A stretch of DNA of 64,000 bases from Daphnia pulex (lineage: Eukaryota; Arthropoda; Branchiopoda; Diplostraca; Daphniidae). The notes beneath the pieces were generated by a model. It had not been told where the DNA came from, searched no databases, and saw nothing but the letters and a program-made list of their open reading frames with translations. Position numbers and translations under genes: made by a program. Numbering within the stretch: the first letter of the stretch is position 1; every line of letters begins with the position of its first letter. The stretch spans positions 6,448,001 through 6,512,000 of the forward strand of contig NC_060021.1 in assembly GCF_021134715.1 (NCBI RefSeq), in the 5' to 3' direction. Positions 1 to 64,000 of this stretch are shown piece after piece.

Positions 1-2698
1 TTCCGTGAAATTTTAAACAATTTACTGACGTTTCACTTCTTTCTCTTTTCTATGTCGACATACGAAATAGGTTCGAATGTGGTATTATTCCTAAATTCCC
101 ATGTCAGCTCTGTCCGATGCGCTTCCGACGAGCTTACAAACTCACCGAGCACCATAATCGCGTTCATCTCGGAAAGTCGAATGCATAGGAGGAACCGGTC
201 GCATAAGATTGCAACTTCACCGCGAAACGATTGACGGAACAATACCCTTACTTACTATAAACATTAGACTAATTTATCTCTTGCTAATCAAATATTCGAA
301 TAGTTTTATTTATCTTATCGACACGGAAGGATTTAGAACACGTTCCCCGATAAATTTGGTTACACATTTACTCCCGAACAATTTTCCCGACGCTATACAT
401 TTTTGTCTGATTTATTCCTTTTTTATTTTTTTGTCTCGCTATTTTTCTGTCGTTACCTTTCTTGTCGGATTCAGGCAAACACTGTTCCCTGCGTCTTGTT
501 TGAGTTCGATGAGTGGTTTGCTTTATGGCTCATTCTACCAATTCAATCTGACGTGTTGCGAGGTATATTGAAGTGAAAGATGAGCAACTCTTGGGGCGCG
601 GGGAAGGGGGGATAAGGCTTATTGGATATTTTTTTTCCTCGATTGTTTGATTTGTGTGTAGCGTACGGAGGAAATGAAGAACGGAAGTTGAAGATTGCAC
701 GTTACGTTTGACTATAGAAGAATGAATGTTCTTGTGTGCGCTGTGTTGTCCTGATTTCATTGGAAGCGAAAAATCAATTTTGTTTCACTACATGAAACTT
801 AATGCGTGACAAATGTATATCTATATCTGGGATTGTGGAATATTATAGCCATGGAAACTCATATTTCAATGTCTTTAATATGGGGTATCAATATCGCTTT
901 CCAATCATCATTTCATTTTTTTTCTCTTGGTATGCGGCCAATCTTGGACAATATCGGTTGTCGGCCTTTTTCCAACTTTTTCAATTTGCGTATTCCGTCG
1001 CCCACGTGCACAGAAAAAAAAATGTCGACCTTTTGTTTTTGAATCTCCGATAAAAGAATGATGACGTCAACGATAAATGCGTAAAAGAAAAATTACGACC
1101 CACGCTAATGCGATGAGAATTTTTCACGGTTCATCATTTCATAATTTTATAATCTATGTACCTTGACTTTTTTCTGGATCGATCGCCGCGTAGCCTGTCG
1201 ACAAAAGTAATAAGCGACATTGCTGACGAATCGCATCGAATGCCTCCCGGCCGATCCAGACTGTTGCCTCGCTTGTCTAAAATCTCTACCTAATACCAGT
1301 TTCTTAATAAGTCGCGACATATTTGTAAAGGATAGTTTTGATTTGAAACTTAGCTCTTCACTGAGAATTTAATCTGGCAAGTTTTTTCATCTGTTTTACT
1401 TGCGTCGCTGGTGCTGCCAAACAATTTAATGAGGAAATATGTTGCACATTTCCTTTTATCAGGAATGAAGGAGTGGGGATAATTTGACTAGAGTAGCGCA
1501 AAAATAGAAAAAAAGAAATGGTGGACTAAATGCGAGGTTTCAACTTTTGATTTGATTTCAAAGGTATCTTGGCGATGGTAGGAAAAGTTTGATTTGGTTA
1601 ACAATGATGCATGAGCTTTCTGTACATAGGGCGCGAGGATTTTCCACTTCCGGAAATGGAAACGAAAACCACTCGGGGGAAATATGCTCTCCGAAAGTAT
1701 TCATTGCATTCAAAACTGATAAAGGGAGAATAAGTATTCTCCGTTTCTAGTCAACAATGAGGACAGTTTCTTTGAGACGGAATAAGCCTCGGACTGATGT
1801 TGCATTTCTTCGTAATCAAGCGAATCTAAATTCTCTATCTAGAATATTCGTTTCCACGATAGCTGGTAACTATTCATTCTGAATGTCCAAGTTAAGCTGA
1901 TTATGGTATCAGTTCTCTACTCTTCGTTTTCGAATGTTCACCGATGACAGGATCGCTTGTAATCATAGCCATAATGTATGTGCTCATCATTCGCATTCTA
2001 TTTTTTATTGCATTGTAAAATTCGCGACTGGGAATCAGATCAAAATGGGAATTATTATCTGTAAAATAATTTAAAACTTAAAAGCTCTTTTATGATCAAC
2101 GACTGTGACCTTTGATAGCTTCAGTATTTTATAAAATGGAGGGAACTTGATCGTCGATCAATGACTAGGTTAATTAACTATCTCTTTTTCACCCAGAGGT
2201 GCGTGTTTGAGTAACGTGATCATGAATTCTGTACTTCGATTTGGTGCAGTCATTGTCATTATTCTGATGCTTTCTACCAATTCTTTTTTTTTTCTATTAA
2301 AAGTGAATGCAGGGAATTTTTTACCTCTTAAAAATTAAGCCTTATCAAGTTATGAAATGAAAAAAATGGAAATTTGACTTAGCATTTCAATTTTTTCTTA
2401 GTTCTTACAGATTTTGAAGTTTCTTTCCTTAGTCTACAGTTCCTTTTGGTTGATGATTAAAACATGAACTGTTTTATGTTGCGCACGTGCCACTTGACGA
2501 TGCGCTGCGCAGCATCGTCCGGATGTCAAGAGAGAGCGCTATGCCGTAGACGTGTATTTCTTATTGTGTGGATTGGTTGGGGGGAGACCACGGGGAAGTT
2601 ATTATCTACTGGCTAGCAGTCGGCGGTCTTCATTCAACATTGGGTTCTCGAAGCGGTCGGAAATTTTGATTTTTCAGCAGAGCGTGTGGAAGTGAATC
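1..2698. other. Noncoding DNA upstream of the opsin gene
   Basis: AT-rich sequence with only short open frames that show no recognisable protein, no splice-linked partners and no codon bias. The last 130 bases before the opsin start are more GC-balanced. They contain a pyrimidine-rich stretch ending in AG about 20 nt before the ATG, so the 5' UTR may itself be spliced. No TATA box or other promoter motif stands out. I see nothing else here. Confidence 0.5.
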
Positions 2699-5600
2699 AT
2701 GTCGATTATTGAACCTGACAATCCCATAAATGATAGCAATAGCTATTTCCCTGTGTCCGACGGCGACGGATTGGGCGATTCGACTTCCATCGTGCCCGAC
2801 AAATTTCAATCCATCTTCGATCCATGGGGGGACTACGTCTTCGCAACCATTATGATCATCATTGGTAAGCTTCGCCTTCCTTAAACATTTTTATTTATTT
2901 TTTTAACTTTTTACTTTGCATCGATTCATAAGATTTCAACTCCCCCCATTCCTAGCAGTTGCCATAGAAAGAAAGTTCTCGTAGAGTGAAGAGATTTTCG
3001 CTACTTGTTTTGTTAGTCAAGTTACTCTTGTGATTGACGATGGCAACATTGTCAATTCAGCCAGGAATGGCTAAAATTGTTTATAAGGAAAATTCTTAGA
3101 AATCAGTACATAAATATCCTAGTCTAACGAACAATTTATTAAAAAAAGATACTCAAACTCCTGCAAAGAAGACGTGACTTGACAACAAATATTTGAAATT
3201 TTCTAGTCCTTTCTGGATCCTTTTAATGAGGTTCGGAGGGAACGGGGTATAATGCTTACGGTATAAATTTCGCATGGATTCACTCAATTTAACGTTTTTT
3301 TTTTTCTTCATGTAATCATTTTGATTTCTTTTCTCCGTTGTGTGTAAGCCAACCGTCTGCACTTCGTCTCGTAATATTAACAGTCGACTCGTGTTTATTT
3401 GTTTTCAAAGCTTTGTTTGAAAGTTTCTTCATACGGAACTCTATATACTTCCAATAGTTTGTTGCGTTAGTTGTATCAACAATTAAAATCAATGTAAACT
3501 TAATGAGTCAAAACTTTTGGCCACAATCGCGATGGAAAATGTAGACTTTTGGGATTTCCCATGGGTTTTACTGTATAGTCAAAATGCTACAACAAAGGTG
3601 GTACTGCTTTTAACCAAACATTCTAAATTTTGTATTGCAAATTTACATGTGTAGGCGTAGTGTCGCTGTTTGGAAATGGTTTGGCCGTCCACGTCTTTCG
3701 GCGAAAAGGCTCCGAAATCAACGTACCAGAAGTGCTTTTGCTGAACATTGCAGTCGTCGACCTATTTCTGGGAATAGCATCCTATCCGGCTACCATTGTG
3801 GCCGCGTTTTCACATCGCTGGGTGTTCGGACAAACAGGTATTGTTACTGACTCTACTCTACTGTCTAGTGTGTCCTTGTACTTTGAAGTTGAAGTGCAGT
3901 TACTTGAACAAACGCTGAATTGAAAAAGAGAAAGAAAAAGAATTGACATAGAGTCTATCAACACAAGATAACGAGACACTTCTTTCTGGGAGTTGGAATG
4001 ATATGGTAATCTGGAATCCCATTTAAATTAATTTTTTCCCCCGTTGAAATCATGTACTATTGTAGTGAAACAAGTTTTCTACTCATCGCAAAATGGAGTA
4101 ATTGGGTTATTACAATTGTGTTTCGGGGTAACTTTGGTATTTTCAGGATATAGTTGGCGAGCATCCCTCAACAAAAGATCAAAGACTTGAAATGCAGAGA
4201 TTTGTTAAATTACGGTTAAAAGTTTAAAGGGAAAAATTCTAAACTGAAATATCCTGGCAGAAGATGCAATTTAAAGGCCCCAAAAAAAGATCAAGTGAAA
4301 AATAATGAACCATCGTAGTTTTGTCAAGAATTTCTGGATCGCTTATCTTGCCACCGGATTGAGCAGATGTAGACTTATGGGTTCATTGGGGAGAATGTTT
4401 GAAATTGCAATATTAAAGTACAAGATTAGCTTTGCGGAAAGACGACAGCGCTATAAATTACAAACCCGTCCCCCTTCCTCCGGAACTGCTAATTAGAAAG
4501 CACTCGAGAGGAACGATTCAGTGGACTCTCGTCAACTATTTATCAAAGATAACACCTGAAGGGAAAGCTATGTTTGTTTTGCGAAGTGACCCCAGCTTGA
4601 TTCCAAAGTTGTCTGGGCAACTACACCCACACGTTAGGTGTCGTGCCTTAGTCCCAGATATATGTCCCAGATATATATATTAGAGTGTACATGCAATCTA
4701 TGTGAAAGATCCCTTTGTCCTTCGTGATCTCGGTGTAAATAAGATATACAGATCGTTGGATCCGATGAAGAAGAAACGGATGGTGGATCACTACTCTTAA
4801 TATATCCGTTACATATTGACTTTATTTTATTTTTAGGATGTACATTGTACGCATTTACGTGCTATTTCCTCGGATTGGCGACTATACTGTCGCTGACAGC
4901 CCTGGCCATCTTTCGATTCATCAAAACGTGTTTCCCTCAGAAAGGTAACGTACCGTAAAATCAATATGGTGGATTTGTCACTCCGCAGATCATCTAGAAA
5001 ATGTAAGTTATCTGTGTTCTCAGAATAGATTCACCTTCAGTATATTGCGGTATTCGAAAGCACTCGTTCCACATTGAGATTGAGACGAGTATAAAAGTAA
5101 ATGTTGCTTTGATACTAAAAAAAAGAATCAGTTTTCTTTCTCTTTAGCAACATTCTTGTTCAAAAGTAGCTTTTCTTCTTTTCCTATTTTGTCTGATTAC
5201 TTACGTACTCGACCACCGCATCATGCGGCACAGAATCCTAATGCCGAATTATTACCGTTGCGCCGACTGCCACAGATTCTCATCATGTTCCTCGCCGGCG
5301 TTCTGTATAAATTAGTAAGCTGAATCCGTTAGGACTTGGGTTTCTTGCTTTCCTGCCAAAGACATTGAGAAAATGTCAGTTTGCCCGACTCAAATAGGGA
5401 TTGAGGTTGTCTGTAAGACTGGCCAAGTTTCGATTTTCTTTAGCATTTGATCAAGAAAGTGAGGCTTCATCCGATTCCACACAAAAAATATATATTGACA
5501 AGACAGATACAACAATATAAAGTCCGGGAGATTTCTCTCTCGCTGTCTGTCAAAGCCCGTTATGCTTCGATGGATGACTTGACAATTTCATTCTTATCGA

Positions 5601-8600
5601 CAGTCGAATGCACCTACCGGTTGTCAACAAACTTATTTTTTCCCCCAACTCCCGAATTTCATTCATGACATTTTTTGTTGGGTGAATTTAAAAATCCTAG
5701 GGTTGGCAGGTACTATGCTTCAAGAAGCTTCGCTATGATACACTTTCTAAATAAAAAAATAATGATAATAATAAACTTTTGCCATGTACGGATAGATTTA
5801 ATATGAGTTTTTTACTCAAAGAAAGATTTCCCCTTGCGGATTCAGTATTTGGCATCTATCGGTGCATCTATCCAAAGGATAAGTCAAAGCGAATTTCAAA
5901 TAAGTCAGATCTTGACAGCGAATCATTTTTCGAGATTTACCCTTTTCGACAATAGTCAATCGGAAGTCAAACCCCATCTCGTCCTGGTCGGAACCTTTGC
6001 TCAGGAACTATACGATGAATCTCCCATTATCAGTGCTGCTGCTGCTGCCCAACGTTTGGAGGAAAAGTTGAATAATACTTGAAAAGTTCAAAGAGACTTC
6101 GAGAGGCTCTGAAGAACAGTTTATGTACTCGGTGCCTTTTTCCTTTTTTTTAATCAGCACCCTTAGTCAAAATATCGATTTTTATTTTACAAATAATGAA
6201 AGAGATCCCCAGTGGCACTTAGTGCCGAATATGATCCACAAGAGCGGAGAAGACCCACTTTTTTTTAAAAGCTTCAAAGAGTAAAATTTTATGTTTTTGG
6301 GGGAGACTCTTCGTTCTTTTAGTATTGTGCATTATTCAAGATGTCAACCGTGTAGTTGCCTAGCGATGCTCCTCTTGGTTATTCGTGTTTGCCCAAGCAA
6401 AGCAACACATTCAGATTTCAGAGTTGCTATTGACTCGTCTTAATTTAGCTTCGTATGATATATCCGGTCGTCCTATTTCCCAATGTAATCTGATCACGGG
6501 TAACGTAATCAAATACTCTTAAAGGAAACTATTTTTTAGTTTCACCTTCATTCATGGGCGATTGGGCACTTGTTTGATTACGTAATTCGTCGCCAGCAAT
6601 CTTTGATTTCATTACTTGCGCTCTATCGATCTTCTAGCGTCTGAGTTTGAAGACACGTATTACATATACGCGTTCCCTCTATAGATTGCATATATTGGAG
6701 AGAGAGCGATACTGTAGATGCAATCATAAACAGGCTTCCGCTATGCCTTAACACGAAATCTTTGTGACAGCCAAATAACAATAATTTCCAATACAACACG
6801 GGTGTGTATGACACTTTAATTAAATTTTCTCCGTCGGAATCTATTTGATCCTTTTCCGTAAGGACGTGATACACAAGCGCAGGTTGCGAAGGCCTACAGC
6901 CGAAAAATGCCAATGTGATCAAATTGGAATCTATTGTTAGGTTAAAAATTTTGTTCTAAGAAATCTTAATCAGTCCTTGAATTTCATGTTATGTGTTCGG
7001 AATTCCATCGTGTCAACTAATGAAAGAATGCTTCAACTAATTCCGTGTTTTTTTTTTGTGTTGGCAGCCCAGTGGATGAACGTCCCGAGAACTCGACTAG
7101 TCATCTTCCTTATCTACGTCTACAGCATGGGTTGGGCCATGATGCCGTTCTTCGGCTGGGGCGGCTACGACGTCGAACCTTTCGGATTTTCCTGCACTCT
7201 GGCCTGGACTCACACGGATCAAAGTACGTCATTTAGCCTATGCTTTATTCTTTTCTTTATTCAATACCTTTTTTTTCCAACAACAAGACATGTCTGGCTT
7301 CATGATTATGCCAGGACAAAAGTGTCTGCATGCGGCTTACAAACGAAGAAAAATCAAATCTTTTCTTGAACCCAAAATCCCCGACATGAATTTTTAATAA
7401 AAAGCGAGGCGGTTGGTTGGATTTGGCAAACGTATATTGTGGTTAATAGTATGAAACTTTTTGTCCTGCTCGTCGTGAACCCCACCAACTTTCAACTTCG
7501 TTTAAGTCTTTCGTTCCCAAAGTCTCCAATAGTTCTTTTCGTAGTTTTACGCTGCACATTACCAATGAGTTTTTCCCATTTCTTCGCGCAACTTGTCACT
7601 CATGAACTGCGTTAATAAACTCCGTTGCATAGGAGCACTTTTTTTGCCCACTTTTGCTTTTTACTGTGCAATGAGTTCCAAGCAAAACAGCAGAAAAACC
7701 TATAATTTGCCCGTTCTTCTCCGTTACATAACTGAGATTTGTGCCCCACACAGTTTTCTGGTTATGTCGTCAGCATGGCGTTATTAATTAGTTTGCATTT
7801 ACTTCGATTTATACTCAAATGAACTTTTCTCAACTTCCTTTCACGAAGCACTTTCTATGTTGCCAGCCAGCTAGCTAGATTCGAGGGAGAAAATGAAACA
7901 ATATTTTATCAGCCGTTTCCGAGAGTTTAGAATGGAACAAGGAACGGATGAACGATTTCGTTTTAGCCATAGAGAAACTGAGAAGGCAAACAAAGTCTTG
8001 AGTAGTAAAGAACACTCCCCCATGGTGCTTGAATCACGTAAAAAAGATATGAAACATGACTTACTTCCCAAAGGCCCAGGTAAATTCAATACTGGTTCTG
8101 ACGAAAGGCCTTTCCTATGTTCGTTTTGATATGGAGCTTTCTGTCGAGTATCGATCCTGTTAGACCGAGTCAGATATTGTGTCGAGCGAGGTCTTGTTTT
8201 GTAGGTCAAATGCTTTGGGGTTCATTGCACAACACTGTACTACATATCAGTTACAACTTGCATAATTGAATACTTTCAATTTTGACAGATGACCGGAATT
8301 ATATCCTGGCAGCCAGCATCTTCAACGTGTTTCTTCCGAGCATAGTCATCACGGCAAGTCACTTGGGCATCTTGTTCAAAATTCGTCAAGCGAGCCGAAT
8401 GTTTTCCAGTAAATCAGCCGGCAAGCAGAGCAGCAAAGCCGAAATCCAGTTCATCCGGGTAATTCTATTAATTATTAGGCTGCCGGCTGCGTGATTAAGT
8501 TTGATTTGTTGTAATTTCTTCTCTCCACACGCCCGTGGACTTCAAAGACTCTATTGATGTCTTTCAAATGTTTTGCCTTTACAAAAATTTCAGATATGAG

Positions 8601-10127
8601 AGTCAGATATTCGCTTCATCTAATCTACACAAAAGCGTGCCCTGCTCCTAGTATTTGAATTACGTAACTTTTTTTTAGCTAGCTTATGATCATTCTACGC
8701 ATTTCCCCATTCATATCGTTTGAATCCCCGAGGGCTAGATTGTGTAACGTTCCTTTGAAGACTTATAATTGCATCTATCTCTTCTTACGGCATGCTTTGC
8801 GCTCATAGAACAAATATAAGTTGCCTCTCGATTAAATATAAGCTAGCTATATCCTTTTACTTTCCTCGACGTTCAACGTGTAAGATAACAATGTGGGAAG
8901 CAATGTTAATATGTTTCTTTGGAGGGGCACTAAAAACATTTTGATAAAATCCTTAAGTGTTATTTTCGTATGCAAAACTACCTATTGTTTCGCTCTGTTC
9001 TTTAAAAATAATTGGTTCATTTATTTGTTTCGTTTGGACTTAATTAATCTGCAGGTCTCATTTGGCGTGTGTTTCGGTTTCCTTATTGCCTGGTTACCGT
9101 ATGCCTGCATCTCTCTTTGGTCCACCTACGGCGACGTTTCCGCCATCCCCCTTTGGATAACACCGTAGGAAATCATTTCTGCCTTACTGCACACACGCGA
9201 GCTGTCTAATTAATCCCGTTTCTTATTAACGATATTTTCATGCTGCGACAGAATTCCGGTTCTACTAGCCAAGTCCTCCATCGCTTACAATCCAATCATA
9301 TACGTATTGCTGACGCGACGCTACAGGTACATACCGTTCGTTCTTAAGTAGGCCTACACCCCATCTTTACGTTGGAACAATATAAGATCGTAAGCTCCTT
9401 GCGCTATTGATTTTTTGAACACCAAAACTGGAGGCCATATTCTAGACTCATTTCTGTAAAAGCTTATTTTTGAGTTACGTAACAACGTCAAAAATTTATT
9501 TCTTGTTATTTTTTTTGTCTTTCCTTTGGAAGCTTTGCTGAAATTTTCATAATTTTTTTCCACGACTGAAAAAATTGTTTCAGTCAGGATTGATAGCATG
9601 TGATCGTAGGCATTTTTTAAATTGAAGCTAAACCCGGCTTAACCATCAGTACTAAACCGACAGCTCGCTCACCACAGACAGTTTGATCTTTTTTGACGCA
9701 AATTGAGCTCTTGTTCGGTATTGTTCATTTTCCAAAAAAGAAAAATCCATCAAACAAAATTATGAAAATGAATAACAAATTTCCATCCGGAAATAATTTC
9801 ACAGTTTATATTTTATTTGATATTCCTTGTATTTTTCATGAAGGGTGGATTTTTCGAAAGCTTTGCGGGAGCTTCTTCAACTATCTGTCATCAAGGATGG
9901 CAGGAGAATTACAAATACGATTCCTTCTGAACAGGTAACATTGAAAGGTTAAACCTTATTATTGAATGAGGTCGATTGTCTTTATATCTTTTTGCATTGG
10001 TACGCAGCTTTAAGATTATCTGGTATTGTAGATGGAGATGGAAAACATCGCTGGTGAAACCAATGAACATTCACTGAATATTGCCATCGGCGAAAGCAGT
10101 GCCACAGAAGAAGTCGTCCGTGGCTAG
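2699..10127 (+). CDS. Neuropsin-like (OPN5 group) opsin, nine exons
   Basis: Seven-transmembrane, retinal-binding light receptor. Exons: 2699-2864, 3655-3837, 4837-4944, 7068-7223, 8289-8458, 9055-9164, 9252-9326, 9844-9934 and 10032-10127; phases agree and give 384 residues. Visible: N-glycosylation site near residue 11, GNG in TM1, C118 and C195 for the extracellular disulfide, E189 at the bovine E181 counterion site, Schiff-base lysine K305 in LLAKSS, and NPIIY at 311-315. Tyr121 stands where vertebrate visual opsins have the E113 counterion. HRWVFG, EPFG.SCTL.W and LIAW.PYA..S.WS fit the OPN5 group better than rhabdomeric opsins; this is from memory of the family. Odd: the TM3 (D/E)RY motif reads F142-R143-F144, while the arginine is kept. 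Exons 1 and 8 are the least certain. Introns range from 87 to 2123 nt. A peropsin-like assignment is the main alternative. Confidence 0.9.
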
Positions 10128-10322
10128 TGATAGAATACCTCTTTATTTGTATTAGGGATCTAAAGAAACGATGAATCATATCTGTGTGGAATCTTATTTA
10201 AAGCAATTGTATCAAGATTTGCTTTTGTATTGAATTTGATGTGATTTATCTGGGGTCGTTTAGGAGATTCAAAAACGAGTCCTCCATACCTTGATATTTT
10301 TACGTATGCTCACTTAACCGGA

Positions 10323-10328
10323 AATAAA
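10323..10328 (+). terminator. Likely polyadenylation signal of the opsin gene
   Basis: The first AATAAA after the opsin stop codon, about 195 nt downstream, followed by A-rich sequence. The position suits a short 3' UTR. A further AATAAA-like hexamer near 10998 could be an alternative. Confidence 0.45.
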
Positions 10329-11260
10329 ACAAAACATTACCTGATACCATCACCATTCCCAACAAAAAAAAAGTATAATTATTGCTCAGTGTGTCTATTG
10401 AATATTAATCATCTTTTTTCAATATCGCGTCCATTATGTAATATTTGTCTTGAAGTGGAATTTAGGACAATGACTCACAGCAACATGTACTGTTTTGTCA
10501 TTGTTTTCATGTGTTTCTTTAGTGTACATTGATATTTTTCACCTTGCTTACTGCTGCTGTTGAATTTCTCGGAAAATCTTCCTATTGTTGGAACGAAGTT
10601 CAGTGGGATTGATCTCCCGTTTATGATTGTTTATTGAACGTTTCCAAAAGTCTGTAAGTTTCAGAACAGTTTTTCCACATGTTTGCATATTTTACAATGA
10701 CCATTATGACCTATTCCAATACATGGGAATGCCACCGTTTGACGATTGAAAAATTATTTCTATGAAAAGAGAGCTGTATGAATACAGAAATACAGGATCG
10801 ATTATTGTGTAATACGCACAAGTATCTTGGGCTTTTTCTTTTACTATTTTCAATCGAAGAATGAATCAGGGATGAATCTTTTCACATTCCTGTATGAACA
10901 GATCTTGACATGCCTGTTAATATTTTATTATGCAAATAGCTCGAAGAATAAAAAGGAATTGCTCTATTATATTCTATTGTTCGTGTACCAATTCAAATAA
11001 AAGCGGGCTTCGGCTTTTTATTAATTCTCTTTTCTTCGTTCGAAATTGTCGAAGTGGCAGCGTTGTTCAACATTTACAACGATTGTTGTGACACAAGTGA
11101 AACCTCTAAAGCTGATACGGAAAAAACTTGTTTAATTTGTTCTTCGTGATAGTTACTTGTGGTGCTTACACGCGTCATAACAAAATTAAATAACGTGTTT
11201 TATTTTGCCATGAATTTGATGCTTTTTAACTTTAAGTAAGTGCTTGAAATAGATTTTTCA
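10329..11260. other. Intergenic DNA between the opsin gene and WASHC2
   Basis: AT-rich, without a coding signal. It must hold the WASHC2 promoter and 5' UTR, since that gene starts at 11261, but no core-promoter motif can be named with confidence. Confidence 0.4.
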
Positions 11261-14200
11261 ATGGATCAGATTAAGGAGGGTGAAGATACCAGTTGTTGGA
11301 CTCCAGATTCCTTGAGGAAGTGCCAATCTCTAACCTTAGCGTCAGACGTGGCTCTGTTAAAATGCATGCAGAACCTTTCGTTGGTGAGTCTCAACACAGA
11401 TGTTGTTCATTTTACTTTGTTTACATTTGTCATTTTGCCTTCCAGAGGATGGTCTCCAGTGCCAACGGCTTGCTGAAAGATTTGGATGCACTGAACGAGG
11501 ATACAACATCTGCGTGTGTTGAAGTTGAGTATTGCATTCAGAATCTTAACTTGATATCCACAAAACAGTTCATGGAAAAACGAGTATATGATGAAGAAGT
11601 CACCGAGAAGAAAGAAGAATCCACCACTCAAATCCAGCCTGTTATTACTTCCATAGACTTTGTACCCAAAATAAAAGAAGCCATTAGAGAAGGCTTACCT
11701 GTTGTGAAATCGCAAATTGCAAATTTTGAAGAGCGAATCAATGGAAACTCTTCTCAGTCACTGAACAGAAATCCCAACAGTCATTACTCCAGATCATTGC
11801 CTTACTTATTAGGGACAGAAGAGTTCATTGATAGTCCTACTGTTGGAGTTGCAGAAGGACATAAGTTAAAGTCTGGATCATCTTCAAACCTTCAACTACC
11901 TATCCAGACATCCAACAGCACTCTGTCATCTGTTCAGTCATCCCCCTCTTTGAAGTCAAATTTGCAGGTGCCTGTACCTGTTGAAAATAGAGTGCATTCA
12001 GATTCAGATGTCTCTTCTATGTCTGAAGCTGGTGGCGGAATTTGTAATGAAAACAAAGAGATTGATGAAACGATGAAAAGGCCGACTCTCGGTAATCTTA
12101 AAGAAGAACTGAGTGCTCGACTGAAAAATGCAGGAGATTCAAAATTGAAAACTACTTCTGAAGCGTACGTTACGCCTAATGCAAAGGTACCTGTCAAAAG
12201 TGAATCTCAGCGTCAGGAACTTGAAAATTCCATTCCTTCTCACATCGTAGCTGCCGTACAACCAAAGCCTGATACCGTACCTTCTAGAGAGATTATTAAG
12301 CCACCTAAAAAGAGAAACTTGTTTGATGATAGCAGCAGTGAATCGGAAGGTGAACTTTTCAAAACGAATTTACCCAAAGTACCTGCTCTTCCTCCTAATC
12401 TATTCAGTCAACCAGAATCGAAACTTCCACCAACTATTCCTCAACTTGTTGTGGCCAAAAGTAATAACACTCCTACGTTTGCCAAGACCAAGAGTAGCAC
12501 TTTATTCGGATCGAGCGACAGCGAGGACGATCTTTTCAGTGGAGCTATTACGTCAAACGAAACAACTTCAAAACCAGTGGCTAAACCAATCGTAAAGATA
12601 GCAGCAAATTTTTCAGATGACGAGGATAACATATTTTCATCCCAGATTGCCAAGCCGAAGAATTCCCAATTACCACCCACCATCAAAGTGGCAGTGCCTC
12701 CAATTAAATCGGGGTCATCTTTATTCGACGACGAAGACGTGCCGGATTTTGTTGCCAAGAAATCTATCTTGCCAGTGAAGGTTGCAGCACCAGTACCCAA
12801 AACACAAGACCAACAGCCAGTTCTTCAAACCAAACAACCCCAAAGATCCGAACAGCCACAACAAAGGAATCTTTTTGCCGACAGCGAAGATAGCGATGAC
12901 GATCTCTTTCGTAATATAGTTGTCACTAAGAATAAGGCTCCGACATTGGTCGTACCTCCCAAGACTTTATCGACCTCTCCACTACCAGATAAATTAGTTA
13001 CACAGTCAAGTCGGCATCAGTCCACTCCGATTCAAAACGGCGAAAGAAAGGAAGAACAAGAAGAACAAAAGCGGCCAGCTTCAGCTAAAGATAATGACAG
13101 CAAGCCAATTCACATTGAGCAACATCCAAAACTAAAGGCTAAACCATCGCTTTTATTCGACGATGACTCGGATGATGAAGATTTATTTGCTGGTGTTTCA
13201 GTTTCAGCAAAACCCCCACCTCTTGCAACAAAAGTCCCTGTCTTGCAAGATGTTCAAAAAGATTCCAAAGGTAAAGATTTATTTACTAACGTCCCACCAT
13301 CCAAAGTCTCCGTGGATGTTGCCGAGGCAATTGTCGGTAGCCCTGATGATTTGTTTAGAGGAGTTCTGCCAACAAAACCGACATCTTTGTCCGGAAATCC
13401 TTTTATTGCTCGGAAACCAGAAAGCTCAGCAGACGGATCGGCGTGTGGTGGTGTCGCTCAGGTGACGGAGAAACCGACGTCGCCAATGAAGGTAGCAGCT
13501 GATCCCGCTACAATTAAAATGCCTAGCGATAAACATGTCTCTGCATCAACATCATTACCTGCTTCTTCGAAACTACCCATGTCTTTACCTGGCAATGGCC
13601 CTGACAATCTCTTTGGTAGCCAACCACCCGCTCTCCAATCATCAATCCGTCAACAGATTCCCGTCTTGAAGGCATTTGAAGAATCGGACGATGAAGACCT
13701 GTTTGGAATTAAAGCTGAAAAACACCCACCACCACAACCTGTGCCTGTGAAAATCTCAGCCAAAACAGAGGAAATTGAACATGCGATCAAAGGCGAAGAT
13801 CTCTTTGTTGGTATCGTGGAACAAAAACAACCCCTACCTCAACCTCCCGTAACGTCTCAAAAAGCCCCTGAGAAAAGTGAGACCTCAAGCAACAAGCGTG
13901 ATAGTAGACAATCTCCGGAGACGGAAGTGAAACCTCAAGCCTCAGCCGAAACCGTAGATAAGATAGCAGGTCGGATAGCCTCGCTAAAGTTGTCTCTCGC
14001 CAAACAACCGAATTCGTTACCGTTTTCGAATGCAGCAGGATCGACGGCCACTACGCCGAATGATGAAGACATCACCCCAATTTCGAATTCTGTTGTTCGC
14101 AAGCCGTTCGGTGGTGTCCCGCTGTTTGGTCCTCGCATTCCCAGTCCCGTGATAAGCAATCCGCCTAGCCCGACGAAAGCGGAACAGAAAATCATGTCAG

Positions 14201-15007
14201 GCGAGTCGCAAGATAAAGATAACGAGGAAGTTGCACAAAACAGTGATCTGCTCGATTGTGTTAGTAAACAACGGCCGAAAGCCCCAAGGAGCCGAAAGCC
14301 ACCAACTCGTAATTTCCGACGTTCCCAAATCCAGGACGACGACGACAATTCGATGGTGACTAAGGTAACGCTTACACCTGTGCTGTAATAATTATGTGTG
14401 TGACTTAATTACTATTTGTCTTACAGGCCGAAGAGACTATTCAACTTCCCAAGGAAACCACACCAGTCGTTGTCAGTCCGGTTGTTACTCCACCGTTACC
14501 GTCGCCAATGAAACTGGATAAAAAGGAGGCTAGCCTTGTGGTTGAAAGCGAAACAAAACCTGCAAATCGATCGCTTTTTGACGATTCTGATAGCTCCGAC
14601 GGAGAGCTTTTCAAAACTAACGCATCTGGCACGGTGTCCAAAGCTGAGGCGCCTTTGCGGAAAGGAGGTTTAAAATCTAACGCCAAAATCAATTCCACCT
14701 TGATGGGATCCGGTACGGATGACAGTGTTTTAAGCAGTCAGTCTAGCATTCCGACACCGAAAAAGGTCACTACGCCTTCGTTCCTGCTTGCCGATTCTGA
14801 TGATGACGGTAAGCTCTTTAAAATACAAACCTTTTCTCAAAGCACCAGCACGTTCTAAAGCACCTGTCAAATTGTTTATTAGATGATCTGTTCGCCAGCA
14901 CACCGAAGCTGCATAATCGCCCGAAGCCAGATCCTACTTTAGTTGTAAGCGGTAATAAAGCTGCTGCTACAGCAGCATCTGATCCCCTTCTACATTTCCA
15001 ACAATGA
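11261..15007 (+). CDS. WASHC2: WASH complex subunit 2 (FAM21), four exons
   Basis: FAM21 is the long tail subunit of the WASH complex, which drives Arp2/3 actin assembly on endosomes and links to retromer and capping protein. Exons: 11261-11383, 11446-14364, 14427-14808 and 14883-15007; phases agree, giving 1182 residues with introns of 62-74 nt. The N-terminal 200 residues match the conserved head that binds the rest of WASH, including TKQFMEKRVYDEEV and a proline-rich LPYLLGTEEF segment. The rest is a long disordered tail with many acidic LF repeats, such as LFDDSSSESEGELF, LFGSSDSEDDLF and LFDDDSDDEDLFAG, which in the family bind VPS35 and capping protein. Vertebrate FAM21 is somewhat longer (about 1300 residues). 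The start is the first ATG in frame with the head; a frame running upstream without ATG is not used. It converges on BCKDHA, with 375 bp between the stops. Confidence 0.93.
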
Positions 15008-15382
15008 GTAACGATACCCTCCCTTCGAGCGAGTCTAGTCTCGAAACTAAGTCGGCCTAGGTGCCTTTATTTTCATCATCATGTTGCCCAATATCGTATT
15101 AAGAAAGAAACTTTTTAAACTCTTAACATATTCTGTGATTATTCTTTCCTCGTAATTGGCATCCATGGGCATAATTTCTAAATAGAAAGCATTCCATTCG
15201 AGGCCTTATTATACTGATCGTGGCCTATAAAACCCAACAAATTTTTCTTCTACAAAGTTATAATTTACTGTATCCCTTTCCAGCATATGTGTATCATTAT
15301 TGGTAATATTTTCTCGTCTGCTTCATAACATCAATCATCTTTGAACAACGACACAAGTTTACATCTAGAATATCTTAAATCA
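15008..15382. other. Convergent 3' ends of WASHC2 and BCKDHA
   Basis: Short AT-rich spacer between two facing stop codons. Both 3' UTRs must lie here and may overlap. No coding signal is seen. Confidence 0.5.
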
Positions 15383-17232
15383 TTAATCTTTCGTGAAGTT
15401 CTTTAGTGGATAATGTTCTGCATATTTCTGTACATGCTCTTCCATCTGTTTCATTTGTTCCCTATAAGAAGAGAGATAACACAAAATATATTAATACTTT
15501 TGAGTCAGCCAGAAGAAAAAATAAAAGTTTACCTTATGTGGGATGGCATTTCATGGTAAACGTCAGTAAAGATTTCTTTCCAGTTGGGTTTTAGTTTCTT
15601 TTCTGCACGGGCGAAGGCCGTCATAACCTGGCGCTTGCAATCCTCCTTCCACTCTTTCTCCTGAAAAGACGTCACCAATGAGATTAAGAAACTTTTATAT
15701 CTCCATTCCTCGCCATGGTGAGGGCATAGCAAAAACGGTAAGTACCTGAGCATCTCCCCACCATCCTTTTGATAACATATAATTCCTCAGACGGGAAATG
15801 GGATGGTCACGCTCATCCCAGTAACGAACTTCATCAACGCTACGGTAGGCAGTGCTGTCGTCTGATGTGCTGTGATGGCCGATTCTGAAAACGATTCAAC
15901 CAATTAGGTAATTATCATGCACTTTAGGAAATAATCTACCCTTTCACTAACCGATAAGTCATGGCTTCAATTAGGACAGGCCGCATCTCGCTGATAGCCA
16001 CTTGCCGTGCCTTCAGCGTGGCATTATAAACAGCAAAAACGTCGTTACCATCAACCCTAATGGTCAACATGCCGTAAGCGGGGCCACGGCCGGCAATTCC
16101 ATCACCACGGTACTGCTCTTTGGAAGGAGTTGAGATGGCGTAACCATTGTTACGACTGATTGGCGCAAAGATGTAAAGGTTAGTGTTATTTCATCATATC
16201 GCGTCAAAGTAGAAACACCACTTACCAAAAGAAAATGACTGGGCAATCTAATGTTGCGGAAAAGTTTAGGGCGGCATGAGCATCTCCTTCGCTAGATGTT
16301 CCCTCACCAAAGTAACACATGACACACAAACCATTCTGGGATCTCTTGTATGCATAGGCAGCACCCACAGCTTTATTGCAAATAAATAGGGCTTAATGGT
16401 TAGGAAACAATTTCTAGAGTTATTTCATCGACAATTACCTTGAGGCATTTGAGTACCCAACGGCGAAGAAATCGTAACGAAATTGAGTTCTTTTGAGCCA
16501 TAATGTACTGGCATTTGCTTTCCTTTGCCACCATCATCGACATTACCATAGCACTGGTTCATGAACTGATCAAGTGTGAATCCTCTCCACATCAATGTTC
16601 CTGATGAAAGAAAACAATTTTAGAATGGTTGAAAAAAGCCTTTGAAGGGTAAACTACTTACCAGCTTCTCTGTACTGTCCAAAAATAAGATCCTTTGGAT
16701 CTAAGGCAGCTGCACTCCCAATGTGTGTGCCTTCTTCCCCGTAGTTTGTCATGTAGAAAGAAATTCTCCCCTGACGTTGAGATTCATACAAGATTCTATC
16801 CATGGTGTTGAGTTGGGTCATGCATTTATACATTTTGATGACCATTTCTTGAGACAACTATTGGGTATGTTAGTCATTAGAGAATTTGTTGCTTTTAATA
16901 GGATTATAAAATATTACTTGGGGATCCTGACTAGGGTCTATAACTTTTCCTTTCCTATCCATAACTCTGTAGACTGGGATCCCATCGTAGAGGTCAGGGC
17001 GAATGAATTCTAGCTTTTCAGTCCACTGGGAGCGCGAACCGGGAAACTGTGGTCTTTCATCGGAAGAAAATTCTCTTGCAACCTACATTAATGAAATCAA
17101 TTATTGATTTTCCCTTCAAACAAAAATGTATAACTATATTATACGCACTTGAGAAAGAGAGCCAATGTTGATTCGCTTGCAGTTGGCAGCTACCGAGCGA
17201 ATACCAAAACGAGCTAGCCGTATGGGTAACAT
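15383..17232 (-). CDS. BCKDHA: Branched-chain 2-oxoacid dehydrogenase E1 alpha subunit, mitochondrial
   Basis: Thiamine-diphosphate subunit that decarboxylates the oxoacids of Leu, Ile and Val in the mitochondrial matrix, paired with E1 beta. Nine minus-strand exons: 17149-17232, 16918-17082, 16662-16857, 16439-16600, 16226-16370, 15952-16155, 15746-15884, 15533-15660 and 15383-15461. All phases agree, giving 433 residues, close to the human length (445). The first 28 residues are Arg-rich without acidic residues, a matrix-targeting peptide. Visible: YGEEGTH at 122-128, the diphosphate/Mg site running from GEG (224) through EGDAHA (230-235) to RNNGYAIS (252-259), and the regulatory loop [11 protein letters not shown] (319-329). 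In that loop S324 and S334 correspond to the two serines phosphorylated by BCKD kinase in mammals. All expected catalytic segments are present, so the gene looks functional. Confidence 0.96.
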
Positions 17233-20200
17233 AATGCAGGCTTTTTAATTGATGCGATAAAGTAGAATTTAAAACGCTTCCTCGCCAACAGAGATTTTTC
17301 CTCGGTAAAATTTAGTTCAAACGATAACACAGCAGCAGAAGAAATTTCGTCGGAAGAGAAAAATGGTCGGTAGTCGTAGAAAATGACGCCATCTGTAGGT
17401 GGACGAATTTAGCTTGTAGTTGTAGCCAAAGTTTTCGATCACGATATTTGCACGATGCTCACGATTTATGGAAAGCGAGACGAATATGTAAAAAAATGAA
17501 CAAAGAAAGGCGAACCATGCTTTTAAAAGCTTTCGTGCTGATGGAATTTGAAAGCTAGCTCGAAGATCAATGACGTAGGGTCGAAGAATTATTTCAAAAG
17601 GATATTGTTCAGACTCCAAACATAAAAATTGATGATTTTTTTTTCAAAGCTGGAATAACTTTCCTGCGCTATCACTTTCTTTCGTGCATACATATTTTCG
17701 AGGCTGGCGAAATCAGTGCAAGTTATGTATCACGACTTAATGAGGATGCCGCGCAGCTCTACTATATACATAAGTCTCACTTTCTCTTTTACTTTTTTAC
17801 GATTCGGTTTCGTGCCGCGAGTTAATCGCCCATAACGGCATTAACAAGAGGATACATCTAGTCCGTGTTTTTTTCTTTTTCTCCTTAAACTTTATTACAT
17901 GCATTGTACATATTTGTTCTCCGTTGCCCAGGGTTTTTCTCTCCACTCGGCTCTCGTTAAAGTCGGGCGCGTCACACACACACACACCCATATGTGTAGG
18001 AAACCGCCTCCAGTTTCGCGGTTAACCGACGAGTGAGAACCACGAGAGAAGACGACGAAATTTACTGCGCGCTAGCGCCATGATTTTTTATTTTTTATTT
18101 TTTTCTTATTTTTTATTTGGTTTTATTTTGTTCTCTGAGACCCCCCTTTTCTGGGATCTCGCTACCAGATAGCCTTGTTGTATTGTAGCTCCGTTATTCG
18201 AGTGGTTTTCTGTTTGGCTTTTTATTTTATTTTTTTCCCGAGGAAAACAAAACAAAAAAATTGGGTGTCGCAGCGCGTCGACACATGTGAACGATTAAGA
18301 CATTCACTCGGCGTGAAAGAAAAAAAAGGAGAGAATGGCATTGATGTTACGACACACGACGCCGTTCGTGTCGTTCAAACTCCAATAAGCTCAGAGTATG
18401 AATTATTAGAAAGGAGAAGGACAGCGTTACGCAATTCCGAATGAATGGCCTAAAGCCCTGTAATATATATGCCGTCTTTTTTGAACAAAAATCCGCTCCA
18501 CTTTTGAGAAATGTTCACAATGTGTGAGCCGCGTGCATTTCCTTTTAATGACTGAGAACGTTTGAATTACACCGAGAATGTCAAATTCAGCGCTCGAGTT
18601 CAACTAGCTCAAAGGTCGACAAGAATAAAGAAATGCACGAGTCTCCTGTCAGATAAGAAAAATAGTACAAATGCGCTCAATATTTGCGGTCGACTATTTT
18701 ACGAGAAAGTCCCTGTGAAATGTCAGTTATGATCGATTGAATTCAATTTCACGAATTCGTTGGAAAGAATATCAGCCAAATGACTTCAAACGTTATACAC
18801 CGCGCCGGATAACCTTCAAGATACAAGCAAACGATATAATTTTTTCGGTGTATAACAAACGAGCGACGACCCTGCGAACTTAAAACCCCTCGTAACTTTT
18901 CGCCCCGTTGAGAAACAAATAAAGATGCGATTCATAGCCGAGTAACTTATATATACTACGTATAGTGGATTGAAATAATTGCTGAAACCTTTTTTCTTCT
19001 GAGAATCATTTCCCGGCAAACTCAAAAGGTTAATGGGTCTTTTGAAATTTGAAAAAAAAAAAAGAAAAATCATTTGAATGCAGAGTTATATACATTCCGC
19101 TGCCGAGACTAGAAGTTTATCACACTTAATGACCATGTCGACTCTGAAACGGAATAAGGTAGTCGAGCAAAAGGACTAAATTACGGGATGTAAAACACAT
19201 CTTGTTTGCGCCATAAAATAAAATAAAAAAGCCCGACTGCAGGTAAACATCGTAACAGATTAATGGCGAGTAGTAGTATAGTGGGTTATTATTATTGCAG
19301 CGGCCGATAATAATAAAAAAATTGAAACGCCATGTTCTTCGCCAAGTTTTTATCCTCATCTCCTTATCGTTATATTAGTTGAATCCATCGTCATCGCCAG
19401 ACAACTACTCCGGCGATGAGGTAAAATGTGTTTTCGCTGTGTGTATATAGTTGTTGTTGTTCTTGTAATAAAGTCGAAGCGATTAGATAACTGTATCAGA
19501 GTACTGCGGAGGACAGCGAAATGAGATTGCAGTTGAGCAGCAGCATGGCACTCGGAGATTATTATTTTATGATGACACGGGTGAAGTAGATTCCGTTGCA
19601 TTTTGTGCACATTTACGAGTCGTTAATTTTTCTCTTATTCAGAAAAACGCTGGTAAATAAAACCGGTGACTCGAAAGAATGTTCTCTGAAAAACGGATGG
19701 CGCCCAAACTTATGAATGCAGATTACAGATGTTGTTTGGTATTAAAAAAAAAACGACCGCTGTCTGCTGTGCCGAATGCCATTTGCGCCAACGCCAAAGA
19801 AAGAAAATTCCACCAAGAAAAAGGGGGGTCGTGTCGTTGCGCGTTTATTTTTAAATGTATACAGTACGTACTACACCAGTACGCGCCCACAAACATATTG
19901 GACGCTAATTGCCGCATGCTGTACCGGTGGCACCCGTACAGTTTTTCAACCAATAACTGTGTAGTAGCCAGTCACCGTGTCGTAATAAAGTAGAAACAGA
20001 AAAAATGGCCGACTCTCTTCTTCTGTAGATGTCATGTTCTATTTAAAGTTTTCTTGGTTTTCTTATACTTTTTTTCCCCCCTCCACCCTTCAGGGTTTCC
20101 TTTTTTCGCGTTCAAATTTCGTCCGCAGCCTGGCGACAGCCCGCAACTCGGCGACCCAACACGGCCAGTTATGCGGAACTAATTTTAGGAACTCGCGTGT

Positions 20201-21091
20201 GTAACCATAGACAGCAGTGAGAGCTGTTATGGTGCGAAGGCCTGCGACTCTTTTGCCAATGATGCGTCGTTCGTTTAAATTTGAACGAAAATATCAGAAT
20301 GTACCAACCACTCTTGCAAGTTGCAAATGACCTTGCAAAAAAGCGTCTCCGCCGCGCTATACACACATAGGACAGGAATGCTATTCTCGCGCTCGTGACG
20401 TGTTGGTATTCAAATCTTGCCGCTAACGACTGCCAGAGTCAAAAGATTAGTTTTTCGGAGAGGGATAAAAACAAAACCTTGCATGCCATCGCCGGTGAGG
20501 GGGTATTATAAAATCATTTAGGAACATGCCGAAGACACACGGCCCAGGCCCCAGACAATTTATTTTACGATTACTCCAACTTTGTGTGTTGTTTTTTTTT
20601 AAAGGCACTGCTCTACAAAGTTCACGCGAAATAAACGATTTCGTTCATAATTAAAATACCGTAAAATAATAAAATGAAATAATTATTATTTGTTGGGAAA
20701 AAAAAAAACAGAACAAAACGAAACAGTATTATTATTTTTATTTTATTTTATTTAAAAAAAATTTGGATTTTGTAGTTCTCGCCGCTGCCAACAGGTTGCG
20801 GTTGTAACGGTTTTAAAATGGCTTCCGGGTGTGTGAGAAGGTTTCTGACGTTTGGGGCCTAGCGTCGGGTTCGCTTCAAACATCAACAGCCACACCACAA
20901 TCACAAATCAGTGCTTCCAGTTTATTATTATTTTCTGTCCTCCAATCTCGAGTGATGTTTTATGTCTCAAGTGCCTGGATTACTTTTTCCCGCCGTTGAC
21001 GTTCAAAAATCAAGGTAACGCTGTTATTTTTATCTTTTGTCTGTCAAAATTGGGGAAATAGACTTGGAACAAAAGGATCACAGTGCAGTCT

Positions 21092-21119
21092 CACACACAC
21101 ACAGTGTGTGTGTGTGTGA
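21092..21119. repeat. (CA)n directly joined to (GT)n: perfect inverted repeat
   Basis: About six CA units are followed without a loop by about seven GT units, so the strand can fold back on itself. The same 6 kb holds many single-type CA or GT runs, but only this one changes strand sense in the middle. Confidence 0.85.
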
Positions 21120-21530
21120 CCTGTGTTTCCCGTTCGTATATAGGGATGGCATTCCAATATTGTGGTTGGGTTCCACTTGTGGAGTGATCATGACTTTCCT
21201 TGTAGCATCAGGCTGGGCCCACGTTGATTCAAAAAAAGCTGCCGTCAAGTTCAGGAAGTTTGAGGTGAAGCAACTTGTTTGATTCAGGTACAAAAGCTAA
21301 TCAAGTTCTCAGAGGCCTAGTGAACATCAAGTTTGCAGCACATGGCCCAGAGTTACTCTTTTGGAGTTGTCTTGGTTGTTCACGCTCAGTGGGTTTACAA
21401 TCAAACCATGTGGTTTCTTTCTCCAAATCTGTGTTGACTCTTCGCAAAGGCCTAGCAGGTCGTTCTGATTCCCTGGGTGTTATTCCTGTTTTTATTGATT
21501 AAATGGAGGAAGGGGGGCTTCCTGGACTGT

Positions 21531-21550
21531 ACACACACACACACACACAC
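21531..21550. repeat. (CA)n microsatellite
   Basis: About ten uninterrupted CA units just after a short open frame of no clear meaning. Confidence 0.85.
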
Positions 21551-21829
21551 TCTGTATGGGATAATAGCAGCAGCAGGTTGACACCAAGGACCAGGTCCAC
21601 CAGCTGGGGCTCCTGGCAATGTTCACATCAAATAGCCATAGAGATAAAACAAACGAGCGCGGCCATAAACCTGTAAAAGAGATAAATTTTATTTAAAACA
21701 AAAAGGAAAGGGGGAGAAAAAAAAATCCTTCCGGTGTAATGGAAGGGGTCCCTCGACAAAAATAAAAAAGTTGTGCAACGCAATACACACAGGTTTCATT
21801 CATTCTATGGGACACAACTTCCGGTGTCG

Positions 21830-21857
21830 TGTTGTTGTTGTTGTTGTTGTTGTTGTT
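21830..21857. repeat. (GTT)n microsatellite
   Basis: Nine GTT units in a row. The same motif recurs at about 25310-25330, and the complementary CAA type at about 25142-25176. Confidence 0.85.
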
Positions 21858-22101
21858 TGGATCGATCCGGTTCCTCCTCCACCCCCGCCTGGACAACACA
21901 TTTTCTCTGCTCCCTTTTTTTCTTTTCGTCATCAAATCAAAATAATAGGAAAATGTCTCTTTTTTCTTTCTGTCATTGGATCTTCTTTCTATTTTTCTTT
22001 TCTCGCCTCGCATTGGTGAGCAGCAACACGCCGGGGGATCGTGGGAATGTTACGCATAAGTGACTCGTTCAGCCGGCCGTATCAATGAACGCTAGTCATC
22101 A

Positions 22102-22121
22102 CTCTCTCTCTCTCTCTCTCC
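22102..22121. repeat. (CT)n / GAGA-type tract
   Basis: Uninterrupted CT run, read as GAGA on the other strand. A second tract lies at 23849-23873. Such tracts are bound by GAGA factors in arthropod promoters; that role is an inference here. Confidence 0.7.
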
Positions 22122-23848
22122 TGCCGCCCGACTGCTTATTTGATGATGATGATGAAGATTGTTTAACATCTCTTTTTCTCTTTCTCTCTCTTTCGCCGGG
22201 ATCGGAATCGTTTGAAAACGATACACAAACACAAAGACATTTTGCCTCAGCTCCTTTGAAATTGTTTTTTTTTTTCTGGGCCGTTTCTGTTATTTTTTCT
22301 GGGGAAATTCAGTCCGTCCGAGGGGGTAGGCTCTGTGTGTCTTTTGTCTGTCGAGCTGGGAGACGGACCCAAGTCACACAAATACACAACACAGAAAATA
22401 GAAGAAGAAAAAACCTTTTTTTTTATTTTATTATTTTGTTGGCCTCAGGCGGAGCGTGACCGTTTCAATAGACTATTCAAAAATCCTTGTCTTTCCTTCC
22501 CCCAAAACGAAAATAAGAAAAAAGGCAAGCCACTACTATACTACTACTACTGCCACCACCACTGCTACGGTATACCGCCTCCTCCTCCTCCGCCTGCCGA
22601 ATGCGTGTGTGCGTGACTAACGAACGAGTCGACATGCTCACTCATACGACGCTCTGCAAATCACAAGCCACTCCGCTCTGATTGTCATTTTCTGTCGGGT
22701 TTTTTTTTTCTTCTTTTCTTTTTGTTCCAGGCGAGGGGGAGAGAAGAACAACGGAAGTTGTGACGACGACGACCGTGTGTGTGTGTGTGTCCTTATAACG
22801 CCTTTCGGTCTTAATTGCTCCCGAACGAAAGAAACAAAGCAAAAAAGCGTGTGACGACGACATTTTTTCACGAGGTCAAATTCAAAGCGAACGCTATGGG
22901 AAGAAGAAGCTAAAAAAGAAGCTCAAGAAAGAAAAGAAAATGTATTCCACATCAAAAGATTTCCAGTGAGAAGAAGAAGGGGGCTCGAGCCGTGTGCTGC
23001 TGCCTTAACGGGCCCTGGATGGAAGGAGTGGGCGGAGTCTCATCGTCGTCCGTGTAGTATAGAAAGAAAACCAACGGCGGATGAGGTTCTTTTCTCTTTT
23101 TTTTTTTCTTTTTTGGCCTTTTTTTCTCTCTCCTCTCGGCTGTTTGTGTGTTTCACTCGCTGCTGCTGCTGCTGCTCAGTCGGTTCTCCCTACTTGGACC
23201 TGACGGCTGCGTGTTTTCGACTCCGCCGCGTGTGTCCCGCCGTGTGTGTGTGTGTGATGCGTTGCTGCTCGAGCGTCACCTTCATCCGCAGTCACGGGGC
23301 GGATGTGTTTCTGTGTCGAGACATTTATTAGAGAAGAAGAAAAAAGACAGTCCAGCCCAGTTCACTTGTGTTGTTTGTTATCTCCTCAAACCTCCAATGG
23401 ATACGTCGACCGGTACCAGCAGAATTTCGTGAAAACTGTGAGAAAACAACCGACATCTTGGTGTGTAGATTTCTTTGGGCTTTTGGGGTTTTTTCTTCTC
23501 CCCAAGTTGTTTGGTGGGATGATGTTGTTGTTGTTGTGAGTGAGAGTGCTGCTGGAAATGGTCATCGCAAGAGAGAAAGGGCCGCTACTAGCGACTAGCT
23601 AACACACACAACTAGAAAAAAACTCTCTATTTCTTTTGAAATGATTGGTGGGGGGGAGAGAACGAGTTTTGCGACACACTCGGTGTCAGTTTGACCAATT
23701 CTGGTCTAGAGACTCTCTCTCTCGCAATGCTAGTCGACAAACGAGTTGATTGGCCATTTCCACCTCCTTCCTTCCTCAATCGTCTTGGCATTTGAAATTT
23801 ATTTTCTATTCCCCCTTCGCCACCGCTCGTTTTTTCTCTCCATTTTAT

Positions 23849-23873
23849 TTGACTTCTCTCTCTCTCTCTCTCT
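23849..23873. repeat. (CT)n / GAGA-type tract
   Basis: Second uninterrupted CT run in the region upstream of the RapGAP gene, followed 70 nt later by GAGAGAGA on the plus strand at about 23975. Confidence 0.7.
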
Positions 23874-24052
23874 CCGTCTCTCCCCTGGGCCGATAGGAGA
23901 TTGTTGCGGTTTCCTGCTTCCGCCCAGGCTTTTCTTGTCTCTTTTAGGGTATCAACAACACAACACACAAGAAAGAGAGAGAGAGAAAAGTTAAAAGAAA
24001 GAAAACTTTAAGGGTATTTTTCTTCTTCTTCTTCTTCAAGGATTGTAAAATA

Positions 24053-24073
24053 TCCTGTGTGTGTGTGTGTGTG
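24053..24073. repeat. (GT)n microsatellite
   Basis: About ten GT units ending in a G-run, 30 nt after a CTT run at about 24022-24038. Confidence 0.8.
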
Positions 24074-25709
24074 GGGCACGACGTTCATTAAAACGAAACT
24101 CGAGAGACAATTCCTGGTAGTGCGAGGCAAGGGGTGATTCAAGCGACTGTATAATACGTAATCTCGGCTGGTAATTAATCACACAACTTTGCATTGATTT
24201 TTGGAAGTGGAAGGTCTAGCCGGATTGTTGTTGCGTACGGACACTTTTGAACCACTCGTAATAATCGAATGGAAATGCCAAGTCATTTGGAAAGTCAAAA
24301 GGAAACACAAACTGAACTTGATCACATTTTTTTACACACACACACACAGAGAAAGAAAGAACCTGCTGGAGGTTTTTTGTCAGGATCGAGTTTCTGTGCT
24401 CTCTGGGCGAGCCAATTTTGGCGGCTGAAACTCAACATGCCGGTTTGATTCAAAAATGTTTTTTGGGTTTTCCAGACGTGCTTGGCCAGGCTCTCCGATT
24501 TCACTTGTTTTTTTTGTTTCAGACTTCTTCTTCTCCTCTTCTTCTTCACGTGCCGGATTGTCAAACACATTTTTTGTTTGTCCTCTTTTTAATCCAGCGC
24601 GAGAAGGCGGAGTGAAACATTATTTTAAAGAGAGAGAGAATGTGTCGTACGATTTACCCACTGGATTTATCCGCTCTGGTTCTTTTTCTTTTTATTTGGC
24701 AAGTTTCTATTTTCGACAACTATTTCCCCTTTTTTCTTCTTCTTTTATCTTCTTTAAAAAAAAAAAAAAAAGCCGATCGCTATGGCTTTTGGCACGCTTT
24801 ACCTCCGGCGATCCTTGGGTGTAAAAAGTCTTTGGCAAAAGGCTTACAGGTAGTTTTCATTCCGCCCCAAGGTGCTTCTTCTTCTTCTTCTTCTTTACGG
24901 AATCGGCAACCAAGGTCGAGTGCCGGCGTGTGTGAGTGAGCGTTTTGCGTCATAGTCGTGAATTCTTTACACACACACACACACCAGAGACTGGCGGATT
25001 GTGTACAATTAAACTTTTTTTCTGGTCGAGACCCGGCGTCGAGTTTGTAAACTCCCCCCCTTGAAACGGGTCGTGACGCGCCAGCCAAGATCCAAACTCT
25101 ATAATCAGGTCCCAGTCAAGTCAAAAGCGATCGATGTACCTAGGCAACAACAACAGCAACAACAACAACAACAACAGTGAAGGAGAGATTTCATAATGAA
25201 AGAACGGAGAGGAAGTTCTGAAAGTTTTTCTGAACGATCGCTGTTGTTGTTTCTTCTTTTGGAAGAATGTTTCGAATGGGCCGTTTGGTTATTTATGGGC
25301 TTTTTTTTCGTTGTTGTTGTTGTTGTTGTTTGAAGCAGAGTTGCCCGCCGGCCATACAAAACCGACGATGATGATGACTCCCAACTCTTTTTTATTTTTC
25401 CTTTTTTTTCCCTCGAGTTATTTATTTTATTTTCAATCAAAACAGTTTGTGTTGTACAAAGTTGAGGGGTGGAGTCTGCCTGGGCTGCTGCTGTTTGAAA
25501 AAAAAAGTCGCTCCCTCCCCGGTTATTTGTGACTTTTTTTTTTTTGAAAAATGTGTTGCACTCGAGAGAGAGTCTGCCCGCGTCCGAGATTTATGGAAAT
25601 GACCTTTTTCCATTTTACTCCGGCGGACGTTTTTCTTCTTTTTTAATTAGAAGGTTACAACAGCCAATGGCTCTTGTATACAATCGATAAAAGAAAATGA
25701 ACATTGACT

Positions 25710-25730
25710 TTTGGTGGTGGTGGTGGTGGC
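25710..25730. repeat. (GGT)n microsatellite
   Basis: Six to seven GGT units in noncoding DNA. CTT-type runs lie close by at about 24871-24896 and 26090-26112. Confidence 0.7.
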
Positions 25731-27434
25731 CGGAATGGCGGAGGGTTTGAATCATCTGGGAGCATGTTTCGTGTCATACACACTCAAACAACCTTAAACT
25801 GCCTGGAAGAAGAAGAAGAAGTGTGCTAGAGGGGGTGTGTGTAGGGGGGAGAAAGAAACTGGGGCCCATCCTGGCAAACACAGACGTTATTGTTATGGAA
25901 GATAACATTGGTAGGCTCGGCCCATTTTTATTGGGGCCGCCGTTTTCCTTCGTCCAGGGTTCTGGCGTGGAGGGGGTTGGCCCACAACAACATCTCTCCT
26001 CCTTTTTCACCCTCTACAACACGCAGAGCTTTTTTTCTTCGGTTGTACCAGTTGTAAGTATAAAGGAGGGTATATATATAGTCTATACTCTTCTTCTTCT
26101 TCTTCTTCTACTTGTAGTCCCTTACTACCGGAAACGGGTGTGTGACCCGGTGTCACTGACCCGGGTGGAGGCCAACCCTCTCACTCCACATTTCTCAGAC
26201 TCCATGTGTTTTCGCCTCCTCCCCTGTACTGGAGAGAGAAAGCGGCGTGTCCTCATCAATAAAAGTTAGAAAATAAAATAAAATAAAAAAACTGATGGAA
26301 GCGAGAAATGTCTATTGTTTTGATGTGAAAGAGAATTTGGGGATGGATGACGACCAAAAAAAGTTTTTGAAAAAAAGAGAAAAGTTATTTCCACTTGTGC
26401 TCCGGAAATGGAACTTTTGTCTATAAGCTAGACAAGGTTCATTGATTTGTCGGTTTACCGAATTCTCTACGTTTGTTTGTTTGTGTGTGTGTAGCCTTTT
26501 TTTTTATGATTATGTTTTTGGGAGTTGTGTGTTATTTACGGATCATTCGATCCGACCTACTTGCGGAGGAAGTTGTACACAACACCATTTTTTCCCCGTC
26601 GTGTCTAAACACACGGGGCCATAACAGCCCAGAAGAAGAAGAAGAAGAAAAAAGGTTTTGAACTGTGCCGTGAGAAGGTTCTTCTTGTTGGAGGTTTTTG
26701 TCTCTTGGCAGGAACTAAAGAAGATCTAAAAGAAGAAAAAAGGGGGTCGACCACCTATTATTATTACGGCGTTACCTTCTCCAAGAAGAAGAAGAAGAAG
26801 AAACCTTACGGTTGCAAAGGGTTATTCAATATCCGCACGCTAAATGGAGCGGCAAGGTTTCCCAACCGCAAAAACGGGAAGACGCACAAGCATTTTTCTT
26901 CTTCACTTTTTTTTTTCTTTTTTGGGGAGACGGGAGTCTCTCCCGTGTGTGTGCGGTCGTACAACTTCTTCCGTCGTGCGTGTTTTATTTTAGATTTTTT
27001 CGTTTCTTTGTTTGCCGCAGAAATAACAAGTCGGATGATGATGATGAAAAAAGAAATGAGAAAAATGGCGGGATGATTCGTTCGTTTCAACATTTTTGGA
27101 TGGCATCTCTGTATGGGTGCGTGTCTGTGTCTGTGTGTTCTTAATGACGTCGGAATGTGGAATGGATGGCATAGCTGCCCGTCACGATGAATGGACGATT
27201 GCATTGAAATTTCAATTTTTTCCTTTTTTTCTATTTGGCTTGCCAGGTTTTTATTTTCGCAGTCCTGGAACATTTTCAGACGTCACACCCCACCCTCCGT
27301 TTGTGTGTCTTGGAGAGCCACTCGGTGAGAAAAGGGGCGGTACCAAAGAGAGAGAGAAGGGGGGGAAAGGCGGAGGTTTGACATAGGAAGCCGGAAGGAG
27401 AATCCGGATGTTGGGGATAAGATGAGCGAATGTC

Positions 27435-30400
27435 ATGTCGACAGTAACAGCGTCCTCCTCTTCTTCTTCCGCCTCTTCGACATCCATGGCGCCTTCACGC
27501 TCGGCCACTGCCAACTTGACGGCCAATAACAAAATGGAATTGGTCTCCACCGGAGAATCCGGCCCACCCGTTAGAATGTTTCATCCGACGACGACGGCTC
27601 CCCCGTCGACCCACCATCCCCAACAACAACAGCAGCAACAACAGCAACAACAACAGCAACAACAACCTCAGTCTCAGTCGCCTTACCGATTCGGAGCTCC
27701 CGACAGCCGAGCCTCGTACAGAGAACAGCGCGTGATGGGCAGCGGCCGCTCCATGACGGCTCACAATCATCCGTCCGGATCCAGCGGCGGCGTCAGCGGC
27801 GGCGGTGGTTCATCGTCGTCGTCATCATCATCGACCGGGCCGTGGCACCCGACCAACAATCATCACCAGTCGGGTTCTTCTGACGCCGGCCAAAAGCCCG
27901 GCCGCTCCTTCAGTTCCGGTATGGCGTCTCTGAGTCGCTCCAACGGCAGTCTGGCCGGCACCGCCAACAATTCAACTCATCCCGCCGCCTCCTCCTCCAA
28001 CAGCGAAACGGACGCCAACGGCAACAGCAAACCGCGTTCCAGAACTCAGGTACGGCTTCATCATCATCATCTCTCTCAATCTTTTTCTCATCCTTTTTTC
28101 TTCTTTCTAACTTTCCACCTTCAATCGAATTATTAAAACCAGCAAATCTCTTCCGCCTTCTGTCCCCTCCTCCTTATTAATTTCAATTTTCAAGTGGGCG
28201 GGGTTCCCGTGTGTCCGAATCCGATCAAAAAAAAACGACCAACCCACCCACCAAAATGCCTTTTCCCAGTCGATTTTGGGGGGAAAGAAAAAAGGCGGAA
28301 GAAGCCCCACCAAAATATTAAAAACATGAAGCAAAAAGGAGCCCAAAGAAAATCCGTCCCCATGCGCGTTAACTATGTGTGTGTGCGTTGTGTAAGCTTG
28401 TGTATTGTTATCGCTACTGCTGTCGTCTGTGTGTGTATGGTTATGCAAGCCCAAACACACAATCTCGACAGTCTAAAAAAATTTTTTTGGGGAGTTTGTG
28501 AGGATTTCCGGGCGAATGTTTTTATTTAGTTTTTGTTCTCTCTCCACCCCCCTATAGCCAAGTCACCGGATCTTTACTCGACCGGTTTCTCCTTTTTTCT
28601 TTTTTTTTTGTCTTTGTATCGAAATGCCAATGAAACCTTAACATTGCGTTTTAAGTTTTTTATTTTTTCCATATTCTGTGTGTGTGTGTTCTTTTGTTCT
28701 AGGGGAAACGAAAAAAAGGGCTGTCGTGGAATGACGTGAATCACGCAACCAAACACAGACAAAGGAAGATGAAAGGATAAATCCTCCATCTTTTTTTTCT
28801 GTACTAGACATTTCTCTTTTTCTCTCTAGAAAAAGGATGACTGGAAAAAAGAAAAAATGAACATTTATAAAACAAATTTTTCCAGTGGGGGGAAAAGAAA
28901 AAAAACAAGTGGGGATGGGAAATAACCGTGTGGCTTTGATTGAGGTTGGTCGGCGCAACGGGAAAAAATTTGAGACGCGGGGCGCGCTCATCTGATGAGA
29001 GAGAAATTCTTCCAACACATACATACGCAACAAAATCATTTTTAATTGCGACGGGAATTTTTTTTTCTTTTTTTTTTCTTTCTTCCCGCTCGGAGTTGGG
29101 GAAGGGAATAATAGGTTTTAATTTGAAGGAAAAAAAATTGCGCGCTGTTGTTGTTGTTGTTGTTCCCTGGAATTTCTCGGTCTCGCTTCCATCGTTGATA
29201 AGCGCGTCGAGACAACGAACCCAAATCCTAACGGAATTCTTTTTTCTTGATTTGTAATTTTGGTTGTTTTATTTTTCTGTCTGTTTCGAATGTTTTGTCC
29301 CGATTTGGAATAACGGATGAACGTGTTGTTGTTTTACCCATACACGCAGACTCCTGGGAACGTTGGAGGAGGGTCCTTGTCCGGATCGAGCGCAGCGGGA
29401 GGTGGTCCCCACGTCCTGCCGAGTCCCGTCAGTTCAAACGGTTCCGGCAAGCAGCAGCAGCAACAGCAGCGTCAGCGTGGCGATTTCGGCGGCAGTCACG
29501 GCTCACTGGACGCCCTGGCCAGCGGAGCCGAGCGCGAAAGCTTTTTCGCCCTACTGCGCGACCTCGGCGCCCAGAGCAGCGGAAGCGGAAGCAGCAGCAA
29601 TGGCAACGGCAGTCTGGTGCCCAGTCGCTCGTCGCCCGAAAGAGATTTGGACGATCCCGTTCACGCCAAACCGGTCGGATGCGCGCCCAGCCGGCTGGCC
29701 GAGCTGCTCAAGCCCAACTTTCATTCGACCAGGGCCGCCGTGACTAACACGCAATCGGAGCCAGCCGGAACGTCTCTACCGTTGCCCACTGGCTCTTACT
29801 CTTTGGCTGTCCAGCAACAACAGGCCGTCATGCTCCGGTAGGTTTTTATTTTTGAAAAGAAATCAACAAATGGATCATTGACAGCGCGGTCAATGTCTTT
29901 TCCGCCACTTTGTCCAGCACTTCTTCTTGCTTTTTGCACACAATCATTTCATTCATTTTCGTTTTTTTTTTTTTTTTTTTTAAATTCCCGTTCCGGAATA
30001 GGCGCAGCACGCCGGAGCCTCCAGTCGGAACAGGTGTCCAGCCACCGGTGAGCCGAAGCGCCACTCTGCCGGCGGATGCATCCAGTCCGAAACCCCGTTC
30101 CAAATTCCAGCGATTTTGGGACCGTGATCGTTCCAACAAGGAGCACAAACCCTCCAGCATTCCGGCGACGACGACAGCCATCGCCGCCTCGGTCGTGGCC
30201 GTCCAAACCGGCGCGTCTTCCTCCTCTTCGGCCAGCAACTCGACGTCGAGATCCGCATCGGAGCCGTCCATCTTTAAGCGGCTCCGCGGCGGCGGTGGCA
30301 ACGCGTCCAGCGGCAGCGGCTCTTCTTCGTCGTCCAATTCCAAGGGACTCAACGGGATCTCAGGATCGCCGGAACCGGATCTGTCGACGCTGGAGCGCGA

Positions 30401-33400
30401 CGCCAGCGACATGGAGGCCAGATTGGACGAGCGGCTCAAGCGCAAAGCCTTTGCCCATCACGACTGTCAGAGCATGAGCGTCAACTTGGGTTACGCCGCC
30501 CGGCTGCGCGGATTACTGGCCCAGCGCCGCAACACCACGACAGGAGCGTCGGCCGCCTCGATGGCGTCGGCCTCTTCTTCTTCCGCTTCGTCCAACTCCT
30601 CGTCGGCCATGGCCAATTCGTCGTCGCTGGCCGCCGCCGCCGCTTCGACCGGCTCGTCCGGCAGCCTGTCGAGCAGCGGCAAAGGCAAATTGAAGACGCA
30701 AATGAGTTTCCCTCCTCCGGCGGAAGTGGCGGTGGATGCCGTCCCGCCGACGGCGCCCGTCGACGAGGTGGACACGGGCGACGGCAAGAGCAACCAGCTG
30801 CTGCACAGTTGCCCGTTCTTCCGCAACGAGTTGGGCGGCGAGCCCGAGTGGTGCGTCGGCGTCTCGAGGTGTTCCAGCCCGCAGCTCCAGCAGCCGCAGC
30901 AGCAACACCCGTCGCCGACTCTCCTCCATCGTCCCATCAGCACATACGGTGTTAGCGTCCTGGAATTCCCGCCCGGCAAATCGCACTGGCGGCACGGCAT
31001 CTGCCCCTATCAGAAACAGCCGTCCGTCCTGGAACGCGGCGACCAGGGCGCCTTCTACTACGGCAACCATTTCTACGCCCAAGAACATCAAAATTGGTTT
31101 GGTAAGTTTATAAATTTTTATTTTTTTTTTTATTCCGGAAATGTCATAATTAACACCACCTTTGCAATCCATCCAGGAATGGACGAGAACCTTGGGCCGA
31201 TAGCCATTAGCATCCGCCGTGAGAAGATGTCGCCCAGCGAGAGCGAGTCCAGCAGCGGCCACCACCACAATCACCACAACCACCACCACAACACCCATCA
31301 CAGTCACCTCAAGGATCAGTACATTTACAGGATCATCATCCGGACCAGCGAGCTGGCCACTCTGCGTGGGACGGTCCTGGAGGAGGCCATCCCTTCGCTG
31401 AAGCCGCCCGGACCCAAAGGTCTCTCCCTGCGCGAAGTCCTGGACATGGTCTCGCCGGAAATCCACCTGCCTTGCCTGCGGCTGGCCATCCCGGGCCCCA
31501 CGACCGAGCAGCAGCTTCTCAAACTGGACCAGCAAGGATTGTCCAACCACTACAAGGTGGGCATCCTCTACTGCAAGGCCGGCCAGTCGACCGAGGAGGA
31601 AATGTACAACAACGAGGAGGGCGGCCAGGCGTTCGACGACTTCCTCAACCTGATCGGCCAGCGTGTCCGCCTGCGGGGCTTTGAAAAATACAAGGCCGGC
31701 CTGGACAACAAGATGGACTCTACGGGCCTGTACTCGCTGTATTCGCAGTACCAGGATCGCGAGCTCATGTTCCACGTCTCGTCGCTGCTGCCGTTCACGC
31801 CCAACAACCGGCAGCAGCTGTTGCGCAAGAGGCACATCGGCAACGACATTGTGACGATCGTCTTCCAGGAGCCGGGCGCCCTGCCTTTCACGCCCAAGAA
31901 CATCCGCTCGCAGTTCCAGCACGTTTTCATCATCGTCCGCGTCTTGCACCCGTGCACCGAGCACACGCAGTATCAGGTGGCCGTCAGCCGCTCCAAGGAG
32001 GTGCCCATCTTCGGGCCGCCCATCCCCGGCGGGGCCACTTTCCCCAAATCGCAGGCCTTTGTCGATTTCTTGCTGGCCAAAATCATCAACGCCGAACACG
32101 CGGCCCATCGCTCGCAAAAGTTCGCCACCATGGCCACGCGGACGCGCCAGGAATACCTCAAGGTGGGTTTGCCCAGCCGCGGCCCATTGATTTGGCGGGG
32201 GGGGGGGGGATCCGTTACTACCTAGTCGACCGCAGATTCTTTGTCGTCGTTGGTCGTCACAGTCAGCGATTCCATTTTGGGGGCTACAGAAACAAATTCC
32301 ACATCGGTTCAGAGCCCGAACAAAAAAGTCGATCTAGTGTAACACGGCCAGGATTAGATTTCACAAAACTGTTGCCCTGATTATGTCCGTCGCCCGTCAG
32401 ATCGAAGCCGCCCAAATGCGCATTCCTTTTCTTTCCTTTTTTCCTCATTTTTTGATTTTTGAAATATTTACCAGAAGACGAGGAGGGGGGGAGTTTGCAC
32501 GTTATTAACCTTGCCGGCTGGCTGGCTGGCTGGCGTTTTTCGGTGGGGGGGAAGTAGGAATGTTATTCAATAATTTCCGCTTGAATTAGTTGAAAGAGGT
32601 TTTTTTTTTGTTTCCGAGGAGGGCACAACAGCAACAGCATTGGTACTGTAACGGAGCTTTAAACCACGCAGAACGACTTCTTCTCCCGTTACCGGTGATT
32701 CTCCTTTCCACTCGACTGACTCGGGCTGATTGTGCCATCCTCTTAAAAGGGCAAAAGAGCAACGCAGGGTGGGGGGGATGTGGCAGAGGTCTCTGTAACG
32801 GTTATCGGTTGGGATTTTCTGTTGTGAAAAATGACTTCTTCTTCAATCTTTTTTGGGGTCGTAGCTTTCAGACGTTGCGACACCAATTTTTCAATAACCT
32901 TTTGTGTCTTTTTTGTTTTTGTTTTTCCAGGATTTGGCGACGAATTACGTGACGGGCAACACGTTGGATAGCGGATCAAAGTTCCCAATCTTGACGTTCA
33001 GCAGCCGCAAAAAGGAGCGCCTCAAACCGAAATTCTTCCCGGACGCCGTCCAGGCGGGTGCCATTTGCTGGCAAGTGTCGGTGGATGACTTTAGCGGCGG
33101 CGGCGGATCGGTCCGGCAGACTGACAGCTTGCTGGGCATCTCGGGCGACAGCCTCGTCCTCGTCGAAGAGAGCACCAAGGAATGCATCTGGGCCGTCTCT
33201 TGTAAAGCCATTCTGGGATGGACGTCGTCAACGTCCAGCATTAAACTCTATTACCATCAAGGTGCGTGGTCCAACGTTTTCCCTTTCTTTTTGTCTACAC
33301 CCCTGAGGGTTAAAAGATATTTTACACCCGTCTGGACGTCTTGTCTTTCGTTTTTTCCAGGCGAGTGCATCACCGTCCAGGGACGAGATTGCGAAGCGGA

Positions 33401-35829
33401 TGAGATCCCCGAAATTGTGGCCCGTCTGCACGCGGTCACGTCTGGCTGTGGCACGCGGGAGCTCTCGCTCCGCAGGAATGCCGTCGGGCAGCTAGGATTT
33501 CACGTCCAACCCGTAAGCGAATTGATAACATCTCACAAGTCACTCATCAGCGAAATTCAGCCTCTTTTGGCAATCAATCGGAAATGAAATTCGCCAATAA
33601 TAATTCAATGCTTCTCTCATTGGGTGCGTTCATGCAGGATGGATTGGTGACGGAAGTCGAGCCTCACGGGCCAGCCTGGCAGGTAAATGGAGACGACAGT
33701 CTCAAGGAATTTTGTGTCCACTTCTCCAATTGGAGAACGTCCTGAAATTCCATCGATATTTCATTTCGCATTTTTAACTTTTATCTTTTTTGTTTCGGTG
33801 TGTAGGCGAGTTTGCGCCAAGGCTTCCGGCTGGTGGAAATCTGCAAGGTGACGGTAGCGACGCTCAACCACGAGCAGATGGTGGACCTGCTGAAAACGTC
33901 GGCCATCGTCACGGTGACGGTCCTGCCGCCCGTCGATCCCAACACTCCCCGACAGGGTTGCACGCTCCAGAGCTGCTCCTACATCGTCGGAAGCATCGAC
34001 GGCGAGTACGACAACGTCGACGTGGCCGGCGAGGGGATGGAGAACGGTAACACGACGATTCGCAGTTCGGGAGCTGTCCAGCAGCAGTCGGTTTCGATCC
34101 ACAGCCGGCGGTTGCGCTACGAGCGCAGCGTCTCCCCGCCGCGATCCAGCAGCAGTTCGGGTTACGGCACGGGCAGTAGCTCTCGGTCATTCACAGTCCA
34201 GGGAGCCGCCGCCCTGGCCGCTTCGGCTGCCGCTGCCGCCGGCGGCCCGACCATCTCGGCCATCGTCTCGACTCACCCGGAAGGCACTTTGAAATCCACT
34301 TCCAGCGGTCACTCTAGCGACGATCCGTGGTACGATTTCATGCCCGAAGTGCTGGAAGCCGAACTGCTCAGCAACGGACCCGGTGGCTCCACCACTTCGC
34401 CTCCGCCCCTGCCGTCCAGACAGGGCCCTCCGCCGAGTCGGCTCCGTTCCGGACACAGCTGCGAAAACTTCACGCCTCCCGCCATTTCCGTCCACCAACC
34501 CTCGCCGGCCATGGAGAACCTCCAGTCGAGCAGGAGTCAAGATCCGATTTTCCCGCACGACGGGTCGTCGCCCGTCAAGAACCGGCCGACGGGACCGCCC
34601 AGCAGCGTCTATTCCACTCCGCCAACCAAAGTCAAGCCCATACTGGAGAGTCCCAGTCTGGTGGGCCGGATGAGCAACTACGAAGACCTGCGGAGGCTCC
34701 AGCAGACGACCAGCAGCTCTTCGGCCGCCCCGCAAGAAACCGCCGGCGGTAACAGTAATAAAGTCCGTCCGCTGAATCCGCCCGATTACCACCACGCCAT
34801 GCAGAGTCGTTTGGTGGCCCTCAAGACGCCCGACCAGCAGCACGGACCCAGTCGCAAATCGCCTTCGACGTCCACTTACGCTTCGCGGAGCGAGGACGAG
34901 CTGTCGGCCGGAAGCGCCAACAGTTTGTCGCCTCGCAGCCGCCGGAAGCACAGCAAGAGCAACGGAGCCGGAAATTTGACTCCGTCGAGCGGCAGCAGCC
35001 GGAATCAGAGCCCGCGGATGTTCGTCGAGGCCAAACTCAAGTCCAACGCCAACGGAAGCGTCTGCAGCGGCGGAAGTGGCGGAGGCAGCGGACAGAAGCG
35101 GTGCAGCACAAATCTCAAGGAAGAGCTGCTGAGGTTGATCAGCCCGGATGCGGTTGACGAAGTCTCAGCTGACATTGACTCATCCGTCATTGTCACTCAC
35201 GCTCGGCCGGCCAACGCCGTCCTCTCTTCCGCCAATTCATCCGTCCAGTCGGCCGACATGGCCGACCTTCCCGACTCGGAGGAGATGGACTGGTCCCGGT
35301 TGGTCCACGCCGCCGCCAGGGCCATCCAGGGCACCGCGTCCTCCATGGTCTCGGCTCCGGAAGACGTCGAAGATGATCTGATGGACGACGAGATCGAAGA
35401 GCCGACGCGAGACGGAAGTGACAACCAAGATTCGCTCACCTCTTGGATCGACGACGTGACGGAAAAATTACGCCTGGAAGCCGAGTCCGCCGATAGTCCT
35501 CCTGGAGGGTAAGTTTGGCTTAACTCAAAATTGATTGGCAATAAAATGGCGAAATATTTATTTTGTTTCGATTATTTTTTCCCATTTAAAGAATCGGTTC
35601 GACTCTGGTGATGGATAATGTAGTGCAATTGCGGATGAATCAACTGGAACAGCACGTTGGATCGCTAGAGAACCGGCTCCGCGGTGAGGAGGATCGTAGG
35701 CAAGCCCTCGAGGCGGAGATCCGCCGGTTGCGGGAAGCCAATTCTCGTCTTGCCGGCGAGTCGCAGACAGCCGCCCAGCAACTGAAGCGCTTTACTGATT
35801 GGTTCTTCCAAACTATCGAACGACCTTGA
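27435..35829 (+). CDS. SIPA1L: SIPA1-like RapGAP with PDZ domain and C-terminal coiled coil
   Basis: GTPase-activating protein of the SIPA1L/SPAR family, which switches off Rap at cell junctions and synapses. Exons: 27435-28049, 29350-29837, 30002-31101, 31177-32162, 32931-33261, 33361-33512, 33638-33682, 33806-35508 and 35592-35829; phases agree, giving 1885 residues (human SIPA1L1 about 1800). The first 600 residues are low-complexity Ser/Gly/Ala with a polyQ run near residue 65. A His/Asn-rich run lies just before the catalytic part. The RapGAP domain spans about 860-1063; the catalytic asparagine is N957 in [13 protein letters not shown], all on exon 4. The PDZ domain (about 1205-1275) is split over exons 6-8, including a 45-nt exon 7. 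The last exon encodes a leucine-rich coiled coil. Coding GC is high compared with the introns. The ATG at 27435 is the first in frame; upstream noncoding exons are likely. Confidence 0.95.
27618..27669 (+). repeat. CAA/CAG repeat encoding polyglutamine
   Basis: Mixed CAA and CAG codons encode about 16 glutamines in exon 1 of the RapGAP gene. The mix of codons, rather than a pure triplet run, suggests it is an old and fairly stable tract. Confidence 0.9.
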
Positions 35830-36855
35830 TTGAGTGATTGTGACTTACAGATAACCCAATTCAAAATTTTCGCGGCCTTATCCACTTACTGTACGTCAAA
35901 ACAAGAAATCACCACACACACACACACACACACTCCTCTTTCGTGTGGTGTGTGTGTGTCAATTGCAGTTCCCCTTTTATGTGGTCTTGAAAAATTTTGT
36001 CTAGCGCATTTTCTATCGGAAACAACTTTGTTTTTCAGATCAAATTCCTTTGGCCTTTTCCCACCAACATCAAACTTGTCTCTTCTTTATTCTTTCCCCA
36101 TTTTTTAAAAAATATTATGGCCATACTCTTTTCTTTCTTTTAATTTTTTTTTAAAGAACCAAAGTGTGTTTATTATTAATAACTATCATCCGTGAATGTT
36201 TCGTGTCTCTCTTTGTTTCATATAACTCCATCCATTTACCTGGGCCTTTGTGTACAAAATGTATTTCTTCATTTATATTAAATACTCTTCTTTTTGTTTT
36301 GTCTTGTCTTGCTCCTTCTTTTACAATTCCAGTAAAAGTTGGTTTCCTTTTGGCTTGCGAGGCAAACTCCAATGCTGTCCTGTCTTGTGTTTTACTTCTT
36401 AATATTGCGTCTCTCGTTATTTCCCCATCAGACTCGTCTTTGTTTTTTCTTTTGTATTTTTTCCCCTCCCTCGTCAGGGTTCTCTCACGTTCTACAAATT
36501 TTCTACTCTGCCTCCTCCCACGCCTTTTTACAGAGATTTGGTATTCTTTATAACTGCCCGACTCGTTCGAACAATCACTACTACACTCTGCCTTTTTTAT
36601 ACATACAAAAAAAAACTAAGTGAAATTTGTTGTTCGTTACCTCATACGGGGTAATGCAAAAAGGATCAATAATTCTAGCCGTTTTTATTACAAAATGTGT
36701 TTTTTTTTCTTCTGTTGTCTCCCATCGTCCGCGATACACCGAATCCGTCTCCTTCAGAAATAGTATTTGAAAGAGTTGTATTTACACATGATAATACAAT
36801 GGATTCGTTTCTTTTGCTTATATGCTCTGAATAAAAATGTGTACAGTGAAACAGT
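35830..36855. other. 3' flank of the RapGAP gene and 3' flank of the small minus-strand gene
   Basis: T-rich noncoding DNA containing the presumed RapGAP 3' UTR and, from about 36650, the 3' UTR of the gene on the other strand. A plus-strand TTTTATT near 36685, read as AATAAAA on the minus strand, is a possible poly(A) signal for the small gene. No coding signal. Confidence 0.5.
35911..35960 (+). repeat. CA/TG inverted repeat in the RapGAP 3' UTR
   Basis: A CA run of about eleven units is followed by a loop of roughly 12 nt and then a TG-rich arm (GTGTGGTGTGTGTGTGT) able to pair with it. It begins about 80 nt after the stop codon, so it is probably transcribed and could form a long hairpin in the mRNA. 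Confidence 0.75.
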
Positions 36856-37445
36856 TTACAAGTGGCCACGTTTTGTTGCACATGACAAGCAGATGCTGCA
36901 TTCATCCCTGGAGTATCTGCAGAGAGATGGACAAAGTATCGTTTAAGTGATGCACAGGAATAATTTGAAGAAGTAAAACTTACGTCTGAATGGAGCACTT
37001 GCTGGGGTAAGGTGGCATTGGGGAAGGCACTGGGGTGGGCGCTGCCGGTTGCCCATCCGAATTTATGATGTTTGAGAATACTTGGGTAAATTTGTTGGTG
37101 GTTGTGTAGTTTCCAGTTGATTTGGTTTGGCCTTTGAGTCTTGAAAAAGGAGATTCAATGTCTTTCCTGGAATTTAAAACAAGACATACTTGAATAGTCA
37201 TCTATCACAGTGGTAAATTAAAAAACAAAGAAAATTCTTACTGTAGGCAGCTTCATTAATGTTGGAAGCTGTACAAAGGCCTTGATAAGACAAAAATAAT
37301 TAAAGAATGGCTATAAATAATTCGAATATTGTGATGAGACTGATTACCGACAGTAGGTGACAGATCTCAGACTTGCGCCATTGATTACAGCAACGGGAAG
37401 AGAGAAAGGACGCCTAGGACGCCTATTAAAAATTCGAGTCATCAT
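36856..37445 (-). CDS. Small protein of unknown function with mitochondrial-type N-terminus
   Basis: Not recognised. Three exons fit: 37348-37445, 36984-37166 and 36856-36916. Phases agree, giving 113 residues. The N-terminus (MMTRIFNRRPRRPFSLPVAV) is Arg-rich, without acidic residues, and amphipathic in the way of matrix-targeting peptides. The middle is polar and ends in a proline-rich stretch (PTPVPSPMPPYP). The C-terminus is Cys-containing. No transmembrane segment is evident. An optional 9-nt microexon near 37245 is possible. The first exon starts only 90 bp from the boundary of duplicated copy A, and the open frame continues upstream across that boundary, so the promoter may have been changed. 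Exon 3 is the least certain part; the gene call rests on splice sites and phase only. Confidence 0.5.
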
Positions 37446-37534
37446 TGCTGCGCCGGCAAGGCAGCCGTTAGCGTTTAAATTAGTAAGTAGGAAATAGTCG
37501 GAAGTAGTAAGGAAGTAGGAATTAGTAAATAGGA

Positions 37535-38718
37535 TTAAATGATGTTCCACTCGCCGGCGGGCCTTTTGTAAGGTGACGTCCACATTACTACAAAGCGAAT
37601 AATAACGTCATTAAAATGGCGACGGAGATGAAACGAAAAACAGAAACGCGGACGAGAGACTCACTTGCTGCCCGTTCCTCTCTGCTGCAATTTCAACAAA
37701 GAAGGAGCTACGGCTTGGGCGACATCCAGCGGCTCTTCACCAGCCCCTTGGCTGTTGGGCCCTTGACACCGACGATCCTTGCGCATCCAACCAACTTTTC
37801 AAAATAAAAGAGAATAAATAACGCCAGTCACATAACAACTCGATTATGATCTCTCTCTCTCTCACTCACCTATTCCGAGTTTTTGGGAACTCTTCCGGCT
37901 GCTACGGTTGCTGATGACAGGGAAGCGCTGCTTCACTTTGGGTTCCTTCTCCCTGAACCTCTGGGCAGAGAGGGCGAGTGCGTGAACCACCGAGCCTTTG
38001 CGTATCAAATTCCTTTCGTCACTCCAGCCATCCATTTCACTGTGTTAACCACCACCCATCAAAGACGAGCGTTAGTAAGTACTCGATCCACAATATCGCG
38101 TTACGGCACCACGGCCGCCGGGAAAATCAATAGGCTTTCAAGGAAAGAGAGAAAAAATACCCTCGAGTCAAGTACTTACCTCGCATTCTTTTTGCCCTTC
38201 CGGTTCTTTTCCGAAGTCGTTTCGTCCACGACGAAGAAAGTGACAGGAGGCACCCCTCCGCAATCGTCTCTTGTCGATTGCAAACAATCCCTGGGGGGAA
38301 AAACAATTGAATTTTGGAATAAATTTGAATGAATTTCTCGGTTTCTTATACTTGAAATAGCCACTGTTTTCGGGCGGAGTGTCTTGCGGTTGTTCCAACG
38401 TGCGGCCGAATCCAACAGTCCACTGAGCAACACCCGCCGGAAGATTCCGCCGTGGACGTCTTTGATGTAGGCCAGCAATTGGCGAACATCGCAATACAGC
38501 GCCTTAAACCCAATCAATTATTATGAAGCCAAACAATTTCGATGAAATGTATCAGGATCAAAAACACTTACGACATTCTCGGATGACTTGAGGAATTTCA
38601 ACGAGGCCGTGAGTCGGGTGACGAACGGTTTGAAGATGCAATTGATGACGTGTCCTTCGATGGTCCGAGGGGAACCGAAATTGGGCACGTAACTCGTTCC
38701 AGTTTGTTCGACTCCCAA
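37535..38718 (-). pseudogene. unc80 5' fragment (copy A), truncated and frameshifted
   Basis: Second copy of six unc80 exons: about 38572-38718, 38352-38502, 38180-38290, 37870-38039, 37665-37794 and the truncated 37535-37587. Compared with copy C, the third exon has a 17-bp insertion (about 38246-38262, plus strand) that breaks the frame in the VCNRQETTVTFFVVDE segment. The last exon is cut off mid-codon by the duplication edge. No further unc80 exons follow at lower coordinates, where the small unknown gene begins. It cannot encode a working UNC80. Confidence 0.88.
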
Positions 38719-40580
38719 ACGGGAGTCGTTCAGTAGTATAGTTCAGGATAATTCTCAAAACCGGAAGTACGCGTACGTACAAATAAAAACATGAACTTTA
38801 CCACAAATTTGACGAGGATCACAAATATGTGGTTTTTTTGTGCTTCGAATGAATATTTACTGAACTACTGACTGAAATGAGAAAACCAGAAGTAGAAAAA
38901 AAATCAGTTATCGAAAATTTAACAGGTGAGCTTTGTTGCTGGAATAGTTATCGTCGGTTTTCACTAAATATTTCAACAAAATAACTGTCGATTAATGCTT
39001 AAAAAGATGTTCAAAGTAACGGAAATTGACTGTTTTGACAGCTAAAATTATCGAAAAGCCATCTAGCGTTAGAAAAAAGAAACGCCCAAGTAAAACTTCG
39101 TTTGCGCGTAAGAAGGCCCTGATTTTGGAAAGTATTACACAGACAGAGTTTAACGCAACTAGACTATTATGAGATAACCTACGAAAATAAGTCAATTGTT
39201 GGGTACCTGGGCATAATCCTGTGGTGAGTGACTGCAGGTGTGTAACAGCGGACGGAGGTGATCACTGAAGTGGTCCAGAAACTCGCGAAGTCGCCAGTGA
39301 AGTCAAACAAATTGTGTTTAGAAGCAGTAAAGCTAGATGAGCATGCGTCACAAAGATAAGTGTGGAGAAGAACATTGGTGGAAGTCCTTCTTCGGTCATG
39401 GACAAAGGTCAGCATTGGCACAAGAATGTCCGTGCCAGGACCACACCATTCCATAAAGAAACTGCATGCTCTGTAAAAAAAAAAAATGATACATTAATGA
39501 AAATATAACAATGAAAAAATCAGATCAATCTTTACCTTTTCTAAGAAGCAAACTGAATTGTTATGATGAAAAAAACCGTAAAAATGGAATTCACAGCAAC
39601 CAACAGCATTACTCCAAATGTTGAGATACATCTCCTGATGCTAAAGAAAGTGTATGAATCATGAAGTATTGCAGTAATGTGGTAATAGGTGGTATTGATG
39701 CTTACCCTTATCCTATGGGTAATGAATTTAGTAAGGCATTTGACTTTCATCAAGCAGATCTGGTACCACGTTCATACAAATGGCAGGATATTCACTTCAC
39801 ATGCTTCATGTCTCTGAAACTCTAAGTGGGAATGGGACAAGGAAATTCTCATATAATTTTCAAATTTACACAAATTTACTTATCGAGAAATAAAACTTAC
39901 CTATCCTTTAGCTGGGTTGCCTTCTAAACAGAAGTAAACAAATGAATGACAACAAACATGCTGTTGCAGGGCACGCCATCAAAAATTGCAAGATTCAGAA
40001 AAGATCCTATGGTTCACACGGAAGGATACCTATGTTATAAGAAAATATGAATTGTAATGGTCTAGTAGCAGCAGAGACTACGAATTCGTAGTCTGTGGTA
40101 GCAGTAAAAATGGGGAAATACCTTATCTCGGCACATTTGTATTCCGCTACCTGTGGGTATCAAACATTAGTTTCAGCCTTTAGGCTTCTGACAGCATGGG
40201 TCTATTGGATGGAAAGTGACTGACAGTATGCATGTATGCATAATGCATCTAGAATTTGAAAGAAATAAGTTGGTACAGTATAAACAAAAGGAAGTTAGGT
40301 CAAAATAAACCTACATCAGATACGAAGTTCAATTTGGTAATTGAATCACAGGAATATAAGTATAAATAAGCTACAATTTGTTTCGGCCATTTTGGCTCGT
40401 TTAACGATGTAACAACAACAAGGGCAACACTAGCGACATCTGGTAATGAGTTTTTGAATCCTAAGTTGGTTCCTCAGTCACAGCTCATTGGAGTTCTATT
40501 GTCGCGTAGTATTGTCGGGTATTTTTGATAAAATATTGGGGTTCTAGTGTGGTTGTTTTCGTTGAAGTTCCAACGACAAG
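38719..40580. other. Unexplained spacer of copy A
   Basis: Shared with copy C (about 59093-60950). It holds two minus-strand open stretches: 39179-39454, beginning MEWCGPGTDILVP, and 39541-39753, with a hydrophobic segment LLVAVNSIFTVFFIITIQF. The second is broken in copy C by a one-base change in an A-run. These could be decayed exons of a membrane protein, but no family is recognised. A plus-strand frame ending KISQLLGTWA near 59400-59591 in copy C is broken in copy A by a stop and an indel. Confidence 0.35.
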
Positions 40581-40585
40581 TGGGG

Positions 40586-41865
40586 GCTTCGTATTTTTAT
40601 GCTGCTGTGGTTGTGGTGTACGCTTCAGTTGTGTAGTAGGCCGGTTCAGAGTAGTAGGCAGGGGCAGCCGTTGTATAATAAGGAGCCTCGGCGTAGTAAA
40701 CCGGAGCAGCAGTTGTGTAGTAAGGAGCTTCAGTGTAGTAAACTGGAGCAGCAGTGTAGTAGGAGCCTCAGTGTAGTATACAGGGGCGGCAGTTGTGGTG
40801 GTGTAGTAAGGAGCCTCGGTGTAGTAGACCGGTGCAGCAGTGGTGTAATACGGAGCCTCGGTGTAAGCTGGAGGAGCATAGTAGCATGGAGCAGCATAGG
40901 TTGTGGTATAAACTTCCGTGGAATAGTAGACCGGAACAGGAGTAGTGTAAACCGGAGGAGCATAGTAGCTTGGAGCGGCGTAGGTTGTGGTGTAAACCTT
41001 GGTGGTGTAGTAACTGGGCTCGGTGTAATAGGCAGGAGCAGCTGTGGTGTAGTAAACTATAGCAGGATTGGCGTAGTAGACTGGTTAAACATACGGCGCA
41101 ACTGTGGTGTAGACCGGAGGCGAGTACTAGCTACGCGCGGCATATGCAACTGTGGTAGTATAGTAGGTCTCAGTAGGGTAGTAAGCGTAGAAAACGACAA
41201 CAGTTGTAGTGTACGGGGCAACAGTCGGGTATGACTCCTAGAAACCACAGAATGTTTTAGCGACTTTAACACATTTATACTTATGATAACCTTACCTGAT
41301 AGTACGACGCCGGTGTTGTTGCTGGTGGACAATAACAAGGAGTCGTAGCATAATATGCTGGAGCCTGAGGAGTCTGCCTTTTCTTCTGGGCATTATAACC
41401 ATAATCAACCTGTAAATCCAAAACAATTGTTTAAGACAAAACTCTTGATTAGTTTCCGAACGGGGCTTACTGGGTAGTAGGAAGCAGGAAGTTGTGGTCG
41501 GTGGAGGAGAATAATACGTAGCCGACGTTGTGTAGCAGGATTCAGGTGCGGAGTAGACACTGCGGTTCATCTGATGACCATATCTACCCTATTTAGACAT
41601 TTAATCGTTTTTCCACAACAGGAATACTTGAAGTTTACTTAAATATGTCGGCACAGGTGTGGTGTAGTACTATGGTTCCTCGGTATAGTATTTAGGAGCT
41701 TCTGTGTAGTGCTTTGAAAGTTTGAAGTATAGGTGTAATTGGCCGACGGTAGGGCATGTCTTTGTTGATGCCGTTGATCATTCATCTCCGGACCGAGTTC
41801 AGGCATATAAGCTGATTGGGCATACTCGCAGCCAGCGAGACCAAGATCATGAAACAACATGCTAA
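40586..41865 (-). pseudogene. YTEAP-repeat protein pseudogene (copy A)
   Basis: Minus-strand remnant of a secreted low-complexity protein built of units such as APVYYTEAPYYTT, an unnamed Tyr/Thr/Pro-rich type resembling structural (cuticle, silk or eggshell) proteins. The 5' exon (near 41865) carries a signal-peptide-like stretch (CCFMILVSLAAS) that is out of frame with the repeats that follow. An 8-bp insertion near 41720 (absent in copy B) shifts the frame again. Stops interrupt the repeat array (PYYV-type units near 41085 and 41130), and one base is missing in a repeat near 40760. Two small introns near 41230-41290 and 41410-41470 are still visible. Not a functional gene in this form. Confidence 0.7.
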
Positions 41866-42270
41866 AGAAACCTAAATAACCTGGTGAAACGAGCGAAAGT
41901 GAAAAGAAGAGGCTCTGAACAGAAGAAAAAAAAACACAGGAAGAAGAGGAAGAGAAAACGTCATGTCGAAATAAAGGACGAAAAAAGTTGGAAGAAGAGC
42001 GGATGCTTGACTCCTTAAAGTTAAAGTAAATGGCTGGGATTCCCCTTCACAAACACATTTGCAGCTGTTTTTTTTTTTTTAATTTCGTCCTTTCTCTAGA
42101 AAAATATATTCTCCATGCTGAGTAACCAAGCGTTCAGTTCAGACGGTAACAAAAGTACGGAAAATAACAAAAGGGAGAGTGTCGGGAATTTTTTCAAAAG
42201 TTTGGAATTTTGTAAATTAAACAATAAAATAAAGTTGAAAAGATTGCGACAAAAAAAGCCATCTTTGGGG

Positions 42271-44452
42271 TTAAACGGTGGGTTTAGACTTCGATCGTTT
42301 CTTTTTTCCTTTCTTGTTCGGCTCGGCGAGTTCCGAATCCAAGTCGGCAGACAACGATAGACTGACGTTCAAGGGATTCAGTTCCCGTTCTGAGAAAAAA
42401 TACTTGCGTAATTCAGCATCTGGCAAATCGTTTTCATTCAAATCGGGCGCATCCAAGATCGCTTCTTCTTCCGCGGTTAGTTCTTCCGATAAAAAAATTG
42501 AAAAAATAAAAACATTATAACCAAGGCGTAGGATAAAAGAGACAATTTCAAAAAAGAGAAGTTAAAACAATATAAACCTCTTGGTATAACAGGTGCAGTG
42601 ATGGGCTCATTGATCCTTGCCGTCTCTTCTTCCTGGTACAACGCTTCAATAGCAATATCTTGGAATTGAAAGATTTGCTCCAGATACTTGGGTATGTCGT
42701 TAGTGCATTTACCCTCTTTCTCAATCCAAGTCATGTGTTGGAAGAGCGGTAACAATTCCTTCGAAATTTGTAAGACACTCCTTTTGATGTGGTTGGCAGT
42801 TCCATCGCCGATGTCAAGGTTAGTTAACGTCAAATACTTCTGAAAATAGCCTTTCTTATTTGGTTCGATGAGTTCTTTGAATGGCACTTCGCTGTTGAAG
42901 TTCTTGTCATAATAATGACATGATTGCCATGCTAGGAAGCCTGCGGCGATGGTGATGATGCGACGGTCGAAACTTTGCTTGGTCCGCCGATCAAAAATTG
43001 AAACGATGTTGTTTGTGATGTTGTAGACCCGTTCAGTTATTTCCACAGACGACTTGAAAGGATCGTGGATTCTAAGGCTGGGTAGAACTGAACGGGCATG
43101 GTGGAGAACTACAGGGATGGATCTTGAACTTCCAGCTTCACATGTGGTTGTTGATTTGTTTGTGAGTTGAGGCGGTTCAGGCAACTCTTTGAGGTACCTT
43201 TCTAGTTTTTTCAGAGTAGCGCCAAGTTGATAATGAGTAACCGGAGGGGTTACATTTAGAACAGGTGCAATTTGCTTGATGGAAATGCCCTTCTCTTTTC
43301 GATATACAAAGATGAAGACAGCAGCTGCCGCTGTTGTAAGGTTGCGACGTCCTTTGAGATCTTGAAAAATATCCAGCATATGGTTTTTTAGGTGTTCAGC
43401 ATTAAATGCCCTGCAGAGTGTTTCGATGGTATCTACTCCTTCTTCTCTTCCCAGGAAGATGGAAGCCTTGGAAGATAAAACCTGCTTTCCCTGGACCCGT
43501 GCTCCAGAAACCACAGACTTGGGCCTGAAAAATTTGTAAATGTAGTCATCTAAAATTCAAGGAAATCTGGGTTTTTACCTCTCTTCTTCTTCAGACTCTT
43601 CGGACTCTTTAACAACTTTAAGTGCCTCAGCTTTTCCTTTGGGATGTTTTGGAAGCTTTTTTCCTCCAACTTTCACTTTGAGTCCAAGATCCAACTCAGC
43701 TTTTGTTCCCAGTAAGGTGGGAGACTTGGGAGAGAAAACCTCCTTTCCTTTGATTCGTGCTTCAGAAATCACCACATCAGTTTCAAGCCTAAAAAAAAAA
43801 TGTAGTCATGTGAAGTTCAAGGAAATTAGGGTTTTTACCTCTCTTTCTCTTCAGATCCTTTGGACTCTTCAGACTCTTTAACAAATTTACGTGCCTCCGC
43901 TTTTCCTTTGCGATGTTTTGGAAGTGGAACCTTATTTCCTCCAACTTCCACTACGAGTCCAGCATTCAATTCAGACTGTGCTCCCAGGAAGATGGAAGCT
44001 TTGGGAGAGAAAACCTTTTTTCCTTTGACCCGTGCTCCAGAAATTACCACAGTCTTGCACCTGAAAAAATAATTAAATGTAGTCGTGTGAAATTTAAGGA
44101 AATGGAGTTTTTTACCTCTCGTTATCTTCAGACTCTTCCAACTCTTCAGACTTTTCAAACTCTTCAGTCACTTCAATAACTTTAGGTGCCACAGCTTTTT
44201 TTTCGTGATGGTTTGAAAGTGGAATCCTTGTTTCTCCAACATTCACTGCAAAAAGAGATAAACATCACAATCAATGTACCAGTAACAAAGAACAGGTTGT
44301 AGATAAATTGAAACATTCCGATGCAAAACAACATAAACTTGCATGTAACCATGACATAACATAGCAACAACAGGAACTGACTTGGAACAGAAACAATACT
44401 CACTAGCTGGGAGGTTTCCATCTTTCACTTTAGCTTTCTCAGAGTCAGACAT
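42271..44452 (-). CDS. Unfamiliar protein with repeated exons and possible TFIIB/BRF-like cyclin fold (copy A)
   Basis: Six exons: 44404-44452, 44116-44245, 43839-44060, 43579-43788, 42578-43524 and 42271-42482. Phases agree, giving 589 residues. Exons 3, 4 and the start of exon 5 are related copies: each encodes a VVISGARVKGKKVFSPKASIFLG-type unit (about residues 64, 139 and 208), and exons 3-4 add a Lys/Glu-rich linker ending in ESEES..EER. Residues about 235-480 are helical. The segment GRRNLTTAAAAVFIFVYR followed by SIKQIAPVLNVTP resembles the first TFIIB cyclin repeat, and SFDRRIITIAAGFLAWQ may lie in a second. The C-terminus has an acidic DLNENDLPDAELRKYFFSERE motif reminiscent of BRF1, then a Lys/Arg tail like a nuclear signal. 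No zinc ribbon is seen. The gene looks intact. The family call is tentative; the coding structure is well supported by the conserved copies. Confidence 0.72.
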
Positions 44453-46761
44453 TTTTCGTTTGTTCACTATAGAAAGACAAATGTGATTCTAATGGTCAAG
44501 AAATACAAGAGAACTGCGTAGCTACTTGAAGACAAAACTGACAAATCGCAAAAAGTTGCTTTCTATTCTGTCTTCTTCTCAATAGCTTTCCTCTAAAACA
44601 CTCGCTTGCCTTTGATATGTCGATTTTTGACGTAAAAAGTATTTCTTTTTTCCCGATTCTGTTTTCTACTGACTGTTGTTATTAACCTAACATGTTTTCA
44701 TTTTGGATTTCATGTTTTCATCCAAGACAGTTGAAATAACAAATAAGGTATCGATACCAGCTGTTGTCTATCGGACTTGAATTGTAGTGCAGAGTTGCTA
44801 GATTTCTAAATTTCGTCAAGGAATAATTCTTGAATGCTAAAAAGGTAAATAAATACACAGGAAAATAATAAAAAGCTCCAGGAAAATATCGTTATTATGA
44901 AAATAAAAAAACTATTGAACGAGACAATGATCGAAATGACAGCACGTCGTGAGGCGATCGTTCATGAAGGCTAGAAATGAATGAGCTAATCAAGCTTCTG
45001 CTTGTTGGAATAAATTAGATCCGCTAGATTTGTTCCCTTATCTATTTAAATACTTTATCTTTTCTTTTCTTTTTAAAATGAAGTCGCTGGTGTTACTGTA
45101 CTGAGCAGCACCAGAGAGACTGGAGGTTGTTCAATGAAAGGTTTTGTGTGTGTGTGTGTGGACCGATGGTGTCGTATTCCCGCTTTAGCTGCGTCACGAG
45201 TCTGCTCAAGTCACCGAACAAATAATCAAAAGGGAGTGTAAAAAAAAGAGGAATGTATAAAAACCCTACGTCCAGGAAGAGAGAAAGAGAAAGAATGAGA
45301 ACTTTGGTCGAAAGAGGAAACCTATGATGAAAGTCAGGAGGATCAAAGCACACGAGAAGCAAAAAGTTATCGGCAGTCTGTGTAGTTATACGACTGGGTG
45401 TAGAAGCCGCCAGCCAGCCAGCTAGCGAGCCCTTCTTTTTTCTCCCAACTGATAAAACTCACGTTCCACCGAGCCCTGCCACTTGAACGAAAGCCACAGC
45501 CCAGTTCACTCGTCTTTCTCTTCATCCAGGTAAGCGATTTCTCCCCCCACTTACCTTAGAAACTTTGACATTGTAGAAAAAAGAAGCTCCATTTTGTCGT
45601 CCAGACGTGTGAGATTCACGTGCTCGGAGACATAACAATAATACTACCCGTACATACGCGCTGTACACATTCGTGATGTATCATTCGCGGCGTGTTGAGT
45701 GATTATTTTTAGAGTTTAGCAGGTGAAGCTGGCTCGGAAAAATCCCGAGAGTCGGGAATCTCTATCGAGTGTTTTCGTGTGTGAGACTCGCTCGCCGTCC
45801 TTTCACTGTGTATATTTTTGCTTGATTATTCATGAAGGCAGGGTGCAGCTCTGTTTCAACAATTTTATATATTGGCTCTCATCCTTATTGTCATTGTTGT
45901 TTACTCCCGACCAGCAGAGCTCTCGCGTCTCACCTATCTACTTTTTCCTATTTTCGAAAGAAATGAAAACAGCGGAAAACAGAAGATGTCAAATATGTCT
46001 ATCAGTTAGAGGGACCACTGTTGATGCCAAAATCACAAAAGTGTGGTAGGGAATCTTGATCTTGTTATGTCGAAAATTATCAAAAGGAGAAAAGGTGAAA
46101 GAAGGTGAAAGAGAGAGAATTAAATAAGCCAGAAGAAGTTAACGAATACTGCCAGTGTTAATATTATTCCCGATAAAAGCGGATAAAAGTACGCCGAAAA
46201 AAGAAGCTTAATTAGCCTAATACCATAGCATTTGTTAAATGTTTCTTCAGCATTATTTTTAATATCACCTTTTTTCACTAGTTCGCAGTCAGCAGTCGCT
46301 TATAAAGTAGCCAGCTGGCGGTAATATTTTCAAAAATTTAATTAGGTACTCAATTAAAATCTATTCGGGTCGGGCGGCCATATTTTTTAGGGCGAAATAG
46401 GAACTAAACATTTTTATGAATAAAGTTAAGTGGCAAAAATATTGAATTCAAGGAATAACTGAAAGAATTTCTACCAAAATTCAATTAAGTTGGAAAAAAA
46501 AAGAAATTAAGAAAAATGAAGTTGCACAATTAACTGCCAGAATAGGATGTGGGTCGGCGGCCATCGACTATTGCCAGAACACTTTGGACGTGTGCATCTT
46601 TTTAAATTAATCGCAGATTTTTTTTCACGATGTGTGTTAAAATTTTACTAGTATCGATTAATCATCGATACACATGTCTGCTGAAATGGCTGAAATGCTG
46701 AAATTTAAAAACATTTTCTTTTTGATTTTATAATTATGTATAGTTATTACATATAAACATG
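44453..46761. other. Intergenic DNA upstream of the cyclin-like gene, copy A
   Basis: AT-rich. The first 250 bp should contain the promoter of the minus-strand gene. A GC-richer stretch at about 45360-45535, ending in CAG before GTAAGC, looks like a noncoding 5' exon of an unknown plus-strand transcript. No coding exon that would follow it was found in the window. Otherwise nothing recognisable. Confidence 0.4.
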
Positions 46762-47110
46762 GGGTGAGTGGGTGTATTGGTTAAGGCGTTAGGCCTAATT
46801 GGGGATAAGTGCAGAGGTGCACTTTGAGACCAGGGTTCGAACCCCTGGTATAACATTGTTGTTTGGCTATATACCCACTATGGCGCCACTGTGGCATCAG
46901 ATGTAATATCTACCCCGACCCCCGTGCTGGAGAGGGAACTCGGGAGAGTTGCTGAGGGATGTTTCGTCCAATAATCCTCAGCGCAAAAGGCGAATGAAAT
47001 GTGGAGTAATCGGAAACTGGCGCTGTTTATCTGGCAGAGCAAAGTGTCCTAAAATGCCTTGTTCCGTCGTGTTGAATGAATGTGTGTAGCAAAAGTTGGG
47101 CGCAGCGCTC
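46762..47110 (+). mobile_element. tRNA-derived SINE (class II tRNA type head)
   Basis: The head carries an A box (TGTATTGGTTAAGGCG, about 46778) and a perfect B box (GGTTCGAACCC, about 46833), the internal promoter of RNA polymerase III. The spacing between boxes and the GGTTAAGGCG form match tRNA-Ser/Leu, which have a long variable arm. Acceptor ends do not pair, so it is not a functional tRNA. A body of about 250 nt unrelated to tRNA follows. The 3' limit and target-site duplications could not be fixed. Such SINEs need a LINE in trans to move. Confidence 0.75.
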
Positions 47111-50100
47111 TATACGGGCTAGACGTATATCTTCAGTGATCATAAACGCATGGTTTCCACCGACAACTAATGTTGGCCGTGTCATGATATACCGCCGGGT
47201 GTATCATGTGGGCAACCTCTTGATAAATGCGATTATGTGAGGGATATTTGTGCTAGATTCAGATCCGTATATCCTGAGACGTATTATCTTATGTAAACCG
47301 TAGACTAGAGCTGGCCGTGGTGACCCAGTGCATACCACCCAACCCATTGCTATACTATGGAATTATCGTATACATTACATGTTCAAGCGATAATTAGTAT
47401 AACAAGCCCTACACACACACAATGGCGGATGCTCTCTCTCCTTGCTATTTCAAAGCAAAGTAGGGCGTGTATTTTTTTAATTCATTTGGTTTTCTAATTT
47501 TGACCGCCAGTTCAGAAAACAAAAAGTTTGATTCTGCCTTGGCAGCATAGACAACCTTGACCATCGACTATATAAGAAAAAGTAGCCATGTGAGGTGAAA
47601 GTTTCAGCACATTTTAATAGTTGTGACTCCCTTATGGTCAATTTTTCAAACATCACCGCATTCAAAAATGTCTATTCATTTTAAGGTCACATTTGAGTTT
47701 TGTTTTGTGGGCTGTTAAGTTTCAATTTATTGATTTCGCCAAGTAGGCTACTGGCTGTTGTCAAGCATTTTATATCTTACCGTAGCCTAGGGTAATTTAT
47801 AAATGTATTGGTAAATATATTTGAGAGAACTGGTGTGAATTTATCATTGAAAGTCGGCGATTGTTCTAAAAAAGTCTATATACAATCACTGTCATTTTAT
47901 TTTCGATTTCCAGTTAACTATGCTGTTTGCCGGAATACGGGAACGGCAGTTTGGCGGCCAATGGACAGATAACAGAACATCCGCCTTCCTGCAACCATTT
48001 ATGTGCTCCGGCAAACCGGAGAATGGGTTGAAGTTGAAGAAGAAAAATCATCGAAATTCCAATGCAGAGACAGCAGCACACACTCCTGCTGGTAAGTGAA
48101 ATTTGCTTCATGCTTTCTCTAGATGACATCTAGATCTAGAGATCTAGTAGATGTGTTTGAACGGGCAAGTGTATGGTAGTATTATTTTTTTTCGCATCAA
48201 TGGTCAAAGATTTTATAATGGTCTCACCGGAAGTAAACGCGCTGCTAGTTTTTTTAATTATTTTTAGGTGCAGTTAAGTGAGGCTCCAACTGAATGTTTG
48301 GATGTTAAGTTTTCTAGATTGCTTATATTATTTTGATGTTTTGGAACTTAAGCCGAGATTTTGCTTTTGATAAAGTATATTTAGTGATGCGGTTAGAATT
48401 TACGTTGTCAGGGTTACTAGTTCTTCTGATAGGATTTTTCTGATACTGATGGTGATTAAAACGGATCAAAATATTAATGGCTAATAGTCCTAGTCTTTGG
48501 GTTTTACACGATTTATGCATAGCAGCTTTAGGATATTTATTTTACCCCTTTTTCAGTAGGCCTACTTTAAGATTACTTAACACGTTAAGCATTTTGGTAA
48601 CGCATGGGACTCTGGGGAGCTTGCGTTGGCATTCGGCTGTTTAGCATTCGGCCACGATTGGTTGCGTCTATCCGTCGATCCAGAGCGTTGACCATCGGGA
48701 TCACGAATCTTTTTGGTGCATGTTGTTGGTATTGGAATGTTGCTGTTGCTGCCAAAGCCCATCCAGTAATACACTTTGACAAACCAATGGCCGTACGGAG
48801 CCTTCAAAATCAACTCCAACTTGGGCATCTTGACGCTCATCAACCTGCTGGATCACGAACAGCATCCCGATAGAAACTATATTTTTTCCAGGCTAAAAAA
48901 CGCTCCCACCTCTCAGTTATAGCCTACTATTATAGACAATAAAAAAATGAATATGAATTTATAAAAACTTTTGCGCGTAACAGGTATTGAACAACTGGCA
49001 TGGATGACTCAGATTCGTCCCCGACATCTTCTGTGAAACAAACTATATAAAATTAAAATATATTTTAAAATCTTACAACTCTATAAAATATGTTTTTGAA
49101 GATTTCTATTTGGAAATAAATTTTAAATCTAAATGATAATTAAAAAACGATAATTTATCCAATCACTGTTCATCTACAATAACCCGAACTTTATGTCACA
49201 GGATTCAAATCTTATTTCCCTGCGATTTCGAAAGTATATCGTCGGATAGACAGATACCACGTTTCGTATTAATACAGCCTCTAACCACCCCAAGGTACAA
49301 CTGCAGAAAGGTATACGGGCGGGCGTACTATAGATTTCACCATGTTAAACTGCTTGTTCAGACGCCTTAGCCATTAGGCTATACGAATGTCTAATAGAAT
49401 GTTATTTGTAATCATCCACTATCGTCCAACCATGTACGACTAGCGCAAAAAAAAATAACACAGGCCATCTAGCGGCAAAACTTTGGTTAATTTGATGAAA
49501 AAACGGGCTTAAATTTAAATTCAAACTAACTAATTCCGGTCAAATACTTTTTAGTGTGACAGATTTGAATAGCGGATCTTTGACGGAGGGAGCGTTCTGA
49601 AATCGGGGGATTCTCACCCAGTTGGACGTGATCGATAGGTGGCGTATTACTGAAAACGGATAGCCACCTGAGACTGGACGTCATTCGATCCGGCCTCGTC
49701 CATCCCGACGCGGATCTCAATCAATCCCATGGAGCTGAGCGACAGCGGATCCTTGTCCGTTTCCAGCAACCACAGGTGGAAGAGGTGGCCCGATTCACTT
49801 CGTGCCGATCATTTCCTGACAAGGGCGATGCTTAGCGCGGCTTAGCGCTCGGAATTTGGTCGACACTCAGGCCATTCTTCGTGACAGAGGAACCGGATCT
49901 GCTCACGGATTTTGCGTCAACATCAGTGAAACAAGTAAAAATATAAAATATCAGAAAAGTTAAATTTAAAATTTCCATTAATCAATATACCAAAACAGGA
50001 AGGACCCATCCTCTTTCACAGCGCTGAAGTAGGACCTTTGGAGAATAACGAGTCTCAACTGTTCATTTTGACTATTTCACCTGGGGAGAGTCACGGTCAC

Positions 50101-50532
50101 TGCAATAAGTACAACAATTTAAAACAATGTCTAGCAAAATTATACCACACTTCCGACTGAAGATCAACGAAGATCACAACGGTTAAGCCGTACTCAGCAG
50201 TAACGGTCGCCATCATGTAGTAAAGGAAATTCTGGGTCTTCCTACTAATATCGGAGAGGCCACGTTTCCATGAATCTATAAGCTTTCAGTTCTAAGTTGA
50301 TTAAATGTTTGTCTAATTACTTGACATGACTGAACAGCTGGATCTCTCCTTAAGTTTTGAATACAATCACCATAAGTTAATACCGATGGCAATAACATAA
50401 TCTATGACTATTAACATAAAGATTCTCTGAAAAAGATATTCGAAATAACAATTCCAGGGTAAAAAGTTTTACATTTTAGAGCTATTAATAGACGCATAGA
50501 CTGGAGGAGAATAATTGCTAGGTGGAGCGTAA
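47111..50532. other. Mostly noncoding DNA between the SINE and copy B
   Basis: AT-rich, no complete gene. Short minus-strand stretches with protein-like composition occur at about 50155-50290 (FLYYMMATVTAEYGLTVVIF), 49640-49800 (GLIEIRVGMDEAGSNDVQ) and 48577-48843. They have stops between them and no convincing splice chain, so they may be remnants of one decayed gene. A tRNA-like A box lies at 49371-49381. Confidence 0.35.
49340..49395 (-). mobile_element. Possible decayed tRNA-derived SINE fragment
   Basis: On the minus strand, TAGCCTAATGGCTAAGGCGT fits a tRNA A box and resembles the head of the SINE at 46762. No clear B box follows, so this is at best a truncated copy. Confidence 0.3.
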
Positions 50533-51800
50533 GTGGGAGCTTCGTATTTTTATGCTGCTGTGGTTGTGGTGTACGCCTCAGTTGTGTAGTAGGTCGGTTC
50601 AGAGTAGTAGGCAGGGACAGCCGTTGTATAATAAGGAGCCTCGGTGTAGTAAACCGGAGCAGCAGTTGTGTAGTAAGGAGCTTCAGTGTAGTAAACTGGA
50701 GCAGCAGTGTAGTAGGAGCCTCAGTGTAGTATACAGGGGCGGCAGTTGTGGTGGTGTAGTAAGGAGCCTCGGTGTAGTAGACCGGTGCAGCAGTGGTGTA
50801 ATACGGAGCCTCGGTGTAAGCTGGAGGAGCATAGTAGCTTGGAGCAGCATAGGTTGTGGTATAAACTTCCATGGTATACTAGACCGGAGCAGGAGTAGTG
50901 AACCGGAGGAGCATAGTAGCTTGGAGCGGCGTAGGTTGTGGTGTAAACCTCGGTGGTGTAGTAACTGGGCTCGGTGTAATAGGCAGGAGCAGCTGTGGTG
51001 TAGTAAACTGTAGCAGGATTGGCGTAGTAGACTGGTTAAACATACGGCGCAACTGTGGTGTAGACCGGAGGCGAGTACTAGCTACGCGCGGCATATGCAA
51101 CTGTGGTAGTATAGGTCTCAGTAGGGTAGTAAGCGTAGTAAACGACAACAGTTGTAGTGTACGGGGCAACAGTCGGGTATGACTCCTAGAAACCACAGAA
51201 TGTTTTAGCGACTTTAACACATTTATACTTATGATAACCTTACCTGGTAGTACGACGCCGGTGTCGTTGCTGGTGGACAATAACAAGGAGTCGTAGCATA
51301 ATATTCTGGAGCCTGAGGAGTCTGCCTTTTCTTCTGGGCATTATAACCATAATCAACCTGTAAATCCAAAACATTTGTTTAAGACAAAACTCTTGATTAG
51401 TTTCCGAACGGGGCTTACTGGGTAGTAGGAAGCAGGAAGTTGTGGTCGGTGGAGGAGAATAATACGTAGCCGACGTTGTGTAGTAGGATTCAGGTGCAGA
51501 GTAGACACTGCGGTTCATCTGATGACCATATCTACCCTATTTAGACATTTAATCGTTTTTCCACAACAGGAATACTTGAAGTTTACTTAAATATGTCGGC
51601 ACAGGTGTGGTGTAGTACTATGGTTCCTCGGTGTAGTATTTAGGAGCTTCTGTGTAGTGCTTTGAAGTATAGGTGTAATTGGCCGACGGTAGGGCATGTC
51701 TTTGTTGATGCCGTTGATCATTCATCTCCGGACCGAGTTCAGGCATATAAGCTGATTGGGCATACTCGCAGCCAGCGAGACCAAGATCATGAAACAACAT
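50470..51800 (-). pseudogene. YTEAP-repeat protein pseudogene (copy B)
   Basis: Same gene remnant as in copies A and C, with the same one-base loss near 50710 and the same stops in the repeat array near 51035 and 51080. It lacks the 8-bp insertion of copy A near the 5' exon, so the 5' exon reads on to TYTSKHYTEAPKYYTEEP before an in-frame TAG. Its 3' end differs from the other copies beyond 50533: the reading frame there continues as APTYAPPSNYSPP, which looks like the original C-terminus. Confidence 0.7.
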
Positions 51801-53412
51801 GCTAAAGAAACCTAAACAACCTGGTGAAATGAGCGAAAGTGAAAAGAAGAGGCTCTGAACAGAAGAAAAAAAAACACAGGAAGAAGAGGAAGAGAAAACG
51901 TCATGTCGAAATAAAGGACGAAAAAAGTTGGAAGAAGAGCGGATGCTTGACTCCTTAAAAGTTAAAGTAAATGGCTGGGATTCCCGTTCACAAACACATT
52001 TGCAGCTGTTTTTTTTTTTTTAATTTCGTCCTTTCTCTAGAAAAATATATTCTCCATGCTGAGTAACCAAGCGTTCAGTTCAGACGGTAACAAAAGTACG
52101 GAAAATAACAAAAGGTAGAGTGTCGGGAATTTTTTCAAAAGTTTGGAATTTTGTAAATTAAAAAATAAAATAAAGTTGAAAAGATCGCGAAGAAAAAAAA
52201 AGCCATTTTTGGGGTTATACGGTGGGTTTGGACTTTGAACGTTTGTTTTTTCCTTTCTTGTTCGGCTCGGCGAGTTCCGAATCCAAGTCGGCAGACAACG
52301 ATAGATTGACGTTCAAGGGATTCAGTTCCCGTTCTGAGAAAAAATACTTGCTTAATTCAGCATCTGGCAAATCGTTTTCATTCAAATCGGGCGCATCCAA
52401 GATCGCTTCTTCTTCCGCGGTTAGTTCTTCCGATAAAAAAATTGAAAAAATAAAAACATTATAACCAAGGCATAGGATAAAAGAGACAATTTCAAAAAAG
52501 AGAAGTAAAAACAATATAAACCTCTTGGTATAACAGGTGCAGTGATGGGCTCATTGATCCTTGCCGTCTCTTCTTCCTGAAACAACGCCTCTATAGCAAC
52601 ATCTTTGAACTGCAAAATCCGTCCAAGGTATTTGGGTATGTCGTCCGTGCCTTTTCCCTCTTTCTCAATCCATGTCATGTGTTGGAAGAGCGGTAACAAT
52701 TCCTTCGAAATTTGCAAGACACTCCTTTTGATGTGTTTGGCAGTTACATCGCCGATGTCAAGGTAAGTTAACGTCAAATATTTCTGAAAATAGCCTGTCT
52801 TATTTGGTTCGATGAGTTCTTTGAATGGCACTTTGCTGTTAAAGTTCTTGTCATAATAATGACACGATTGCCATGCTAAGAAACCTGCAGCGATCGTTAT
52901 GATGCGACGGTCGAAACTTTGCTTGGTGCGCCGCTCGAAGACTGCAACGATGTTATCCGTGATGTTGTAGACCCGTTCAGATATTTCCACGGACGGTAGG
53001 AAAGGATCTTGTACTTTGAGTTTAGGAAGAACTGAACGGGCATGATGGAACACTACAGGGATTGAGCTTGAACTTCCAGCTTCAGATGTTCTTGTTGATT
53101 CTAACGAGGGTTGAGGCAGTGCGGGGAAATTCCCTTTGAGGTGCCTTTCAACTTTTTTCAGAATTGCGCCAAGTTTGTACAGTGTGACTGGAGGGGAAAC
53201 ATTAAGAACAGGCAAGATTTGCTTGATGGAGATTGGCTGACACTTCCTTCGGTACACAAGAATGAAAACAGCAGCTGCCACTGCAGTAAGGTTGGTTCGC
53301 TCTTTGAGAAGCATGAAAGTTTCCATCATTTCCTTTTCTAGGTGGCCAGCACTAAATTCCCTGCAAAGTGTTTCAATGGCATCGACTCCAACTTCTCTTC
53401 CCAGGAAGATGG
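50533..53412 (-). repeat. Segmental duplication copy B
   Basis: About 2.9 kb related to 40580-43455 (copy A) and 60950-63820 (copy C). The repeat pseudogene, the spacer and the last exon of the cyclin-like gene are nearly identical to the other copies, while parts of the large exon are clearly diverged. The right edge is a clean switch into unc80 sequence at about 53412. Confidence 0.88.
52215..53412 (-). pseudogene. Cyclin-like gene fragment (copy B), 5' exons replaced by unc80
   Basis: Only the large exon (from about 53412 down to 52522) and the last exon (52215-52426) are present. The exons with the repeated GARVKGK units are missing. The frame is open through both exons, and the protein keeps the cyclin-like core, with many substitutions relative to copies A and C, especially in the first half. 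Just upstream the same open frame continues into unc80 codons, so a chimeric product (UNC80 fragment plus cyclin-like core) is possible in principle. Called a pseudogene because it has no start or promoter of its own. Confidence 0.7.
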
Positions 53413-56400
53413 GTTCGAACACGTTGCGGAACTGATGACCGGCATTGATGTAGGTGGCCATGCAGACGGCGTCTTCACAGTAGAGGACCAACGCTTGATG
53501 AAGTTGATCACGTTGATGAAGAGGTGGATGTCCCCCGAATAAGCAAAGTTGCCCACCATGGCTTCAAACATTTGTCGGATTAGTTTCACCCAGCTGAGCT
53601 TGTGCATGAAATCCCGAACGTACGCTGATGGATTGTGGATCTGGTTGGTCCGGTAGTCGACCAGGAAGTACTCGCGCTGTCTGTGCTCGTCGATAGAAAA
53701 GAAATCGAGCGATTCTTGCAATATCTGCGAAAATTGCGTGTCTTCCTGGATGGGGAACTGGGACGGAATGGCGCCGGAATCGGATTCGTTGGGCCCGTGA
53801 ACCACAATCTTCTTGGCAGATGGAACGTTGGCCGTGATCAGGATCGAAGCATCGCATTGCTCCTTGCGTAAAATCTGCTTGAGATCCTTAAACAACAAAC
53901 CCTGAACACTTGGCGCCACCTATGAAACAAATTTCAAATTCAATTTCTCCATTTCTACAACAATCGAGTCGTTTTATACGAATCTCACCATGGATAACAA
54001 GGATAAGGCATTGCCGACTAGATCCTGACTGCCCTCCATCGGAGTCCGGACGTAGAACATGATGTAGCCGATGAGATAATTGTGTAGAGTGAAGGCCGTC
54101 TGTTGCGGCAGGTAGGCAACAAAGCGCAAAAGGCGGCGCAAAATAGCGAACATCTCGTCCTGTTTTTCACGAGTCAATCGTTCCAGGATGTGGCGCAGGA
54201 AAAGGGCAGTATCTTCCACCAAACACGAATGCAGTACCTTATTTTTTTTTCAACAGAAAATTATTATTTTTATTTTCAAAATGATTTTTAAAACTGGCGG
54301 GCAATACCTGATTAGCCAAATCGCAGACGGCCACGCCATCTGGCGTTAGAACGGAATCGTCCAAAAGGTCGACGATGGGGACGATAGCCGAGCACAAACA
54401 CGACGGGAAAAGAAACTGAGCCGATTGTAAAGGCTGACCAGAAGTCCGGCTTTGCTGTTGGGCTTCATCATCTGCTAAAATTTGTTTGGAAAACATTTTT
54501 CAAATTTTTAAAATGTTAATTTTTTTAAAAACGTGTTCAACTATTTACTACCATCGTCATGATCGTCTGCTCCGACGTGATGAAGCGCCGGTTCGTAAGA
54601 CGCTTGGATCGTGACGGGAACGGCGCTAATGCGGAAATTTTCCCGCTCGCTGCATTTGCGATCCTCTTCGTCTTTGAGAGCCGATTCGACCAGTTCAGTT
54701 TGTTGTTTCTTCCACGTCTTGGTGGCCGTCACCAGCGAGCGGTGCGTGTCTTGGTTGAGCGTGACTTCCTGGACTCTGGTGCGGACGTGTGGCATCCAGG
54801 GAGGATCGACCACCGGCAGAGATTCCACACCGATCCTGGGCGATGGCAAGGTGAACTCAATGGCATGTGGTGGCACTTTGAATGAGTGAGCAGCGCCTTC
54901 TTCCATCCGCGGCCAGACTTGATACCTCGACCGCCATAAAACTTGAAATCTGATCATTAGGATAAAAAATTAAACGACTGTTACTAAACTTTCCTGATTT
55001 CGCCCTAATAAATAGACGTTACTTGAGAAGTGCTTTGAATCGTTCAATTGGATCTGGATGTCTCAAACTTCCGTTGAGTAGGAGGGTTATGGGTTCCGGA
55101 CAGCGGACGGCCGACAGGATAAACATGGCGGCAGCCGCGGCAACCGTTTCCTTTTGGACGTCCAGGAGCAGTTCCCAGGCGATCGGGATAATGTCGAGAA
55201 ATGCCTCGTCGTTCATGATGGTGGCACTTTTGATGGGAACCAATAGCGGAGCTTGGAAAAGATTCATCACCTGAGAAGAATCCAAAGGGAATTCATTCAT
55301 AATTCATCTGGAATTGGCCGAAAATTTTCCAGTTGATTTTATACCTGGAATTTGATGTATTTCACCATGGGGTGATCCTCCTTTTTCTTGGATTTATTCT
55401 CGTCGCCATCGCTTTCGTTGGGAAAGTGTTTGCTCTGGAGTCCCATGACTTTGTTGCGGTCCCATTGGTCGTGTTCGATTTGGTTGCGTGACAAGGTGGC
55501 CGATGAACTGTGGCAAGAACTCGCCTTTGACAGCAAATCGTTGGTGGATCTGTCATTAACAATCCCGTCAATATTTCCCCCGCACGAATAAAATCTTTTG
55601 TGACAATCCCTCACCTTTCTTTCTTGTTGGCGACACTTTCTCTTCGCCTCAAAGGAGATCCTGGTCTGCTCTGGGCTCCTTTTGAGGCTTTTTCCTTTTT
55701 GTCGTGGTCCTTGTGATGTCGAGACTTTTTACTGAAACTCAGAAATTCCACGACTTCCTGGTGTTGCGGCTCGTCGCCGTAAATCTTCCGGACGCTACTC
55801 AGCATCCGGCTGCAGGCCCGGCTCTGTCTGCGGAAGCACCGGGGGTGGCACACGTGTTGATGTTGGCATTGGTAGTAGAACGAATTGGACAGCAACAAAA
55901 CCGACTGGATGGAAAAGAAAGTTTTTAAAACTCACGGAACAAGTTCACATTAAACTTATGGAAATCCATTTTACTCGGAGCCAAGGCATTCCACGAGTAG
56001 AGATTCCTTCCTCGATGTCGGCTGCACCGTCGCTGGGACTTTCGTGTTGGCCGTCGTCGCTGAGGATTCCGGGACTCTCTTCCCCCGAGATGTCGTGATC
56101 CATCGGTACGTCCGAGATGTCACTACGATCCGATATCGACGAGACTTTTCGCTTCGAGCGGATCGAATCCGATCGCTTGATGGATTCGGCGTCGGATTGG
56201 TCGCCACCGCGGCGGGACTCGCGATGACTCCGTCTCAGTTTCAAACTCCTACTCCTCCGCTTGAAAGATCCCGTGTTGCTCATGGTGCTCCGTCGGAGTA
56301 GATACGGCCGTCCTTGAGCCAGCCGTCGGTTGCGTTTCTCTTCCATCGCATCATCCCCTGGAAATTGGTCTAGGTTTTACAAAACTGCTGTAACAAATTC

Positions 56401-59092
56401 AGGAAATGAAATGACAAACCTGAAACGTGAGGGTCGTGTTGCTGCTGTCAAGCGATTCATCGTCTGGTTCGTGAAGGACGAAACTGATTTTGCGTTCCCC
56501 TGGAACTCCGCCAATTGAATGCCCGTCTCCGGTGATGGATTGGAGACTCTGAGCGGAATTCTGAGACTGGCCCATGGAAGACAGGGCCATACTCCAACGT
56601 CGTCCACCTGCTGGATTGCTGGCCGGCGTCGCGATGGAAGTGGTGGCCAAGGCTAACGATCCCGATCCTCCCGTTCCACCGGTTGAATGGTGAGTGAAAG
56701 ATTCGCCACTGGAAATGACAACGGCACCGGAAGGAGCTCCGCCACTAGCCGGATTGCCGCCGCGTGTTTGCTCATTAAACGAAGAGCCGGAAGCGACAAT
56801 GAGGCTACCGCCCGTGTTGTTTCCGCCGCCCGTTTTACTGGTGGCGTCGTTGCTCCGCAGTGAAACGCGCGTGGAGCGGGGAAGGCGACGGTAGGAATCC
56901 CGCAGGAAAGCCGTGATTTCATAGAGGAGCATACAGGCAGCCAAACGTAATGGCCAGGGGAAGTCTCGCCCGGAAGGGTTAACACTCGCTACAATTTGAA
57001 AATGATAAAAAGACAATCAATTATGAATGACGAATAATTTATTCAACGACAAAAAACTCAATTACCTTCAACTAGAAAGTCTTCATTCTCTTCGTCCTCG
57101 ATGAGAATTCGTTGACGTTGTTCATCCATGGCGTGGGCGTCGTAGTCTTCGCAACAAAGCGCATCATCAATCAGAATTTCTTCCAACCGGACTCCGATTG
57201 CCTGTAAAACAATTTTGGGTGGGGGGGATTACAAATTGATTCGGGAGAAAAAATCCGAGTGGGCGGAATTAAGGGAAAACGAACCTCGGCCCAGGAGAAA
57301 AACATTCGACCACCCAATCGTTGGAGAATGTGCGTTCGCCTCTGCCCTGATGGAGTTCCACGGTTAGATAAAGGCCCCGACGGTCGATAGAACGGCAAAT
57401 TCAACTTCATCCAAGACGGCCACTGTCCGCGGTTGCAGCGGTTGACAAAATGGGCGCACTCGAACAGAAAAGCGGCTCGAGCGATCACCGGACGGTGATT
57501 GTGGCTGCGTGCACAGAGAGGGAAAGAGAAAAACACACACAAAAATCAATAAATGCAAATCAAAATCCTTTGCGTGGGAATTTTGTTTTTCCTACCAAAT
57601 CGAGAACGGCAGCGATAAGGTTGGCATCGGGTATGGCCCCTGGTTGACAAGCTTCCAAAAGGAAACTCAATCGAAGCATTCCATCGTAAATGGCCGGCCC
57701 TGAAACCATTTTCCTTTCCCTGGGAATGACCACAAACATTTCTCTTCCATTTCCATCCATCTCGGGTGAATTCCGCCGACTCTGATCTTTTGAAAAGAAA
57801 TCAAAAAAAGTCGTAAAAAAAGAAATGAAAAGGTATCGATTTCATTTTTTTCTTCTATTCAAACTCACCTGGTGTCGCTTCACGGCTGATGATTTGCCGT
57901 CGGCTCTTGCCAAAACCGATCCGCGTTAAATGATGTTCCACTCGCCGGCGGGCCTTTTGTAAGGTGACGCCCACATTACTACAAAGCGAATAATAACGTC
58001 ATTAAAATGGCGACGGAGATGAAACGAAAAACAGAAACGCGGACGAGAGACTCACTTGCTGCCCGTTCCTCTCTGCTGCAATTTCAACAAAGAAGGAGCT
58101 ACGGCTTGGGCGACATCCAGCGGCTCTTCACCAGCCCCTTGGCTGTTGGGCCCTTGACACCGACGATCCTTGCGCATCCAACCAACTTTTCAAAATAAAA
58201 GAGAATAAATAACGCCAGTCACATAACAACTCGATTATGATCTCTCTCTCTCTCACTCACCTATTCCGAGTTTTTGGGAACTCTTCCGGCTGCTACGGTT
58301 GCTGATGACAGGGAAGCGCTGCTTCACTTTGGGTTCCTTCTCCCTGAACCTCTGGGCAGAGAGGGCGAGTGCGTGAACCACCGAGCCTTTGCGTATCAAA
58401 TTCCTTTCGTCACTCCAGCCATCCATTTCACTGTGTTAACCACCACCCATCAAAGACGAGCGTTAGTAAGTACTCGATCCACAATATCGCGTTACGGCAC
58501 CACGGCCGCCGGGAAAATCAATAGGCTTTCAAGGAAAGAGAGAAAAAATACCCTCGAGTCAAGTACTTACCTCGCATTCTTTTTGCCCTTCCGGTTCTTT
58601 TCCGAAGTCGTTTCGTCCACGACGAAGAAAGTGACAGTCGTCTCCTGTCGATTGCAAACAATCCCTGGGGGGAAAAACAATTGAATTTTGGAATAAATTT
58701 GAATGAATTTCTCGGTTTCTTATACTTGAAATAGCCACTGTTTTCGGGCGGAGTGTCTTGCGGTTGTTCCAACGTGCGGCCGAATCCAACAGTCCACTGA
58801 GCAACACCCGCCGGAAGATTCCGCCGTGGACGTCTTTGATGTAGGCCAGCAATTGGCGAACATCGCAATACAGCGCCTTAAACCAAATCAATTATTATGA
58901 AGCCAAACAATTTCGATGAAATGTATCAGGATCAAAAACACTTACGACATTCTCGGATGACTTGAGGAATTTCAACGAGGCCGTGAGTCGGGTGACGAAC
59001 GGTTTGAAGATGCAATTGATGACGTGTCCTTCGATGGTCCGAGGGGAACCGAAATTGGGCACGTAACTCGTTCCAGTTTGTTCGACTCCCAA
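53413..59092 (-). CDS. unc80: UNC80 homologue, internal part only; lesions present
   Basis: UNC80 is a large scaffold of the NALCN sodium-leak channel complex in neurons. Exons recognised (5' to 3'): 58946-59092, 58726-58876, 58571-58664, 58261-58430, 58056-58185, 57869-57978, 57596-57786, 57285-57504, 57066-57201, 56420-56988, 55975-56358, 55615-55904, 55345-55549, 55023-55270, 54552-54949, 54308-54474, 53989-54237 and 53413-53920. They encode about 1450 of the roughly 3200 residues usual for the family. Conserved landmarks: FGSPRTIEGHVINC, FRRVLLSGLLDSAARWN, ARAAFLFECAHFVNRCN, RYQVWPRMEEGA and QGLLFKDLKQILRKEQC. Odd: the 5' end stops at 59092 without a clear acceptor. One base appears lost near 53497. 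About 90 residues are missing after YVRD in the last exon. The phase between exons 7 and 8 (57596 and 57504) does not fit. The 3' part is replaced by copy B. Confidence 0.88.
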
Positions 59093-60950
59093 ACGGGAGT
59101 CGTTCAGTAGTATAGTTCAGGATAATTCTCAAAACCGGAAGTACGCGTACGTACAAATAAAAACATGAACTTTACCACAAATTTGACGAGGATCACAAAT
59201 ATGTGGTTTTTTTGTGCTTCGAATGAATATTTACTGAACTACTGACTGAAATGAGAAAACCAGAAGTAGAAAAAAAATCAGTTATCGAAAATTTAACAGG
59301 TGAGCTTTGTTGCTGGAATAGTTATCGTCAGTTTTCACTAAATATTTCAACAAAATAACTGTCGATTAATGCTTAAAAAGATGTTCAAAGTAACGGAAAT
59401 TGACTGTTTTGACAGCTAAAATTATCGAAAAGCCATCTAGCGTTAGAAAAAAGAAACGCCCAAGTAAAACTTCGTTTGCGCGTAAGAAGGCCCTGAATTT
59501 GGAAAGTATTACACAGACAGAGTTTAACGCAACTAGACTATTATTAGATAACCTACGAAAAATAAGTCAATTGTTGGGTACCTGGGCATAATCCTGTGGT
59601 GAGTGACTGCAGGTGTGTAAGAGCGGACGGAGGTGATCACTGAAGTGGTCCAGAAACTCGCGAAGTCGCCAGTGAAGTCAAACAAATTGTGTTTAGAAGC
59701 AGTAAAGCTAGATGAGCATGCGTCACAAAGATAAGTGTGGAGAAGAATGTTGGTGGAAGTCCTTCTTCGGTCATGGACAAAGGTCAGCATTGGCACAAGA
59801 ATGTCCGTGCCAGGACCACACCATTCCATAAAGAAACTGCGTGCTCTGTAAAAAAAAATGATACATTAATGAAAATATAACAATGAAAAAAGCAGATCAA
59901 TCCTTACCTTTTCTAAGAAGCAAACTGAATTGTTATGATGAAAAAAACGTAAAAATGAAATTCACAGCAACCAACAGCATTACTCCAAATGTTGAGATAC
60001 ATCTCCTGATGCTAAAGAAAGTGTATGAATCATGAAGTATTGCAGTAGTGTGGTAATAGGTGGTATTGATGCTTACCCTTATCCTATGGGTGATGAATTT
60101 AGCAAGGCATTTGACTTTCATCAAGCAGATCTGGTACCACGTTCATACAAATGGCAGGATATTCACTTCACATGCTTCATGTCTCTGAAACTCTAAGTGG
60201 GAATGGGACAAGGAAATTCTCATATTATTTTCAAATTTACACAAATTTACTTATCGAGAAATAAAACTTACCTATCCTTTAGCTGGGTTGCCTTCTAAAC
60301 AGAAGTAAACAAATGAATGACAACAAACATGCTGTTGCAGGGCACGCCATCAAAAATTGCAAGATTCAGAAAAGATCCTATGGTTCACACGGAAGGATAC
60401 CTATGTTATAAGAAAATATGAATTGTAATGGTCTAGTAGCAAAAAGACTACGAATTCGTAGTCTGTGGTAGCAGTAAAAATGGGGAAATACCTTATCTCG
60501 GCACATTTGTATTCCACTACCTGTGGGTATCAAACATTAGTTTTAGCCTTTAGGCTTCTGACAGCATGGGTCTATTGGATGGAAAGTGACTGACAGTATG
60601 CATGTATGCATAATGCATCTAGAATTTGAAAGAAATAAGTTGGTACAGTATAAACAAAAGGAAGTCAGATACGAATCAGATACGAAGTTCAATTTGGTAA
60701 TTGAATCACAGGAATATAAGTATAAATAAGCTACAATTTGTTTCGGCCATTTTGGCTCGTTTAACGATGTAACAACAACAAGGGCAACACTAGCGACATC
60801 TGGTAATGAGTTTTTGAATCCTAAGTTGGTTGCTCAGTCACAGCTCAAATTATTGGAGTTCTATTGTCGCGTAGTATTGTCGGGTATTTTTGATAAAATA
60901 TTGGGGTTCTAGTGTGGTTGTTTTCGTTGAAGTTCCAACGACAAGTGGGG
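59093..60950. other. Unexplained spacer of copy C
   Basis: Counterpart of 38719-40580 with a few substitutions and indels. The minus-strand stretch beginning MEWCGPGTDILVP (59533-59829) is open. The hydrophobic stretch near 59933-60124 is shortened by a missing base in an A-run. No family recognised. Confidence 0.35.
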
Positions 60951-60954
60951 GCTT

Positions 60955-62228
60955 CGTATTTTTATGCTGCTGTGGTTGTGGTGTACGCTTCAGTTGTGTA
61001 GTAGGCCGGTTCAGAGTAGTAGGCAGGGGCAGCCGTTGTATAATAAGGAGCCTCGGTGTAGTAAACCGGATCAGCAGTTGTGTAGTAAGGAGCTTCAGTG
61101 TAGTAAGCTGGAGCAGCAGTGTAGCAGGAGCCTCAGTGTAGTATACAGGGGCGGCAGTTGTGGTGGTGTAGTAAGGAGCCTCGGTGTAGTAGACCGGTGC
61201 AGCAGTGGTGTAATACGGAGCCTCGGTGTAAGCTGGAGGAGCATAGTAGCTTGGAGCAGCATAGGTTGTGGTATAAACTTCCATGGTATACTAGACCGGA
61301 GCAGGAGTAGTGAACCGGAGGAGCATAGTAGCTTGGAGCGGCGTAGGTTGTGGTGTAAACCTTGGTGGTGTAGTAACTGGGCTCGGTGTAATAGGCAGGA
61401 GCAGCTGTGGTGTAGTAAACTATAGCAGGATTGGCGTAGTAGACTGGTTAAACATACGGCGCAACTGTGGTGTAGACCGGAGGCGAGTACTAGCTACGCG
61501 CGGCATATGCAACTGTGGTAGTATAGTAGGTCTCAGTAGGGTAGTAAGCGTAGAAAACGACAACAGTTGTAGTGTACGGGGCAACAGTCGGGTATGACTC
61601 CTAGAAACCACAGAATGTTTTAGCGACTTTAACACATTTATACTTATGATAACCTTACCTGATAGTACGACGCCGGTGTTGTTGCTGGTGGACAATAACA
61701 AGGAGTCGTAGCATAATATGCTGGAGCCTGAGGAGTCTGCCTTTTCTTCTGGGCATTATAACCATAATCAACCTGTAAATCCAAAACAATTGTTTAAGAC
61801 AAAACTCTTGATTAGTTTCCGAACGGGGCTTACTGGGTAGTAGGAAGCAGGAAGTTGTGGTCGGTGGAGGAGAATAATACGTAGCCGACGTTGTGTAGTA
61901 GGATTCAGGTGCGGAGTAGACACTGCGGTTCATCTGATGACCATATCTACCCTATTTAGACATTTAATCGTTTTTCCACAACAGGAATACTTGAAGTTTA
62001 CTTAAATATGTCGGCACAGGTGTGGTGTAGTACTATGGTTCCTCGGTATAGTATTTAGGAGCTTCTGTGTAGTGCTTTGAAAGTTTGAAGTATAGGTGTA
62101 ATTGGCCGACGGTAGGGCATGTCTTTGTTGATGCCGTTGATCATTCATCTCCGGACCGAGTTCAGGCATATAAGCTGATTGGGCATACTCGCAGCCAGCG
62201 AGACCAAGATCATGAAACAACATGCTAA
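60955..62228 (-). pseudogene. YTEAP-repeat protein pseudogene (copy C)
   Basis: Counterpart of 40586-41865 with the same out-of-frame signal-like 5' end, the same 8-bp insertion near 62085, the same stops near 61450 and 61490 and the same one-base loss near 61125. Only a few bases differ from copy A, including one in the repeat with the lost base. Confidence 0.7.
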
Positions 62229-62633
62229 AGAAACCTAAATAACCTGGTGAAACGAGCGAAAGTGAAAAGAAGAGGCTCTGAACAGAAGAAAAAAAAACAC
62301 AGGAAGAAGAGGAAGAGAAAACGTCATGTCGAAATAAAGGACGAAAAAAGTTGGAAGAAGAGCGGATGCTTGACTCCTTAAAGTTAAAGTAAATGGCTGG
62401 GATTCCCCTTCACAAACACATTTGCAGCTGTTTTTTTTTTTTTAATTTCGTCCTTTCTCTAGAAAAATATATTCTCCATGCTGAGTAACCAAGCGTTCAG
62501 TTCAGACGGTAACAAAAGTACGGAAAATAACAAAAGGGAGAGTGTCGGGAATTTTTTCAAAAGTTTGGAATTTTGTAAATTAAACAATAAAATAAAGTTG
62601 AAAAGATTGCGACAAAAAAAGCCATCTTTGGGG

Positions 62634-64000
62634 TTAAACGGTGGGTTTAGACTTCGATCGTTTCTTTTTTCCTTTCTTGTTCGGCTCGGCGAGTTCCGAA
62701 TCCAAGTCGGCAGACAACGATAGACTGACGTTCAAGGGATTCAGTTCCCGTTCTGAGAAAAAATACTTGCGTAATTCAGCATCTGGCAAATCGTTTTCAT
62801 TCAAATCGGGCGCATCCAAGATCGCTTCTTCTTCCGCGGTTAGTTCTTCCGATAAAAAAATTGAAAAAATAAAAACATTATAACCAAGGCGTAGGATAAA
62901 AGAGACAATTTCAAAAAAGAGAAGTTAAAACAATATAAACCTCTTGGTATAACAGGTGCAGTGATGGGCTCATTGATCCTTGCCGTCTCTTCTTCCTGGT
63001 ACAACGCTTCAATAGCAATATCTTGGAATTGAAAGATTTGCTCCAGATACTTGGGTATGTCGTTAGTGCATTTACCCTCTTTCTCAATCCAAGTCATGTG
63101 TTGGAAGAGCGGTAACAATTCCTTCGAAATTTGTAAGACACTCCTTTTGATGTGGTTGGCAGTTCCATCGCCGATGTCAAGGTTAGTTAACGTCAAATAC
63201 TTCTGAAAATAGCCTTTCTTATTTGGTTCGATGAGTTCTTTGAATGGCACTTCGCTGTTGAAGTTCTTGTCATAATAATGACATGATTGCCATGCTAGGA
63301 AGCCTGCGGCGATGGTGATGATGCGACGGTCGAAACTTTGCTTGGTCCGCCGATCAAAAATTGAAACGATGTTGTTTGTGATGTTGTAGACCCGTTCAGT
63401 TATTTCCACAGACGACTTGAAAGGATCGTGGATTCTAAGGCTGGGTAGAACTGAACGGGCATGGTGGAGAACTACAGGGATGGATCTTGAACTTCCAGCT
63501 TCACATGTGGTTGTTGATTTGTTTGTGAGTTGAGGCGGTTCAGGCAACTCTTTGAGGTACCTTTCTAGTTTTTTCAGAGTAGCGCCAAGTTGATAATGAG
63601 TAACCGGAGGGGTTACATTTAGAACAGGTGCAATTTGCTTGATGGAAATGCCCTTCTCTTTTCGATATACAAAGATGAAGACAGCAGCTGCCGCTGTTGT
63701 AAGGTTGCGACGTCCTTTGAGATCTTGAAAAATATCCAGCATATGGTTTTTTAGGTGTTCAGCATTAAATGCCCTGCAGAGTGTTTCGATGGTATCTACT
63801 CCTTCTTCTCTTCCCAGGAAGATGGAAGCCTTGGAAGATAAAACCTGCTTTCCCTGGACCCGTGCTCCAGAAACCACAGACTTGGGCCTGAAAAATTTGT
63901 AAATGTAGTCATCTAAAATTCAAGGAAATCTGGGTTTTTACCTCTCTTCTTCTTCAGACTCTTCGGACTCTTTAACAACTTTAAGTGCCTCAGCTTTTCC
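62634..64000 (-). CDS. Unfamiliar protein with possible TFIIB/BRF-like cyclin fold (copy C), 5' part outside the window
   Basis: Exons 62634-62845 and 62941-63887, and part of a third from 63942, correspond one to one with exons 6, 5 and 4 of the gene at 42271-44452. The large-exon protein is identical to copy A throughout, and the C-terminal acidic motif and Lys/Arg tail are the same. The window ends inside the exon carrying the second repeated unit, so the start lies beyond 64000. No lesions are seen. Function and family uncertainty are as for copy A. Confidence 0.7.

Follow-up and report, generated by a model that had tools for sequence, protein, structure and literature searches.

Does the in-frame join of unc80 to a cyclin-like gene at this locus of Daphnia pulex mark a damaged unc80 gene, or a rearrangement of another kind? 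The first-pass annotation attributed the join to a microhomology-mediated rearrangement that deleted the C-terminal part of unc80 and the 5' exons of one cyclin-like copy, and that could make a chimeric protein. We analyzed a window of 64,000 nucleotides (C5:6448001-6512000) in an assembly of 133.19 Mb and 13 contigs; positions without a contig name refer to the window. Three copies of the cyclin-like gene, A, B, and C, lie at 43.4, 53.4, and 63.8 kb, and a further copy, D, lies downstream of the window. The putative gene called cuticle-like here was given this label from the repeats within it. The cyclin-like gene itself showed only a sub-threshold TFIIB repeat in copy A (E 0.0035, 17.8 bits against a cut-off of 23.6), Pfam scans of copy D and of a paralogue on C7 gave no credible family match, and neither did a comparison with solved structures. 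A non-exhaustive literature search combining Daphnia with unc80, chimeric gene, or segmental duplication did not find this locus, and we make no claim that it is undescribed.

Alignment with C8, D, and A placed the join at 53413..53414, in agreement with the switch proposed near 53412. Unc80 sequence continues to approximately GTGTTCG and is followed by the cyclin-like sequence CCCATCTTCC. The minus-strand frame across the join is open from stop to stop (52421..53563, 380 amino acids), with its earliest in-frame ATG at 53461, and its translation passes from ALVLYCEDAVCMATYINAGHQFRNVFEP into IFLGREVGVD; SIFLGREEGVD was found at the corresponding place of copy A, as had been noted. A second copy of the join is present at C5:6521663-6521913, with 251 of 251 bases identical. 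The main unc80 exon frame (53338..53919, minus strand) is shifted near 53503, where the window has 8 bases and C8 has 3 (net +5 bp), and it ends at a wrong-frame stop at 53338 inside the cyclin-like exon. Because approximately 90 bp separate this frameshift from the join, the cyclin-like frame takes in only about 26 codons of unc80, and the remainder of unc80 is out of frame. Between the shift and the cyclin-like part there are 28 residues, of which about 26 are from unc80 and the last two (EP) were created by the join. The 380-aa frame, one of six window frames scanned, matched no Pfam family. When two coding frames are joined at random, they agree one time in three, and the in-frame run from unc80 into the cyclin-like gene is accidental.

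The identification of unc80 was borne out by the other five of the six frames, which matched UNC80 Pfam models: UNC80_C with E values of 1.5e-59 and 2.8e-31, and the central UNC80 region with 5.7e-61, 1.1e-24, and 1.1e-17. Solved UNC80 chains also matched (E 2.6e-32). The unc80 segment extends over 5.7 kb (53414..59098, minus strand), is colinear with C8:13402647-13408752, and is 96.4% identical to it over 5,652 aligned bases, gaps excluded. It holds 13 full or partial exon pieces and a scarred last one, lacks the N-terminal exons, and begins and ends inside coding exons. Its introns are retained, indicating a copy made at the DNA level.

Four lesions were found in this segment, three of them within approximately 200 bp of the join: the +5 bp shift, a 12-bp deletion near 53467, and the scar of a 382-bp deletion (53610..53617, minus strand), at which coding sequence and an intron are gone and which is bordered in C8 by GGATT on both sides. 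The fourth is a 1-bp deletion in an upstream unc80 exon (58772..58772, minus strand) that causes a frameshift and is common to three partial copies. The sequence missing at the scar is ancestral, because the alignment with solved UNC80 skips residues 2061 to 2156 there; a gain of an intron in C8 was considered for the 382-bp difference and rejected, as the sequence is largely coding and present in solved UNC80. Of these partial copies, the third is truncated to the upstream end of the segment (37535..38735, minus strand); it is joined to the same dispersed repeat as the segment and differs from the copy at 57926 in 3 of 1,184 bases. With a parent gene on C8, retained introns, and disabling lesions, the unc80 segment of the window is best read as a dead partial pseudogene of an ordinary kind.

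We further examined the fate of unc80 by profile searches of the whole assembly. UNC80_C gave 17 matches, 11 of them on C8, covering profile positions 2-1031 of 1079; the remaining six are on C5, divided equally between two tandem copies. All three UNC80_N matches were on C8. The C-terminal exons described as deleted are thus present on C8 together with UNC80_N. A deletion of unc80 at this place was rejected, and unc80 is not truncated in this genome.

The 12-base stretch CCAGGAAGATGG, to which the microhomology had been ascribed, does lie exactly at the join, is shared with copies A and C, and occurs at other junctions of the family. It was found four times in the window (43451, 43984, 53401, and 63814) against 0.01 expected by chance, and seven times in 104 kb of C5. 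It was not found in 60 kb of C8 around unc80, and so it does not represent homology between the joined partners. The donor sequence on C8 reads differently across the join, and CCAGGAAGATGG, being cyclin-like sequence, was rejected as a microhomology with unc80. In the alignment with C8, no clear microhomology was seen at 53413; the only one was the 5-bp GGATT at the 382-bp deletion. What stands of the rearrangement first proposed is a genuine junction that links DNA derived from unc80 to a cyclin-like copy; the deletions, the microhomology, and the chimeric protein are not supported.

The join coincides with the end of a block of approximately 2.88 kb that holds the 3' exons of the cyclin-like gene and part of the cuticle-like repeat gene. 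This block was found in copy B (50531..53413, minus strand), copy A (40578-43462), copy C (60943..63825, minus strand), and copy D (C5:6530350-6533240). Copy C is a near-identical repeat of A; its block is a sister of block B and is followed by cyclin-like 5' exons absent from B. The alignment of blocks B and D spans 2,881 bases, 19 of which differ. Beyond the cyclin 5' edge, further cyclin-like exons follow in A and D, and unc80 follows in B. A, C, and D share a repeat-type flank at the cuticle edge, where B continues into other sequence; this edge of B also occurs in an inverted paralogue (C5:6408255-6408577, 84% identity over 336/341 bases). An authentic flank is therefore kept on one side by B and on the other side by A, C, and D. 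Rather than showing that the 5' exons of copy B were deleted, the end of the block shared by A, C, and D at this point fits an incomplete duplicate, with a loss of these exons as a possible alternative. Neither the C7 paralogue nor the inverted paralogue shows the empty site whole. The inverted paralogue is part of a relative of the cuticle-like/cyclin-like unit that is older, inverted, and located approximately 40-50 kb upstream of the window (C5:6395819-6409000, minus strand).

The interval of approximately 7.5 kb between blocks B and C consists of the 5.7 kb of unc80, 12 unassigned base pairs (59099..59110), and a dispersed repeat of 1.8 kb (59111..60942), whose right limit is the start of block C and whose similarity extends to about 60921. 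This repeat is truncated at the centre of its palindrome; the other half was present in all seven copies that were fetched. Among 534 candidates, 40 matches were scored, of which 3 are the local seams and 37 are 93-96% identical and spread over ten contigs. The palindrome at the centre of the repeat is perfect, and in several copies it reads GAATTTTCCTGAAC/TATAGTTCAGGAAAATTC. In the repeat before copy D, approximately 1 kb rich in ACTAGGTATT-type repeats is inserted (C5:6527611-6528645) and is flanked on both sides by ACTACTGACT, resembling a target-site duplication.

These results suggest a tandem duplication with the join as one of its seams, which holds unc80 DNA and a truncated repeat; we assign this reading a probability of roughly 0.6. 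The 2.88-kb block, comprising part of the cuticle-like gene and the 3' exons of the cyclin-like gene, would have been duplicated, and the seam between the block copies would have taken up approximately 7.5 kb of foreign DNA: the unc80 interior, the 12 bp, and the truncated repeat. Copy B would then retain the authentic flank on the cuticle side and would never have received the 5' cyclin-like exons, and copies of the A/C/D type would have the 5' exons and a cuticle-like gene cut by the repeat. Amplification of the unit in tandem would have come later. The seam may have been filled by template switching or by patch repair; we infer this mode and the order of events from the observed block boundaries, lesions, C8 gene, and tandem units.

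Several observations bear on whether the unc80 segment and the repeat were instead acquired at different times beside an existing cyclin-like copy, in a stepwise origin that we regard as unlikely but as the main competitor. Such a cyclin-like copy may never have had the 5' modules, with unequal crossing-over and gene conversion perhaps shaping the remainder. The divergences are unequal: the silent and non-coding sites of the unc80 segment are 6-7% diverged from C8, against 0.66% between B and D (19/2,881), so that a single event requires either a donor that had already diverged or conversion between B and D. The cyclin-like exon of A also differs from that of B by 10-22% (42481-43462 against 52531-53412; A-B dS 0.43) compared to 0.4-4% in the 2 kb adjoining it, a patchwork that looks like gene conversion. 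The join, moreover, is at an ancestral exon and module edge. The 13-mer CCCAGGAAGATGG (43450, 43983, 53400, 63813, and 64346), found at junctions of the cyclin-like family, abuts the join exactly. It also borders the repeated 5' modules in A and C, and homology with the C7 paralogue ends at it, where C7 has an apparent intron acceptor. A random duplication endpoint leaves this coincidence unexplained; it is the main point against the duplication seam and favors a stepwise origin or breakage at a preferred site. Against separate arrivals, the split between A and D is deep (cyclin-like exon dS 0.43, omega 0.29) and both bear the modules. B and D, in contrast, are separated by no synonymous and one non-synonymous change in 296 codons, and B is thus most simply derived from a module-bearing copy.

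The near identity of B and D also bears on a young functional chimeric gene, in which the 380-aa frame would be translated from the ATG at 53461 with a start derived from unc80. A long fusion in the unc80 frame is impossible because of the frameshifts; the short start is possible, and its support is the open frame itself with an in-frame ATG. In other members of the family the cyclin-like exon is under constraint, as the A-D omega of 0.29 shows, but B is so close to D that an open frame in it is uninformative, and we consider such a gene improbable. We consider it about equally improbable that the join is a chimeric contig. The first tandem unit (37535..59247) is repeated 20.4 kb downstream at C5:6505926-6527610 with 99.66% identity, and 17,711 bp of it (41537-59247) are identical to C5:6509900-6527610; to the left of this stretch, differences between the units reach 1.5% per kb. 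With the published mutation rate, the last duplication or homogenisation occurred less than approximately 15,000 generations ago, unless one of the units is an artificial duplicate made in assembly. Just past the array there is a gap of exactly 5,000 N (C5:6537501-6542500, position 89501-94500 in the extended window), so the array may be incompletely assembled, and the copy number of the unit is doubtful. The identical stretch in adjacent units and the gap would suit an assembly error, but the unc80 segment differs from C8 by 6%, carries rearrangements of its own, and is hence not misplaced C8 sequence; its other end recurs in the diverged third remnant (3/1,184 bases), which makes an error at the join unlikely. 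Capture of the unc80 segment by the neighbouring repeat, acting as a transposon, is the least probable reading. Intron-bearing captures are known for some transposons, and 12 bp separate the repeat from one end of the segment. The segment, however, is outside the recognisable repeat, the repeat is itself truncated at its palindrome centre, and a non-exhaustive search at the other side of the segment saw no repeat end.

The divergence of the unc80 segment bears on its donor. On comparing 13 exon pieces of C5 and C8, with piece x14 left out, we counted 55 synonymous and 15 non-synonymous changes (dS 0.072, dN 0.0058, omega 0.081). Four of the 15 are in piece x8, whose tail is probably intron (none remain when x8 is trimmed), so that the true omega is slightly lower, and the change in x2 adjoins a frameshift and may be an alignment effect. 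Among the 2,248 bases outside the listed pieces, a non-coding class that includes some exon ends, 6.0% are different. Without any constraint on the C5 copy after it separated from C8, approximately 89-93 non-synonymous changes would be expected (P <1e-21); this deficit indicates that at most approximately 16% of the C5 branch was unconstrained, leaving at least approximately 84% constrained. An omega of 0.081 over the whole divergence suggests long constraint, with the recent changes on the C5 side. In 15 trimmed pieces there are 14 changed codons, nine of which are covered by solved UNC80; it agrees with C8 at five of these, with C5 at none, and with neither at four.

In published sources, the mutation rate is 5.69e-9 (PMC11754708), the nuclear Ne is 640,000 (PMC9004417), and the silent divergence between D. 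pulex and D. obtusa is 0.134 (PMC12926508). On these figures, the expected silent diversity is 0.0146, one fifth of the C5-C8 dS of 0.072, and this dS is about half of the pulex-obtusa silent divergence. Because it is approximately five times the silent diversity, the donor, judged from one gene and simple counts, was no ordinary allele of the present C8 gene. On the same basis, the donor would be a diverged, functional unc80 copy, with decay that probably began recently, near the time of trapping in the seam; the decay time of unc80 is at most approximately 1.0 million generations and the B-D age approximately 0.6 million, an agreement within a factor of two. We tentatively regard the segment as a possible fossil of a second functional unc80 lineage now absent here, either a lost full-length paralogue or an introgression from another Daphnia lineage. 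Either would fit both the C5-C8 divergence and the small difference between B and D (19/2,881). Alternatively, the segment may have been part of an old duplicate on C5 that long remained functional, and B and D may have been kept similar by conversion. If the first of these donors is correct, trapped fragments are datable relics of lost gene copies or introgressed alleles.

The junction is real and its first explanation was wrong: it is best read as a partial pseudogene at a seam of a tandem duplication, with a donor of modest interest. This removes a false alarm of a broken unc80 and a candidate fusion protein, and the locus would be a clearly delimited case of a duplication seam that took up DNA from another chromosome. 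As in non-processed partial pseudogenes, the segment is an intron-bearing partial copy of a gene that is intact elsewhere, with frameshifts and deletions; unlike them, it is positioned exactly at the proposed seam of another duplication, and its donor is unusually diverged from the resident gene. In chimeric genes formed by partial tandem duplication, parts of two genes abut in the same orientation within a tandem array. The same arrangement is found here, but with the unc80 part mostly out of frame. Human cases described for FoSTeS/MMBIR (PMC5120786) combine a duplication with segments from other chromosomes, short templated insertions, and small microhomologies close to the junctions. The present locus shows a duplication with segments from other loci but no clear junction microhomology, and it is germline-ancient with a putative single-event origin, whereas the human variants were de novo or inherited (PMC5120786). 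It resembles them in that its two copies of the 2.88-kb block are separated by a C8-derived segment and a repeat.
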